A stretch of DNA of 64,000 nt, taken from the NCBI GenBank assembly GCA_020628855.1, contig JAHDEL010000011.1, positions 1 to 64,000 on the forward strand. The letters are read 5' to 3'. A program made the position numbers and the translations under genes. Shown here in pieces: positions 1 to 64,000 of the stretch. Numbering within the stretch: position 1 is the first letter of the stretch; each line of letters opens with the position of its first letter. The notes below the pieces were generated by a model. The model saw only the letters and a program-made list of their open reading frames with translations. It did not search any database and was not told the DNA's origin. Origin of the DNA: Saprospiraceae bacterium (GTDB taxonomy: Bacteria > Bacteroidota > Bacteroidia > Chitinophagales > Saprospiraceae).

Positions 1-52
1 AACACTACGGTTTTTGGTACCGTCATTCTAGGTTCGAGTCCTAGTGGGTCAA
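1..52 (+). tRNA. tRNA-Gln (UUG), 3' part only
   Basis: The 5' part lies before the window. The anticodon stem ACGGT/ACCGT (7-11 and 19-23) closes a seven-base loop TTTTGGT whose middle gives anticodon TTG at 14-16, so it reads CAA (Gln). The T arm is CTAGG/CCTAG (28-32, 40-44) with loop TTCGAGT, followed by the acceptor strand TGGGTCA and discriminator A at 52. CCA is not encoded. The missing D arm and 5' acceptor strand prevent a full fold check. Confidence 0.9.
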
Positions 53-55
53 CTT

Positions 56-91
56 AAAGCCTCGAAGACTTCATGTTGGAGAGGCTTTTTT
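56..91 (+). terminator. Rho-independent terminator after tRNA-Gln
   Basis: The stem AAAGCCTC (56-63) pairs with GAGGCTTT (81-88) and runs into a T-rich tail. It lies 4 bases after the tRNA end, so it most simply ends the tRNA transcript. Confidence 0.8.
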
Positions 92-119
92 ATTGTTTAA
101 TACCTTTATAACTTATCCT

Positions 120-864
120 TTGAATAGAACTCTTGTCATAGGCGATATTCATGGAAGACTTGAGTCTTTGAAAAAGGGCTTTACAATTAGCCAATTATGA
201 CCGGGGTTCTGATAGGATAATATGCCTTAGCGACTACATTGACACAGGAAATCAATCATACCAAGTCGTTGATTATCTATTAGAAATTGATCAGCAAAGT
301 CAGCGTGACAATATCTTTCTATTAGGCAATCATGATAAATGGTTCTTAAATATCTTGCAAACAGACTTTCACAAATTTAGAGACTGGCGCTATATAGAAG
401 AAGTACATTGGGAATGGTTTACTAATGGTGGACTGAATACGTATCGCAGCTATTTTGAGAAAAGTGATGAAGACATCGTTAGACATCTCAAACTTTTCTT
501 CAATAAACTAAAGTACTATCATCTTGAAAACAACAAGCTCTTTGTACACGCAGGGTTTGATGTTCGAGAAGGATTTGAGGCGACATTGCAAAATAATCTT
601 GATAGTATTCTTTGGGAAAGACACCTTTATATGTCTGCAATCAGCCATCATTCAGATGGCAAAGGAGAGAAATTTGGAGGCTTTGATAAAATCTATATTG
701 GACACACACCAACAACCTATTACGATACATTAGCACCACGATATCGTTGCAATGTTATTAATCTCGATCAAGGTTGTAAGATCGACGGTACTCTAACCGT
801 TTGGGTGGATGAGACTGATGAGTGTTATACTTATCGCAATGCAAAGGAACAGTTACCTAGCTAG
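120..864 (+). pseudogene. PP1-like metallophosphatase, split by a frameshift
   Basis: A calcineurin-like serine/threonine phosphatase or diadenosine-tetraphosphatase type gene. From a TTG start at 120 the frame reads NRTLVIGDIHGRLESLKK, giving the metal-binding GDIHG motif. It then runs into TGA near 198. After one extra G in the run at 176-178 the next frame carries DYIDTG, GNHDKW, FVHAGF and IGHTPT, the rest of the family's metal-binding motifs, to the stop at 864. Skipping one base restores about 247 codons, the usual length. An ATG at 355 could only start a fragment lacking the first three motifs. The last 8 bases overlap the convergent eda gene. It could be a decayed gene, a sequencing error in a homopolymer, or +1 frameshifting; the sequence alone cannot decide. 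Confidence 0.8.
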
Positions 865-1519
865 TTCTGACTGATTTGATTAATTGTAATGTACTCTCAC
901 ATTTTTCGCTGATAGCTTGATAGTCTCTATTGGCAATCAATTCCTTAGAAAGCAGTTTACTACCCATACCGACACACGTTACACCCGCATCGAACCAAGA
1001 AGATAGGTTTTCTTCAGTGGGAGCTACGCCTCCAGTAGGCATTATTTTAGTCCAAGGTTGAGGCGCCTTAACAGACTTAACAAATCCAGGACCATAAACA
1101 CTCCCTGGAAAGAGTTTGACTATCTCACATCCAAGTTCTTCTGCAGCACAAATTTCAGTGAGGGATCCACAGCCTGGAGACCACAAAATCTTTCGTCTAT
1201 TGCAAGCTAATGCAATATCTCGTCTAAAGGCTGGAGTAACAATAAAAGATGCCGCATTCTGCATATAAAGCGCGGCTGTTCCTGCATCTACTACTGAGCC
1301 AACACCTAATGCCATCCCTGGCAACTCTTTCAATGCAAATTTGCTCAATTCCGAGAAAATTTCGTGAGCAAAATTTCCTCTGTTCGTAAACTCTAATATT
1401 CTTGAACCTCCTTCATAACAGGCTCTGAGCACATCTTTGCATACTTGAATATCTGGATGAAAAAACAAAGGCACTAAACCCTGCTCCTCCATAATTTGAG
1501 CTACTTGTATTCTATTCAT
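857..1519 (-). CDS. eda: 2-dehydro-3-deoxy-phosphogluconate (KDPG) aldolase
   Basis: Class I aldolase cleaving KDPG to pyruvate and glyceraldehyde-3-phosphate in the cytoplasm, the last step of alginate monomer catabolism here. The 220-residue length is usual. Visible marks are LEFTNRG (catalytic Glu and phosphate-site Arg region, about residue 42), EIVKLFPG with the Schiff-base lysine (about residue 135) and IMPTGGV near the C-terminus. It is the last gene of the alginate operon, 12 bases after kdgK. Its 3' end overlaps the convergent phosphatase pseudogene by 8 bases. Some homologues also act on 4-hydroxy-2-oxoglutarate. Confidence 0.95.
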   Translation of the reverse strand: MNRIQVAQIMEEQGLVPLFFHPDIQVCKDVLRACYEGGSRILEFTNRGNFAHEIFSELSKFALKELPGMALGVGSVVDAGTAALYMQNAASFIVTPAFRRDIALACNRRKILWSPGCGSLTEICAAEELGCEIVKLFPGSVYGPGFVKSVKAPQPWTKIMPTGGVAPTEENLSSWFDAGVTCVGMGSKLLSKELIANRDYQAISEKCESTLQLIKSVRTS

Positions 1520-1531
1520 TTTATAACTTGG

Positions 1532-2566
1532 TTATCGGCTTACTCTGCCACTTGCATCTCCCTGCACTAATTTTTCTACCTCTTCTACCGTGACTAAATT
1601 AGCGTCTCCTTTAATAGTGTGCTTTAGGCAAGATGCGGCTACAGCAAAATTGAGTGCTGCTTGATCATCTTCTTTTTCAAGCAACCCATATATTAAACCT
1701 GCCATAAAACTATCACCACCCCCTACTCTATCTACAATGTCAGTAATTTGATACGTTGGGGCTTTGAACAATTGCTTTCCATCCCATAACACACCAGACC
1801 AACTATTGTGAGAAGCAGAAATAGAACCTCGTAATGTTGTAATGACTTTCTTCGCTCTAGGGAACATCTCCATAAGTTGCTGTAAAACAGACAAATAAGA
1901 GTCAGCATCAACAGAACCTCCATGAGTAACATCTACACCCTCTGGATGTAGCCCAAAGTGCTTCTCTGCATCCTCCTCATTACCTAAGATAATATCACAG
2001 CCTTCAACCAAGGCTGGCATCACATCTCCTGGAGCTTTGCCATATTTCCACAATTTCTTTCGGTAATTCAAATCTGTGGATACAGTCACACCTAGTCTGT
2101 TTGCTGTCTTTATTGCTTCTAAACATGCATCGGCAGCACCTTGCGACAATGCTGGGGTTATACCAGTCCAATGAAACCAATCAGCATCTTTGAAAACCGC
2201 TTCCCAATCAATCATCCCCTTTTCGATTGTGGCCATTCCAGAATGTGCTCTATCGTATACTACTTTACTTCCTCTACTCACAGCACCAGTTTCTAGAAAA
2301 TAGATACCTAGTCTTTCGCCACCTCTCAATACGTTAGAAGTATCTACACCTCTTTTTCTCAGTTCCATGAGTGCACATTCGCCAATATCATTAGCTGGCA
2401 ATCTAGAAACAAAAGCACTTTGCAAGCCATAATTTGCCAAAGAAACAGCTACATTACTTTCGCCGCCTCCATAAACAATATCAAAACTATAAGTTTGAGA
2501 AAATCTCTTAAAACCAGGTGGGCTAAGTCTCAACATGATCTCACCAAAAGTGACTATTTTCTTCAT
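1532..2566 (-). CDS. kdgK: 2-dehydro-3-deoxygluconate (KDG) kinase, PfkB family
   Basis: Phosphorylates KDG to KDPG with ATP. The 344-residue PfkB/ribokinase fold shows the N-terminal substrate-binding GGGESNVAV (about residues 33-41) and the C-terminal anion-hole/catalytic-base motif VGGGDSFMAGL (about residue 283), with Asp as the base. It starts at ATG 2566, 26 bases after the SDR reductase. Its product feeds Eda, encoded next. PfkB kinases are hard to assign by sequence alone, but the eda/kdgF/PL7 context makes KDG the clear choice. Confidence 0.93.
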   Translation of the reverse strand: MKKIVTFGEIMLRLSPPGFKRFSQTYSFDIVYGGGESNVAVSLANYGLQSAFVSRLPANDIGECALMELRKRGVDTSNVLRGGERLGIYFLETGAVSRGSKVVYDRAHSGMATIEKGMIDWEAVFKDADWFHWTGITPALSQGAADACLEAIKTANRLGVTVSTDLNYRKKLWKYGKAPGDVMPALVEGCDIILGNEEDAEKHFGLHPEGVDVTHGGSVDADSYLSVLQQLMEMFPRAKKVITTLRGSISASHNSWSGVLWDGKQLFKAPTYQITDIVDRVGGGDSFMAGLIYGLLEKEDDQAALNFAVAASCLKHTIKGDANLVTVEEVEKLVQGDASGRVSR

Positions 2567-2592
2567 TTACCCTACTCTTTTCGAAATATTAG

Positions 2593-3354
2593 TTATATAC
2601 CTAATGCTTGTCCACCTCCAATCTGAATTGTTTCAGCAGTAATAAATGCTGCATCAGCACTAGCTAAGAAAGCAACTACACCCGCTATGTCAGAGGGCTG
2701 TCCAAGTCTTCCTAACATAATGTTCTTCGCCCATGATTGGAAAACTTCTGGCTTGGTAGACTTTATTTGCTGGTGAAAATCAGTATCAATTGTACCTGGC
2801 GAAACAGCATTTACTCTAATCCCATATTCTGCTAGATCTTTAGCAAGAGCTCTTGTGATTGTGTGTACACCTGCCTTACTAGTTCCATACATGCCGGCTC
2901 CTGGCCCTCCAGCGTTCCAAGCTGCATTGGATGTTACATTGATGATTGTTGGGTTTGTTCCTTTCTTTAGGTAAGGTATTGCAGCCCTCGATGCGAAGAA
3001 AACTGAATCGAGATTTAAGGCTAATACAGCTCTATAAAATTCAGTAGTCATTTCTTCAAATCTTGATCGCCCTCCAAGACCTCCAGCGTTATTAACCAAG
3101 ATATCAATCTTACCATGCTTCTCTCCGATAGCCTGTACATGTTCTGTAACTTGACTCTCGTTTGTCACATCAAAGCATCTGAACTCTGCAGATATTCCTG
3201 CTTCCGTCAATTCCTGCACCCGAGCATTTCCTTGCTCTTCATCAAGACCATTAATGACAACAGTTGCCCCTCCTTTACCAAGTTGTTTGGCCACTTCTAA
3301 ACCTATTCCTCTTGAAGCACCTGTAACAATGGCTATTTTACCTTCTAGTTTCAT
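2593..3354 (-). CDS. SDR oxidoreductase, probable DEH reductase
   Basis: A classical short-chain dehydrogenase of 253 residues. It has the cofactor motif TGASRGIG (residues 11-18), NNAGG (about 89), a Ser before YGTSK, and the Tyr/Lys catalytic pair in YGTSK. In alginate loci this position is normally filled by the NAD(P)H-dependent reductase that turns 4-deoxy-L-erythro-5-hexoseulose uronate (DEH) into KDG. That substrate is inferred from context; the sequence alone shows only an SDR. It lies between the MFS transporter (29-base gap) and kdgK (26-base gap). The cofactor preference was not resolved. Confidence 0.88.
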   Translation of the reverse strand: MKLEGKIAIVTGASRGIGLEVAKQLGKGGATVVINGLDEEQGNARVQELTEAGISAEFRCFDVTNESQVTEHVQAIGEKHGKIDILVNNAGGLGGRSRFEEMTTEFYRAVLALNLDSVFFASRAAIPYLKKGTNPTIINVTSNAAWNAGGPGAGMYGTSKAGVHTITRALAKDLAEYGIRVNAVSPGTIDTDFHQQIKSTKPEVFQSWAKNIMLGRLGQPSDIAGVVAFLASADAAFITAETIQIGGGQALGI

Positions 3355-3383
3355 TTTTCTAATTTTTGAATGATTATTTTGTA

Positions 3384-4697
3384 TTAATAAGATGGTTTTA
3401 CTTTCTCAACTTTTGGGATCAAAACCCAAACAGCTAAAAGAGCAATAATAGTTAATGCCGCCCCGACATAAAAAGCAGGCGCATAATTCTCTCCAACAGT
3501 AAGCTTTGGAACCAGCAAAGTTAATCCTAAAGCACCTAATTTTGCAGCCATTCCTGCAACTCCTGAAAGTGTTCCTACGGAACCAGATCCAAACAAATCG
3601 CTTGGTAGAGTTTGAACATTACCAATAGATGTCTGAAAACCAAATAGAATTACAGCCATAATTAAGACTGCAACTGTTGGTGATCCCGGATTCATGAGCA
3701 TAAAGAATGCTGGAAACATAATGATACATCCAAGCGTTATAATCCACTTTCTTGTCTTATCAACATTCCATCCAGCCTGAATTCTATTTTGTGCTAGTAG
3801 TCCTCCAAACCAAGCTCCTAGCATAGCCCCTACATAAGGGACCCATCCATAGATTCCAATTGTTTTTACATCCATACCATACACACCATTGAGGTAAATT
3901 GGTATCCACCCAATAAATAACCACCAGATAGGGTCAATTGCTGCTGAAGCAATAATTACTCCCCAGCTCTGCTTATGTCCTAGTAATTCTCCGGTTGTTG
4001 GATTGTATTCCTCTTTATCAGCTGTTTCATCTGTAGAATCCTTTTGGCCCGATAAGATGTATTGGCGTTCTTCGTCTGAAATATTTGGATGAAACTGAGG
4101 AGGCGCTTTTACTATAAGAAACCACGGCAGTAGCCACAAGAGTCCAACTAATCCCACTACAATGAAGATCATCTTCCAACTGAAAAATAATGTCATAAAG
4201 GCAATCATAGGAATGGCAACTATACCACCAATTGCTGCACCAGAATTAAATAATCCTTGTGCAAAAGCACGTTCATGTGCTGGAAACCACTCAGCATTGC
4301 CTTTCGCAGCTCCAGGCCAATTGCCGGCTTCTGCTAAACCAAGCACAGATCTAAAGATGGCAAACGACCAAGCTCCAGAAGCAAATGCATGCAATGCAGT
4401 GGCTATCGACCACACGCCAATAGATATTGCAAAGCCTATTCGAGTCCCAATCCAGTCGAAAATTTTACCGAATAAAGCTTGACCTCCTGCATAAAAGAAA
4501 ATAAAACTACCTGTAATCCAAGCATACAGTTCCTTCCTTCCATCAGCGTCTTTGTCAGGAAACATATCAGCAGCAATATCGGGCCATAAAACTCCTAGCG
4601 CTTGTCTATCAATATAATTGATGACTGCAGCTAAAGCAATTAATCCAATAACCCACCAACGTAGACCTCCAACTCGCTTTTCTACTTGTTTGGCCAT
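3384..4697 (-). CDS. MFS transporter, hexuronate/DEH uptake
   Basis: A 437-residue major facilitator with about 12 hydrophobic helices. The N-terminal INYIDRQALGVLWPDI and the loop GLAEAGNWPGAAK are typical of the anion:cation symporter (ExuT/GudP-like) branch that carries sugar acids. In an alginate locus the likely cargo is DEH or short unsaturated uronates crossing the inner membrane. The ATG at 4697 lies inside the end of kdgF (16-base overlap), so translation is probably coupled and uptake is made together with KdgF. Confidence 0.9.
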   Translation of the reverse strand: MAKQVEKRVGGLRWWVIGLIALAAVINYIDRQALGVLWPDIAADMFPDKDADGRKELYAWITGSFIFFYAGGQALFGKIFDWIGTRIGFAISIGVWSIATALHAFASGAWSFAIFRSVLGLAEAGNWPGAAKGNAEWFPAHERAFAQGLFNSGAAIGGIVAIPMIAFMTLFFSWKMIFIVVGLVGLLWLLPWFLIVKAPPQFHPNISDEERQYILSGQKDSTDETADKEEYNPTTGELLGHKQSWGVIIASAAIDPIWWLFIGWIPIYLNGVYGMDVKTIGIYGWVPYVGAMLGAWFGGLLAQNRIQAGWNVDKTRKWIITLGCIIMFPAFFMLMNPGSPTVAVLIMAVILFGFQTSIGNVQTLPSDLFGSGSVGTLSGVAGMAAKLGALGLTLLVPKLTVGENYAPAFYVGAALTIIALLAVWVLIPKVEKVKPSY

Positions 4698-5077
4698 GAT
4701 TCTAAATCTAATTGTTTGTGCCCTAAGAAGTCTTCTCTTGCAGGGCTAAAAACGTCAATTAATAACCCTGGTGAAGTACACACACAACCGTGCATGACAT
4801 GAGGAGGGATGTAATAACTATCGCCGGCTTTGATAATTCTGACTTCATCACCGATAGTCATTTCGAATTCACCACTTGCAACATAAGTAACTTGTGAATG
4901 GTAGTGCTTATGCAATTGACCAACAGCTCCTTTTTCGAACTTTGCTTTAACCAACATAATCTTTCCATCATGTCCAGTTATTTGTCTTTCTAATCCTTCT
5001 GCTACTGGCTCCCAAGGAGTATCAGCTTCTATCCAAAATTCTTTGGTAGCTTTAATGTTGTCGTGTAGTGTACTCAT
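4682..5077 (-). CDS. kdgF: KdgF-like cupin, unsaturated uronate ring opening
   Basis: A 131-residue single-domain cupin. The metal-binding motif appears as HKHYHSQVTYVASGEFEM and the second cupin motif as PPHVMHG. KdgF proteins speed the opening of 4,5-unsaturated monouronates (from pectin or alginate) to linear DEH. Placement between the lyase genes and the transporter/reductase genes fits this exactly. It starts at ATG 5077, 33 bases after the two-domain PL7 lyase. The end PAREDFLGHK is typical of the family. Confidence 0.88.
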   Translation of the reverse strand: MSTLHDNIKATKEFWIEADTPWEPVAEGLERQITGHDGKIMLVKAKFEKGAVGQLHKHYHSQVTYVASGEFEMTIGDEVRIIKAGDSYYIPPHVMHGCVCTSPGLLIDVFSPAREDFLGHKQLDLESWPNK

Positions 5078-5110
5078 CTTTTTATTAGTTCTTTTGATTT
5101 ATTTACTCTG

Positions 5111-7165
5111 TTATTCTGGCAAGCCTGGACCTACTGTAGTGTCTCTAAACCAAACTTCAGTATAGCATCCATTGGCATATTGCTTAGCTATATCTCCTTC
5201 ATACGTTTGAGCACCAGCACACCAAACCATGTTTTTACTAGGATCTTTACCATTCGTTTGGTTATAAGCTCCTTGTTTGAAGTATACTAATTCATTGCTA
5301 TATGCTTCACTTCGCTCAAGACCATCTTGACCTATCGGGAAAAATATTTTTTTGACTTGATCAGGCACAGCTCTTGCTTGTGTGTATTCTGAGGTTATTA
5401 AATTTTTTGTAAATGTTTTCGTTTCATGACCATCGCTTTCGAAAGTGAGAGTCATCATACCATTGTATACATTGACAACATAACTAAACTCCTCTCCTAG
5501 CTTTAATCCATCAGAAGGCTCCGAAGGGAAGTCATCTTTTGTTTGACCGATGATAGACATATCATATCCCCAAACTGGCGTAGAATAATCCCATCGACCA
5601 GAATTATCATCTCCAGTCGTATTGATTTCATAATTCCAAAAGACTGACCCTTTCTCATGACCAGGAAACTTCTTATAGAAAATCTTCAAAGGTTCGTTTT
5701 CATGACCTTCTCCACTATGTATCTGTCCTACTACAGTTGAGTAGGATGCAGCCACCCTTGCATCCCCAGATACAGAGACTTGCATGACTCTACAAGTACC
5801 TGAGAGTCTTCCACCTTCTTCTGGTGTCCATTCTCTTTTTTCATGTAGTTCTGTTCTTGTATTACTTGAATTTTTTGAAGTGACTCCAGAATTAGGAGTT
5901 TTGTATACAACCCACCTCCTTGTACCATCAATCACAGTGTAGAAAAAGTCTTTATCCTCAAAATCTATGAGATTATCAACTGAAGTACCGTCTCCCATCA
6001 ACATTTTGAACTTATCAAGACTAGGGATAACTTCACTAGGGTATACAACCTTCTGACTAAGCCCGTCATTTGCTGCGAAATAACCAGCGTTAGATATTGC
6101 ATTCTCGCTTATCTCAATACTTGCATCCTTAATCCAAACTTCTGCAAAATTACCATCAGCATATTGTTTTTGAATGTCCCCATCATGGGTCACTGCACCA
6201 GAGCACCAAACACGATTCACTTTGGGGTCTTTCCCATTAGTTTGATTGTAGGATCCTAACTTGAAGAAAAGTCCTTCATTTGCATATGCATTGGGTCTTT
6301 CTAAACCATCTTGGCCAATTGGAACAAAAAGCTGTTTGACCTGATCAGGTTTATCAGCTTCTGTGGTATAGTCTGACACAATAAGATTCTTCGAGAATGC
6401 CTTTGTCTCATGACCAGGACTCATAAAAGTTAAATGCATGACTCCATCCTTCACATCAACCGTATAACTTATCTCTTCGCCTAATTCTATTCCATCCATT
6501 GGCTCAGGAGGATAGACATCTTGTGATTCGCTGACCACTGAGAAGTCATGCCCCCAGATCGCATAGGAGTAATCCCATCTACCAGAATTATCATCACCTA
6601 GTGTATTAATCTCATAATTCCAGAATACTGAACCTTTCTTGTGCCCCGGAAATTTTTTATAGAATAACTTGAAAGGCTCATTCTCATGGCCATCTGCACT
6701 ATGTATCTGGCCAATTACGACAGAATGAGTTGCAGCAACTCTTGGGTCTCCAGTTGTAGAGACATTCATTACTTTGACAGTTGCTTTCATTTTGCCACCA
6801 TCATTAGCATTCCATTTCTTAAGTTGAGCTAATTCAGTACGTATATTATTAGATGTGCCGTGGGTATTACCAGCGTTTGGGCTTTTAAAAACCACCCAAT
6901 CTCCTGCCTCATCAGTTGCAGTGTAGAAGAAATCTTTTTGCTCAAAATCCAATGCTGTCCCTGCATTGGAACCATCACCCAAGATAAGGTTCCAGTGTTG
7001 AAAAAAAGGAATTACTTGACTTGGAAGCTTCCACTTATCGGTTGTTTCTAGGGTAGTTACAGGTTTATTAGTAGTTGATGTTTTGCTACAACTCTGAATG
7101 AGAAAAATAGCAAAACTTGATACTATTAGAATTTGTATGTTTTTGGTTATAAATCCCAAAGTCAT
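5111..7165 (-). CDS. Tandem two-domain PL7 alginate lyase lipoprotein
   Basis: A 684-residue protein with a signal peptide ending in a lipobox (LIQSC, Cys about residue 26), so it is likely tethered to the outer membrane. Two full PL7 lyase modules follow, about residues 45-350 and 375-682. Each has the three PL7 marks. Module 1 has RTEL, GQIHS and FFKLGSYNQ. Module 2 has RTEL, GQIHS and YFKQGAYNQ. The modules are strikingly alike (both share YKKFPGH, GSVFWNYEIN and GDDNSGRWDYS), so this looks like an internal duplication. All expected catalytic Arg, Gln, His and Tyr positions seem kept in both. It is separated from the upstream PL7 gene by 108 bases containing a hairpin. Confidence 0.92.
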   Translation of the reverse strand: MTLGFITKNIQILIVSSFAIFLIQSCSKTSTTNKPVTTLETTDKWKLPSQVIPFFQHWNLILGDGSNAGTALDFEQKDFFYTATDEAGDWVVFKSPNAGNTHGTSNNIRTELAQLKKWNANDGGKMKATVKVMNVSTTGDPRVAATHSVVIGQIHSADGHENEPFKLFYKKFPGHKKGSVFWNYEINTLGDDNSGRWDYSYAIWGHDFSVVSESQDVYPPEPMDGIELGEEISYTVDVKDGVMHLTFMSPGHETKAFSKNLIVSDYTTEADKPDQVKQLFVPIGQDGLERPNAYANEGLFFKLGSYNQTNGKDPKVNRVWCSGAVTHDGDIQKQYADGNFAEVWIKDASIEISENAISNAGYFAANDGLSQKVVYPSEVIPSLDKFKMLMGDGTSVDNLIDFEDKDFFYTVIDGTRRWVVYKTPNSGVTSKNSSNTRTELHEKREWTPEEGGRLSGTCRVMQVSVSGDARVAASYSTVVGQIHSGEGHENEPLKIFYKKFPGHEKGSVFWNYEINTTGDDNSGRWDYSTPVWGYDMSIIGQTKDDFPSEPSDGLKLGEEFSYVVNVYNGMMTLTFESDGHETKTFTKNLITSEYTQARAVPDQVKKIFFPIGQDGLERSEAYSNELVYFKQGAYNQTNGKDPSKNMVWCAGAQTYEGDIAKQYANGCYTEVWFRDTTVGPGLPE

Positions 7166-7216
7166 GATAGCTCGTATTGCATTATTGATATAATATGTAT
7201 GATCCTAAGCATTGTC

Positions 7217-7250
7217 TAAAAATACAGAAAGGTGCTATCACACCTTTCTG
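7217..7250 (-). terminator. Intra-operon terminator/attenuator hairpin
   Basis: A perfect 10-bp inverted repeat CAGAAAGGTG (7225-7234) and CACCTTTCTG (7241-7250) with a 6-base loop. On the minus strand it is followed by TATTTTT. It lies between the single-domain PL7 gene and the tandem PL7 gene, so it could partly end transcription or protect the upstream mRNA. Confidence 0.7.
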
Positions 7251-7273
7251 AACTATGAAAAAACTATTTACAC

Positions 7274-8188
7274 CTAGTGGGTTACCACTAAGTCATAATA
7301 TTTTACCTCTGAGAATGAACCTGAAGAAGTTGTCTGGAGATAATTACCAGCTTTGAAGTAATTCTCAAACACACCCCATTTTTCTGTATGTATATCTTGC
7401 CACACCACCTCTTCAGTATCATTAAGACTTACTTTCATGATATCATCTTTGACATCAATGGTAAGGGTAAATTTATCATTATTCACTTCTGTCTCAAAGT
7501 CATGGGATTCATCTTCCCAAGCATCAGATTTGAGTATATCTACATCAGATACTTCGACATCCTTCAATACTTTTCTTCTCACATTAATTTTACCATCTTC
7601 CCAGTAGATTTTAAGTATGGGAGGCGCATTATTGTCGTCTTCGCCTATCAGGTCTCTTTGTTCATCAGTTAGTCTACCATGTATTTGCATGATAATTGTA
7701 CGATGAGGATCTCCATTCTGGAATGTACTGATGTCACTTAATCTTAATGTGCCTGTCATGGTACCACCTTGACCAAATGTCCAGTTTGTTGAATTTGAGC
7801 CTGGATCCATTTGTTCCCTCAACTCAGTCCTTGAAAATGAAGAGTTTGCTGTTGAGGAGCCTGGTTCAGTATAAAACACCAAAGCTTGCTCTTCTGCATC
7901 ATCATACATATATGGCTTCACTTCATCAATGTTAGGGTAATCCAAAATCTCCGGTGGTTCTACCTCTGCTGGATCACCGATTGGCAAAGTAACTTTCCAA
8001 TTACTCAAATCGATAATTCCAAGACTTTCAATAGGGTCTTCTCCTTCGTTTGGATCCATCTCATTAGGCTCCTCTTCGTTCGGATTACCTGTATTTACAG
8101 GAGGTGTAGGCTCATTAGTTGTGCTGCATGCAACCATGCAGCACACTAATGCAATAAGCCATATATATTTAATAAAACTAACTTGCAT
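7274..8188 (-). CDS. PL7 alginate lyase lipoprotein
   Basis: An endo-type PL7 alginate lyase of about 304 residues. It has a signal peptide with lipobox CMVAC, then a low-complexity acidic Pro/Asn/Glu linker, then a lyase domain starting LSNWKVTLPIG. Family motifs are SRTELRE, MQIHG and YFKAGNYLQ near the C-terminus, with the catalytic Arg, Gln/His and Tyr kept. I chose ATG 8188, five bases past the stop of the PKD gene. A TTG four codons upstream (8200) would overlap that gene. It likely attacks polymeric alginate at the cell surface and supplies oligomers to SusCD. Confidence 0.94.
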   Translation of the reverse strand: MQVSFIKYIWLIALVCCMVACSTTNEPTPPVNTGNPNEEEPNEMDPNEGEDPIESLGIIDLSNWKVTLPIGDPAEVEPPEILDYPNIDEVKPYMYDDAEEQALVFYTEPGSSTANSSFSRTELREQMDPGSNSTNWTFGQGGTMTGTLRLSDISTFQNGDPHRTIIMQIHGRLTDEQRDLIGEDDNNAPPILKIYWEDGKINVRRKVLKDVEVSDVDILKSDAWEDESHDFETEVNNDKFTLTIDVKDDIMKVSLNDTEEVVWQDIHTEKWGVFENYFKAGNYLQTTSSGSFSEVKYYDLVVTH

Positions 8189-8192
8189 ATAC

Positions 8193-9113
8193 TTATTCAA
8201 TCAAGAAATCATCCAAACGACACTCCGAACCTTCGTTGTGGAAGAATATCGAAACTTTGTCATTGTTTCCTGTATTAAACTCCAATTCTGCACGAACATA
8301 GGTGTCAGGATCAGAATTATCTGTTAAAGCGATTGTCGCAATAGTTGCATCAGCTACTTGATCAAGAGAAGTAACGAAATCACTGAGAATAGAAACAGTA
8401 AGTGTTCCTGGATCGGCTTTCATTGTGTAATAGAAAGACATTTTATAATCGAAATTTGGAGAAATCTCGATTTCTTGTAATCCTACTCTATCTCCAGCAG
8501 AAGGCAATTTAGCAGCCTGAGCACCATTAAATACTGGTGAAGAAGTAATCTGAATTACTCCACCTGCATCATTTCTCCAAGAATCTCTACCATCCCCTGT
8601 TCCATCAGGCAAGGTCTCATCTTCGAACCCAGCTTCAAGAATTACAGGAATAATCTTAGGGAGTTCACCACCACAGATACAAGCTTCATTGATAGTATCA
8701 TCTGTTGTCTCTGGATCACCATCATCACAAGGATCGCCAATAAAAGCATCAATCTCTGGACAATAGTTTGGAGGATAAATTGTCAACTCTCTAGAAGTCT
8801 CATCTGAAGCATTAAGCTTATCAGAACTATTTAAGGTAATCGTATAAGTACCTTCCTCTGGGAAAGTATGACTTGGGTTTGCCTCGCTAGAAGTAGAACC
8901 ATCACCAAAATCCCAAGAAAAATCTGTTGAACTAATAGACTCATTTGAGAATAAATAAGTCAAATGATCATCTTCAGATTCAGAAAAACTGAATCCAGCA
9001 CTTGGAGGAGTTAAATCAGCAATTTCCCCTTCTCCAGGTATATCTTCTTCAGAGCAAGCAAAAAGTAGCAAACCCAAGAAAAGTATAGGATAGATATAAT
9101 AAATATTTTTCAT
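8193..9113 (-). CDS. PKD-domain surface lipoprotein, probable alginate binder
   Basis: A 306-residue lipoprotein with lipobox LLFAC. A PKD domain (about residues 37-112) has the signature FSWDFGDGSTS and a following HTFPEEGTYTITL. A Cys-rich acidic linker follows, then a C-terminal jelly-roll-like region (about 155-306) resembling carbohydrate-binding modules. It occupies the SusE/SusF-like position directly after SusD in the alginate locus, so it likely binds alginate at the cell surface. No catalytic motif was seen. Binding specificity is inferred from position only. Confidence 0.8.
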   Translation of the reverse strand: MKNIYYIYPILFLGLLLFACSEEDIPGEGEIADLTPPSAGFSFSESEDDHLTYLFSNESISSTDFSWDFGDGSTSSEANPSHTFPEEGTYTITLNSSDKLNASDETSRELTIYPPNYCPEIDAFIGDPCDDGDPETTDDTINEACICGGELPKIIPVILEAGFEDETLPDGTGDGRDSWRNDAGGVIQITSSPVFNGAQAAKLPSAGDRVGLQEIEISPNFDYKMSFYYTMKADPGTLTVSILSDFVTSLDQVADATIATIALTDNSDPDTYVRAELEFNTGNNDKVSIFFHNEGSECRLDDFLIE

Positions 9114-9133
9114 AATAAATCTTTTGTAAGTTA

Positions 9134-10492
9134 TTAATAGCCAGGGTTTTGTGTCAGAGCACCGTTACTGACATTGATTTCATTTTGTGGTATCGGCAAT
9201 AAAAGATCAGTAGCCGTGAAGGTATATCCATTTGCAGCAGCAAAATCACCTAATACACTAATAGCTTTTCCGAATCTTACTAGATCATACATTCTATGAT
9301 TTTCGAATGCTAACTCTACTCTTCTTTCATGTAAAAGCATATCTTCTGTAAGACTACCCTCAATTTCTGAGAGCCCAGCTCTTTCTCTTACTTGATTGAC
9401 GGCATCGACAGCATCAAAGCTAGAAGTAGAAGCACCACCAGCCATGATTGCTTCAGCATACATCAATAAAACATCTGCATGTCGAAGTACTATCCAATCA
9501 TTTCCACAAAGTCTTGCATCAGCAGACTGTGTCAAGAATTTTCCAACATCTGCATCAATTGTTGCATAGTTAAATAACGTAGAATCTCTTTTATCACCTT
9601 CTTCTACAACAAGTGCAAACTCATCTGTGTAAAAATTTAATCCACTCACAACTCCACCTGCAGTCATTTCAAAAGAAAAATCTTGACTTTCATTGGCATC
9701 ATCACCTATATATGGAATGGCAAAAATAATTTCGCTATTGCCTTCATTGTAGAATACATCGTGATAATCTCCCATTAAAGAATGGTTTCCACCATCTATA
9801 ATGCTTGAGCACAATGCTTGAGCCCCACTATAATCACCATTCGTCAATTTAACCTTAGCAAGTATCCCTTGTGCGGCAGCTTTTGAAGCTCGTCCAAAAG
9901 CCATATCAGAAGGTAATTTACCCATTGCATCGGTAAGATCTGAATCTATTGCTGCATAGACTGTTGAAGCATCAACTCTACTAAAGTAATCACTCTCCTC
10001 TGGACCAATTACCTTATCCAAAAGCGGCACATCACCATACGCTCTAACCAAGTTAAAGTGACAAAGGGCTCTTGCAAATTTAGCTTCACCTTCAAATTGA
10101 TCTCTCAAACTTGCATCTGTGACTGCATCAAGGTTTTCAATAACACGGTTTGCTCTAAATATAACATTGTAATTAGCAGCCCAATAAGAACCTACAACTA
10201 AGTTCGTTGGCTGAACTGCAAGTTCTTGAAATTGAGCCCAATCCCCCTCACTTGATTTTGTTCTTGAGTTATCAGAACGCATTTCTGAAAGAGCAAATTC
10301 ACGAAGTGGCACTTCTTGAAGTCCGTCGTAGATGGCTATTACAGCACCCTCTACTTCTTCTGTTGTTTGATAAAATCCATTATCACCAATTGCAGATAGT
10401 GGTGCTAAATCAAGCTCGTCCTGCGAGCAGTTGACAAAAAGCATCGCACACAATACTGCAAGAAAAGTCGAATTTAATATATGTTTATTCAT
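9134..10492 (-). CDS. SusD/RagB-family nutrient-binding lipoprotein
   Basis: A 452-residue SusD-type lipoprotein: signal peptide with lipobox LFVNC, then DELDLAPLSAIGDNGFYQT, typical of the family's N-terminus. The C-terminal part has LLMYAEAI and the RRVELAFENHRMYDLVRFG signature of RagB/SusD. It forms the lid of the SusC barrel and captures alginate oligomers outside the outer membrane. It begins 13 bases after susC. It is somewhat shorter than many SusD proteins (500-600 residues), as is common for alginate SusD. Confidence 0.95.
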   Translation of the reverse strand: MNKHILNSTFLAVLCAMLFVNCSQDELDLAPLSAIGDNGFYQTTEEVEGAVIAIYDGLQEVPLREFALSEMRSDNSRTKSSEGDWAQFQELAVQPTNLVVGSYWAANYNVIFRANRVIENLDAVTDASLRDQFEGEAKFARALCHFNLVRAYGDVPLLDKVIGPEESDYFSRVDASTVYAAIDSDLTDAMGKLPSDMAFGRASKAAAQGILAKVKLTNGDYSGAQALCSSIIDGGNHSLMGDYHDVFYNEGNSEIIFAIPYIGDDANESQDFSFEMTAGGVVSGLNFYTDEFALVVEEGDKRDSTLFNYATIDADVGKFLTQSADARLCGNDWIVLRHADVLLMYAEAIMAGGASTSSFDAVDAVNQVRERAGLSEIEGSLTEDMLLHERRVELAFENHRMYDLVRFGKAISVLGDFAAANGYTFTATDLLLPIPQNEINVSNGALTQNPGY

Positions 10493-10505
10493 GATTTCTT
10501 AGCTT

Positions 10506-13500
10506 TTAAAATGAAAGATTTACACCACCAGAAATAGTTCTATATAGTGGAGCTGGTCTTCTTTGATATCCAAATGTTAAAGGATTTCTTTCTGCATCGT
10601 TAGTCAAGTCAACACCTTCTGGGTTATAACCTTCATAACCTTCTGCCATAATATAAATAAGGTTCTGTGCACCTAAATAAATTCTGCAATTCCCAATTCC
10701 AACCTTATTCAATATATTATCTCCAAGGGTGTAACCCAAGTTGACATTTCTCAATGCTGTGTATGAAGCATCCTGAATATCATCTGAAGTAAATATTCTT
10801 TGCACTACAAGGTCACCATCAGTAAATTCATCATTGTAATCTTGGTTACTGTTAAACTCATTCTTGATATACTGTGAAGAAATGTTTCTCACCTCAGCTC
10901 CATGAGAACCTTGGAACATAAAACTGAAATCAAAATCTCCAAACTCTAAAGCATTATTTACACTCCAGATAAGGTCTGGATAAGGTGATCCAAGAATTGT
11001 TCTATCATCTGGATCAATTAATCCATCACCATTCAAGTCTTTCACATAAATATCCTGTGACTGACCATTAACAGGGAAGAAAGGATCCTTTATGAACTCA
11101 GGCTCTATTTCATGACTAACTACATATCCATAGAAAGAAGCAATTGGATTACCTTCTAAAGCTATCCACTCAGCAGCTCTCTTTGAATCAATAATGCTAA
11201 TCAATCCACTTGCTCCTGCAAAATCAACTAAAGTATTCTTGTTGTGTGTAAATAATGCTGTTGTATTCCAAGAAAAACGTCCCGATGATACATTTCTTGA
11301 TCTCAACTCTAACTCTATACCCTTATTTTCAACAACACCTCTATTAACTAACGCAGAACTAAATCCTGTAACAGCTGGAACAGGTTGATTGAGTAATAGA
11401 CCATCACTTGTTCTTACATAATAATCAAATGAAGCACCAAACCTTCCATTGAGGATAGACACATCCAAACCTGGGTTAAACTCTCTTAATGACTCCCATC
11501 CTAATTCAGGATTGGCAATATTATCAGCATTAAAACCTATCTGACCAAATCCCGTACCTACCGGCGAAATTAGACCGACATGGTCATATTCACCAATACC
11601 ATTATTATTACCTGACAAACCATAACTCACTCTAAACTTCAAGTCTTCGATTAAGTTACTTCCTGCTAAGAAATTTTCTCTTCCAACATTCCATCCAGCA
11701 GAAACTGCAGGGAAAAATCCAAACTTATTGTCTGGTCCAAACTTCGAACTACCATCCCATCTTGCACTTACAGAGAACAAGTATTTGTCATCAAATGCAT
11801 AAGTCACTCTTGAAAGGTATGAAATCAAAGACTCTTCTCTTGCCCAAGTTTCAGCACCTACTACATTTGCACCAGGAACAGTCTGTATAAGATCATTGTC
11901 AAATCCAGCTCCAACAACTTCAGAATACTCTCTATCCCATTTTTCGAAAGCAAAACCTGCAATAGCAGAAACTTCGTGTCTCCCAACATCTTTTGAGTAA
12001 TTCAATGTACTCTCGTTCACTGTGTGAAGTTGTGTAGTGGAGTTTCTCTCAGATTCAGAATCCGCAGCTCCGTTTCTAGTCGCTAGAGTTCCTGTCCAAT
12101 AGGTGTTTCTGGTGAACCTCATATCTCCACCAAAAGTCTGCTTGAAATAAAGATCTTTTGTCAAATTAACATCAACATAAGCATTCGCAAAAATCTTAGT
12201 CTGGTACTTATATCTTTCTCTTTCTAAGACTTTAGCAAGAGCACTTGTGTTACTTGTAGTACTGATATCTGTTCCACTTCCTTCAGCATCAGGAGCTCCA
12301 AGAGCTAAATCATAATCATCAAACATTCTTTCCCAAGCGTAGTCTCCAACTTGCGTTCCAGCAAATTGACCACCTCGTGTAAATTCACTGATATAGCTAA
12401 TATTGTCTTCAGTAACATACGTTGGAAGCCATGGAGCTTGACGAATTGCGTCATGCACACCAATTGGGAATCTTCTTTGCTTAGTGTGAGATGGGTTTAA
12501 GTTTATTCCAAACTTTACTCTATCATTCACCTTCGTGTTAAGATTCAACCTGAAGTTGAGCTTATTATAGTTATCTGTTAAAAGCACACCTTCATCGTCA
12601 AGATAACTTACAGATGCTCTAAATTTTGTATTCTTAGTCCCACCTCTCGCTGAAAGGGCGTGACTATGAATAGTTCCTCCATCAAACATAACATCATGCC
12701 AATCTGTTTGATCTCCAAGTTGCTTGACATACTGCAATTTTTCTGGAAGATTATCCGCACCACCGTAGTATGCTTCAGCATCATTAATCCAATCAGAGAC
12801 TGAAGTTAAGTAATCATTAGCAGGTACATCTTTGAAACCAACATAGCCATTATACTCAAACTGAGTTGGTCCTTCTTTACCTTCTTTTGTTGTGATTAAG
12901 ATGATACCATTTGCTCCCCTTGATCCATAAATAGCTGAAGAAGCTGCATCTTTTAATACTTCTATGGACTGAACATCAGTCATGTCAAGACTGGCTAAGA
13001 AGTCAGCATCATTACCTACTGCTATTCCATCAACAACAATGAGTGGGTCTGACCCAAAAGAAACAGATCCTGGTCCTCTCACTCTAATTGTTGGTGCTTC
13101 ACCAGCTGCAGGGTTGACGGATTGTATATTCAAACCAGAAGTCTGACCCACAAGCGCATCATCCACACGTGATAAAGGAATTTGATCAAGTGTTTCATTG
13201 GTTACTTTGGAAACAGCACCTGTCAAATGTGACTTTTTCTGTTTACCATAACCAATAACTACAACTTCATCTAAAGTCTGAGAATCTGGCAACATAGCAA
13301 TTGAGATAGGTGAACCATCAGCAACTGTATATTGCATTGTTTGGTACCCAAGGTAACTGACCTCTAATACATCACCTTCTTTCGCTGCAATGGAGAAATT
13401 ACCATCAACATCGGTGATTGTACCAATATCAGTGCCTTGAACGCTTACGTTAGCCCCAATAAGAGGGAGTCCGGCTTCATCAAGCAACTGCCCAGAGACA

Positions 13501-13595
13501 GTTTGACTATATAGCGCTCCACTTCCAAAAAGAAGTAAAAAGCAAAAAGTCATCACAGCTTTTGAACAAAGCCGTATTGGATTAGTTTTGTACAT
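10506..13595 (-). CDS. SusC/RagA-family TonB-dependent outer-membrane transporter
   Basis: A 1029-residue transporter. After a signal peptide ending near ALYSQ comes a CarboxypepD-regulatory-like domain (about residues 30-110), then a TonB plug with the SusC signature VVIGYGKQKKSHLTGAVS, then IEVLKDAASSAIYGSRGANG, then a 22-strand-type barrel ending in an aromatic C-terminus (VNLSF). It imports alginate oligosaccharides with energy from TonB/ExbBD. It follows gntR by 78 bases that include a hairpin, and precedes susD by 13. No separate perfect TAnnTTTG promoter was found in the gap, so it may depend on the gntR promoter. Confidence 0.96.
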   Translation of the reverse strand: MYKTNPIRLCSKAVMTFCFLLLFGSGALYSQTVSGQLLDEAGLPLIGANVSVQGTDIGTITDVDGNFSIAAKEGDVLEVSYLGYQTMQYTVADGSPISIAMLPDSQTLDEVVVIGYGKQKKSHLTGAVSKVTNETLDQIPLSRVDDALVGQTSGLNIQSVNPAAGEAPTIRVRGPGSVSFGSDPLIVVDGIAVGNDADFLASLDMTDVQSIEVLKDAASSAIYGSRGANGIILITTKEGKEGPTQFEYNGYVGFKDVPANDYLTSVSDWINDAEAYYGGADNLPEKLQYVKQLGDQTDWHDVMFDGGTIHSHALSARGGTKNTKFRASVSYLDDEGVLLTDNYNKLNFRLNLNTKVNDRVKFGINLNPSHTKQRRFPIGVHDAIRQAPWLPTYVTEDNISYISEFTRGGQFAGTQVGDYAWERMFDDYDLALGAPDAEGSGTDISTTSNTSALAKVLERERYKYQTKIFANAYVDVNLTKDLYFKQTFGGDMRFTRNTYWTGTLATRNGAADSESERNSTTQLHTVNESTLNYSKDVGRHEVSAIAGFAFEKWDREYSEVVGAGFDNDLIQTVPGANVVGAETWAREESLISYLSRVTYAFDDKYLFSVSARWDGSSKFGPDNKFGFFPAVSAGWNVGRENFLAGSNLIEDLKFRVSYGLSGNNNGIGEYDHVGLISPVGTGFGQIGFNADNIANPELGWESLREFNPGLDVSILNGRFGASFDYYVRTSDGLLLNQPVPAVTGFSSALVNRGVVENKGIELELRSRNVSSGRFSWNTTALFTHNKNTLVDFAGASGLISIIDSKRAAEWIALEGNPIASFYGYVVSHEIEPEFIKDPFFPVNGQSQDIYVKDLNGDGLIDPDDRTILGSPYPDLIWSVNNALEFGDFDFSFMFQGSHGAEVRNISSQYIKNEFNSNQDYNDEFTDGDLVVQRIFTSDDIQDASYTALRNVNLGYTLGDNILNKVGIGNCRIYLGAQNLIYIMAEGYEGYNPEGVDLTNDAERNPLTFGYQRRPAPLYRTISGGVNLSF

Positions 13596-13639
13596 AATTA
13601 GTGAATTTTTTCATTAGTTTTTTAATCGTTTTATAATTG

Positions 13640-13661
13640 AGAGAAAGTGGCAGCTTTCTCT
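13640..13661. other. Hairpin in the gntR-susC gap
   Basis: An inverted repeat AGAGAAAG (13640-13647) and CTTTCTCT (13654-13661) with loop TGGCAG. The T-run follows it on the plus strand, where no gene would need it. On the transcribed minus strand it sits in the susC leader without a U-tract. It may be an mRNA processing or stabilising structure that raises susC relative to gntR. Confidence 0.45.
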
Positions 13662-13673
13662 TTTTTATTTGTT

Positions 13674-14378
13674 TTAAGGATTGTAGCCCCTACTGAATTG
13701 TTTTACATCATCTAGATGCTCGGCCATAGCATTCTCAGCACCATTAGCATCTTGTTTGATAATCATATCCAAGATCTGTCTATGATCTTCAATTGTTGCC
13801 TTATTCTTACTCTCATCACACACTTTAAGACTGATGAAGCTTTTTACGATATCAGGAGTTATGATGATCATGAGAGACTTCAACACTGCATTCTTTCCAG
13901 CCTCGGCAATTTTAATATGAAACATTAAATCTTCTTCAACTGCCGAATTGTTTGACAGGAGTTGCTTTTCATATTCATGAAGAGCATTACTTAATTGTAC
14001 TATATCATCTTGGGTCCTGTGAATTGCAGCAAGCCTTGCTGCTTCTTTCTCAAGTAATATTCTCGTATCGACTAAAGATCTAAAATCTGTGTTTTCTAGT
14101 TTTAGTATATCGGTTATAAGTCCTTCAAGCGCTACAATACCAATACCTGTAACTGTTGTTCCACTCTGTGGTTGCACTTTAACTATTCCGTAAAATTGTA
14201 ACTTAGTTATTGCTTCTCTAACTTGTCCGCGACTTACACCTAGTCTCTCTGCGAGTTTTCTTTCTGGTGGGAGCTTTTCGCCTGGTTTGATAGCCCCTGA
14301 ACTGATGAGTTGTCTAATTTGGCTAATAATGAGGTCTACTGGATTTTGAACCTCGATCTTATTAAGATTCTCAAGCAT
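13674..14378 (-). CDS. GntR/FadR-family regulator of the alginate locus
   Basis: A 234-residue transcription factor. The N-terminal winged helix reads IKPGEKLPPERKLAERLGVSRGQVREAI, here in parts: PGEKLPPERKLAE and GVSRGQVREAI (about residues 27-60). A FadR-type (FCD) all-helical ligand domain follows, with metal/ligand-site histidines (HIKIAEAG, and a late HRQI and EHL). ATG 14378 gives the usual family start. A TTG at 14408 inside the operator is less likely. It lies upstream of susC in the same direction and has two operator-like sites over its own promoter. The ligand may be KDG or a related uronate; that is inference. Confidence 0.9.
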   Translation of the reverse strand: MLENLNKIEVQNPVDLIISQIRQLISSGAIKPGEKLPPERKLAERLGVSRGQVREAITKLQFYGIVKVQPQSGTTVTGIGIVALEGLITDILKLENTDFRSLVDTRILLEKEAARLAAIHRTQDDIVQLSNALHEYEKQLLSNNSAVEEDLMFHIKIAEAGKNAVLKSLMIIITPDIVKSFISLKVCDESKNKATIEDHRQILDMIIKQDANGAENAMAEHLDDVKQFSRGYNP

Positions 14379-14396
14379 ATTGGTTAGATAAAAGTA

Positions 14397-14423
14397 TTGG
14401 TTGACCAATTATTGGTTGACCAA
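14397..14423. promoter_or_regulatory. Doubled GntR/FadR-type operator
   Basis: Two exact copies of the 12-mer TTGGTTGACCAA at 14397-14408 and 14412-14423, 15 bases apart. Each is a near palindrome TTGGT-nn-ACCAA, the shape bound by FadR-subfamily GntR proteins. The sites lie between the candidate promoter and the gntR start, so autorepression is the simplest reading. Confidence 0.8.
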
Positions 14424-14428
14424 ATATA
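14421..14428 (-). promoter_or_regulatory. Bacteroidetes -7 element for gntR/alginate operon
   Basis: On the minus strand the bases read TATATTTG, a full match to TAnnTTTG. They overlap the upstream copy of the operator by 3 bases and lie about 43 bases before the gntR ATG. No clear TTTG -33 element was seen. A bound repressor would block this promoter. Confidence 0.6.
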
Positions 14429-14577
14429 AACTTCTTGTTAAATTATTACTAATTTATTTCATAGTATTTTCTCTATCGCGTTCTATAAATCGATATTTCT
14501 TGGATTTAAAAAAATAATTTCAATTCAGATTAAACCTTTCCACCTCTGATGTATCTAACCTTACAAATATTCCATAC

Positions 14578-15120
14578 TTGACTGATGATCAACACATACT
14601 AGACTTACTGAAAGGAAGCAACACACAAAATGCTGGCTTTTCTGCTTTGATGCATAAATATCAAGAACGACTCTACTGGCACATTAGGAGGATTGTATTA
14701 ACTCATGAAGATGCAGATGATGTGTTCCAAAATAGTATGATCAAGGTATTTCGATCCGCAGCAAAATTTAGGGGCGATGCATCGCTATATACTTGGTTGT
14801 ATAGAATTTGTACAAATGAAGCATTGACTCATTTGAAAAAAGCAAAACAACATCAAGCAGAAGAGGTGTCAGAGTTCGTGGCTAATCGGTTGAAAAACGA
14901 TCCATACTTTGATGGAGACAAAGTCCAAGTAGCTTTGAAACAAGCTGTCACTGCATTGCCAGAAAAACAAATGCTAGTATTCAATATGAAGTACTATCAA
15001 AACATGAAGTATGAAGATATTTCTCAAATCTTAGGAACCTCTGTAGGTGGGTTGAAAGCAAGTTATCATCACGCTGTAAAAAAGATAGAATCACATATAG
15101 TGCATCATCATGAATCATAA
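14578..15120 (+). CDS. ECF-type RNA polymerase sigma factor
   Basis: A 180-residue sigma-70 family ECF factor. Region 2 spans about residues 22-88 (YQERLYWHIRRIV, EDADDVFQNSMIKVF, YTWLYRICTNEAL). Region 4 is near residues 120-175 (LPEKQMLVFNMKYYQNM, YEDISQILGTSVGGLKA). It starts with TTG at 14578; the resulting N-terminus MTDDQHILDLL fits the family, and no in-frame ATG lies before region 2. The downstream membrane gene overlaps it by 11 bases, as anti-sigma genes often do. It faces away from the alginate operon. Confidence 0.92.
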   Translation: MTDDQHILDLLKGSNTQNAGFSALMHKYQERLYWHIRRIVLTHEDADDVFQNSMIKVFRSAAKFRGDASLYTWLYRICTNEALTHLKKAKQHQAEEVSEFVANRLKNDPYFDGDKVQVALKQAVTALPEKQMLVFNMKYYQNMKYEDISQILGTSVGGLKASYHHAVKKIESHIVHHHES

Positions 15121-15583
15121 TCTAGAATCATATCGAGATAAAGAAGGCATGCAAATTCCTGAAGGATACTTCGAAGAGGTACACATGCACCTTAAAAAAC
15201 AAACTGCACATCTTCTCAATGAAGGGATGCAAACGCCAGAGGATTACTTTGATCAAGTACAAACGAAATTGGCTTCTCAGGTTGAAAGTAATACACCCAA
15301 AACACAGTGGTCAACATTACTTCGAGTAGCAGCAATTGGAATTCTTTTAGTTAGCGGTTTGTTGTTCATTCAGAGTAATGATCAATCAATCTCAGACCAA
15401 TTGGCACAACAAGAGTCTTTCGAGAATTTTGAATTCGACCTCGAAGATCTTGAAGAGTTAGATCCTGACCTCCTTGGAGAATTACTCTTATCTGAGAGTC
15501 CTTCAATGTATTCGGATGATGAACTCTTAGAACATTTCGAATATGAAGACATTCCTCTTGAAGACTTAATGGAAATTATTTAA
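15110..15583 (+). CDS. Single-pass membrane protein, putative anti-sigma factor
   Basis: A 157-residue protein with no family I can name. The cytoplasmic part holds two copies of a short motif (GMQIPEGYFEEV and GMQTPEDYFDQV, about residues 14 and 39). A single membrane segment follows at about residues 67-84 (LLRVAAIGILLVSGLLF). The outer tail is very acidic with DLEDLEELDPDLLGEL. Its start overlaps the sigma gene by 11 bases, which suggests coupled translation. Topology and position suggest an anti-sigma factor, without the usual ZAS zinc motif. Confidence 0.75.
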   Translation: MNHNLESYRDKEGMQIPEGYFEEVHMHLKKQTAHLLNEGMQTPEDYFDQVQTKLASQVESNTPKTQWSTLLRVAAIGILLVSGLLFIQSNDQSISDQLAQQESFENFEFDLEDLEELDPDLLGELLLSESPSMYSDDELLEHFEYEDIPLEDLMEII

Positions 15584-15606
15584 TAAACACCTTATAATTA
15601 CAAATC

Positions 15607-16092
15607 ATGAAAACTCTTTACTCTATAACATGCTTTATGCTCATGAGTATAACCATTTTTGCACAAGCAGAAAATGGAAAGCGATCTGATCAGATTGCAT
15701 CAATGAAGATGGCTTATTTGACTAAAGCCTTGGAACTCACTCCAGAAGAATCTCAAAAGTTTTGGCCTATCTACAACAGTTATTCTGATAAAATGAAGGC
15801 TATGAAAGAAAGCGCTAGGCCAAAATTTGAACGTGCTGAAGATCTCTCAGACAAAGAAGCTCAAGCTATGATTTATCAACAACTTGATTTAGAACAAGCG
15901 AGAGTCGATTTGAGAAGATCGATGGTTCAAGATTTTAAAGGAGTGATTTCTAATAGAAAAATCCTCAAGCTCTACAGAGCTGAAGACAGATTCAAAAAGG
16001 AAGTCCTAGCTCGGGTGAAGGAAAGAATGGGAGAACATGGTCAACGAGGACCAAGAGGCCAAGACGGTGAAGGAAGAGGACCAAGAGGATAA
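15607..16092 (+). CDS. Spy/CpxP-like periplasmic helical protein
   Basis: A 161-residue secreted protein. It has a signal peptide ending near IFAQA, then a mostly helical body with LTPEESQKFWPIYNSYSDKM, reminiscent of the LTxxQ region of Spy/CpxP-type chaperones. The tail is Gly/Arg-rich (residues 141-161, repeating RGPRG). It is third in the sigma-factor operon, 23 bases after the putative anti-sigma gene, and likely serves envelope stress. Similar triplets occur across Bacteroidetes. Function is inferred from fold-level likeness only. Confidence 0.75.
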   Translation: MKTLYSITCFMLMSITIFAQAENGKRSDQIASMKMAYLTKALELTPEESQKFWPIYNSYSDKMKAMKESARPKFERAEDLSDKEAQAMIYQQLDLEQARVDLRRSMVQDFKGVISNRKILKLYRAEDRFKKEVLARVKERMGEHGQRGPRGQDGEGRGPRG

Positions 16093-16127
16093 TAGTAAAC
16101 TTTCTGACATAGCAACGAAATTGCAAT

Positions 16128-16135
16128 TACATTTG
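16128..16135 (+). promoter_or_regulatory. Candidate -7 element for the EamA gene
   Basis: TACATTTG matches TAnnTTTG exactly. A weak -33-like TCTG lies 21 bases upstream. The element sits just ahead of the terminator hairpin, so transcription would start within the hairpin and give the EamA gene a leader of roughly 25 bases. Confidence 0.45.
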
Positions 16136-16164
16136 GGGCTCCTTAGGGAGTCCTAATTTTTTTT
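16136..16164 (+). terminator. Rho-independent terminator after the sigma operon
   Basis: GGGCTCC (16136-16142) pairs with GGAGTCC (16147-16153, one G-U) over loop TTAG and is followed by a run of eight T. It ends the sigma/anti-sigma/Spy operon three bases before the next start codon. Confidence 0.85.
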
Positions 16165-16167
16165 ACT

Positions 16168-17094
16168 TTGACAAACTTTTCGCAAGACAAATCTTTTTGG
16201 CAATCGACTTATGGCCCATGGCTAGTCTTAGGAGTCCTCAGTATCATTTGGGGTAGTTCGTTTATTCTAATTAAGAAATCCCTGCTTGCTTTTAGTCCAG
16301 ATGAGGTTGGTACTCTGAGGATTGGTATCTCTACTTTGGCAATTCTCCCTTTATTTATTGCTAGGCTGAAGAAGCAACAATGGAGTTACATGCCCATATT
16401 TCTCGCTGTAGGATTGACCGGCAATCTTGTTCCTGCCTTACTTTTTGCACATGCAGAAGTCAAGATAGATAGTGGGATCGCAGGTGTTCTCAACAGTTTG
16501 ACTCCTCTATTTACTATAATTATAGCATGGATATTTTTCAGACATAAGTTTAATATTTTACAAGCCTTAGGTATCCTAATAGGATTCTTCGGTGCTAGTT
16601 TTCTTATCTTATTTAATGCTGGACAGATTAGTCAGCAAGAGCATCTGATGTATGGACTACTCATAGTAATTGCAACTCTGTGTTATGGCATGAGTGTTAA
16701 CATTGTAAATAATAAGCTCGATAATGTACAGCCTCTAGACATTACAATCATGTCTTTCCTCAGTGTCGGTCTGTTTGCGTGGGTCTATTTGTTTGGGTAC
16801 ACAGACTTTGTAGAGCATGCTAGTACGCATGATCATAGATGGATTTCTATAGCTTCAGTCACCTTTTTAGCGTTGATAGGTACGACTCTGTCGACAATCA
16901 TTTTCTACAAACTTGTTCAAGAAACTGATGCAATATTTGGCTCCTTGGTGAGTTACCTTATTCCGATTGTTGCATTACTCTGGGCAGTTATTGACGGAGA
17001 ATCACTCTTAATGAGTCACTTAGCAGGATTTGCATTAATCCTGTTCGGAATATATTTAGTCAAAAGAAAACCAGGTCAGCCAAAAAGCAACTGA
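16168..17094 (+). CDS. EamA/DMT-family transporter
   Basis: A 308-residue inner-membrane protein with about ten hydrophobic helices arranged as two EamA repeats. The first begins LSIIWGSSFILIKKSL and the second near YGLLIVIATLCYGMSVNIVNN. Members export metabolites or amino acids; the substrate cannot be read from sequence. The only plausible start is TTG 16168, three bases after the preceding terminator, so it must use its own promoter. The 3' end overlaps the convergent tatD-like gene by 19 bases. Confidence 0.88.
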   Translation: MTNFSQDKSFWQSTYGPWLVLGVLSIIWGSSFILIKKSLLAFSPDEVGTLRIGISTLAILPLFIARLKKQQWSYMPIFLAVGLTGNLVPALLFAHAEVKIDSGIAGVLNSLTPLFTIIIAWIFFRHKFNILQALGILIGFFGASFLILFNAGQISQQEHLMYGLLIVIATLCYGMSVNIVNNKLDNVQPLDITIMSFLSVGLFAWVYLFGYTDFVEHASTHDHRWISIASVTFLALIGTTLSTIIFYKLVQETDAIFGSLVSYLIPIVALLWAVIDGESLLMSHLAGFALILFGIYLVKRKPGQPKSN

Positions 17095-17840
17095 GCATTT
17101 TGAGTTGTGTATTCTGCAACTTGCGATAAAGTTTCACCTCGAATTTGAGCCAATTTCTCTGCTATAATTTTGATGTATTTGCTTTCATTCTTTTTACCTC
17201 TATGTGGATGCGGAGATAAATATGGACTATCTGTCTCCAGTAATATTCTATCCTTTGGTAAATAGGATACCATATCATCTAACTTTGCATTTTTGAAGGT
17301 AATCACACCACCAAGGCCAAGATAAAAACCTGAATCAAGCGCTTTTTTCGCTTGTTCAATCGTACCGTTAAAGCAATGAAAAATACCTTGCAGATCACCA
17401 GTCTGATGGTGAGTGACAATACTGATAGTATCATCTAGACTATCCCTTGAATGAATAATCAAAGGAAGATTGAATTCTAAACCCCAACCTATTTGTTGTT
17501 CGAAAGCATCCACTTGTTCCTTTTTAAATGTTAGATCCCAATAATAATCCAATCCCATTTCACCAACACCCCAATAGGTTCTTTCGCTCTTATGGTAAGC
17601 ATAAATCTGCGCTAATTGGTCTTTGTAATCTTCCTTAACATAACATGGATGTAGTCCCATCATAGGAAAGCAATGATCAGGATAACGATCTGCAAGTGCA
17701 TGCATATCGTCAATGCTTGATAAATCAATATTTGGTAAATAGATTTTCTCTATATCATCCGTAATCGCATCAGACAATATTTCATCTATTCTATCTGCAA
17801 GTTCTTGTGCATAGAGATGAGCATGAGTATCAATAAGCAT
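17076..17840 (-). CDS. TatD-family metal-dependent hydrolase
   Basis: A TIM-barrel hydrolase of about 254 residues. It has the metal motif IDTHAHL at the very start, GEMGLDYYWD mid-protein, LPLIIHSRD, GIFHCFNG and the late ETDSPYLSPHP, all standard TatD marks. Family members are 3'-5' DNases (some act on D-aminoacyl-tRNA). ATG 17840 gives the normal MLIDTHAHL start; a TTG at 17867 would overlap the divergent rnhA start. Its head faces rnhA with 19 bases between the start codons. Confidence 0.92.
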   Translation of the reverse strand: MLIDTHAHLYAQELADRIDEILSDAITDDIEKIYLPNIDLSSIDDMHALADRYPDHCFPMMGLHPCYVKEDYKDQLAQIYAYHKSERTYWGVGEMGLDYYWDLTFKKEQVDAFEQQIGWGLEFNLPLIIHSRDSLDDTISIVTHHQTGDLQGIFHCFNGTIEQAKKALDSGFYLGLGGVITFKNAKLDDMVSYLPKDRILLETDSPYLSPHPHRGKKNESKYIKIIAEKLAQIRGETLSQVAEYTTQNAQLLFG

Positions 17841-17859
17841 ATCTTCGTAATTCGTAATT

Positions 17860-18492
17860 ATGGGCAAAAAAAAGAAATATTATGTTGTTTGGGTCGGTGT
17901 AACACCAGGAATCTACGAAACTTGGGACGAATGCCTTCAACAAACGAAAGGTTACCCTAATGCACAATACAAATCCTACACGAGTCTTGAAGCAGCTCAG
18001 GAAGCATATCTTGACAGTCCTGACATCAACTCACCCCAAAAGAAAAAAGCACCAATTGACAAGAGTCTATGGGAAAGCCAAGGTGTAATCCTTGATAGTT
18101 TCTGTGTAGATGCAGCTTGTAGTGGCAATCCTGGAGAGATGGAATATCGAGGTGTATGGACAAAGGATAGTTCTGAACTATTCAAAATGGGACCATATAC
18201 CCATGGCACCAATAATATTGGAGAATTCCTTGGCTTGGTACATGCTATTGCCCTGTTCAATAAAATCGGGAAAAACAATATGGTGATCTATAGTGATTCT
18301 CGAACTGCAATGGCTTGGCTTCGCAACAAGAAAGTCAAAACGAATCTGAAGAAAGATGCTGAGACGAGATTAATCTGGGAGCTCATTAGCAGAGCAGAAA
18401 GTTGGGTGAAGCAACATAGCTGGAATCATACAATCCTCAAATGGGACACAAAAAACTGGGGCGAAATACCTGCCGACTTTGGAAGGAAGTAA
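17860..18492 (+). CDS. rnhA: Ribonuclease HI with N-terminal hybrid-binding domain
   Basis: A 210-residue protein. Residues about 5-50 form the RNase H1 N-terminal (caulimovirus viroplasmin-like) hybrid-binding domain (KKYYVVWVGVTPGIYETWDE). The catalytic domain (about 80-210) has acidic residues in DAACSGNPG, NNIGEFLGLVHA and YSDSRTAMAWL, with a final Asp near PADFGRK. It removes RNA from RNA:DNA hybrids. It is divergent from the tatD-like gene with a very short shared region, and its stop abuts the convergent OmpA-type gene without a gap. Confidence 0.93.
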   Translation: MGKKKKYYVVWVGVTPGIYETWDECLQQTKGYPNAQYKSYTSLEAAQEAYLDSPDINSPQKKKAPIDKSLWESQGVILDSFCVDAACSGNPGEMEYRGVWTKDSSELFKMGPYTHGTNNIGEFLGLVHAIALFNKIGKNNMVIYSDSRTAMAWLRNKKVKTNLKKDAETRLIWELISRAESWVKQHSWNHTILKWDTKNWGEIPADFGRK

Positions 18493-20172
18493 CTAATAAT
18501 CCAAAATTTTAACTTCGGTACGGCGATTATATTGATGCTCATCATCATTGCACTCTACACCATCTACACATTGATTCCTAATCCTACTTTCTCCAAACCC
18601 TATTGCAACAATTCTTGAAGCATTTATACCTTTCTGAATGATATATTGTTTTGCTGCATCAGCCCTTTTGTCTGACAAGAGTTGGTTGTACAGTGACTCA
18701 CCTCTCGCATCTGTGTGAGCAGAGAGCTGCACTTTCACTTTTGGGTTTTGGATCATAGCTATGACTAATTCATCAAGCTCTTTGGCAGATCCTGGTAAGA
18801 TCTCATGACTATTATATGCGTAGTAGATGTTCTCAAAAACAATGACACTCCCTTTTTTTACCTCTTGTTGTTTTATTATAACAGGTTTCGGCTTTGGTTT
18901 TGGTGGTAAAGGAGGTGGCTCTTGCTCTAGCATGATTGTGATCAAACTATCTGACTGCAATAAAAATGCTCCAATATAGTCTTCATAACCGGCATTGTAA
19001 GATTCAAGATTAAATGCTATAGGAAATTCGCTTGCTATGCTAATTAGTCCATCATTGCCAGTATATGCCAAGGTATCTTTCCCTGACTCTACAAATTTCA
19101 AATGGCCATTTGCTTCATAGCCTTGAACCAATGATCTGAACAGCGTCTCTTTGTCTTCCAAAATACTAAAGATGACTTCAGCATTTGCCAATGGATTCTT
19201 TGTTTTACTATCCAAAAACCTGAATGTAGTAAATGTCTTAATGGCGTCCTTCTTCCTGATCAAATCTTCAACAGCCTCAAGCACATAAATGTCATCTTTA
19301 CCAATCCCTCCTGGTCTATTCGAACTAAAATAGGCCCTAGTTTTGCCCGCTTGAAAATAGCCAAAATCATCATAGCTTGTATTAATAGGCTCTGGTAACC
19401 TTAATGTGGTTTCATTCTGGAGATCAAATAGAAAGATATCTAAGTCATTAGACTTGCTTTCTTGCTCTGATGCAAAATAGAGATGTCCATCATGCAATGA
19501 GCTAAACCATTCATTAGCCTTTGTATTTACTTGAGGACCAAGATTTACAGGTTTTGTCCATTTTCCTGCTTCCTTGAAAGCAATGTATAAATCCATCTTA
19601 CCTTCCCCTCCTTTCTGATTACTACTAAAGATAAGTGTATCACCTGTAGCCGATAAGGTAGGATGAGCGTAACTAAATTGTTTGTCACAATGTTCCCATC
19701 TCACCGGTTCTGACCACTTCCCAAATTGGAGCTGAGAACTGTAAATTTGTAAGGGTAATACTTTCTCAGAATTATAGATAGGTATGTTCTTATCTATATA
19801 GTCCCGAGTAAAGAACATGGTATTTCCATCCTCAGTAAAAGTACACGGTCCTTCGTGGTATGCAGAATTAATTATTGGAGGAAAAAAAGCGTCTCTTTCA
19901 AATGTCCCTTCTGAGTTTTCATCTGCAAACTTGAGATCAAAAAACTTTTCATTGATTTGTTCATCTACCTGTAATCCTTGACGGTGATTCGTGACAAACA
20001 CCAAAAGATCCTTCCACTTGATGGGTGAGAAATCCAGATCTTCTGAATTAATACTTTCAAGATTTTTGACTGTAGCACCGCTCATAGATAACGAGTCAAA
20101 AAACAGCATTTGTTGGCTACTGATTGGCCCAACTAAATAACAGATTGATATGATCATGCACAACACTCGCAT
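18493..20172 (-). CDS. OmpA-family protein with PD40-like propeller
   Basis: A 559-residue envelope protein. A signal peptide is followed by a PD40/WD40-like propeller (about residues 40-300, with repeats such as HPTLSATGDTLIFSSN and RAYFSSNRPGGIGKDDIYV), a carboxypeptidase-regulatory-like segment (about 315-410), a Pro-rich linker (PPPLPPKPKPKP) and an OmpA peptidoglycan-binding domain (about 445-559, with LSAHTDARG and YNRRTEVKIL). It is the third gene of the adhesin-PorP-OmpA operon; its ATG shares one base with the porP stop (TGATG). It probably anchors the T9SS-exported adhesin complex to the cell wall. Confidence 0.92.
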   Translation of the reverse strand: MRVLCMIISICYLVGPISSQQMLFFDSLSMSGATVKNLESINSEDLDFSPIKWKDLLVFVTNHRQGLQVDEQINEKFFDLKFADENSEGTFERDAFFPPIINSAYHEGPCTFTEDGNTMFFTRDYIDKNIPIYNSEKVLPLQIYSSQLQFGKWSEPVRWEHCDKQFSYAHPTLSATGDTLIFSSNQKGGEGKMDLYIAFKEAGKWTKPVNLGPQVNTKANEWFSSLHDGHLYFASEQESKSNDLDIFLFDLQNETTLRLPEPINTSYDDFGYFQAGKTRAYFSSNRPGGIGKDDIYVLEAVEDLIRKKDAIKTFTTFRFLDSKTKNPLANAEVIFSILEDKETLFRSLVQGYEANGHLKFVESGKDTLAYTGNDGLISIASEFPIAFNLESYNAGYEDYIGAFLLQSDSLITIMLEQEPPPLPPKPKPKPVIIKQQEVKKGSVIVFENIYYAYNSHEILPGSAKELDELVIAMIQNPKVKVQLSAHTDARGESLYNQLLSDKRADAAKQYIIQKGINASRIVAIGFGESRIRNQCVDGVECNDDEHQYNRRTEVKILDY

Positions 20173-21119
20173 CAGAAATACCTTGGATTAATTATCGTTG
20201 CATCAGGTTCATTTTCTCCAAGACTATACTTCACCAGGACTTCCAAAGATCCACTTTCGTAGAGTCTTAATGGGCTCAAAGTAATATCATAGCTAAATCC
20301 AAAAAACAAATGTTGAACGGGCGAAAGACCAAATAGGAAGGCAAAAGAATCTCCAATCGATGTTCTCGCCCCACCGGATCGAAAGTTTAATCCAACATGA
20401 TATTCTTTCTTATAAATGAGACCAGCTTGGATATCAAGATCATAAGGGCTGTTTTGAGCAAATTTCATCAGGAATTGTGGAACAACTTCGAAGTCAGCAT
20501 TCAGATCTAAACGAGCCCCTCCCATGACATACAAATGCCTGACTTCATTACTTGAACCAGCAAGATCATCAAGGTATTTACTATTCAGCATTCTTGGAAT
20601 AGAAACTCCCGCAAATAACCTTCTTGATTTAAAGTATAAACCAGTGCCAACATTAAATGTATACGTAACAGGATTAAGTTGATCTATTGCAGGATCACCT
20701 TCGACACCTTCAAAACCAACTAACCTCTCATCATTGAAGTTTAGCGCATATCTCCTGCCTGCTAACTCTAATCCAGCACTCAAGGTGCCTTCTTCAAGTT
20801 GCATTGCATAGGAGTATGCTCCGCGCAAGTTCATAACTTCATAAATCCCTTGGGTCTGTCGTGAAGTGATGAAACCGAGGCCAAAGTTTTGCTTTGAAAA
20901 AGGTATAGCAGCACTGAGAAGTTGGGTGTTGGGTGCTCCTTCTATACCATTCCATTGATCTCTGACTAATAAAGTAAAATCTGCATACTTCAATTGAGCA
21001 GAATATGCTGGATTGTAGACCATCTTATTGTAAGCAAATTGAGTATACAATGCATCTTGCTGACCTGATATTGATATCAAGTGAAAAGTAATCAAGAGTA
21101 TGGTAAAGTATATTCTCAT
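20172..21119 (-). CDS. PorP/SprF-family type IX membrane protein
   Basis: A 315-residue outer-membrane barrel protein. The signal peptide ends near SISGQ, then comes the family hallmark QDALYTQFAYNKMVYNPAYSAQ and DFTLLVRDQWNGIEGAPNTQ. Family members (SprF for SprB) help particular T9SS cargo reach the surface. It lies between the giant adhesin and the OmpA gene with ATGA and TGATG overlaps, so it almost certainly serves that adhesin. Confidence 0.93.
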   Translation of the reverse strand: MRIYFTILLITFHLISISGQQDALYTQFAYNKMVYNPAYSAQLKYADFTLLVRDQWNGIEGAPNTQLLSAAIPFSKQNFGLGFITSRQTQGIYEVMNLRGAYSYAMQLEEGTLSAGLELAGRRYALNFNDERLVGFEGVEGDPAIDQLNPVTYTFNVGTGLYFKSRRLFAGVSIPRMLNSKYLDDLAGSSNEVRHLYVMGGARLDLNADFEVVPQFLMKFAQNSPYDLDIQAGLIYKKEYHVGLNFRSGGARTSIGDSFAFLFGLSPVQHLFFGFSYDITLSPLRLYESGSLEVLVKYSLGENEPDATIINPRYF

Positions 21120-24100
21120 CGTTCTACAGTAATAAATCCTGTGTTAGCTTCTTCTCCATTATTCAAATTCAAAATATAGTAATAGGTACCCGATGGCAAT
21201 GGCTCCCCATTGTAGAGAGCCATCCAATCATTAGCATAAGGTGCAGCACTGTACACTTCATCCCCCCATCTATTAAAAATGATTAATTCGTGTTCAGGAT
21301 AGTTATTATCAGACAGGCACGGTATTCTGAATGTATCATTATAACCATCATTATTAGGAGTTACTAGATTTGAAACAAAACAGTCTTCAGCATTTCCTAT
21401 TGTTATTGTAATCACTGCTTCATCGCAATTCTGAGGACAATGGTCGCTACAAACTGCATAGGTTAATACATCTTGTCCTATATAATCTAATCCACTACTT
21501 AAGGTAATAATTGTACTCTCTAATTGGCTCTCTACAAATTGTCCTTCATCTATTGTCATCGTAAATTCCGAAGAAGGAATATTATCATTTTCTTGAGGCT
21601 CTATAGTCAAGACCGCACCGACGTCCATAGTATACAAATCTGCCTGCAACTGGACTTCCTCTTCCACAAACACAGATAATGTATCACTCCCTAGTAGTCC
21701 ACAAACTGCATCATAAGAGTCGATAATAATTATACTGCCCGACTCTACTGAGGATAATTGTAATGACTGTGTGATACTATCTACAGTAACAACTGAATTA
21801 CTTGCATTTGTTTGTATAGAAATGGAATCCGTATTAGTATCGAATATTAATTCGGCATTCTGCCCTAGATCATCACAAAAGAGGATCGAATCGTCTACAA
21901 ATAACACGCCCTCACCTTCTGGTTCAACAATACCGATAGTGTAAATATTTGAAAGTTCGGATTCACATCCTTGGATATAACCTCTGAGGCCTAGAAAAAT
22001 TGGCTGTGCTAATTGACTGAGATCTAAATCAACACAAGGTGTAGTCATTAATTCCAACCTTTCATTTGTAGATGCATTTTCAACGATCAAACTATCGAAA
22101 AGAAATACTTGGTTCTCCTCTATGCACCATTCGAAGCTGGTTAGCGCAGTTGAGCAAACTAATGTATCTGTACTCTGGAGTTGCGGAGGCACAGGAGAAG
22201 ATATTACAAAGAGTGTCTTACTGGCTAGCTCACCATTGGAGCATGTTGCTCTTGAAGCCACAACTGTGTATGCACCAAGATCAGAAGTATTCACATCCTG
22301 GATAATCCATGTTACCCCTTCGAACTCATCTCCACTTGGTCCTGTCCAGGAATAGGTAACTCCTACCTCAGGTTGCAAGACTTCTAGGACTACCGTTTCT
22401 CCAGAACAGACGAAACTTGGTATTGACAATTGTGGGGTTTGCGGTGCTTCTGTTATCTCAATAAACACTGGCAATGATGCAATACTTGAACAACCATTCT
22501 GCTCCACTAATACTGTATATACCCCTGTATTATTTTCGCCAACATTTGCACTAAAAAACAAATTGTTGCTTGTCTGAAAAATGCCATTTGGAGTTTGCCA
22601 TGTATACGAAGTCGAGCCATCACTTGGAATATTACTCTCTAATTGCAAGATCTCTCCTTCACAAGTATTCATGATAGTATTGATAACCGGTTGGAAAGGA
22701 GTGTCATTGATGTTAACCTCAGTGGTAGTCGGATCTGAAATACAACTACCAATGCCAACTTGCAATGTATATACTCCATTGTCGGACAATTGCGCATTCA
22801 ATATTTCAGGATTTTCTACACTAGATTCAAAATCATTAGGTCCTGACCAGATATAATCATAATCACCCGGAGGAAAGACAGTCGGTGTAAATACAATGGA
22901 CTGACCTTCACCCTCGCAACTTGGAGCGGTATTGCTTAATGCCGTTATTACTGGAGGAATATTAATCTCGACAAGCGTGCTCTCTTGAATACTACATCCG
23001 GCATTAGTGATTATTGATAGCACGTATTCACCAGCTTCTGCAATTACCTTTGGTCTTTGTCCTTGATACATCACTCCTCCAGGACTGGTCCATGTGTAAG
23101 TTGCATCTGGAATAAAAGTCGCATTTAGCTGCAGCGAATCACCAGTACAAACAGGGCCATCATTACTGACACCAACTTGTAAGCTACTTTCGACTGTAAC
23201 CATAAATGGCAATGAAATATCAGACTCACACAAGTCTTGCTCTACAAAGCATGTCCATTGGCCAGAAAGATTGGAAGAGGCATTAGGAATTGTTAATGAA
23301 TTTGTGACCGTATTAGAAAAGAACACCCCATCTAACAACCATGTATAACTATCGACATTTCCAGTATTCTGAGCATTAATGCTAAAATTGGCACCTTCAC
23401 AAAGTAGATTATCTCCGGTGATAATTGGAGCATCTGGTCTAGTGAAAACAATGACTTGTACTGTAACTGTATCAGAAAGACATCCTTGGTCATCTACTTG
23501 CAATGTATAAGTGCCTTGATTGTCAGTTGATGCATTCTCTATAATTTGAGGTTGTGGGCCAGAGCCAATATACCCAGCTGGACCTGTCCAGACATAATCA
23601 AAAGTGGCATTTCCATTCTCAGCTACAAATTGAATATCTTCTCCCTCACATACTGATATGAACGTAGTATTGATAATGGCTTCAGGCTGTTCCGAAATAA
23701 AAACTGTAATCTCATTTGATGGATTACTCACACAATCTTCTGATGAGGCAACGACATAATAATGATGTTCTCCATCCAACGGAGTAAGAGTAATGGATGG
23801 AGTCTGAGTGATACCAAGTATTATGCCTTGAGGAGGCACGCCTTCATACCAGGTATATTGGACAGCAGTACCGAAGTTGGTTGCATCTAACGTCACCTCT
23901 TCGCTTGCACAATAGCCTGTGGATTCTGTACTGATTTGAGGATCTTGAAATTGATTAACCACCACATCAAATTCCGCTGAACTGGTACAATTATTAAATC
24001 CAGAAATGATTAATTGATACGTTCCAGAATTAACTTGTCCAGGGGAGCTAATGACTGGATTCATCAAATCCGAAGAAAAATTATTGGGCCCAGACCATGC

Positions 24101-27100
24101 AAAAGATAAGAGCTGTATATCATTACCAGGAGGGACATTTGCAAAGAACTGCAAGTCATCGCCCTGACATAATCCAAGGCTAAAAGTTGGATTGATTGCT
24201 TGTGTTATGACGCTTACATTAGAAAAACAACTTGAAGAATTACCAAATTGATCAGTCACTATGGATTGAATTGAAATAGTAGATCCAGTTGCATCACACC
24301 CAATCTCAGATGGGCTAGCATTAAATGAGTAGGCTCCACAATTATCAATAGCATTAGACAGAAGCAATGTTTCTGATAAGTCAAATAAAGAAGCTCCATC
24401 AAGCTGTAATACCACAACTGTGTCTTTACATTCAACAGAAGGTGAAATGGTATCAATAACAGAGACTTGATACTCGCAAGATGCCATATTGCCAGTTTCA
24501 TCTGATACCTCATAGGTTATTGTATAATCACCAACATCTAAAGTATGACTTGGTGGATCAATGACATCAGTAATCATACCACTAATTAGGGTGTCTCCAG
24601 TGATAATATAAGTTGGCTGAATATCGCTATAGGTAAGTAAAAGCTTCAATGAGGATTGGTTATCAAACCCTTCATTTACATTACCACATGCTGGCAAGTT
24701 ATTAGCTTCGAATAAAAACACTACTGCATCATCTTCTAGCCAAGCTGCAAAGAAATCCTCTTCCAGTGGGACAATGAATGAACCTGATGGACCGCAAGAC
24801 TCCAAGTCTTCAGATGTAATAGTCAAGAGGTCTTCACCATTTTCTCCAAGAATTCCTATTTCTGAATCTGTTACGTTTCCAGAAAATTCGACTCTTAATT
24901 GAGGATTCTCTATTACTCTTTCGCTAGCATTAGGAATAACAAATTGGAATTGCTTGTTGCCACTGATAAATGATTCACTAGATTGATCAAATTCAAACTC
25001 TAGAAAACCTGGTCCGCTAGCTGGATTACTCACTGTAATCTTACTTGCCGAAATACAATTATCTGAATAGACAAAATTGTTGTTGAGCGTAAACTCATGA
25101 CTGCATGCAATGTCTGCATACAATATGGTATCTCCAGGGCAAATAATTTGTGGCGGTTCATTATCTATAATGGAGAGGACGGTTTGACATGTTGCTGTAT
25201 TACCGCCGCAATCTTTTGCTTCAAAAAGAATGTCATATTCCCCTTCTTCTAATGTAAGGAATAACGAATCTTGGTGAGAAACGTCAGTTGGTCCTATGCC
25301 ATCAAGATAATATTGTAATTCTAAACTGGTACTTTCTGTCACAAACCATTGGAGAGTTAGGCCAATGCTTGCTCCAGGGCAGACAGGATTTATTCCATTA
25401 GAGCTCACCCCTAAAGGAATGTTGGGAATAAGTTGGACAACTATACTATCATTACTCAACCAACCAATGACATCATCATATGGCAAAATTGCGACTAGAT
25501 AACTTGTGTCACCACACTCATTATGAATAGTCTTGGTAAAATCAACAAAATCTGATTCTATAACTATCGAAAAATATTCTTCAATTCCATCTATATCAAG
25601 ATTATTCATTGCAATAGATAAGTGCAGATCCTGTTGTGCTAATCTCGATTGATCAATACTAACAAAAGCATAATCCAATGTATCAACTATCTCTTCTTCA
25701 AGTCCTGAATCTGAAATAACATCCTTGACTACTACTTCGGAAGTGGGTCTGTTGCTGAGCAGGCAATTATCCATTACTGTTGGCAAGGCTAGTTTTGCAT
25801 CAGCTATACAGTCACTCCCCTCTAATAATACTTCAATGCTATCTTGGCAGTTAATAAGTGTGGGAGGAACAGTATCCGACAAGGTGATTCTTGCAAAATC
25901 CTGAACCACATTACCACATGCATCTTGAAAAACGAAGGCAACATCTTCTGAGTAAACAACACCAAGTGCTTGTTCTAGGCATATTTCATTATCTTCTATT
26001 ATCGGTGGTGTTCCTGGATATGTATTCGGATCTGTAATCAAGAAAGACCCAATTTCAGCTACAAAGGCAACAACATCTGAACAATCATCGGAGAGAACAC
26101 TACCTCCAAGATCTGCCTCCCAGTTTGAAATCAATTGGTTATAATCTGTTCCGATATCACAATGCAGTGCTAAGTCTATTGGCCCAGATGTGATTACTGG
26201 AGGATCAAAATCTATGAAATTGATCATCTGCACTGCTTGACTCGAATTTCCACAAGGGTCAGTTGCAGTATAAAGTCTTGAAATTACAGGGTTGCAATTA
26301 TCTTCATCAATAGTCTCATCTTCAAAAGTGATCGTCACATGACTACCACAACCATCTGTCACGCTAATCAAATCATCAATTTGATCGGGATCTACACTAC
26401 AGCTCAAGCTAATCGAATTGTCCAGACTTATTTGAGGTCCAACAGTATCAATGACTTGCAGTGTTTGAGTATGGGTTAATACATTACCACATGCGTCTTC
26501 CACATCCCATACTCTTTCGAGTAAATATTGTGAATACTCACAACTCATACTATCAGTTACTTGAGTGGTGAATTCATCAGGCATGTAAGTAATGGTCAGA
26601 TCACAATAATCGAATACGATCATGGAATCAACCTCAGGAATGTCCTCACAGCTTACTGTACTATCAATAGGGGTCTCGGTGAAAAAAGGCGAAATAGTGT
26701 CAACGATGGACAGACGTGCTATTGCAGCCCTCTTATTTTCACAATCATCACTGGCGAAAAAGGACACATCAATGTACCAATCACACATGTCTCTATGTAT
26801 AGGGATTTCATGTTGATTGGAGAAAAGTGCAAAGCCATTATTGCCTTGATTATCTGCCCAAATGTACTCTCTCCAAGTAACCCCACCGCACGCATCTACT
26901 GCTTCAGCTCCACCAATAGTATCAATCCAGTTTTGAATGTTTTGAGAAATCAAAGCGTCACAACTCAAAGTAATATCTGTTGGAGGAACAGTAATTTCAG
27001 GTCTGTCGTCATCTATTACTGAGAAGGTTGCATAGGACGTATCTATGCTTGCATTTCCGCAGGTATCTACTGGGAAAAAGCCAAGTGTTAACTGTCCAAA

Positions 27101-27400
27101 ATTGATACAATTTCCCACTTGGACAGCATTAAATGTATCAATGAGTTGACTTGGATCAATGGTGCTTTGGATACTGGCAACACTATCATTATCCGAAGCT
27201 GTTAATCCAGCTGCATCCGAAAACCAAAAAATAAGAGAATCTTGAAAACTGGATTCGCAAGGTACCGTCCAATCCAATGCAGGACTCAGAATCACAGGTG
27301 GAATAGTATCTCCAATAGCAAGTTCTGCTCTCAAAACATTGCTTTTGAGGAAGAATATCAAACTCAGGAAGAAAAGATATAGTAATCTTCTATTCAACAC
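21116..27400 (-). CDS. Giant T9SS type B (gliding-motility CTD) adhesin
   Basis: A 2094-residue secreted protein. It has a signal peptide (about residues 1-25). From about 30 to 1120 are HYR/Ig-like modules, each with paired Cys and phrases such as DTISPFF, DACGN and DDCENK. From about 1120 to 1790 there is a run of Ig/PKD-like modules of about 85-90 residues marked by paired Cys, YTWTSPGG or YVWTGPAG and GTYTLQV. The C-terminal type B T9SS signal is at about 2000-2094 (VTPNNDGYNDTFRI, LIIFNRWGDEVY, SGTYYYIL). It is first in an operon with PorP/SprF and OmpA, overlapping porP as ATGA. Its target surface is unknown. Confidence 0.92.
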   Translation of the reverse strand: MLNRRLLYLFFLSLIFFLKSNVLRAELAIGDTIPPVILSPALDWTVPCESSFQDSLIFWFSDAAGLTASDNDSVASIQSTIDPSQLIDTFNAVQVGNCINFGQLTLGFFPVDTCGNASIDTSYATFSVIDDDRPEITVPPTDITLSCDALISQNIQNWIDTIGGAEAVDACGGVTWREYIWADNQGNNGFALFSNQHEIPIHRDMCDWYIDVSFFASDDCENKRAAIARLSIVDTISPFFTETPIDSTVSCEDIPEVDSMIVFDYCDLTITYMPDEFTTQVTDSMSCEYSQYLLERVWDVEDACGNVLTHTQTLQVIDTVGPQISLDNSISLSCSVDPDQIDDLISVTDGCGSHVTITFEDETIDEDNCNPVISRLYTATDPCGNSSQAVQMINFIDFDPPVITSGPIDLALHCDIGTDYNQLISNWEADLGGSVLSDDCSDVVAFVAEIGSFLITDPNTYPGTPPIIEDNEICLEQALGVVYSEDVAFVFQDACGNVVQDFARITLSDTVPPTLINCQDSIEVLLEGSDCIADAKLALPTVMDNCLLSNRPTSEVVVKDVISDSGLEEEIVDTLDYAFVSIDQSRLAQQDLHLSIAMNNLDIDGIEEYFSIVIESDFVDFTKTIHNECGDTSYLVAILPYDDVIGWLSNDSIVVQLIPNIPLGVSSNGINPVCPGASIGLTLQWFVTESTSLELQYYLDGIGPTDVSHQDSLFLTLEEGEYDILFEAKDCGGNTATCQTVLSIIDNEPPQIICPGDTILYADIACSHEFTLNNNFVYSDNCISASKITVSNPASGPGFLEFEFDQSSESFISGNKQFQFVIPNASERVIENPQLRVEFSGNVTDSEIGILGENGEDLLTITSEDLESCGPSGSFIVPLEEDFFAAWLEDDAVVFLFEANNLPACGNVNEGFDNQSSLKLLLTYSDIQPTYIITGDTLISGMITDVIDPPSHTLDVGDYTITYEVSDETGNMASCEYQVSVIDTISPSVECKDTVVVLQLDGASLFDLSETLLLSNAIDNCGAYSFNASPSEIGCDATGSTISIQSIVTDQFGNSSSCFSNVSVITQAINPTFSLGLCQGDDLQFFANVPPGNDIQLLSFAWSGPNNFSSDLMNPVISSPGQVNSGTYQLIISGFNNCTSSAEFDVVVNQFQDPQISTESTGYCASEEVTLDATNFGTAVQYTWYEGVPPQGIILGITQTPSITLTPLDGEHHYYVVASSEDCVSNPSNEITVFISEQPEAIINTTFISVCEGEDIQFVAENGNATFDYVWTGPAGYIGSGPQPQIIENASTDNQGTYTLQVDDQGCLSDTVTVQVIVFTRPDAPIITGDNLLCEGANFSINAQNTGNVDSYTWLLDGVFFSNTVTNSLTIPNASSNLSGQWTCFVEQDLCESDISLPFMVTVESSLQVGVSNDGPVCTGDSLQLNATFIPDATYTWTSPGGVMYQGQRPKVIAEAGEYVLSIITNAGCSIQESTLVEINIPPVITALSNTAPSCEGEGQSIVFTPTVFPPGDYDYIWSGPNDFESSVENPEILNAQLSDNGVYTLQVGIGSCISDPTTTEVNINDTPFQPVINTIMNTCEGEILQLESNIPSDGSTSYTWQTPNGIFQTSNNLFFSANVGENNTGVYTVLVEQNGCSSIASLPVFIEITEAPQTPQLSIPSFVCSGETVVLEVLQPEVGVTYSWTGPSGDEFEGVTWIIQDVNTSDLGAYTVVASRATCSNGELASKTLFVISSPVPPQLQSTDTLVCSTALTSFEWCIEENQVFLFDSLIVENASTNERLELMTTPCVDLDLSQLAQPIFLGLRGYIQGCESELSNIYTIGIVEPEGEGVLFVDDSILFCDDLGQNAELIFDTNTDSISIQTNASNSVVTVDSITQSLQLSSVESGSIIIIDSYDAVCGLLGSDTLSVFVEEEVQLQADLYTMDVGAVLTIEPQENDNIPSSEFTMTIDEGQFVESQLESTIITLSSGLDYIGQDVLTYAVCSDHCPQNCDEAVITITIGNAEDCFVSNLVTPNNDGYNDTFRIPCLSDNNYPEHELIIFNRWGDEVYSAAPYANDWMALYNGEPLPSGTYYYILNLNNGEEANTGFITVER

Positions 27401-27456
27401 TTAGTCATTAGGTCCAAGTAAATTTAGAGATATTGTTACCAACATCCTAATAATGT

Positions 27457-27483
27457 ATTACTGATCAATTGATATTCAGTAAT
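27457..27483. promoter_or_regulatory. Inverted repeat ahead of the giant adhesin
   Basis: ATTACTGA (27457-27464) and TCAGTAAT (27476-27483) form an 8-bp inverted repeat with 11 bases between. It lies between the end of the small gltX-linked gene and the adhesin start, about 57 bases upstream of the latter. No T-run follows, so an operator is more likely than a terminator. Confidence 0.35.
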
Positions 27484-27528
27484 TACCCTAGCTTAATAAG
27501 AGAACGCTCGAAATAGAACAAATGTGGA

Positions 27529-27702
27529 CTATTCTTCTTCAGAACTATCTTTTAACTTCTTGTCTACGACATTCTCATTTAAGAATGCATTGAGTTTGTC
27601 AATTTCAAAGTTGGATTGAATTTGACCAAATTTGTTAATCTTAATGTCAAAACCATCAAGATCTTCATGAATGTCTGGCTTTTTTTCTGGCTTTTTGCTC
27701 AC
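27529..27702 (-). CDS. Small conserved Bacteroidetes protein (57 aa)
   Basis: A 57-codon gene starting with GTG at 27702 and ending in TAG at 27529. The product is charged, with a Lys/Pro-rich head (MSKKPEKKPDIHEDL) and a core GFDIKINKFGQIQSNF followed by FEIDKLNAFLNENV. It resembles small Bacteroidetes proteins of unknown function that I recall with the pattern DIHEDLxGFDIKIN; this recollection was not searched. It follows gltX by 36 bases on the same strand, so it is likely co-transcribed. No catalytic motif or membrane segment is visible. Confidence 0.8.
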   Translation of the reverse strand: MSKKPEKKPDIHEDLDGFDIKINKFGQIQSNFEIDKLNAFLNENVVDKKLKDSSEEE

Positions 27703-27738
27703 AATACTTACATGTTATACAACTACAACAAAAGTGTC

Positions 27739-29277
27739 CTACTCAGAAGTTTCATTATTTGCAAGAAGTGTCACAAGACCTGCATTCCACCGTTGTAGAA
27801 CCCTTTCTTTCCCTAAAAGTTCAAGCGAAGGAAATAGGTCTGGTCCTTTCATCGTTCCGCTAATTAAGATTCTTATTATAGGTAGGATAGCGCCAAACTT
27901 CAAGTCATTAGATTGAATGTAATCCTTCACACTGTGACTTATATTTTCTTCTTTCCATTCGGCAATACTCTCTAGTCCATCATAAATAGCAGCAAAGTGC
28001 TGACTATTGGCATTATCCCATTTCTTATTGAAAGTCTTTTGATCATACTCAGTTGGAGTTTCAATCAAAAATCTTCCTTTCAGAAAGAATTCATCCAAGA
28101 GTTCTACTCTCTCATTGAGTAAATTAATTGCAGCTACAAAAAAGTCATCATCTAAGTCTACATAACCTTCCGCCGCAAATTTAGCTTTAACTACAGGAAG
28201 TACATCTCTACTAGATGCTTTCATGATGTATTGCTGATTAAACCACTTTGCTTTTTCGAAGTCAAACCGTGCTCCAGATTTGACAATTCGCTCTAAGCTG
28301 AAAAGATCAGCCATTGTTTTTAGGTCGAACATTTCTTGATCATCACCTGGATTCCAACCAAGCAAGACAAGAAAGTTAAGCACGGCTTCTGGCATAAAGC
28401 CAAATTCTCTGAAACCCAGGTAACTTTCTTCTGTTGCATCCCATTGTAGAGGGAATACTGGGAAGCCAAACTTTGCTCCATCTCTTTTACTCAATTTACC
28501 TTTCCCACTTGGCTTGAGGATAAGCGGTAAGTGCGCAAATTTGGGTGGTGACCATTCGAAAAAACGATACATCAAGACATGATGAGCAGTGCTTGACAAC
28601 CATTCCTCTCCCCTAATGACATGTGTTATTGCCATACTGTGATCATCTACAATGTTCGCGAGATGGTAGGTTGGCATACCATCTTTCTTGATGATGACCT
28701 TATCGTCAAGTTCGTTGGAGCTGAATGTTACTTCACCTCTAACTTGATCTTCAAAAGTAATTTTCTCGTCCGTTGGAATCAGGAGACGCACTGTAATGTT
28801 CTCACCTTTATCCAAGTATTGTTGAGTCTCTTCAGGAGAAAGGGTGAGACTATTCTTCATAGATTGTCTGATGGCATGATCATACTTTGGAGAGTGATTA
28901 CCCTTAGCCTTCTCTCTTTCTCTCATAGCATCTAATTCTTCTTCAGAATCAAATGCGTAATACGCATGACCACTATTAATGAGCTGTTCAGCGTACTTGC
29001 TATACAGGTTCTTCCGCTCTGACTGTCTATATGGACCGTACTCTCCTCCTATTTCAGGTCCTTCATCGTAATGCAAACCGAACCAATGGAGAGCTTCTTG
29101 TATATACTTCTCAGCTCCTTCGACATATCTGACTTGATCCGTATCCTCAATTCTTAATATAAATGTGCCACCGTGTTTCTTAGCAAATAAATAGTTATAC
29201 AACGCTGTTCTCACTCCACCGATATGCAAAGGCCCAGTAGGACTAGGAGCAAATCTCACTCTTACTTTATCAGACAT
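27739..29277 (-). CDS. gltX: Glutamyl-tRNA synthetase
   Basis: A class I aminoacyl-tRNA synthetase of 512 residues that charges tRNA-Glu. The HIGH motif appears as APSPTGPLHIGGVRTALYNY (residues 9-28) and KMSKS as GKGKLSKRDGAKFG (about 256). The C-terminal half is the helical anticodon-binding domain. It starts at ATG 29277, divergent from the deacetylase gene; the 79-base gap holds an inverted repeat. Length and motifs are standard for the bacterial discriminating or non-discriminating enzyme, which cannot be told apart here. Confidence 0.97.
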   Translation of the reverse strand: MSDKVRVRFAPSPTGPLHIGGVRTALYNYLFAKKHGGTFILRIEDTDQVRYVEGAEKYIQEALHWFGLHYDEGPEIGGEYGPYRQSERKNLYSKYAEQLINSGHAYYAFDSEEELDAMREREKAKGNHSPKYDHAIRQSMKNSLTLSPEETQQYLDKGENITVRLLIPTDEKITFEDQVRGEVTFSSNELDDKVIIKKDGMPTYHLANIVDDHSMAITHVIRGEEWLSSTAHHVLMYRFFEWSPPKFAHLPLILKPSGKGKLSKRDGAKFGFPVFPLQWDATEESYLGFREFGFMPEAVLNFLVLLGWNPGDDQEMFDLKTMADLFSLERIVKSGARFDFEKAKWFNQQYIMKASSRDVLPVVKAKFAAEGYVDLDDDFFVAAINLLNERVELLDEFFLKGRFLIETPTEYDQKTFNKKWDNANSQHFAAIYDGLESIAEWKEENISHSVKDYIQSNDLKFGAILPIIRILISGTMKGPDLFPSLELLGKERVLQRWNAGLVTLLANNETSE

Positions 29278-29317
29278 ACAATAATTTTAATTTTTTTCCA
29301 TTTTAAGCCCAAGTAAT

Positions 29318-29340
29318 GTTTACTCTAATACGTAGTAAAC
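29318..29340. promoter_or_regulatory. Inverted repeat between gltX and deacetylase
   Basis: GTTTACT (29318-29324) and AGTAAAC (29334-29340) are exact 7-bp arms 9 bases apart in the divergent intergenic region. This is an operator-like layout. No regulator is known for it. Confidence 0.35.
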
Positions 29341-29356
29341 TTATAACTCATGAACT

Positions 29357-29968
29357 ATGTATTTGGTTAAGACACCCACTTATCTGCAACAGGCATTTCC
29401 ACAATTGGAATGGAACTACAAAACTGAGGACAAGCGTCTCTTTCTGACCTTTGATGATGGTCCTAATCCCGAAACAACACCAATCATCTTAGATATTTTG
29501 CAAAGATATAGCGCCAAGGCTACTTTTTTCTGTGTGGGTGACAATATTAGAAAACATCCAAAAGAGTTCAAATCAATTCTTGACAAAGGGCATCAAGTTG
29601 GAAGCCATACTTTTAACCATCTTAGCGGTTGGACAACATCGAATACAGAATACTATCGGAATGTTCGCAAAGCTGCAGCAATGGTAAAGACTCCGTTCTT
29701 CAGACCGCCTTACGGCAGAATCACACCAAATCAGTCGAAGTTCTTAAGTAAGTACTATAGAATAGTTATGTGGGATGTACTTAGTGGAGATTTTGATTCG
29801 ACAGTGAGTGCAGAACATTGCTATCATAATGTTGTGAAGAACACGAGAAATGGTTCAGTTGTGGTATTTCATGATAGTCTTAAGTCCATTCAAGTGTTAA
29901 AAGAAGCTCTCCCTAACGTGTTAGATCACTTTGCTGGAGCAGGATACATCTTTGATGCTATTTCATAG
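29357..29968 (+). CDS. NodB-type polysaccharide deacetylase
   Basis: A 203-residue carbohydrate esterase family 4 protein. Motif 1 is LTFDDGP (about residue 31), motif 2 HTFNH (about 80), motif 3 RPPYG (about 113), and later WDVLSGDFD and VVFHDS. These carry the metal-binding Asp/His/His and the catalytic base. It removes acetyl groups from a GlcNAc-type polymer. No clear signal peptide is present, so the site of action is uncertain. It is divergent from gltX; its 3' end overlaps the convergent membrane protein gene by 11 bases. Confidence 0.9.
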   Translation: MYLVKTPTYLQQAFPQLEWNYKTEDKRLFLTFDDGPNPETTPIILDILQRYSAKATFFCVGDNIRKHPKEFKSILDKGHQVGSHTFNHLSGWTTSNTEYYRNVRKAAAMVKTPFFRPPYGRITPNQSKFLSKYYRIVMWDVLSGDFDSTVSAEHCYHNVVKNTRNGSVVVFHDSLKSIQVLKEALPNVLDHFAGAGYIFDAIS

Positions 29969-30518
29969 CTCTTGCTAAAATAAGTGCATCATCTTCGTAA
30001 TTATCCATTTGCTCTAAGTCACTGTTAAAAGCAAACATCCAGAAAATTCCGCCAAGCAAAAATGCTAACAAGTATCTCCAGAGAAAGTGGCTAGTACCTT
30101 CTATCGGTGCATGATAGATCTCACTCACTAGTACAAGAAAAACTGGAAACATAATTACATAGACTGATCGGATAAGGGAAATCCTTGCTCTCTTTAAGTC
30201 AATTCCTAGATTGAGATAATTGAGTTTTTGCTTGAGATACTCACGGTCATTCACTTCCTTTAAACCTTCGAATTGAGATGCTTCTTGCAAATCTCTAATG
30301 GCACTTAGTATATTGAAACGGTAGTAGAGAACTCCCACTAATAGTATTAAGAAGTAGAAGATTAATCTCCCATAATAACCATACTTAATATAGAAAGCTA
30401 TGATCGCTACGAAAAACAGGACGACAAGAATCAGAAGAATGTAAGTATAAGTGGAAGACTTATTTGTACTTTTTAAGTCTTCCAACAACATGTCAAGTCT
30501 TTCGGAGGTGGATTTCAT
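29958..30518 (-). CDS. Multi-pass membrane protein of unknown function
   Basis: A 186-residue protein I do not recognise. It has about four hydrophobic segments: LLILVVLFFVAIIAFYI (about 28-44), GRLIFYFLILLVGVLYY (about 50-66), VYVIMFPVFLVLVSEIY (about 118-134) and YLLAFLLGGIFWMFAF (about 148-163). A charged helical loop lies between the two pairs. The head-tail ends are cytoplasmic-looking and acidic. It starts at ATG 30518 and is monocistronic, with prs divergent upstream. Confidence 0.75.
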   Translation of the reverse strand: MKSTSERLDMLLEDLKSTNKSSTYTYILLILVVLFFVAIIAFYIKYGYYGRLIFYFLILLVGVLYYRFNILSAIRDLQEASQFEGLKEVNDREYLKQKLNYLNLGIDLKRARISLIRSVYVIMFPVFLVLVSEIYHAPIEGTSHFLWRYLLAFLLGGIFWMFAFNSDLEQMDNYEDDALILARAMK

Positions 30519-30667
30519 AATTACTGTATCATTTTTTGGAGCAGACAGATACTTTCAAAAATGCGAAAATTATTCCAATTCTTTAGATTAGTTAAGATAA
30601 ATATTAAAGTTATCAACATATGTGAAATGAAAACTCTGTCTGAATACGGCTAGGCATCAGATTATAG

Positions 30668-30675
30668 TATTTTTG
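30668..30675 (+). promoter_or_regulatory. Candidate -7 element for prs
   Basis: TATTTTTG matches TAnnTTTG exactly, 29 bases before the prs ATG. The -33 region is weak (no clear TTTG). An AAAGGA purine run lies just before the ATG. Confidence 0.5.
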
Positions 30676-30704
30676 CCTGACCTAACCTACAACTGACTAA
30701 AGGA

Positions 30705-31634
30705 ATGGATGTAAAATTATTTTCTGGAAGAAATTCCAAATATCTTGCTGAAAAGATTGCCGATCACTATGGTGAATTGCTAGGTAAGTGCAAAATCAAC
30801 CAGTTTAGTGATGGTGAAATGCAACCAATCATAGAAGAATCAATTAGAGGTAGCTATGTATTCTTCATTCAATCGACAATACCACCTGCTGATAATTTGA
30901 TGGAATTACTGTTACTGGTTGACGGAGCTAAGCGGGCTTCTGCAGGCTATATTACAGTTGTCATACCTTATTTCGGTTATGCAAGACAAGACAGAAAAGA
31001 TAAGCCCAGAGTGCCTATTTCTGCCAAACTTATAGCAAATATGCTTGTTGCAGCCGGGGCAGATCGACTAGTGACCATGGATCTCCATGCTGATCAAATT
31101 CAAGGATTTTTTGATATTCCAGTTGATCACCTTCAAAGTGATGCAATTTATAAGCAATATCTCAAAGGCAGAGATCTGAGCAATGCCATCTTTGCTAGTC
31201 CAGATGTCGGAGGTGTTAAGCGAGCAAGAAAGTATGCTAAGATGTTTAACAAGCAACTCGTTATCTGTGACAAAGAAAGAGAAGTAGCAAACAAGGTAAA
31301 GAAGATCATAGTGATTGGTGATGTCAAGGATAAGGATGTCTATCTCATTGACGACCTTGTTGACACTGCGGGGACATTATGCAAGGCAGCACAAGCATTA
31401 AAAGACAAAGGAGCTAAGTCAGTCAATGCACTATGCACTCATGCTGTCCTCAGTGGCAATGCCTATGAAAATGTGAGAAATTCGCAATTAGAAAAACTCA
31501 TAGTTACAGATACTATTCCTCTAAAGGAAAAAGTGGAGAAGATTGAAGTCTTGAGCTGTGCTAAATTATTCTCTCGTGCTATCCGTAATACGCATGAGTT
31601 TAAATCCATTGCAGCATTATTTGTCAATGATTGA
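30705..31634 (+). CDS. prs: Ribose-phosphate pyrophosphokinase (PRPP synthase)
   Basis: A 309-residue enzyme making PRPP from ribose-5-phosphate and ATP for purine, pyrimidine, His, Trp and NAD synthesis. Marks: FSGRNSKYLAEKIADHYG at the N-terminus, the ATP/metal region PYFGYARQDRKDKPR, VTMDLHADQIQGFFDIPVDH in parts, and the PRPP loop DDLVDTAGTLCKAA (about residue 209). The ATG at 30705 follows an AAAGGA purine run. scpA follows after 11 bases. Confidence 0.97.
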   Translation: MDVKLFSGRNSKYLAEKIADHYGELLGKCKINQFSDGEMQPIIEESIRGSYVFFIQSTIPPADNLMELLLLVDGAKRASAGYITVVIPYFGYARQDRKDKPRVPISAKLIANMLVAAGADRLVTMDLHADQIQGFFDIPVDHLQSDAIYKQYLKGRDLSNAIFASPDVGGVKRARKYAKMFNKQLVICDKEREVANKVKKIIVIGDVKDKDVYLIDDLVDTAGTLCKAAQALKDKGAKSVNALCTHAVLSGNAYENVRNSQLEKLIVTDTIPLKEKVEKIEVLSCAKLFSRAIRNTHEFKSIAALFVND

Positions 31635-31645
31635 TCGGATAAAGG

Positions 31646-32422
31646 GTGATACAGACAGAACAAACATTTAAGATTGTTACTAACTCTTTCGAAGGACCCT
31701 TCGATTTACTGCTTTTCTTTATTGAGAGAGATGAATTAGATATCTATGATATCCCAATCTCTAAAATTACAGATGACTTTCTTCTATATCTTGAGGAGTG
31801 CAAATCACTGGATCTTGATGTTGCAAGTGAATTCATTTTGGTTGCTGCGAAACTCATGAGAATTAAAGCAAAGATGCTCTTGCCGAGAAAGGAGAAAAAT
31901 GAAGCAGGAGAAGAAATCGATCCAAGAGAAGAATTAGTAAGCAAACTCTTAGAATACAAAGCATTTAAGGATACGCTTGACGATTTTATGCACCAAGCAG
32001 AGATGCGGACACAGATTACAGAACGCGGTAATCAAAAAGACGATTTGAAGACCATTGCGCAGAAAGCACTTGTTGATTTGGAGTTAGAAAATCTCAATCT
32101 GACTACACTCTTCAATACCTATAAAAGAGTCATGCTTGAAATGCAAAGGCGCGAATCAAAAATTGTGCACCGTGTAGTTCGATATCCATATACTATTAAG
32201 ACTCAGAAGGCCTATCTCAACAAGAAACTCACAAATATCAAAAAAGCTACGTTCGAAGATATCTTTGCTGAGATTACTGATCGAATGGAAGCTATAGTTA
32301 CTTTTCTTTCGATGTTGGAATTATTGAATCAGAGTGTAATCAAACTACTCCCTGGAAAAGCTAGGAATTCGTTTTGGTTATCTAAGGTTTCAGATTTTCC
32401 AATTGATGAAGAATTAGTATAA
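31646..32422 (+). CDS. scpA: Segregation and condensation protein A
   Basis: A 258-residue kleisin that bridges the Smc heads in chromosome condensation. It starts with the typical FEGPFDLLLFFIERDELDIYD in parts (FEGPFDLLLFFI, about residues 16-27) and has AAKLMRIKAKMLLPR (about 67-81). The C-terminal winged-helix-like segment contains KATFEDIFAEI and VTFLSMLELL. GTG 31646 is the start, 11 bases after prs. scpB is not adjacent, so it must be elsewhere. Confidence 0.93.
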   Translation: MIQTEQTFKIVTNSFEGPFDLLLFFIERDELDIYDIPISKITDDFLLYLEECKSLDLDVASEFILVAAKLMRIKAKMLLPRKEKNEAGEEIDPREELVSKLLEYKAFKDTLDDFMHQAEMRTQITERGNQKDDLKTIAQKALVDLELENLNLTTLFNTYKRVMLEMQRRESKIVHRVVRYPYTIKTQKAYLNKKLTNIKKATFEDIFAEITDRMEAIVTFLSMLELLNQSVIKLLPGKARNSFWLSKVSDFPIDEELV

Positions 32423-32451
32423 TATTTATTTACGTAAAATGGATATTCTGT

Positions 32452-32459
32452 TACCTTTG
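32452..32459 (+). promoter_or_regulatory. Candidate -7 element for atpD
   Basis: TACCTTTG matches TAnnTTTG exactly. A TTTA lies 19 bases upstream as a near-match to the -33 TTTG. The atpD ATG is 50 bases downstream. Confidence 0.6.
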
Positions 32460-32494
32460 TGGCGATTTTAACAAAGAACTTATAACTACAATAA

Positions 32495-34027
<1,533 letters not shown>

Positions 34028-34050
34028 TCTAACTAGCTTAATTCAAGATT

Positions 34051-34305
34051 ATGAATTTAACAATGTTATCTCCTGGTCGTGAAATCTATAATGGACCAAT
34101 CCAGTCTGTCAAAGTGCCTGGTATTAATGGTCAGTTTGAGATTTTGAAAGATCACGCTGCTATCGTCTCTTCATTGAGTAGTGGCGAAGTGAGAGTTATT
34201 AATGATAAAGGTGCTAAAGAAACCTTCATGATTACGCAAGGTTTCATAGAAGTATTGAATAACGAAGTATCAATATTGATACATAGTTTACAAAAAGAAG
34301 ACTAG
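34051..34305 (+). CDS. atpC: F1F0 ATP synthase subunit epsilon (short form)
   Basis: An 84-residue epsilon subunit consisting only of the N-terminal beta-sandwich domain. It has the family signature PGREIYNGPIQSVKVPGING in parts (PGREIYNGP, GINGQFEIL, DHAAIVSSL). The C-terminal helical regulatory domain found in E. coli (about 138 residues) is missing, as is usual in Bacteroidetes. It follows atpD by 23 bases. A terminator follows. Confidence 0.94.
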   Translation: MNLTMLSPGREIYNGPIQSVKVPGINGQFEILKDHAAIVSSLSSGEVRVINDKGAKETFMITQGFIEVLNNEVSILIHSLQKED

Positions 34306-34338
34306 TAACTCAGTATTACTAGGAAATCAACTTTTGTC

Positions 34339-34371
34339 AAAGGCTACTCTTATTGAGTAGCCTTTGTTGTT
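34339..34371 (+). terminator. Terminator after atpC
   Basis: An 11-bp perfect stem AAAGGCTACTC (34339-34349) with GAGTAGCCTTT (34355-34365), loop TTATT, then a T-rich GTTGTTT. It lies between the convergent atpC and porP-like genes and may act in both directions. Confidence 0.85.
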
Positions 34372-35393
34372 TAATTCACTTGCTTTTCTCCCAGAATATA
34401 CCCTAGGGAAAATTCATATGTTGGTACCTGAGTATGGAGTTTATGAAAATCAAAGCTTGCGCCAATTGTGAAAGCATCCCATTGTACTCTTAGCAATGCA
34501 GCTGAGACTTGACCAAATACTATATTGATATCAGGAAATTGTCGAACTGTTTTACTAAATACTCCAACTTGGATAAACCTATTCCTTTTAACTTCTTTAA
34601 AATAGTATCTACCAAAACTTCCGAAACTTAATTGATCTTGACTGCCTGCTTTGACATAATAAAGTGCAGGGATAATGGATCCTTTCTTACCGACAGGTAT
34701 CTCAGCCTGACCGAACATTGACCAAAATATTTTTCTCCTCACCTCATTTGCAGTACTGAAGGAAATATTTGGTCGATTCAAACCATATGCTGCCACACCT
34801 GCCTGTATGGTTGCACCTGAAAGTGTATGCCATGACCACGATAATCCTGAAGACAATATAGGATATACAAAATCATAATCAATATCTGGAGGCATAATTG
34901 GTGGCTCACCTACAACAACTTCTCCATTTTCATTTGGCCAGCCCTGGCTATCCTCATCAAACAATAAGGATCTTTGACCAATCCCTCCATTCAAACCTAG
35001 AGAGATTTTATGATAGGTTCCTGAACGATCACCAATATATCGATGTAAGGCTGTCGAAACCACATACTCTTGGACTGTAAAATCCAAACTTCCCGCTTTT
35101 GAAATATTACCTAACACACCTATTCCTAGTTCAGTTTGTTCACTGAGTTTTAACTTAGTATCAGCAGATACTTGCCCTATGTCATAATCGTTAATTCCTA
35201 ACAATTGCGACCATTGATCTCTCATGTTAGCATTCAATCTCAGCCTTCCTTTAAAATCTCCTGTCAATGCTGGATTGACAGATAGTGGTGACATATCAAA
35301 TTGTGTAAAGTATCCATTCTGACCATGAAGCACAACTATGGAGAATACAAAGCAAAGTACTAGAGCCAATTTGTTTATCATAAGATTCAGCAT
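34371..35393 (-). CDS. Second PorP/SprF-family membrane protein
   Basis: A 340-residue outer-membrane protein. The signal peptide ends near VLHGQ, followed by NGYFTQFDMSPLSVNPALTGD and LRLNANMRDQWSQLLG, the PorP/SprF hallmark. The rest is beta-barrel-like with an aromatic-rich strand pattern. Unlike the copy at 20172-21119 it stands alone, without an adhesin or OmpA partner next to it. It may serve the orphan T9SS type B protein at 51315-58784; that link is inference. Start is ATG 35393, or ATG four codons later. Confidence 0.88.
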   Translation of the reverse strand: MLNLMINKLALVLCFVFSIVVLHGQNGYFTQFDMSPLSVNPALTGDFKGRLRLNANMRDQWSQLLGINDYDIGQVSADTKLKLSEQTELGIGVLGNISKAGSLDFTVQEYVVSTALHRYIGDRSGTYHKISLGLNGGIGQRSLLFDEDSQGWPNENGEVVVGEPPIMPPDIDYDFVYPILSSGLSWSWHTLSGATIQAGVAAYGLNRPNISFSTANEVRRKIFWSMFGQAEIPVGKKGSIIPALYYVKAGSQDQLSFGSFGRYYFKEVKRNRFIQVGVFSKTVRQFPDINIVFGQVSAALLRVQWDAFTIGASFDFHKLHTQVPTYEFSLGYILGEKQVN

Positions 35394-35517
35394 AAGATAA
35401 AAAGGTTGTCTACCCTATATAACCGTTTTTTGTGGCGAATTGTGACAAATTCCTACTAAAATCTTACTACAAAGAAGTAATGGGGTTTTCATCAATTAAC
35501 TCTAGCAAGCCCACACC

Positions 35518-35564
35518 TATGACATAATTCATGTGTCATAATTTGTGTGTCATATTTTATGACA
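35518..35564. promoter_or_regulatory. TGTCATA half-site operator array
   Basis: Four copies of the heptamer TGTCATA or its complement TATGACA lie at 35518, 35534, 35548 and 35558. The last two form a perfect 17-bp palindrome TGTCATATTTTATGACA (35548-35564). It fits exactly between the -33 and -7 promoter elements of the ATPase gene, so a bound protein would exclude RNA polymerase. The binding regulator is unknown. Confidence 0.75.
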
Positions 35565-35573
35565 GTATATTTG
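35542..35573 (+). promoter_or_regulatory. Full Bacteroidetes promoter for the ATPase gene
   Basis: TTTG (35542-35545), a 20-base spacer, then TATATTTG (35566-35573) match the TTTG-N19-21-TAnnTTTG consensus. The -7 box ends 4 bases before the GTG start, so initiation about 5-7 bases downstream would give a leaderless or nearly leaderless mRNA. Confidence 0.75.
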
Positions 35574-35577
35574 ATAT

Positions 35578-36708
35578 GTGAAGAACCCATTCTACATTCA
35601 GGGATATGGAGGCCCTCAACACTTCTGCGACAGAAAGCAAGAGTTGGAACATTTGATAAGTGCTGCGACAAATCAAAGATCAGTGATGCTACATTCTATG
35701 CGCCGCCTTGGGAAAACTGGCCTCATTCATCACTTACAGCATCTTCTCCGCAAAAAGCACAACTATACAACTATCTATGTAGATGTTCTAGACACCTATT
35801 CTGATGAATCCTTTGTACGCCAATTTATCAATGCATGTATCCAACAACTCTATGGCAAGCAATCGACTATGCTGTCAAAAGTGACAAAATTCTTCGGAAG
35901 GTATAAACCAAAATTTAGCATAGATACTCTAACTGGAAACCCAAGTATTGAGCTTGAGATCAATACACAACGAGACGTTGATCTCAGCTTGGAGGCGACA
36001 TTCGAAATTCTAGCAGAATCAAAACAAGCAATCCACATAGCTATCGACGAATTCCAACAAATAGGAAGTTACTCATCAACAAGAATAGATGCTATTCTCC
36101 GAAAGTACATTTCACAAACCAAGCAAGTACAAGTATTATTCAGTGGTAGTCAAAGGCACTTATTGCTTGGCATATTCAACGACCCCAAAAAGCCCATGTT
36201 TGCACTTGTGGATCAGATGGAGCTCCATGAGATACCGTACCCTGAATACTCCAAGTTCATCGCAAAGATGTTTAAGAAAGGTGACAAGCTCATTGATGAG
36301 AGAGTTATTCATAACATCCTCAAATGGACCAAGTCTCACACCTTCTATACACATTATATTTGCAACCGACTCTTTGGGCTGAATAAATCAAAATTAACTG
36401 AAGAAGACCTCTTAAGAGTTCAATCTCAAATACTCAAAGAACACCAAATGATGTTTTTGAGTTACAGAAATATCCTATCAACTAACCAATACGAAGTGCT
36501 CAAAGCCATAGCAAAAGAAACCAGCGTCAGATCCGTGAGGGCAAAGGCATTCACAACAACTTATGGCATAGCAAGTAGTACAGCTCAGCAGTCACTAGAT
36601 TATCTTGTTAATAAAGAAATGGTCTACGAAAAACTGACAGAAGAAGGAAGCATCTACTTCGTTTATGATCTCTTTCTATCAAGATGGTTAGAAAATGTCA
36701 AACACTAA
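35578..36708 (+). CDS. AAA+ (STAND-like) ATPase with C-terminal winged helix
   Basis: A 376-residue ATPase of the ATPase_2/archaeal-type family. It opens with NPFYIQGYGGPQHFCDRKQEL in parts (the FCDRKQEL box), then Walker A RRLGKTGLIHH (about residue 43), Walker B IHIAIDEFQQI (about 156) and a sensor-like LFSGSQRHLL (about 186). The C-terminal winged helix includes YGIASSTAQQSLDYLVNK (about 325-342). Start is GTG 35578; no later Met would keep the N-terminal box. The cellular role of such proteins is not established. It carries an operator array in its promoter and might regulate itself. The Nudix gene follows with a TAATG overlap. Confidence 0.82.
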   Translation: MKNPFYIQGYGGPQHFCDRKQELEHLISAATNQRSVMLHSMRRLGKTGLIHHLQHLLRKKHNYTTIYVDVLDTYSDESFVRQFINACIQQLYGKQSTMLSKVTKFFGRYKPKFSIDTLTGNPSIELEINTQRDVDLSLEATFEILAESKQAIHIAIDEFQQIGSYSSTRIDAILRKYISQTKQVQVLFSGSQRHLLLGIFNDPKKPMFALVDQMELHEIPYPEYSKFIAKMFKKGDKLIDERVIHNILKWTKSHTFYTHYICNRLFGLNKSKLTEEDLLRVQSQILKEHQMMFLSYRNILSTNQYEVLKAIAKETSVRSVRAKAFTTTYGIASSTAQQSLDYLVNKEMVYEKLTEEGSIYFVYDLFLSRWLENVKH

Positions 36709-37253
36709 TGGAGAATCCTTGGAAAACATTACAAAAAGCTAGAGTATACTCTAACCCATGGATTGATGTCGAACATCATGATGTCCTCAACCCTGCAGGT
36801 AATCCGGGTATCTATGGTAAAGTACACTATAAGAACATTGCAATAGGTATCATCCCTATTGATGATGCGCTCAACACCTATCTCGTTGGCCAATATAGAT
36901 ACACACTAGATGAGTATAGCTGGGAAATACCAGAAGGAGGATGTCCCATAGGCACTTCCAAACTTGCCTCTGCAAAGAGAGAACTTTTGGAAGAGACAGG
37001 TATCCACGCTGAAAGCTATGAAGAAATTCTAAAGCTGCATACTTCAAATGCAGTCTGCGATGAAGTAGCTTATATTTATGTAGCCAAAGGATTATCTTTT
37101 GGGGAAGCGCAACCAGAAGAGACTGAACAAATCGTCACCAAAAAAGTGAGCCTAGACAATGCAATACAAATGATAAATGAAGGAAACATCACAGATGCCA
37201 TGTCTGTGGCTGGGCTGTATAAGGTTTACTCAATATTAAATGACTCTCTATGA
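36708..37253 (+). CDS. Nudix hydrolase, ADP-ribose pyrophosphatase type
   Basis: A 181-residue Nudix protein. The Nudix box runs from GGCPIGTSKLASAKRELLEE to TG in parts, with the core RELLEETG (Glu residues bind Mg2+). The N-terminal WIDVEHHDVLNPAG and the GQYRYTLDEYSWEIPEGG segment are as in NudF/ADP-ribose pyrophosphatases. The ATG at 36708 shares its A with the TAA stop of the ATPase gene (TAATG), so translation is likely coupled; an in-frame ATG at 36684 is less likely. The substrate is inferred by likeness. Confidence 0.9.
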   Translation: MENPWKTLQKARVYSNPWIDVEHHDVLNPAGNPGIYGKVHYKNIAIGIIPIDDALNTYLVGQYRYTLDEYSWEIPEGGCPIGTSKLASAKRELLEETGIHAESYEEILKLHTSNAVCDEVAYIYVAKGLSFGEAQPEETEQIVTKKVSLDNAIQMINEGNITDAMSVAGLYKVYSILNDSL

Positions 37254-37885
37254 AATATGCAAGACATCTCTTGGTATCCATTTGCTGCATTCTGCAGCTG
37301 CATACACTACAAAGTCAAGAATTCTCAAAGAGTGACAACCTAGAACCTTGGATATTCGGAATAGAAAGGATTGGGTCCGCCAGCATTTTTGTAGAACGAA
37401 AAATATTCAATAACTTTTCAGCAAATGCCGAATTCATACAATTCAAGAATTCTCATGATTCAGCTGGCACATTATCAAAAGCCTTTAGCATTCATGCTAG
37501 AATTGGCATAAGATACTATTATAGTATGACACGAAGAGTAAAAAAAGGTTACCGCCATTATTCAAATGCAGGAGAATATTTTTCATTTACAATTATCCGC
37601 CAGTTTGACAAAATAATAGGAAAGAGATTTGATAGTGGTCAACTTTCTGATTACATAGATTATTATTATCCATCGTTTGGCTTAAATCGTAATCTGAGTC
37701 ACATCTTCAGAAAAGCCAAAAACAAACATTTGCAACGTGTGAATTTTAATTTTGAATTAGGATTACGATGGCCAATTGTGTATAACCCTACACAACCAAT
37801 GAGAAGAATAGATACTTTTCAAATACCATATACACAATTGAGACTGCAACTATTATTAAATCCAATAAGAGAATGGAATCCATAA
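37250..37885 (+). CDS. Secreted or outer-membrane protein of unknown function
   Basis: A 211-residue protein I do not recognise. A signal peptide (about residues 1-22, ending LQSQ) is followed by alternating hydrophobic/aromatic stretches (FIQFKNS, IGIRYYYSM, YFSFTIIRQF, VNFNFELGLRWPIVY, YTQLRLQLLLNP), suggesting a small beta-barrel or beta-rich envelope protein. It overlaps the Nudix gene by ATGA, so it belongs to the ATPase-Nudix transcription unit. It is convergent with hldD. Confidence 0.7.
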   Translation: MKYARHLLVSICCILQLHTLQSQEFSKSDNLEPWIFGIERIGSASIFVERKIFNNFSANAEFIQFKNSHDSAGTLSKAFSIHARIGIRYYYSMTRRVKKGYRHYSNAGEYFSFTIIRQFDKIIGKRFDSGQLSDYIDYYYPSFGLNRNLSHIFRKAKNKHLQRVNFNFELGLRWPIVYNPTQPMRRIDTFQIPYTQLRLQLLLNPIREWNP

Positions 37886-37899
37886 TCTGAAGCAAGATC

Positions 37900-38853
37900 C
37901 TATAGATTATTCAAATAATTTACAACATAATCCTTGATACCATCTTCTAGTGAGTAGGTCTCATGCGGATATCCCACGCTCTTCAATTTGCTCATGTCCG
38001 CTTCGGTGAAATATTGATACTTCTCTCTGATATCAATTGGAGTATCGACATACGAAATATTGGGTGTGACATGCATCGCATTAAAAGTAGCATTTGCTAA
38101 GTCACTAAATGACCTTGCCTTGCCAGTGCCAATATTATAAAGTCCTGATGCTGGTGTATTAGACGCGAGCCATTTACACATCTTTATCACATCCTTGACA
38201 TAAATAAAGTCTCTTGATTGTTCTCCATTCTTGAACCTGGGATTGTGAGATCGAAAAAGCTGCATACCTCCTGTATCTTTAACCTTACGGAAAGTGTGAA
38301 ATATCACTGATGCCATCCTGCCTTTATGATACTCATGAGGACCATAGACATTGAAGAACTTAAGACCATACCATGCTGGTGGCGTATCAGTTTGTGCAAG
38401 AGCCCAAAGATCAAATTCCTGTTTTGAGTCTCCATAAGGATTGAGAGGCTGAAGTAATTGTACCACTTCATGCCGGTCCGAAAACCCATGTTCTCCACTT
38501 CCATAGGTCGCAGCACTCGAAGCGTAAATGAAAGGAATCTGATTCCTTACACAAGCTCCCCAGACCATTTTAGTATATTCTAGATTAAGCTTGTCAAACA
38601 AGCTCTTATCCATCTCTGTAGTATTTGTTCTAGCTCCTAAATGATAGATAAGCTCTACTTTGGAGCCATTCGCCTCTAACCATTGTTCAAAAACTGACCT
38701 ATCTACCTTTTGTACACATGCGATGGAAGTATGATTCGTAGCTTTCTTTGCCACTGAAAAGTCATCCACCAAGACCAATTCAACATCTTGCCTTGACAAA
38801 TCTAAGGCAAGCATTGATCCTATAAAACCTGCAGCTCCAGTAACAACAATCAC
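37900..38853 (-). CDS. hldD: ADP-L-glycero-D-manno-heptose 6-epimerase
   Basis: A 317-residue extended SDR (NAD(P)-dependent epimerase) that makes ADP-L-glycero-beta-D-manno-heptose for lipopolysaccharide inner core. Marks: VTGAAGFIGS (residues 4-13), YASSAATYGSGEHGF, and the catalytic pair in PYGDSKQEFD (Tyr-x-x-x-Lys). Then LKFFNVYGPHEYHKGRMAS, diagnostic for HldD/RfaD. It lies 3 bases after gcvP in the same direction and is probably co-transcribed with it. Confidence 0.93.
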   Translation of the reverse strand: MIVVTGAAGFIGSMLALDLSRQDVELVLVDDFSVAKKATNHTSIACVQKVDRSVFEQWLEANGSKVELIYHLGARTNTTEMDKSLFDKLNLEYTKMVWGACVRNQIPFIYASSAATYGSGEHGFSDRHEVVQLLQPLNPYGDSKQEFDLWALAQTDTPPAWYGLKFFNVYGPHEYHKGRMASVIFHTFRKVKDTGGMQLFRSHNPRFKNGEQSRDFIYVKDVIKMCKWLASNTPASGLYNIGTGKARSFSDLANATFNAMHVTPNISYVDTPIDIREKYQYFTEADMSKLKSVGYPHETYSLEDGIKDYVVNYLNNL

Positions 38854-38856
38854 AGA

Positions 38857-41721
38857 CTAAACAGGCATATTCTCATAATCAGAAATTGGAGCACACGTAC
38901 ACATGAAGTTTCGATCTCCGTAGGCATTATCTACTCTAGTTACAGTTGCCCAAAATTTATTGCCTTCTTTGAGGTATGGTAATGGATATGCCGCTTTTTC
39001 TCTAGAGTATGGAAAATCCCATGCATCAGCAGAAAGTTGACTTAATGTATGCGGAGCATTATGTAAGACATTGTTATCTGCATCATACTTTCCTTGAATG
39101 ATTTCATCAATTTCCACCTTGATCTGCATCATTGCAGAGCAAAATCGATCTATCTCTTCTTTACTTTCGCTCTCTGTTGGTTCTATCATGATAGTTCCTG
39201 GAACTGGAAAGCTCAACGTAGGTGCATGGAAGCCATAGTCAATTAATCTTTTGGCAACATCTTCAGCTGATATGCCATGCTCTTTGTACATTCTTAAATC
39301 CAAAATTAATTCATGCGCACAGCGTCCCCCTTCACCCTTATATAAGACTGTGTATCCTTGCTCAAGCTTCGATTTGATATAATTGGCATTCAGTATGGCG
39401 ATATACGTAGATCTAGTTAAACCTGCATCTCCCAATAATCTGATATAGGCATAAGAAATAAGCAAGATACTGGCACTACTATACTGTGTTGCACTGACTG
39501 CTGAAATAGCGTTCTCTGAATTTGACGAAGAGTACACATGCCCAGGTAAATAAGGCTTCAATTTATCATTCACACAAATCGGTCCCATGCCTGGACCTCC
39601 GCCTCCATGAGGTATTGCGAATGTTTTGTGCAAATTCAAATGGCAGACATCGGCTCCTATCGCAGCCGGATTAGTGTAGCCAACTTGTGCGTTCATATTT
39701 GCCCCATCCATGTAGACTAAGCCTCCATTGTCATGAATTGTCTTGCACATCGCTCTAATCTTTGATTCGAATACACCATGCGTACTTGGATACGTGACCA
39801 TCAAAGCGGCTAAATTTTCCTTATGTTGTTCGGCTTTCTCTTTTAAATCATCGAAATCAATATTGCCATGCTTATCGCAACCCACAACAACTATCTTCAT
39901 ACCACACATGACTGCACTGGCAGGATTAGTACCATGGGCAGATGAAGGAATAATAGCAATATTTCGATGAGCCTCCCCTCTTTGCTTATGGTATTCTCTA
40001 ATAACCATCAGTCCAGTATACTCACCTTGTGCACCTGAATTTGGCTGTAATGAGCAAGCTGTAAATCCAGTAACTTCGCACAGATAAGACTCTAATGAAT
40101 TCAACATTCCTAGATATCCACTTACCTGATCTGCAGGTGCAAATGGATGAATATTACTAAAATTAGACCAACTCAATGGCATTAGCTGTGCAGCCGCATT
40201 CAACTTCATTGTACAACTCCCAAGCGGAATCATTGAATGAACCAAGGAAAGATCTTTGTTCTCTAGAGATTTGATATACCGCATCATGGCAGTTTCAGAT
40301 CGGTACCTCTGGAACACCTCCTGATCAAGATACTTACTTTCTCTAGTAAGCGCTTGTGTTGTTGTATGATGAGAGGAAAGATCAATCTCAAGATCAAAAA
40401 TTTCACTGATAATCTTCAAGTCATCATCTGACGCTGACTCTCCGATATTTATACCTATTAATCCTTTTTGATAATAAAAATTATATCCTCTCCCTTCTGC
40501 AAGATGCCTAATGCGCTTTTGTTCATCTTTATTGACTGCTATGGTAATCGTATCAAATGCTGATTCGTTTATCACTGTGTACTCAGCAAGCAGAAATGCT
40601 TTTCTTAAGGCATTAGCCTGATTTGATATTTTAACAGCAATCTCTTTGAGACCTTCAGCTCCATGATAGACTGCATACATCGCAGCCATATTTGCCAATA
40701 GTGCTTGAGCTGTACAAATATTCGAAGTAGCCTTCTCTCTCTTAATGTGTTGCTCTCTTGTTTGGAGAGCCATCCTTAGGGCACGTGTACCCAATCGATC
40801 TTTTGATACACCAATAATTCTACCTGGGATCTGTCTTTTGAATTGCTCCTTACTTGCAAAATAGGCAGCATGAGGACCTCCAAATCCCAGTGGAATGCCA
40901 AATCTTTGAGTCGATCCAACAACAATATCCGCACCCCATTCACCTGGTGGTGCGTAGAGAGTTAAACTTAACAGATCCGCGGCTACTACAGTAAATATCT
41001 TCTGCGCTTCCATCTTGACTACAAAAGCCTTGTAGTCTTCAACTTCGCCAATGGCATTAGGAAATTGTACTAGGGCAGCAAAATAGGAATCCGGTTCAGG
41101 AGCAAACTCTGCCCAATCTCCAATTACTACTTCGATGCCTAAAGGTTCGGCTCTTGTTCTTAGAACATCAATAGTATGTGTATAGGTGAAACGATCTACG
41201 AAGATCTTATTGATATAATTTCCGTCTCGTACTTTCTTGTTTCTCACATCAAACAGCAAAGTCATCGCTTCAGCTGCTGCAGTTGCTTCATCCAAAAGTG
41301 AGGCATTTGCAATAGGCATACCTGTCAGGTCAGCAACAACCGTTTGGAAGTTGAGTAATGACTCAAGTCTCCCTTGTGCTATTTCAGCTTGATAGGGAGT
41401 GTATTGTGTATACCATCCTGGGTTCTCTAAGATATTCCGCTGAATTACTGGTGGCGTGATAGTATCGCAATAGCCTTGACCAATAAAATTCTTGAACACA
41501 ACATTCTGCTGTCCAACTTGATTGAGATGCTCCAATAATTCATGTTCCGCTAATGGAACTGGGAGGTCCATGCGGCCGGTGATAAGGATGTCATTAGGAA
41601 TCGTTTGTCGAATTAATTCTTCAGGACTATCGCACTGAATCTCGGATAACATTTCTTGTTCGCTTGTATCTGTAACACCAATGTGTCTAGAAGCAAAATC
41701 ATGAGTACGTAACACCTTCAT
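38857..41721 (-). CDS. gcvP: Glycine dehydrogenase (decarboxylating), P protein
   Basis: A 954-residue PLP enzyme of the glycine cleavage system, decarboxylating glycine and passing aminomethyl to GcvH. It is a fused alpha-beta form of normal length. The PLP lysine lies in NLHKTFAIPHGGGGPG (about residue 695). Other marks are HIGVTDTSEQEML at the start and SSAHGTNPASA. It starts at ATG 41721 and is followed at 3 bases by hldD. gcvT and gcvH are not in the window. Confidence 0.97.
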   Translation of the reverse strand: MKVLRTHDFASRHIGVTDTSEQEMLSEIQCDSPEELIRQTIPNDILITGRMDLPVPLAEHELLEHLNQVGQQNVVFKNFIGQGYCDTITPPVIQRNILENPGWYTQYTPYQAEIAQGRLESLLNFQTVVADLTGMPIANASLLDEATAAAEAMTLLFDVRNKKVRDGNYINKIFVDRFTYTHTIDVLRTRAEPLGIEVVIGDWAEFAPEPDSYFAALVQFPNAIGEVEDYKAFVVKMEAQKIFTVVAADLLSLTLYAPPGEWGADIVVGSTQRFGIPLGFGGPHAAYFASKEQFKRQIPGRIIGVSKDRLGTRALRMALQTREQHIKREKATSNICTAQALLANMAAMYAVYHGAEGLKEIAVKISNQANALRKAFLLAEYTVINESAFDTITIAVNKDEQKRIRHLAEGRGYNFYYQKGLIGINIGESASDDDLKIISEIFDLEIDLSSHHTTTQALTRESKYLDQEVFQRYRSETAMMRYIKSLENKDLSLVHSMIPLGSCTMKLNAAAQLMPLSWSNFSNIHPFAPADQVSGYLGMLNSLESYLCEVTGFTACSLQPNSGAQGEYTGLMVIREYHKQRGEAHRNIAIIPSSAHGTNPASAVMCGMKIVVVGCDKHGNIDFDDLKEKAEQHKENLAALMVTYPSTHGVFESKIRAMCKTIHDNGGLVYMDGANMNAQVGYTNPAAIGADVCHLNLHKTFAIPHGGGGPGMGPICVNDKLKPYLPGHVYSSSNSENAISAVSATQYSSASILLISYAYIRLLGDAGLTRSTYIAILNANYIKSKLEQGYTVLYKGEGGRCAHELILDLRMYKEHGISAEDVAKRLIDYGFHAPTLSFPVPGTIMIEPTESESKEEIDRFCSAMMQIKVEIDEIIQGKYDADNNVLHNAPHTLSQLSADAWDFPYSREKAAYPLPYLKEGNKFWATVTRVDNAYGDRNFMCTCAPISDYENMPV

Positions 41722-41797
41722 TCGTTGAGTTGATTAGACATGCAAAATACATCTAATACATAAATTCCTATAAATAGTTCTTAGCAAATGTTGATAA

Positions 41798-43477
41798 CTA
41801 TCTGATGATAGTAAAGCGCTTAGAATCTTGCCCATTCAGAGTGAGAATATAAGCCCCCTCATTGAGGTCAGAAATATCTACATACTTCATTCCTCCGTTG
41901 ACTTTTCTTTCTAGATACCTTCTTCTTCCGATGCTATCAAAAATCTCTATATCCACATACATAGATTCATCCCATTCGAGACTAAGCATATCTGTGGCTG
42001 GGTTTGGATAAATTCGGATGTTGTAGTCAACATTGATATTGTCTACTGGAAGAATTTGATCACAAAATGTTGAATCTGGACTCAGTTCTAGCCACCCTTT
42101 TTGACTTAAATCTTTTCCTTCAAAAGCATCAAAGTCAGTAGGATATCTTGTTACTCTAAAAGTTAAGTTGTTATTTATCGCGAGTGTATCACCTTGGGTA
42201 GCTTGTTGACCCCCAATAATTGGTGTTTTGTATTCCCAAACAATTTCTCCATCTTGAGTCATTTCAAAAGTGTAACCCCATCTGCCAACACAGATCAAAA
42301 GGTTAGTGTTCGGAAGATATTGCATACTGGACAACCCAGTGGAATGCATGAGCATGCTGTCAACTGGATGGACTTCTGTCAAATCAAATTCGAATGGTAG
42401 CCAATTCATTCCATCAAAAGGAAAGAGCCAGTCATACATATCAAATGCAGGATTAAAAATATTTACCGTCGAATATGCATCTCCTACTCTATTATTGAAT
42501 ATTCCTATCTTTCCATAGTTAGGATCAACAGGAGATACAAAGTCATCAATAAAATGCGCATCATGTGGGTAGAATAATGTCTGATCTTCTGCTGTGCCAC
42601 CACCATGAATTATTGGATTACCCCAACGGTACATTAAGTCTCCACCTCTTCCACTGAATCCACCTGAAGAAGTTGCAGCCTCTGCAGTGGTAGTTGTGTG
42701 GTCTATTATCCAAACCTCCCCAAAAGTTGGAACACAAAGTAATACTTGATCATTAATTGGATCATAATCTAAGGCATTACTATGCATCCAGTCAGGATGT
42801 CCAGTGCCATCAAAGTCATAATTGATATCAATCTTTTCTGGGTTTTCAGAAATAATCCCATAGTTTGCTTTTGTTTCGTCAAAGTCTTGTATCAAGTGAT
42901 CCCATGCGTGCCACTCCCAAACTATCTCGTCAGTCTCAGGGTCTATCTCAAAGATATAATCTGGCCACATCTCACCTCTATCAAGCACCGAGGTATCACG
43001 ACCGGCAGCTATCACTTCTTCAAGGTTTTTCTTTTCCCATGCAATCGCCAAAATCGTCAATTTACCATTCTTTACAATGGGTGCTATATCATGATGCAGT
43101 CGGTATAAACTATCATTGAGCGTATATGTCCATTCTACATTATTCTCCCAATCCTTAATCAACAAATTCGCTCCTCCTCCGCCTGCCCAAATAGCATCTT
43201 GAGTAACATCAGAAGGTCTAGATGTCATAACCAATCTACCATCCTCTAAGAGGTATGCCATATTCCCAGGCTTGACACCCTCTTCTCCTGGCCAAGTGTG
43301 GACAATTTCCCCACAATTATCCAGGAGATACACTGTACTTTGATTATGCGGATAATAGAGATTATAACCGTCAAAGGCTCTATCTGGAGTATAGGAAAGT
43401 AAGCCTACAGTGTTTTGTGCTAATAAGAAAGTAGAAACGAAACAAAAGGTAAAAATCAAACTTAGGGTAGTTCTCAT
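41798..43477 (-). CDS. Aryl-sulfotransferase-like propeller with T9SS type A signal
   Basis: A 559-residue secreted protein. It has a signal peptide (to about residue 20), a six-bladed propeller-type arylsulfotransferase (ASST) domain (about 25-470), and a type A T9SS C-terminal signal (about 480-559, IYPNPATDMLSLEW to RFTIIR). Histidines placed as in ASST include LHHDIAP, WMHSNALDY and FYPHDAHF, one of which could be the transient sulfo-acceptor. Repeated Trp/Asp turns such as EWTYTL and VWEWHAWDH mark blades. Enzyme activity is not proven by sequence; it may only be a propeller. It stands alone on the minus strand. Confidence 0.8.
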   Translation of the reverse strand: MRTTLSLIFTFCFVSTFLLAQNTVGLLSYTPDRAFDGYNLYYPHNQSTVYLLDNCGEIVHTWPGEEGVKPGNMAYLLEDGRLVMTSRPSDVTQDAIWAGGGGANLLIKDWENNVEWTYTLNDSLYRLHHDIAPIVKNGKLTILAIAWEKKNLEEVIAAGRDTSVLDRGEMWPDYIFEIDPETDEIVWEWHAWDHLIQDFDETKANYGIISENPEKIDINYDFDGTGHPDWMHSNALDYDPINDQVLLCVPTFGEVWIIDHTTTTAEAATSSGGFSGRGGDLMYRWGNPIIHGGGTAEDQTLFYPHDAHFIDDFVSPVDPNYGKIGIFNNRVGDAYSTVNIFNPAFDMYDWLFPFDGMNWLPFEFDLTEVHPVDSMLMHSTGLSSMQYLPNTNLLICVGRWGYTFEMTQDGEIVWEYKTPIIGGQQATQGDTLAINNNLTFRVTRYPTDFDAFEGKDLSQKGWLELSPDSTFCDQILPVDNINVDYNIRIYPNPATDMLSLEWDESMYVDIEIFDSIGRRRYLERKVNGGMKYVDISDLNEGAYILTLNGQDSKRFTIIR

Positions 43478-43629
43478 ATGTAATTAGTTTTTTCTATTCG
43501 TAAATGTATAATAATATACTTTGAATAAAACCTTAGTCAAAGGAGTTTCGCTACAAATGTCATTTCTAATTATTTTACCTTAACAAAAAGAAAAGTTTAA
43601 TAAAAGGATGAAGGATTAGCTTCGGGAAA

Positions 43630-44592
43630 TTATTCAAGAATTCCGAGGTGTACAATTCTACCGCCTGTCTGGTTGACTGGGCTCACGCTCTTCCCTATGA
43701 TGATTCCTTTCTCTGGGGAAAAATATTGTTTTGTAATATCTCCAAAAATATTTCTTACTGTAGCAATGAGTTGATCCTTTTCAACAATTTCAGTCACTTG
43801 AGGATGTACAGTTAACAGTCCACCTAAATCAGAATATATCCAATAAGAATTCTTACAAATCTTTGTTTCATTAGAAATTTCTTCAAGATCAGAATCTGTC
43901 ATTTCTAAATAACTGAGTAGGTTGTGTATACCTGTGAGTCCATCTCGAATTAAGCCTTTTTGAAATAAATTGGGATTGCCTACTTCAAAAGTTATTGCTG
44001 GAATTCCTAAATCATCTGCGGCTCCTCTCAAAGTACCATCATTGGGAGGATTATGTACAATTATTTGTGGGTTCTGCAATAATGCCATTTTTCTAACAGT
44101 TGGATTGCCCATATCTGCTCGAATATAATAGGAGTTAATTCTTCCATTGCTCGCTGTATGTAAGTCCAATAAATAGTCCAGATGCTTGAGAAGTTTATTG
44201 ACAACTCTCCAAGCATAGACACTACTTACATTTCCATTTTCTGCACCAGGCATAATATGGTTAAGGTCAACACCGTCTAGAAAGCGCCTCTTCTTCCTTA
44301 GAAAGGAAGGAACATTTACAATTGGAACTCCGATAACACAACCTTTTAGTGTCAATGGGTCTATCTCTTTAAATAATCTTTGAATTACAGGGATACCATT
44401 CAATTCATTTCCATGAATAGCTGCTGTTAAACCAAGAACCTTCCCATCTTCAAATCCTTTTGCTATGATCAAGGGTAATCTCACAGGCACACCCATACCG
44501 TCTTCCACGAGATGTAACCAATACCGACTCACTTTTCCTTTCGGCACCGAAGCAAGATTTATTTGATTAATTGTTAATGGTTCTTCGGTCAT
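43630..44592 (-). CDS. Succinylglutamate desuccinylase/aspartoacylase-family hydrolase
   Basis: A zinc carboxypeptidase-fold amidohydrolase of about 320 residues. Metal-binding residues appear in GLTAAIHGNELNG (His, Glu) and LLDLHTAS (His), with a catalytic-Glu region in ITFEVGNP. The family removes acyl groups from amino acids, but this subfamily often sits beside RimK-like ATP-grasp ligases. I favour the Met at 44592; Met codons at 44613 and 44625 would enlarge the overlap with the ATP-grasp gene (stop 44567). It is last in the polyamine/ATP-grasp operon. Substrate unknown. Confidence 0.85.
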   Translation of the reverse strand: MTEEPLTINQINLASVPKGKVSRYWLHLVEDGMGVPVRLPLIIAKGFEDGKVLGLTAAIHGNELNGIPVIQRLFKEIDPLTLKGCVIGVPIVNVPSFLRKKRRFLDGVDLNHIMPGAENGNVSSVYAWRVVNKLLKHLDYLLDLHTASNGRINSYYIRADMGNPTVRKMALLQNPQIIVHNPPNDGTLRGAADDLGIPAITFEVGNPNLFQKGLIRDGLTGIHNLLSYLEMTDSDLEEISNETKICKNSYWIYSDLGGLLTVHPQVTEIVEKDQLIATVRNIFGDITKQYFSPEKGIIIGKSVSPVNQTGGRIVHLGILE

Positions 44593-45598
44593 ATTGGTTT
44601 GCTTTTTGGACATCACAGTAATCAAGTAGCAATGCTATTGCTTTTTCGACAAGCGGTTTTCCTGTCAATTTAGCAATTTGAGGAAGTCCTCCTATACTCG
44701 TTGCATTAATTTCTGACAATACTCGTATGCCGTTATCGTCAACAAGCGTGTCAATTCCGTACATAACAATTCCCTTTGCTAATAGACTGGGATTAATTGA
44801 GTCAACTATTTTCTTTTCTTCTTCGGTTACATCTGCATAATGTGATGTCCCACCCATGGCAACATTACAAATCCAAGAATTGTCTGCTGGTAATCGTAAA
44901 GAAGCACCTAAAATGTGCCCATTGACAACAATAATTCTTTTGTCACCTTTCGTGACATTTTTCAGATACTTAACTGCTAGATACTCAAATGAGTCTGGCA
45001 AACTTGTAATAAACTGATCATAACTTAATTTGTTAGAACCAATCCATACTTCTTCATTCTCAATTTTGACAATCCCCTTCCCTCCATATTCTCTAAAAGG
45101 CTTAAGTACAATAGGGTGTCTGCTCTTGAATGCCGTTATATCTTCTGGATTACTACAAATTTCCATAGGAGGACAAACATCTACAAAATTTAGTAAAAAC
45201 GCCTTCGTACCTGTATGATAAATAGACCTTGGATTATTTATGATTGTGATATTCGGGCATACTCTCTCCAAAAATGTAGCAAACTCATAGCTGAGAGGTG
45301 GAGGCAATCTTAACCAAATGATATCGTAATCCTGAGGGTTTACAGTATATTCTATTTTATTGAGTGGATTATAAATCTCATCAAAACGAAAAAAATGATT
45401 TACTCTAGTCACACCCAATTTTGCATTTACACTATTGAAAAACTCGTGGTTTTCAATATTCTTTCGACTTGCAATATCTACAAATGTGACTCTTGAATCA
45501 AGAAGTAACTTGAGAGCCATATCATATAAAGCATTCTCACTACTATGCTTAGTATGATCTGTAAGAATTAGAACACGATATGTCTGCTTTATCTCCAA
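44567..45598 (-). CDS. RimK/glutathione-synthetase-like ATP-grasp ligase
   Basis: A 343-residue ATP-grasp protein. The N-terminal pre-ATP-grasp domain has DYDIIWLRLPPPLSYEFATF in parts and INNPRSIYHTGTKAFLLNF, much like glutathione synthetase (NxPxxxxxxxxK). The ATP-grasp region includes PIVLKPFREYGGKGIVKI (Lys and glycine loop), then the metal-binding VLSEINATSIGG near the end. It forms an amide or peptide bond between a carboxylate and an amine. It starts 2 bases after the acidic 97-residue gene and overlaps the aspartoacylase-like gene, so it probably makes the bond that enzyme hydrolyses, or feeds it. Confidence 0.88.
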   Translation of the reverse strand: MEIKQTYRVLILTDHTKHSSENALYDMALKLLLDSRVTFVDIASRKNIENHEFFNSVNAKLGVTRVNHFFRFDEIYNPLNKIEYTVNPQDYDIIWLRLPPPLSYEFATFLERVCPNITIINNPRSIYHTGTKAFLLNFVDVCPPMEICSNPEDITAFKSRHPIVLKPFREYGGKGIVKIENEEVWIGSNKLSYDQFITSLPDSFEYLAVKYLKNVTKGDKRIIVVNGHILGASLRLPADNSWICNVAMGGTSHYADVTEEEKKIVDSINPSLLAKGIVMYGIDTLVDDNGIRVLSEINATSIGGLPQIAKLTGKPLVEKAIALLLDYCDVQKANQYDRRTINN

Positions 45599-45600
45599 AA

Positions 45601-45894
45601 TTACTCTGCTACTTCATCTAGTTCATCTTCAATCCGAGCCTTTGCTTCTTCTGTCAAGTTGCCCTCGTCATCATAGTCTTCATCTTCCTCAACAATTGTT
45701 TGTGCCTGAGCTTTCGTCATTCTCACTAAATAATAATATTCATCTGTTTCGAACGGAAGCGCTGTGACAAATTTGCCATCTTTATTCTTATACTGAATTA
45801 ATTTTTCGTCAAATCCTCTGGGGTATTCTAGCTTAATTTGAAACAACACCTCTTCTTTGAGATTTACAAAGTCTTTTACAATTCTAGGTTTCAT
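45601..45894 (-). CDS. Small acidic Bacteroidetes protein (97 aa)
   Basis: A 97-residue protein without a named family. The N-terminal half is a compact beta/alpha-like segment (VLFQIKLEYPRGFDEKLIQY, FVTALPFETDEYYYLVRM, in parts) and the tail is very acidic (EEDEDYDDEGNL). I recall similar proteins in other Bacteroidetes but no function. It starts immediately after the DksA-like gene (1-base gap) and precedes the RimK-like gene by 2 bases. Confidence 0.82.
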   Translation of the reverse strand: MKPRIVKDFVNLKEEVLFQIKLEYPRGFDEKLIQYKNKDGKFVTALPFETDEYYYLVRMTKAQAQTIVEEDEDYDDEGNLTEEAKARIEDELDEVAE

Positions 45895-45895
45895 T

Positions 45896-46255
45896 TTATT
45901 TCTTTTGTTGTTTTGCTATAATGCTTTTCGTGGTTGTTGGTACTGCTCGCAATCTGTTCTTATCAATTAAATTTCCAGTAACACTACAGATTCCATAGGT
46001 TCCTTTTGCTATTCTACTTAAGGCTGCTTCTATATGTCTCAAATGAACTAGAGCTCTATCACGTGTATCCATTAAATAGCTCAACTGAGTATCATAACCC
46101 GTATTCTCGATACTATTCTCATCTTTTCCATTTTCACTGATTTCTTGAATCTGAGTGCTGTACTCTTCGATTTGTTCATTGGTCCTTCTTTTCTTGATTA
46201 AGAGCAGATGCTCGAAGTCTTCAAGATCTGCTTTGGTATACCTAGTTTGTTTCAT
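45896..46255 (-). CDS. DksA/TraR-family protein lacking zinc cysteines
   Basis: A 119-residue DksA-like protein: a helical coiled-coil hairpin (about residues 8-85), then the degenerate C4 zinc-finger region YGICSVTGNLIDKNRLRAVP. Only one of the four zinc-binding cysteines remains, a change common in Bacteroidetes members (usually with CRxTG). Proteins of this family bind the RNA polymerase secondary channel and tune transcription. Here it sits inside a polyamine operon between two very small genes, 3 bases after the Lys-rich one. Confidence 0.87.
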   Translation of the reverse strand: MKQTRYTKADLEDFEHLLLIKKRRTNEQIEEYSTQIQEISENGKDENSIENTGYDTQLSYLMDTRDRALVHLRHIEAALSRIAKGTYGICSVTGNLIDKNRLRAVPTTTKSIIAKQQKK

Positions 46256-46258
46256 TTT

Positions 46259-46408
46259 CTAGTCATTTAATAATTCATCTAACATTTTCCTTGAATTAAA
46301 TTTTTTCTCCTTCTTCAAAGTCAACCTTGCTTTTTCTTTTGTCTTTCTAATTCTTCTTTTAGAATCCTTTGAAGAGTAACTGTCTTTAAATTTTTTTAGA
46401 TTTTTCAT
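46259..46408 (-). CDS. Lys-rich basic small protein (49 aa)
   Basis: A 49-codon gene, ATG 46408 to TAG 46259. The product is strongly basic (about one third Lys/Arg), beginning MKNLKKFKDSYSSKDSKRRI and ending with an acidic tip MLDELLND. No family recognised. It starts 3 bases after the DHS-like stop (TAA-AGG-ATG, the AGG serving as ribosome site) and ends 3 bases before the DksA-like start. That exact packing supports it being real. It could be a nucleic-acid-binding peptide, or possibly a substrate of the neighbouring DHS-like enzyme (speculative). Confidence 0.75.
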   Translation of the reverse strand: MKNLKKFKDSYSSKDSKRRIRKTKEKARLTLKKEKKFNSRKMLDELLND

Positions 46409-46411
46409 CCT

Positions 46412-47383
46412 TTACCAGTTTAATAAGTACGCAAATAGTAAAGGAGCCACAATAGTGGCGTCCGATTCAATGATAAATTTTGGAGTCTCTGGAAGTAGTT
46501 TACCCCACGTGATTTTTTCGTTAGGTACTGCTCCTGAATACGATCCATAACTAGTTGTACTATCACTTATTTGACAGAAATATGACCACGTTGGGATATG
46601 ATCTAATTGTAAGTCCTGATGAAGCATTGGCACAACACAAATTGGAAAATCACCAGCAATGCCTCCTCCAATTTGAAAAAATCCAATTTGACTCCCAGTT
46701 GTTTCTTTCTGGTACCATTCTGCTAAGGACATCATGTATTCTATTCCTGACTTAGTCGTACTCGCATTCAATTTTCCTTCAATGCAATATGATGCGAAAA
46801 AATTGCCACAAGTTGAGTCTTCCCAGCCAGGTACGAAGAGTGGAATGTTTTTCTCAGCTGCAGCCAATAGCCAACTATCCTTTGGATTAATTTGATAGCT
46901 TTCCTCCAAATCCCTACTCAGTAGAATCTTATAGAAAAATTCGTGAGGGAAAAACCGATTACCCGAAATATCTGCTGCCTTCCATGCCTTAAATAAATGT
47001 TGTTCGATTGCCCTCATTGCCTCAGCTTCTGGAATACATGTATCTGTCACACGATTGAAATGTTCTCCTAACAATTCCATTTCTTGAGCAGGTGTAAGGT
47101 CACGATAATTGGGAATTCTTTTATAATGGTTATGAGCTACTAGGTTAAAGATATCTTCCTCGAGGTTAGCTCCAGTGCATGTTATTGCATGCACCTTATT
47201 CTTTCTTATCATTTCAGCAAGAGACTTTCCAAGCTCTGCAGTACTCATTGCACCTGCAAGAGTGACCATCATCTTATTTCCCTTTAATAACTGCTGTTCA
47301 TAGGCTATTGCTGCATCTACTAATGCTGCTGCATTAAAATGTTTGTAGTGTTCGATGATAAATTGCGAGACCGGTCCCTTCAT
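46412..47383 (-). CDS. Deoxyhypusine synthase-family enzyme
   Basis: A 323-residue homologue of deoxyhypusine synthase (DHS). Marks: TLAGAMSTAELGK, ITCTGANLEEDI, FFQIGGGIAGDF and SGAVPNEKITWGKL; the last corresponds to the eukaryotic SGARPDEAVSWGK with the catalytic lysine kept. DHS uses NAD and spermidine to move an aminobutyl group to a lysine of eIF5A. Bacteria lack eIF5A, so the acceptor here must differ. Homospermidine formation from putrescine is the best-known alternative for bacterial relatives. It follows agmatinase by 2 bases. Confidence 0.9.
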   Translation of the reverse strand: MKGPVSQFIIEHYKHFNAAALVDAAIAYEQQLLKGNKMMVTLAGAMSTAELGKSLAEMIRKNKVHAITCTGANLEEDIFNLVAHNHYKRIPNYRDLTPAQEMELLGEHFNRVTDTCIPEAEAMRAIEQHLFKAWKAADISGNRFFPHEFFYKILLSRDLEESYQINPKDSWLLAAAEKNIPLFVPGWEDSTCGNFFASYCIEGKLNASTTKSGIEYMMSLAEWYQKETTGSQIGFFQIGGGIAGDFPICVVPMLHQDLQLDHIPTWSYFCQISDSTTSYGSYSGAVPNEKITWGKLLPETPKFIIESDATIVAPLLFAYLLNW

Positions 47384-47385
47384 AA

Positions 47386-48237
47386 TTATGATAAAAATTT
47401 ATAGGATAACAGTTTGTAATAAAGTTTAGCGACTAGATATTGCGGGTTATGCAAGTAATCAATTGGAGCCAACTCCACGATGTCGAAGCCTACTACATTC
47501 TTCTCTTCAAATACTTTTCGGAGGTAGTTAGTGACCAAATACCAATGCAAACCACCTGGTTCTGGTGTGCCAGTTGCTGGCATGATAGAAGGGTCAAATA
47601 CATCTAAGTCTATTGTAATATAGACTTGATCAGTCATTTGATTTATTGACTCATCAAACCAACTCTCCGTGTACTTAATTTCGTCAGCAAAGTAGGTTTT
47701 GTAATAATCCATATGCTCCTTTTCTGCGAAATCCATACTTCTGATTCCTACCTGAATGAGATTGCAGTTTTTACTAGCATCATACAAGGCACATGCATGA
47801 TTATACTTCGAACCTTCATACTCAGGCCTCAAATCAGCATGAGCATCTAATTGGAGGACTGTCATATTTTCATACTTTTCGTAAAATGCTTTTATGACAC
47901 CTATACTGACAGAGTGCTCCCCTCCAAAAAATGTGAGAAACTTCTCAGTATTTAATAAGGCTTTTGTTTTGTGATAGGTCGATTCGAACATGTCTTCAGG
48001 ACTGTCGAAATTTGTCCATGCATCAGGTATGAAGATGCCATTTTTGTAAACTTGAGAATCTGTTTCAATATCATACAGTTCCATATTCTCAGCAGCATCT
48101 AAAAATGCTTCAAATCCTTTGTCTGCGCCTTTACCCCAAGTGCTAGTCCCATCATATGGAATAGATTGTAATATAACCTTTGCAGTTTCTTTGTTTGAAT
48201 ACTGAGATGGGATACCAGCGAATGCTCTTGCTTTCAT
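47386..48237 (-). CDS. speB: Agmatinase (ureohydrolase)
   Basis: A manganese ureohydrolase of 283 residues that converts agmatine to putrescine and urea. Metal-binding motifs: FFGGEHSVSIG, LQLDAHADLR and TIDLDVFDPSIMPATGTPEPGG in parts (IDLDVFDPS). I chose ATG 48237 (MKARAFAGIPSQYS), 7 bases after the speA stop. An upstream in-frame Met at 48336 would overlap speA by 92 bases and add an atypical N-terminus. Arginase activity is possible, but the speA neighbour favours agmatine. Confidence 0.92.
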   Translation of the reverse strand: MKARAFAGIPSQYSNKETAKVILQSIPYDGTSTWGKGADKGFEAFLDAAENMELYDIETDSQVYKNGIFIPDAWTNFDSPEDMFESTYHKTKALLNTEKFLTFFGGEHSVSIGVIKAFYEKYENMTVLQLDAHADLRPEYEGSKYNHACALYDASKNCNLIQVGIRSMDFAEKEHMDYYKTYFADEIKYTESWFDESINQMTDQVYITIDLDVFDPSIMPATGTPEPGGLHWYLVTNYLRKVFEEKNVVGFDIVELAPIDYLHNPQYLVAKLYYKLLSYKFLS

Positions 48238-48244
48238 ACTTATT

Positions 48245-49654
48245 TTACTTATATCCAAGAATTGATAACATTTCATCAACTGTCTGTTCGTTGCGATAGA
48301 CATAGTCCACAAAGTTGCCTTTCTCATCTCTATCAATTATTATCAATTTGGGAGCAGGAATGAGGCAGTGCTTTATTCCTCCATATCCACTAATTGAATC
48401 TTGATAGGCACCTGTGTGAAAGAAGCCAACATAGAGAGGCTCCGTGGAGTCTGCTTCAATCTTAGGCAGAAAGAGCTGTTGATTGAAATCTTCGGAATTA
48501 TAGTAATCAGAATGATCACAACTAATTCCGCCTATATTGACTTTTGTGTATTCATTCTCCCATTTATTAATCGGAAGAAGAATGAATTTTTCCAAAATTG
48601 ACCAAGCATCAGGTATTGTATTCATTAAGCTATTATCAACCATATACCAAACCTCCCTATCATTTTGATACTTCTGCTCCAACACTTGAAATATGATTGC
48701 TCCGCTTTCCCCAACAGTATATTTTCCGAACTCTGTAAATATGTCGGGCTCATCAATGTTTGCTTCTACACAAGCTGTCTTGATGTTACCAACAATTTCG
48801 TTGATCATATATTCATAGTCATAATCAAAACCCAAATTATTTCGAATTGGAAAACCTCCCCCCAGATTGATAGCCTTGATATCTGGACATACGCGCTTGA
48901 GATCAACGAAGAGTTTGAGAGCCTTCTGAAATTCACCCCAATAATAGACTGTATCTCTTATACCAGAATCAATAAAAAAGTGCACCATCTTGAGAGATAG
49001 GTTTTCATCATGCTCAATTTCATTTGCATAAAAATCTAAAATCTCAGAGGGCCGAATCCCAAGACGAGACGTGTAATATGCAGACTGTGGTTCTTCATCA
49101 ATAGCAATACGTATTCCTATTTTTAACTTACCATGATATTCTTCTGCATACTTTTTTACACGCTGAATCTCAGTCTTAGAATCCAGCACCAATATCGAAT
49201 TTTTGAACCCAACTTGATTTAGCAAGACTATCTTCTTCAAGTAGTCTTCAGTCTTATAACCATTATGCACAATAATAGTGCTCTTGGTAAGCTCGCCTTC
49301 GTCAAGAAGTTTCAAGATTAAGTCAATATCAAAAGCAGACGATGTCTCCAATTGGACTTGTTCCTTTAATGCGGTTTTGAGTACATGGGAAAAATGACAA
49401 CATTTTGTACAATAACAATAGTTGTAATTCCCCTTGTATTTGTGTTTATTAATAGCTCTGTTAAATAGATTTCTGGCTTTCTTAATCTGTTCTCCAATTC
49501 TGGGTAAGTACATCAATTTGAATGGAGTTCCATATTTTTCAATGAGGTAGTTTATGGATATGCCATGAAAGGTGAGATAGTCGTTTTTCAGGTCGAAACC
49601 TTCCTGAGGAAAATAATAACTTTGATCTATCAGATCGAAAAATGTATTTTTCAT
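48245..49654 (-). CDS. speA: Biosynthetic arginine decarboxylase (short Bacteroidetes type)
   Basis: A 469-residue fold-type III PLP decarboxylase giving agmatine from arginine. The PLP lysine lies in YCYCTKCCHFSHV (about residue 82). Further marks are ETSSAFDIDL, INLGGGFPIRN and the C-terminal PLYVGFFHTGAYQD. It lacks the large inserts of the E. coli enzyme (over 630 residues), as usual in this phylum. Its ATG shares a base with the TGA stop of a 14-codon leader ORF. speB follows at 7 bases. Confidence 0.9.
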   Translation of the reverse strand: MKNTFFDLIDQSYYFPQEGFDLKNDYLTFHGISINYLIEKYGTPFKLMYLPRIGEQIKKARNLFNRAINKHKYKGNYNYCYCTKCCHFSHVLKTALKEQVQLETSSAFDIDLILKLLDEGELTKSTIIVHNGYKTEDYLKKIVLLNQVGFKNSILVLDSKTEIQRVKKYAEEYHGKLKIGIRIAIDEEPQSAYYTSRLGIRPSEILDFYANEIEHDENLSLKMVHFFIDSGIRDTVYYWGEFQKALKLFVDLKRVCPDIKAINLGGGFPIRNNLGFDYDYEYMINEIVGNIKTACVEANIDEPDIFTEFGKYTVGESGAIIFQVLEQKYQNDREVWYMVDNSLMNTIPDAWSILEKFILLPINKWENEYTKVNIGGISCDHSDYYNSEDFNQQLFLPKIEADSTEPLYVGFFHTGAYQDSISGYGGIKHCLIPAPKLIIIDRDEKGNFVDYVYRNEQTVDEMLSILGYK

Positions 49655-49698
49655 CAGTAGTAATTTTCTTTTTTACTTTTGGTAGGTAAATTTTTCAT
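49654..49698 (-). CDS. Putative 14-residue leader peptide before speA
   Basis: A short ORF, ATG 49698 to TGA 49654, coding MKNLPTKSKKENYY. Its stop overlaps the speA ATG as TGATG. It is the only ORF in the 71-base gap. Leader peptides control polyamine genes elsewhere (SpeFL ahead of speF). Chance occurrence is quite possible, as the ribosome-site context is weak. Confidence 0.35.
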   Translation of the reverse strand: MKNLPTKSKKENYY

Positions 49699-49725
49699 GT
49701 TTGACTTTAGTAATTGCATAGTGTG

Positions 49726-51159
49726 TTAATCAATTAAAATTTCATCAAGTAAACTCTGGTCATCATTAAGACTTTTAAAAAGCTTTGACCTGAAGCGACC
49801 TTGTTTATTCACTAAGGTTTGTGCCATTTTATCAATAGCTACCATCGACAGCACTGTCTGAATATATGCCTCAATTAAGTCATCTAAACCAATACCAAGT
49901 TTGTTGAAGTCTCTACGATCCATGAGTACTAGTCTATTAGTATCACTTCCCCATGATCCATCTTCATGTTTAAATGACAGGTTTGTACCAAGCATTGACC
50001 AACTATCTGTGCCTGTAAGAATATTGTCAACTAGAGGCTTTTCAGCTCTTCTTGCATAAGTACAAAGCGGCTGTATTCCTGTCTCAGTTGCACAGACCAT
50101 CATACGAATATCTGCTACGAATGTTTGGTTTTTTTGATTAGGTATAGTTCCTACATGATACAGTTTTCCTGATGATGTTGTGCTACTCCAATTAGAATTA
50201 CCTATTAGGCTTTGAACAATAAAAAGATCATAGTCAAATTCCAATTCCATGAATGTATCTAATTCTTCTTCTGTCACAATAGTATAGACGCCTTGTCCTG
50301 CATTGCTGTATGGAACTTTTATGACAGCATGACCACCCATTTTTCTAACCCATAGTGGTATTTCATTCTTACTGACATCCCAGATCGTTTCAGGGATATT
50401 GATTTTGAGTCCATAAGGCATCAGTTCAGCATTAAATATATCATACGCTTTGGCAGCGACCATTTTATTTCTACCTCCGGCTAAACAAGCTAGTGTCGGA
50501 TTAATAATTCTGGTCTTAGCATTTACAGGAATCCTGTTCCACGGTTTTTGTGTTACATAGCGAAAAGCCGCTCGGATAGGTATCCATTCTTCTTCAAACA
50601 AGATTTCCATTACGCCGTCGACAAATCGCACATTTTGACACTCGTTCTTGAAGAATGGCACGTAATACACAGGCTCATTCATCACATCAGCAATAACTTC
50701 AGCGTATCCTGAAGTTTCCATTTCATTCTTATCATAAATTACGGCTAAGCCTCCGTTGATCCGATTTCTTAAGTTTTTAAGCCTTGGCTTGAAAGTCCTC
50801 TCGATAAGTAATCTATAACTACCTTGCTCTTGGTTGTCGTCAACTAACGGCATTGATTTTTGTCCTGAAGGACATGAGTTGTTTTCTATTACAACCATTT
50901 GCCTCTTTCCAGTTGCAGAAGTTACATTTAAGAGGTCTGCGCCAGCCCATGGAAAGTATTTAACCTTGTGATTGAGTATTTCTTTTAGCTTATCACGCTG
51001 TACGCTAGGGTGCATGTGACAATACCTGGTGACTATCCTTTCTTGCTCCAAGTTTAGAAAAAAACTAATCATTGGATGGATAGTAGCATTTAGTGCTTTG
51101 CCATACCAATGATGATGTGGCTCAAAATCGCCGGGTAATATCAACCTTGTTTTTTTCAC
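49726..51159 (-). CDS. ATP-grasp-like ligase of unknown product
   Basis: A protein of about 477 residues. The N-terminal part has [19 protein letters not shown] and [13 protein letters not shown]. The C-terminal half looks like an ATP-grasp fold: [20 protein letters not shown] (Lys and glycine loop, about residue 300) and [10 protein letters not shown] (metal-binding Asp/Arg, about 360). I cannot name a subfamily. The start is unsure: GTG 51159 (VKKTRLIL) is favoured, and TTG 51198 is possible. It is the first gene of the polyamine operon, 71 bases ahead of speA, suggesting it makes an amide with a polyamine or amino acid. Confidence 0.72.
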
Positions 51160-51314
51160 AATTTGACGCAAAAAAATTAAGCTTCCTATAGACGTCAATT
51201 TAGGATATAAAGTTGCTTTTTAACTTTGAATAAATCAACAAAAAAATTAAAATAATTTTTGTCAAAAATTCAATAGTCTGATTATCAATAAGTTGAATTT
51301 ATATCGATCCTGAA

Positions 51315-54300
51315 TTAGTTGAATATTAAAGTAACATCACCAACTTTCTTGAGGTCTTTGACACCATCACATTCAAGATATGTAATCGTATTAATATAGA
51401 CATACACACCTGATTCTGCTTGTTGATTATCAAAGTCACCACTCCAACAATCTTCAGGGTCATCGGTTTCGAAAATGAGATTACCCCATCTATCAAAAAT
51501 GATCAGATGAAAGGTAAGCAACTCGATATCAGATGGATATCCTGTTGTGAAGCAATTATTAGGGGCTTCTCCATTACCGATAAAAATATTAGGTGCAAAC
51601 ACAGATTCCTCATCAAGTAGTTCTACATACTCAATCTCCCAAGCGTGAGATACTTGTGAACATTGATCACTGATTGTTACTGCATAAGTGCCATTCTGAC
51701 TTGCTAATAGTTGTGAATTTTGAGATCCATTATTCCAATCATAGCTGGCTTCTCCAAACTGGCTAGTAATCATTGGTATGATCATCAAGTTAGTAGACTC
51801 ACAATCAACTGAAATGTCAGGCCAAGTAACTTCTAGTGCTGGGTGGGCATCTACAGTGAATGCCGTACCAGTTTCACATCCGTTGTTATCAAGACCTGTT
51901 AGCATATAAGTGCCAGGCTCTAATCCTGTTATGCTGTCAGATGTTGCAATAACATCTGAATCTAACATCAGATTAGTAAAAGCGGAAACATTATTTATCA
52001 CCACACCACCAGAACTTTCACCAATACAACTAGAGATTGGATCAATATCTAATTCTTCTGTAGGCATTGATTCGATTACAAAAGGCAGACTATCAAGACA
52101 CCCAAATAGGCTCATAATGTAGAGCATATGATCCCCTACAGAAAGTTGTTCATAAATTAATGCGTCAGAAAGTTGTGTCACATCATCCACAGCATATTGA
52201 GCACTCCCTGTAAGCTCCTCTATACTCAAAGTACCTTCCGATTGTAGTTCGCAGGAATGTTCAGTATTAATGCTGATTTCTGGGGTAGCGTGAGCACCGA
52301 TTGCAAATGGCATTTGGTATTCGCATCCTGATTGACTCAAAATATTCAGTATGTGTGATCCAGGAGCTAAGTTGTAAAACTCTAAGACATTAGTATAATT
52401 AAAGTCGTCCACAGCAAATTGTGCTAATGGATCATCCGTGGCAATACTCAATTCTCCAGAATTTTGCTGTTCACAAGAACCACTTGATGATATGTCAACA
52501 ATAGGCTCGATGTATGCTTCTATTTCGAATGGTAAGTTATACTGACAACCAAGAGTATCGGTTATCAATAGGTTATAATTTCCAACTCCTAAATTTTCGA
52601 ACATCAGATCCTGCTGAGCATTAGTCACACCCTCTATCTCAAATGTGAGATCTTCGCCATCAACAATGGTTATCTCCAAGCTTCCATCCTCCGAGTCTTC
52701 GCAAGACATACTAGAGTTTCCAATTACTTCAGGAGCTACTGCGGTCTGGATTTCGAAGGGTTCTTCATAAATACATCCTTCCAGTGTTTGGTAGTAAAGT
52801 GTATAACTACCTGTGTTTAAGTTATCAAATTCTGCTACACTTTGGAATGTTGTCCCATCAAGTGAAAAAGTAAGCCCTGTATTATTAGACTCTATTTCAA
52901 TTGCTCCACTCGTAGTGGTCTCACACGCAGTATTGATAGTAATGTCAACACTTGGTTCGACAAATGTGCCAATTACAAAAGGTAGACTATCCAAACAACC
53001 AAACTCCGACAGCATATATAATTGATAGTTGCCATCTCCAAGATTATCAAATGTTGTTGCTTGACTAAATGTTTCATTCAAATCCAACGAAAACATCGGA
53101 TCTCCAGCTACAACCGTAACCTCAAGTGACCCTGATGTACTATTTTCACATGACTCTTCTGCGAGTATCTGGACCATTGGCTCTTGAAACACTGAGATTT
53201 CAAAAGGATATTCATACATACATCCAAGTGTATCTTCCACGTAGAGTGTATAATCTCCAGCAGGTAAGTCTTGAAACAGAGAAGTACCAAGCGACAACTG
53301 TCCTGGATCAAGTCCAATATTTACAGGATAATTGCTCAAATGGACTATTTCTAAACTACCCTAGGCTAAGTCAGTGCACGTTGATTCAGGATCTAATAGG
53401 ATATCAGGTTGGTCAATTTCGAGTATCTCAAACTCCAATTCTTGCGTGCAACCATCATCTGTTGTCAATAGCAGTGAATGCATTCCACTCTCTAGCTGCA
53501 TCTCTGTTAAAGTGAGAGAATCAATATTGTCACCATCCAGAACATAACTGACATTCTCTTGATTAACATTAAATATTTCGAATTGCCCAATGTCAGCCAA
53601 TGCACATGTCGGTTGGATTGCATACTCAAACTCGAGTAACGGATACGCATATACTTCGATGAATATTGTCGAATCACATCCTGTTGCAGTCACATATCTC
53701 AGCGTGTCCAGATCATCTTGAGAATAGAAAGTACCTCCATATTCGACCATCTCTCCGGGACATACGGCAAGCATCATCTCTTCTTCACTGTTCTGGCATG
53801 AGACAGTAAGAGGAAAATCGACCAACTTGTCTTCAATACAATTGGAAAATGTAATCAAACTATCAACTGCACCAGAATAAGTCAGATCTAAACCAGAGGT
53901 ATCGATGACTACTGTCAAATTGCTATAATTGACTTCACCAAAGTCATATTGGCCATTAATGTCAGTTGTGTCCTGCTGCAATAGTGTGTTACCAAGCAAA
54001 AGCAAGACTTCTACACTATCAAGTAAGGTTTCTCCAGCATCATACATCTCATTGTTATTGTCATCAATGAAGACTACACCAGAAAGTGTCTGTTGATCAG
54101 GAGTTGCTGTCAGAGAAAGCACATCAGTGATTGTTGTACATCCGAAAGCGTTTGATACTTCTATTTGGTAGTCTCCAGGTTTATCTATGCTCACTTCAGT
54201 AGAAGTGCTACTTATAACACTTACGGGATTCCCTGATTCCAATAGCTGGTACGTATTTTCTTCATTGAGACTCAAGCAATAATTCTCAGGGAAGCAGACT

Positions 54301-57300
54301 TCCAGACATCCAGTCAACCATGTTGGAGCTAGTGGTAATGGGTGAATTACTATGGTGTTACTCACTGTTTTACACCCATGCACATTGCTACCTTCAACAA
54401 CATACTCTCCTGCTCCAACCACCTCAATACTTGTGCCCCTCTCTCCTGTGTTCCATCTATAACTTAATTGGCTATCTGGGTTATTAATGGAGAGCACATG
54501 TACTTCGCCTGCACATGGCGTTACATTGTTGTCACTAATCGAAATAGGTGCTGGAACAGGATTAATATTTACTTCGAATGGCTCAATCTCCTGTATACAA
54601 CCCTCCGAAGCGAGGCTTACAGTTACCCCGATCATATGAGTGCCTGTTGGGAGACTTGAAAGGAAGGCATAATCTAAAGTAGATGTAACATGACCAGTTG
54701 TCCAGAGATAGGTCGCTCCTGGATATTCCTCTACTGAGAGTGTAAATGACTCACCAGAACATAAGTCTAGACTTTCGCAATCTGTAACTGGAATTATCTC
54801 ATCAATGTAGTAGGTTCCACAAATTCTCAGCTGGTCAATTGGAATATTTGTAATGGTCACTGGATCAGGCACATAAACACAATCATCCGAATTAGTAATC
54901 GTCACATTATATATACCTGATTGATCGGTAGAAATACTTTGTGTGGTTTCTCCTGTTGACCAGAGATACATATTCCCGGGACTTGGTGAGGTTAGCGTTA
55001 CTACTTCTTCTGGACACTTAGGACCAGGTGGAGTTAGGGTGATATCTCCTGTAAGAGTATTATTTGCTATTGTTATTTCTTGTGTTACTTGGTAAGAACA
55101 ATCGTCGATATCAGTTACCGTCAGTGTCACTTCATAAGTCCCAGGGCTATTATAGACATGCACTGGTTTGATAAGTTCAGATGTATCAGCATTTCCCGAA
55201 AGGGGATCATCAAAGACCCAGAGATATTCGAAGTCCCCAAGCAATAAATCAAAAGACATCTGTAAACTATTTCCTTGACAATTCAATGTGTCGGTGAGAA
55301 TGCTCACTGTAGAATAATCTATAATTTCGACTTGCTTGGTCATAATTGATGTGCAACCTGAAGTATGCTCTATAAAAAGGCTTACATCATAGGTTCCTGG
55401 AGACGAAAACAGATGTTGAGGGTTTGTCAGAGCTGATACATTATCGGCCCCACTCGCTGGATCACCGAAGTCCCAACTATACGTTATGCCAGTCAAATCT
55501 GGAACAAATGAAGAAAGATCTGTAAACGCCACTGGATCCGTAAGGCATTTGACTTCGAAAGTAAAATCAGGCATAACTGGAACCCTGACCTGCATCCTTC
55601 CGATTTCGTTATTAATATTGCCAAAAGCGACAACATCATAGTATCCAACTTCTGTAAATACATGAGTTGCTGTAAGCCCTACTGCACTATTTAACGGACC
55701 ACTCTCAGGATCATCAAAATACCAAGTAAATGATGTGCTAGCAAAGGTAGGGTCAACTGAAAATTCATAATTATTACACTCAGCTAGATTGTCATCATCC
55801 GGTCCATCAATGTATCCTGCAGTCAGATCCACTGGTATACTTGTACCAGGTCCACCAGGACCTCCACAGTTCTCAACTAACGTAAGTATATTAGAGAATA
55901 CCTCGCATCCAGCATCATCTGTCAATCTTAATTGATAATCTCCGAAAATATTGGTGCTGTATTTAGGAGTAATGGCTGTTGATAGGATTGCTCCATCTCT
56001 GTACCATTGATAATCGTAACTTCCTTGAATAACTTCAGCAAGCAAGGTGACATCCGGGTGAGGTAAGCAAAAACTCAAATCATCCGCTGAGAAGATAGAT
56101 ATGCCAAATGAATCCCTTTCGGTAAACTTTATCCTTGTGCTATCAGTACACCCATCTTCATCAGTAAGAACAACTTCATAAATTCCTGGCTTTAGTAATG
56201 AGATTTGACCAGTTGAAGCCACAATCTGATTCTCATCGATGACTTCTATGGTTGATCCAGGTGGGTTTGTCACCGTCACCATCCCCAATTCACCAAAACA
56301 AACTTCATCTGGATAACTGACATCAAATATCGGTGCTGGCAATACAGTAACTATCTGTTCGACCGATACGCCACAAAGACTCCCAATCAATTTGTGAGTT
56401 CCTGCTTCTTGCCAAAATACAGTAACCATATCATCTTGTTGGCTAGCAATATAACCTGTTGTGTTTGGCTCAATTGACCAAACCATGTCAGTTGGTATGA
56501 TATTCGGAATACTGAAGTCTGAGCTTGAATTTATGCAGACTTCATCTGAACCACTTAACTCGATTTGGTTATCAAAAACGAAGAGCTCTGCTTCGCCTTG
56601 GCACTCTCCTCCTGCAGAAAATAATTGAACTTCAATACTATAAGGACCATCTGACTGCCATGTATAGATAGCGGGATTAGTATTAGTCTGCCATACATTG
56701 GACCCATCATTAAAAGTCCAAGAGACCTGTTCTCCAAGCGCCAAAGGAACGCTATACTCCATTGGAACCTTTTTGCAAATCACTCTAGGACCGGTAATAC
56801 CACCAATAGGAAAAGCAGGTGGGCTAATCACTTGAAACTCCGTGGTATCTCTCAGATTACATGTGGTACCTAGAAGATTCTCAGCAGTAATGGTATAAGT
56901 ACCCTCTTCCTTCACATCAAATGAAAAATATTGCTCAGCCAAGATGATGGAGTCTCGTCCATCTGGAAATTCAATTTTCCAATCCAAATTAATCCATCTT
57001 GAATTAGATATAAAAACATTTTCATCAATGCAAACTTGACTTCCAGCATCCCTTATTTCGAAGCGAGGCTTTAGATTTACCACAAGAGCCGCACTCCCAT
57101 TACATCCTGCTGTGCAACTTTCATAATTGACAATGATAGTTGAGACAGGGTTAGAAGCATAAGTATTCCACTCCACTTGGATAATATTAGTTCCTTGTCC
57201 GCTCACGATCTGTCCATTCATATCTACATCCCAATTGAACTCAACTCCTTGCAAAGGAGGCAAACTATAAATGGAATAGTCTCCCATGCAGACATCAGTT

Positions 57301-58784
57301 GGGCCAGATATTGTACTCGTACTTGTAATGATATTGACATCTTCCGAAACAGTACTGCTGCAAGCACTTTCTAAACAATCAGGTGTTTCTAGACTGACTT
57401 GTCCTTGAGGGCTTCCACTCCAAACAATAGAGATGAAGGATTCATCAGGATCACCACCAACAATGATATTACCTGCAGAACTGACGCTCCAGAGATAAGT
57501 GTCACAGATCACACCACTATAGTAGGTTGCAGTATCTCCTTCGCAGATCGTACCAAGGCAGGTTATTGAAGGTATGTCTCCATTAAGCACCTCAACTTGT
57601 ATGGTGTCAGGTGTACTACAGTGGCATTCACTTAAGTCCTCAAGTACGATTTGATAAATTCCAGCTTGATCATACTCTGCGGAAAATGTATTTCCTTGAA
57701 CTAGCTGACCATCACTACTTGACCAACTTAAGTCCACTGAGTTAGTGAGTTCCGCTGTGAGTTCGAAATTCTCACCTCTACAAACCGTTATGGATTCTTG
57801 ATCACTACCATTATGGTTGATCACCAAGGGACTGCTATTTAAAACAAGGATGGACTTACAGTCAAACTCGAAGAATGTCAATCCATTTGACCAATCTAGA
57901 ATAGTATATTCAACACAGAGACAGTCTTGTCCTTCATCTCCAAAATACAGCTGACTAAAATTTGGTCCTGAGGATAATACAGTGACCATATCTGGATAGA
58001 AAACTTGATAGGAAACAGTGGAAACTAATATACCACTCAATGAATCAGTCTCCAATAAGTTCCGGAAGATAGCAGTATCACCTTCACAAAAGAGATACTC
58101 GACTTCTGCCATTTCTTCTTGCCCAACAGCACAGAACTCCTCCGCTTCTTGTATACAGATATTATCACCTTGTAAAATCCAATTCTCATCATCACAATCT
58201 ACATCACCTATTTTTACTCCCACCCAATCTAAGGTAAGTGCATCAAAAGAATAGTTATTAAGGGCATAGACCTCAACTCCCATTAGATTTGGAGCAAAAA
58301 ACCGCCACGAGATATTATTCGGAAACGTAGAAACTCCTTCTATAACTTGATCAATAGTAACTAAATCAATAGATGTCACTGATCCATCACCATTTGCATC
58401 AGCAGCAATGAATTGACAAGGGTCAGAAAACTGATTAATAGCCAAAATATGATCTTGTATTATTTCCAGGTCTTCCAGATTGACACCTTCAGTCTGATTA
58501 TCCAGTTTACTCACTATAATCTCATAATCTTCGAACTTATCAAAGCAGCCTAAATCATAATACCCATTCTGATCTGTCATCACCCATGTTGTGTTTCCAG
58601 TCATTCCATTTGCTATGGTTACAATTGCACCTTCCACAGGTCTATCACAGCATGATTTGACAAATCCAGTAACAGTAAACTTATCTTCACAAAAGTCTTG
58701 AGCTAACAATGGTTGGTCTATAAAGCTTATCAGAAAGCTAGAGAGCAGAGTAAGAAGAGTCAAATTATGGTTTATTCGTTGCAT
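51315..58784 (-). pseudogene. Giant T9SS type B protein interrupted by in-frame TAG
   Basis: One reading frame of about 2489 positions broken by TAG at 53361-53363. From the N-terminus (58784): a signal peptide (to about residue 29); a carboxypeptidase-regulatory-like domain (about 35-100); a dockerin-like calcium loop DANGDGSVTSIDLVTIDQ (about 128-145); Ig-like modules; three PKD-like modules (ITYSWDFGDPASG, FEYLWVFDDPLSG, FTWYFDDPESG); and an SdrD-B-like domain (VVFIDDNNNEMYDAGETLLD). A run of SprB-like repeats of about 68 residues follows. The type B secretion signal (APNIFIGNGEAPNNC, LIIFDRWGNLIFET) is near 51400-51600. The stop falls within a repeat whose register is kept on both sides. 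A truncated product (1807 residues) would lack the export signal. It may be a pseudogene, an error or a readthrough case. Confidence 0.85.
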
Positions 58785-58955
58785 ACTTTAACAAGGAAGG
58801 CTTCTTATTAATCTAAGTACCTCGTTCTATGAACAAAGGCTGCTTGCCGCCACACCTATTAATTTAATACATTTCTCACTAGAAGTGCTACCAGCTAGGT
58901 CGAAAGAATTCCATGCTATGTCAGAACAGGAAGCTTTTGATTGTATTTTTGGACT

Positions 58956-60356
58956 ATGAAAGCGATTGTACAAGATACCATCATCGCCTTAAGTACTCCA
59001 GCTGGTTCTGGAGCAATTGGAGTTATCAGACTTTCCGGTCCATCAGCAATAGTATCGGTTGACAACTGGTTTTATGGAGCAAATTTGCAGAAGGTTGAAG
59101 GTAATTCTGTGCATTATGGCAAACTTAAAGACTCCGATGATGTCATTCTAGATGAATGCGTTGCTATAGTATTTAGAGCTCCTCGATCCTATACAAAAGA
59201 GGATGTAGTAGAGCTTTCTTGTCATGGATCACCTTATATCTTAAGCGAAGTCATCAAACTTCTTTTGCGAGAGGACAATGTGAGATTGGCTGAAAAAGGT
59301 GAATTTACTCTCAGAGCATATCTCAATGGACAACTCGATCTTTCTCAGGCAGAAGCAGTAGCCGATCTTATTGCATCCAAACATAAGTCTGCGCACACTC
59401 TGGCCATGTCTCAACTGAGAGGAGGCTTCAGCAAAAAGATAAAAGCGCTTCGAGGCCAAATGATCGAATTCGCAAGTTTACTTGAGTTAGAAAATGATTT
59501 CGGAGAGGAGGATGTAGAATTTGCGAATCGGGAGCAATTAGGTAAACTGATTACTCAAATACTAGAAGAAGTTAGGATGCTGATCGATTCATATAATCAA
59601 GGGAATGTGATGAAAGAAGGTATCCTAATTGCTCTTGTTGGTGCACCCAATGTTGGCAAATCAACATTGCTGAATGCTCTATTAGAAGAGGACAAAGCAA
59701 TCGTATCTGATATTCCTGGAACCACAAGAGATGCTATAGAAGATACAATGACTATTAACGGTTACCACTTTCGCTTTGTGGATACAGCAGGTATGCGACA
59801 AACTGAAGACACAATAGAAAATCTTGGTATTGAGAAGACAAGAAGCTTTATCAAAAGAGCACAAGTAGTCTGTTATTTGGATGATATCAATAAAGATTAT
59901 ATGGCTATTGTCGAAGATTACCGAGCACATGGATTTGATGACAGTAAGGAAATGGTCATAGTCTTAAATAAGATTGACCAGGCACCAAGCACTTGTAATG
60001 CATATGATGTGGAAGAGTCGGTCTCCACTCTTCTTGGCAGAAAGCCTACGCTCAGCATTTCTGCTGAAAAAGGAAGTGGATTAGACATGCTAAAGCAGCA
60101 TCTCGTAGTCATAGCAAAAACTAAGGAAGAAGAATATGGTAATATCCTAGTAACTAACATTAGACATCTCGATTGCCTCAAACAAGCGTTTGACTCATTA
60201 ACCCAGTGTCAACAAGGGCTGCATTCTGGTGTGACTTCAGACTTCCTTGCTATGGATATCAGACATGCCAACCATTCTCTTGCTGAGATTGTTGGTGAGA
60301 TCAGCACAGATGATCTGCTTGATTCTATCTTTTCTAACTTTTGTATCGGAAAGTAA
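58956..60356 (+). CDS. mnmE: tRNA modification GTPase MnmE
   Basis: A GTPase that, with MnmG, adds the carboxymethylaminomethyl (or taurinomethyl-like) group to wobble uridine 34. The protein is 466 residues. It has an N-terminal folate-binding domain starting DTIIALSTPAGSGAIGVIRL in parts (STPAGSGAIGVIRLSG), a G domain inserted in the helical domain with G1 GAPNVGKSTLLNALL, G3 DTAGMR and G4 NKID, and the obligate C-terminal FCIGK whose Cys is functional. ATG 58956 gives the usual MKAIVQDTI start rather than TTG 58941. Confidence 0.96.
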   Translation: MKAIVQDTIIALSTPAGSGAIGVIRLSGPSAIVSVDNWFYGANLQKVEGNSVHYGKLKDSDDVILDECVAIVFRAPRSYTKEDVVELSCHGSPYILSEVIKLLLREDNVRLAEKGEFTLRAYLNGQLDLSQAEAVADLIASKHKSAHTLAMSQLRGGFSKKIKALRGQMIEFASLLELENDFGEEDVEFANREQLGKLITQILEEVRMLIDSYNQGNVMKEGILIALVGAPNVGKSTLLNALLEEDKAIVSDIPGTTRDAIEDTMTINGYHFRFVDTAGMRQTEDTIENLGIEKTRSFIKRAQVVCYLDDINKDYMAIVEDYRAHGFDDSKEMVIVLNKIDQAPSTCNAYDVEESVSTLLGRKPTLSISAEKGSGLDMLKQHLVVIAKTKEEEYGNILVTNIRHLDCLKQAFDSLTQCQQGLHSGVTSDFLAMDIRHANHSLAEIVGEISTDDLLDSIFSNFCIGK

Positions 60357-60579
60357 GTTAGAAATCTTCCAATTTATTTCTTGGAAATGATAGTTTCGTC
60401 CTCGTATGGCGCGGAGAGAAACGGAGTGGAGCGAGGCGAACAATACTAATAAATGTTATAATCATAACTCTATAATATTAGCACAAGCAATTGTGAAAAA
60501 ACTGATGGGATTTCGAACAAAGTTAATTCCTAAACGGTCTAGTCAGTTAGCTTTATATAAATTATGAAAGCATCAATAC
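60357..60579. other. Intergenic region, mnmE to mscS
   Basis: 223 bases without a gene. It has a GC- and purine-rich patch at 60408-60441 (short GGAG/GCGAGG runs) that stands out from the AT-rich surroundings. A small inverted repeat TTCCAA/TTGGAA lies at 60369-60388. A weak promoter-like TAGCTTTA (one base off TAnnTTTG) lies near 60548. Confidence 0.4.
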
Positions 60580-61425
60580 ATGAATAATTATTTAGAATAC
60601 GGCTTACTTATTATAGTGAGCTTGGCTGTTGCTTGGTTGGTTTCAAGATTCTTAAACAAGACATTTGATTTCTTCATTAAACAAAGTAGTAATCACCTGA
60701 GGGTTGACCCAACTAACTTTATTTTTTTAAAAAACTCAATTAGCTTCATTTGTTATAGCATTGCTCTTTTCTGGATCTTTTCAAAGATTCCTTATTTTAA
60801 GAATTTGGGTACAGCTCTTTTTGCCAGTGCTGGGGTACTTGCTGCTATTGTGGGCTTTGCTTCACAAAAAGCGTTTGCCAATATTGTTGGCGGAATATTT
60901 ATTCTCATTTTTAAACCATTCAAAGTTGGTGATAGAATTGAAGTTGCCAATGGCAAAAAAGGAATTGTTGAAGAAATAACATTGAGACACACTGTGATTA
61001 AGGATTATGAATTTCGACGCATTGTCATCCCTAATAGCCATATGAGTGACGATACCATAATAAATAGTAGTATCACTGATAAGAAAATTAGAAAACATAT
61101 TGATATCGGCATAGGCTATAAAGCTAATCTTGAAAAGGCGGAAGAAATACTACGCAAATCAATTCTTGAGCATCCCAACTTTATTGATAATCGAAGTGAT
61201 GAAGAATTGCAAAATTCAACACCTGCTATTCCTGTCAAACTCGTTTCTCTTGGAGAGTACAGTGTAATCCTGAGAGCTTTTGTTTGGGCGGAGGATTTTG
61301 ATAAAGCAACTGAATTACATTGGGATGTATTAAAAACAATAAAAAATCAATTTGATGAAAATGGTATAGAAATACCTTATCCATATAGATCTATTGTCAT
61401 AAAACAGTCAAATGAAACATCCTAG
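60580..61425 (+). CDS. MscS-type mechanosensitive ion channel
   Basis: A 281-residue small-conductance channel-like protein. Three membrane segments: about residues 7-25, 52-70 and 80-108. The last is the Gly/Ala-rich pore helix region (AGVLAAIVGFASQKAFANIVGG). The following beta domain has FKPFKVGDRIEV and VIPNSHM, and an alpha/beta C-terminus completes the vestibule. It opens on hypo-osmotic shock to release solutes. It heads a five-gene plus-strand run; the next gene overlaps its end by 14 bases. Confidence 0.93.
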   Translation: MNNYLEYGLLIIVSLAVAWLVSRFLNKTFDFFIKQSSNHLRVDPTNFIFLKNSISFICYSIALFWIFSKIPYFKNLGTALFASAGVLAAIVGFASQKAFANIVGGIFILIFKPFKVGDRIEVANGKKGIVEEITLRHTVIKDYEFRRIVIPNSHMSDDTIINSSITDKKIRKHIDIGIGYKANLEKAEEILRKSILEHPNFIDNRSDEELQNSTPAIPVKLVSLGEYSVILRAFVWAEDFDKATELHWDVLKTIKNQFDENGIEIPYPYRSIVIKQSNETS

Positions 61426-61924
61426 GAATCAAGAACAAAGTAAGAACCAAAGCTACCTAATAGTCTTAGTAACGAGTGTGATTGGCCTATGGATTGGCTC
61501 AGCATTTATTATTATGTCAATATCGCCTGCTTGGGGAGAACGTGGCACAATTGGAGATATGTTTGGTGCTGTCAACGCTCTTTTTTCTGGTCTTGCATTT
61601 GCTGCCCTAATTTATACGATAATACTCCAACGCGAAGAGATAAAACTCAATAGGTTGGAAATAGAGAACAATAGAAAGGAATTAAAAAAAGCAACCACAG
61701 CACAACAGCTTTCGCAACAAGCGCTTAAAGAGCAAGCTAAACAAACAGAATTGACAGCTAAAATAAATGCTATCAGTACTGTAATCGGATATTATAACAA
61801 TCAAATAGGAAATGCCAATAACTCAAATGAGCTTATTGAGAAAGCAAGGCAAAAAAGGAAAATTTTGATACAAAATATAGATTCACTCATTGAAGGGTTG
61901 AATGATTCTGATATTGATGATTAA
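61412..61924 (+). CDS. Two-TM protein with coiled-coil tail, unknown function
   Basis: A 170-residue protein I cannot name. Membrane segments are at about residues 15-36 (LIVLVTSVIGLWIGSAFIIM) and 52-69 (NALFSGLAFAALIYTIIL). A helical, Glu/Lys/Gln-rich coiled coil follows (about 72-125: KLNRLEIENNRKEL and so on). The layout resembles small phage-defence or ion-channel accessory proteins with 2TM plus coiled coil, but I cannot assign it. Its start overlaps mscS by 14 bases, so it is likely co-translated with it. Confidence 0.78.
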   Translation: MKHPRNQEQSKNQSYLIVLVTSVIGLWIGSAFIIMSISPAWGERGTIGDMFGAVNALFSGLAFAALIYTIILQREEIKLNRLEIENNRKELKKATTAQQLSQQALKEQAKQTELTAKINAISTVIGYYNNQIGNANNSNELIEKARQKRKILIQNIDSLIEGLNDSDIDD

Positions 61925-61966
61925 TAGAACATCGAACATTCTAATTAGTTACCAAATCGTTACAGT

Positions 61967-62398
61967 ATGAGTATAAATTTAGATTCAAAGATCATCGATG
62001 TAGTCAACACAAAGATCATCAGCTTACATCCTAAAGACTCTATTAAAACAGCTACCGAGCTCTTTAATAGAACTAACAAAAATTTACTTCCAGTTTTAGT
62101 GGGGCATGAGTTTCGTGGAGTATTATTTAAACAAAATTTTAGTGCTGTAAAAAAAGCCAATACTTTCTTGTTGAGGGTTCAAAAAACAACAGTTGACATA
62201 AGCCCTATGCTTGTTGAAGACTTTTATGCAGATGAAGTAAAAATAATGAGCATTAAATCTAGCATCCGTGATGCCATGAAATTCTTTACAACTTACAGAC
62301 AGTATTATATACCAATTATTGATGAAAGCAAATTTATTGGGTTAGTAACTCCTTTTGATATATTTAAACATTTTCTAGAATTACCACCATTAAAATAA
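61967..62398 (+). CDS. CBS-domain pair protein
   Basis: A 143-residue stand-alone CBS pair. CBS 1 (about residues 10-70) has IISLHPKDSIKTATELF and NLLPVLVGHEFRGVL. CBS 2 (about 80-140) has SSIRDAMKFFTTYRQYYIPIIDESKFIGLVTPFDIFKH in parts. Such pairs bind adenosyl nucleotides or S-AdoMet and gate partner proteins. Position between MscS and the UspA/antiporter genes suggests it senses ATP/AMP or ionic strength for ion transport. Confidence 0.87.
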   Translation: MSINLDSKIIDVVNTKIISLHPKDSIKTATELFNRTNKNLLPVLVGHEFRGVLFKQNFSAVKKANTFLLRVQKTTVDISPMLVEDFYADEVKIMSIKSSIRDAMKFFTTYRQYYIPIIDESKFIGLVTPFDIFKHFLELPPLK

Positions 62399-62403
62399 CG
62401 TCA

Positions 62404-63210
62404 ATGAAGCATGTGCTACTAGTTTCAAATCTTTCTATTGAGAATCAGAATATTTTAGAATATGCATGTTCATTCTGTAAATATTATTCTCTAAAACTTC
62501 ATGTACTACACATTGATGCAAAGAAAGAACCAGTACTCATTTCAACGGAACATCATTATGTTAAGGCGGCATTAAAATACCAAGAGTTTCTTATTGAAAA
62601 AACCTCACAGTCTATTGCAAGCAAACTTGATAAACTTTTAGATGTAAAGATGCGGACAATTGCCATCCGCCAAGGAATATCAGATGAGGTTGTGAATCAG
62701 TTTATTCATGAAAATATGATTGATCTTATTTTGGTTGGGAAAGAGGATCTGAAGAAGGACTCACAAAAAACTTACGAAGACTTACTGATAAATACAATCA
62801 AATTACCTGTTCTAATCATTCCAGACATCACTGTATTTACCTCACTAATAAAATTCAGTTATTTATCTCGATCCTTTTCAAAGGAAGCAGACTACGTCAT
62901 TAAGCTCCAACATATGTTTCAAAATAGTGTCACACAAGTTCTTCATTTTCACGATGATCCTGTCACAGAAATTCAGTTACAAAAAGGGAAAACCTACATC
63001 AAATCAAAAAGCAGAGATAGGGTCAACTTTAGGAAATCTGCATCAACTTTTGAGGATTATCTGAATAATGGAATATTGAATAAGTCAAAATGTGATGCCA
63101 TAGTCTTAGTAAGTAAACCTAGCAAATTCTGGGCGAGATTGTTTGATAGAAATTCACTGTTACATCATATAACTCAGGTTGAAATACCAACTTTAGTCTT
63201 GAAATATTAA
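62404..63210 (+). CDS. UspA-like stress protein
   Basis: A 268-residue protein with one clear universal-stress (HUP) domain in the N-terminal half (about residues 1-145: VLLVSNLSIENQNILEYAC and LILVGKE). The C-terminal half (about 150-268) is a degenerate second copy ending CDAIVLVSKPSKFWAR and IPTLVLKY. The nucleotide-binding Gly-rich motif of ATP-binding Usps is not evident. It lies 5 bases after the CBS gene and 6 before the antiporter. A role in controlling the antiporter is inferred. Confidence 0.8.
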   Translation: MKHVLLVSNLSIENQNILEYACSFCKYYSLKLHVLHIDAKKEPVLISTEHHYVKAALKYQEFLIEKTSQSIASKLDKLLDVKMRTIAIRQGISDEVVNQFIHENMIDLILVGKEDLKKDSQKTYEDLLINTIKLPVLIIPDITVFTSLIKFSYLSRSFSKEADYVIKLQHMFQNSVTQVLHFHDDPVTEIQLQKGKTYIKSKSRDRVNFRKSASTFEDYLNNGILNKSKCDAIVLVSKPSKFWARLFDRNSLLHHITQVEIPTLVLKY

Positions 63211-63216
63211 GATCAG

Positions 63217-64000
63217 ATGTTACCCTTATTATCATCTTACATTGAAGAAATACAGCTGATAAGTATAATTGGTATTTCCGTCGTGATTTCTGGCTTCCTA
63301 TTGAAGCAAATTAAGCAACCAAATCTTATCGCATACATCTTAATTGGTGTTATTATTGGGCCAAGTGGATTAGATTTAATTGCAGATGAAGAACAAATCA
63401 AGTTTATTGGCGAACTAGGCATTATACTCCTTTTCTTTTTCATTGGAATGGAAATAGATTTGCGACATTTTGTCAAAGGATGGAGGCTTGCTCTATTTGG
63501 GACGTTAGGCCAACTTACATCTAGTATTGCTGTAATCTATTTGCTTGGATGGTTTTATGATTGGCCGATCAATAGGGTCTTAGTGATAGGACTGGTAATT
63601 GCTTTGTCTAGTAGTGCTGTTGTATTCAAATTACTTGAAGAAAAAAACTTATTCGATAAGAGAATTGGGCAAAATGTGACAAATATTTTACTTGCTCAAG
63701 ATATTGCGATTGCTCCCATTTTAATAATAATTGCTATGATTGGTGGCGATACTAACAACTCAGTAGGACTACCAATTCTGGGAGGATTATTATTTCTATC
63801 AATCATAGTCTTCCTTTATAAAAAAGGGTCAATCAAAATTCCACTAAATAGACTTGTACAGACAGAACATGAATTGCAAGTCTTTCTCGCCCTTTTCTTT
63901 TGCTTTTCTGGTGCTCTTATTGCCAGTTGGTTTCATATTTCTGAAGCTTTGGGTGCGTTTATTGGAGGACTTGCTATGCATGCTGGGAAAGCCACTGATT
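63217..64000 (+). CDS. CPA2-family Na+/H+ or K+/H+ antiporter (runs off window)
   Basis: The 5' part (261 codons) of a Kef/NhaS-type monovalent cation:proton antiporter; the 3' end is beyond the window. It starts at ATG 63217, 6 bases after the UspA-like stop. About eight hydrophobic helices are visible. Family marks include LIGVIIGPSGLDLI, FFIGMEIDLRHF, LVIGLVIALSSSAVVFKLLEEKN and AFIGGLAMHAG. It is the fifth gene of the MscS/2-TM/CBS/UspA run. Whether it has a C-terminal RCK domain cannot be seen here. Confidence 0.9.
   Translation, partial: MLPLLSSYIEEIQLISIIGISVVISGFLLKQIKQPNLIAYILIGVIIGPSGLDLIADEEQIKFIGELGIILLFFFIGMEIDLRHFVKGWRLALFGTLGQLTSSIAVIYLLGWFYDWPINRVLVIGLVIALSSSAVVFKLLEEKNLFDKRIGQNVTNILLAQDIAIAPILIIIAMIGGDTNNSVGLPILGGLLFLSIIVFLYKKGSIKIPLNRLVQTEHELQVFLALFFCFSGALIASWFHISEALGAFIGGLAMHAGKATD

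Follow-up and report, generated by a model that had tools for sequence, protein, structure and literature searches.

Gene frame and internal stop

The gene examined here lies on the minus strand of a window of 64,000 nucleotides, which is the whole stretch of Saprospiraceae DNA that was analysed. Its frame opens with an ATG at 58784 and runs for 1,807 codons to a TAG (53363-53361), continues for another 681 codons and closes with a TAA (51317-51315). The full frame, from 58784 to 51318, comprises 2,489 codons with TAG as codon 1808, and this TAG and the terminal TAA are its only stops. Frame analysis and domain search delimit an N-terminal part of 1,807 residues (53361..58784, minus strand) which ends at the premature in-frame TAG (53361..53363, minus strand). 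The remainder of 681 residues (51315..53360, minus strand) follows in the same frame and consists of Cys-x4-[S/D/E]-Gly repeats and a C-terminal CHU_C domain, before the TAA.

The residues around the stop read STCTDLA*GSLEIV, with the core motif CTDLA*GSL. At the matching position, the gene's own later repeats have C-x4-S-G, C-x4-D-G or C-x4-E-G, and in the repeats which follow the stop the motif is SCENSTSGSLEV, ACETTTSGAIEI, SCEDSEDGSLEI, SCEQQNSGELSI, SCELQSEGTLSI and SCIGESSGGVVI. An earlier note on this DNA had proposed that a single reading frame continues on both sides of TAG 53361-53363, that the truncated product has 1,807 residues, and that the stop occupies the position of the one residue between Cys-x4 and Gly. 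We recalculated the frame, where a mismatch would have counted against the first claim, and found both sides of the TAG in one frame, otherwise unbroken over 2,489 codons, with 1,807 residues ahead of the stop. The third claim agrees with the later repeats of the gene and with the corresponding column of its homologues.

Domains and secretion signals

Ahead of the stop, the domain search returned CarboxypepD_reg, dockerin-like, PKD, Ig_7 and SdrD_B-like matches. The N-terminus is hydrophobic, ends in ...LLAQ and was read by eye as an apparent Sec signal peptide. The CHU_C sorting domain lies beyond the stop (PF13585; 51384..51596, minus strand; E 5.4e-11; 39.3 bits against a cut-off of 27) and is thereby separated from the signal peptide. 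The stop costs the gene product its last 681 residues, this type IX sorting domain among them. The earlier statement that all secretion-signal residues are lost is thus right for the sorting domain but not for the apparent Sec signal peptide, which is retained.

Type IX substrates of Bacteroidota with a type B C-terminal domain (CTD; CHU_C / TIGR04131) include SprB of Flavobacterium johnsoniae. The CHU_C domain detected with PF13585 places the broken gene among such substrates, and the genome encodes SprA and 14 PorP/SprF-family genes, hence a type IX system. The likeness to type B CTD substrates such as SprB comprises the apparent Sec signal peptide, the giant repetitive extracellular part, the C-terminal CHU_C domain and the presence of SprA and the PorP/SprF family in the genome. 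The broken gene differs from them in the stop ahead of its sorting domain and in the TIGR04131 score of its C-terminal part, which at 27.7 bits is below the cut-off of 35. In addition, neither half matched the Pfam model of the SprB repeat at E <= 0.001, so that the description of the repeats as SprB-like is not sustained. A further difference from SprB-type substrates is that no sprF-like gene is adjacent: the neighbours are mnmE and an ORF without Pfam or NCBIfam assignment, and the nearest PorP/SprF genes are found at 20223 and 34398.

A CHU_C gene followed by a PorP/SprF-family gene is the usual substrate-partner arrangement. It is displayed in the same window by an intact CHU_C gene of 2,094 codons at 20172-27400 (minus strand), which has a PorP/SprF-family gene (20223-21116) directly after it; the broken gene is without this arrangement. 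PorP-like partners appear to anchor proteins with a type B CTD at the cell surface (PMC9143113). Of the 32 CHU_C domains found in this genome, that of the broken gene is the one whose frame is known to be interrupted.

Homologues across the stop

For the homologue search, the TAG of the query was read as a residue. Nine genomes of the same family yielded 12 homologous frames of 2,057-2,568 codons, all of which read through the position of the stop, and further stop-free matches span the site in three genomes (G238, G264 and G324). In the stop column, the 12 homologues carry Asn (five), Ser (three), Glu (three) or Thr (one) without any gap, which gives the motif Cys-x4-[S/N/T/E]-Gly. This ungapped alignment bears out the proposal that the register is intact and that one substitution is enough, with no frameshift needed.

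Across the family, homologues turned up in several genera, each as one open frame. One of them, L038 (G189:C56), is 38% identical over residues 17-2319 and aligns straight through the stop, which rules out a chance adjacency of two ORFs. L038 shares the N-terminal domain start with the broken gene; it differs in its frame of 2,568 codons without internal stop, and it belongs to another genus and another gene neighbourhood. As in a nonsense pseudogene, the homologues show no interruption at this point. An unbroken frame is thus the ancestral condition and, on this comparison of sequences, TAG is the derived state, which arose by a change within one codon. The best homologue among 398 genomes of the family is only ~40% identical and hence too distant for the ancestral codon itself to be read. 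Genomes of the same genus gave only local matches of 22-46%, which come from other adhesins or from the sorting domain. In a scan for a closer copy, genome_contigs returned distant matches only and viral_contigs no matches.

Age of the probable break

Under an assumed transition bias, ~3.3% of all single substitutions would produce a stop in this gene. Counting nonsense changes alone, the absence of a second lesion in 2,488 codons sets a 95% upper bound of ~1.2% on neutral divergence since the stop, and including frameshifts at an assumed rate lowers this bound further. Downstream of the stop, the sequence is free of further lesions and has not evolved faster. Compared over the same columns, it mostly equals or exceeds the intact L038 in identity to outside homologues: against L040, the broken gene and L038 score 0.255 and 0.229, 0.280 and 0.195, and 0.345 and 0.333, respectively, in three successive stretches. 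The lack of lesions and of extra divergence after the stop implies a recent break, a wrong base in the assembly or continued production of the full-length protein.

Gene neighbourhood and apparent dispensability

None of three other genomes of the same genus contains a homologue at E <= 1e-100. Two of them (G002 and G003) have unrelated genes at the syntenic place, where gcvP and the next gene lie near mnmE, separated from it by only 2.9-4.6 kb of other genes. In the window, ~15 kb occupy the same place and hold the broken gene and a polyamine-type cluster. Since the gene is absent from the sister genomes, either this lineage acquired it or the sisters lost it, and its loss here is plausible. 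The broken gene is accessory in the genus and looks dispensable.

The cluster (43630-51198, minus strand) is composed of arginine-decarboxylase-like, agmatinase, deoxyhypusine/homospermidine-synthase-like, ATP-grasp and AstE/AspA-like genes and sits between an arylsulfotransferase-like gene and the broken adhesin. Other genes replace it in two genomes of the genus. The ORF which adjoins the adhesin (49726-51198, minus strand, 490 codons) matches neither Pfam nor NCBIfam models at E <= 0.001. The mnmE match of G002 (L036, G002:C48) contains one TGA at its fourth codon; this triplet precedes the likely true start, so it does not mark a broken gene.

Interpretation of the stop

Most simply, either a recent event broke the gene or the assembly contains one wrong base. 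We consider it probable that the locus is a newly formed nonsense pseudogene, or a null allele within the population that was sampled, of a gene for a giant type IX-secreted and probably adhesive protein. The kind of protein is an ordinary one, namely a very large surface protein. One nonsense substitution in a C-terminal repeat of this 2,489-codon gene would end translation at residue 1,807. The short product would be exported by Sec to the periplasm and remain stuck short of the outer membrane, which it could not cross because the type IX sorting domain is missing. The remainder would not be usefully made, as it has no signal peptide. The inactivation is apparently new, either fixed or present as an allele in the sampled population. 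Four readings had been offered in the earlier note, and two of them remain: a very recent pseudogene, favoured by the absence of any other lesion or of decay after the stop and by the intact homologues, and a base-call error, which fits as well, given that a single base is concerned and all else is intact.

Premature stops caused by point mutation in single isolates are known from surface and motility genes of Bacteroidota; in Flavobacterium psychrophilum FPS-S11B, a point mutation in gldB led to such a stop (PMC8400371). In both cases a single point mutation puts a premature stop into a surface or motility gene, but the gene is a different one, and the adhesin case is known from the sequence of one genome alone. 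If real, the break would be a small example of how a Bacteroidota lineage loses an accessory giant surface protein, seen at a stage before further decay.

The second surviving reading, that the gene of the organism is intact and that one consensus base is wrong or the consensus mixes strains there, is the less probable of the two. It would account for a lesion of one base only, with the other 2,488 codons intact and no decay downstream, and the genome is a draft of 74 contigs. Against it, the window shows no other evident broken gene and a high coding density, and the three other pairs of neighbours in the same frame resemble normal gene ends (the one at 38857 alone was checked). If the error is real, it shows how a single base in a draft assembly can mask the sorting signal of a large secreted protein and, at the same time, split its annotation into two genes.

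Functional readthrough or recoding of the TAG, with a low-level long surface form beside a short periplasmic form, is very improbable, and slightly less probable still is a stop that is retained and partly read through, so that a short form in the periplasm would be joined by a rare long form bound to the surface. The continuation of the frame without decay would suit such a process, but release factor RF1 is present (above cut-off) and TAG is an ordinary terminator of 12 of the 47 ORFs in the window, the broken one counted. For instance, gcvP ends with TAG at 38857, directly before a separate epimerase gene in the same frame. Together with RF1, these TAG-terminated genes exclude a general change of the code for this codon, and none of the homologues has a stop at the site. 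A tRNA with a CUA anticodon is absent among the 24 tRNAs recovered, an incomplete set, and from a pattern search, which is supportive but not final; the sole TCTA match within a tRNA falls in tRNA-Glu, outside the anticodon, which discards it as a suppressor. The 100 nt from the stop onwards fold no better than shuffled sequences (z -0.63), and this unremarkable fold speaks against structure-driven readthrough. The readthrough option of the earlier note is thus left with no positive support.

An on/off switch, phase-variable or driven by recombination, is very improbable, since apart from the repetitive nature of the protein nothing suits it: the stop lies outside any simple-sequence or slip-prone tract, long near-identical direct repeats are absent from the gene (the longest direct repeat has 32 nt at 88%), its only tandem array (2.4 copies of 8 bp) is 900 bp from the stop, and slippage is not known to produce substitutions that create a stop. 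Slippage and recombination were accordingly rejected for want of suitable repeats, and the phase-variable option with them.

The recent nonsense pseudogene remains the favoured reading. As a separate observation, the table of CHU_C domains in the genus contains one match only with stops inside the domain, G003:C53:705-860 of a same-genus genome, which has two TGA triplets and is possibly another decaying sorting-domain gene.
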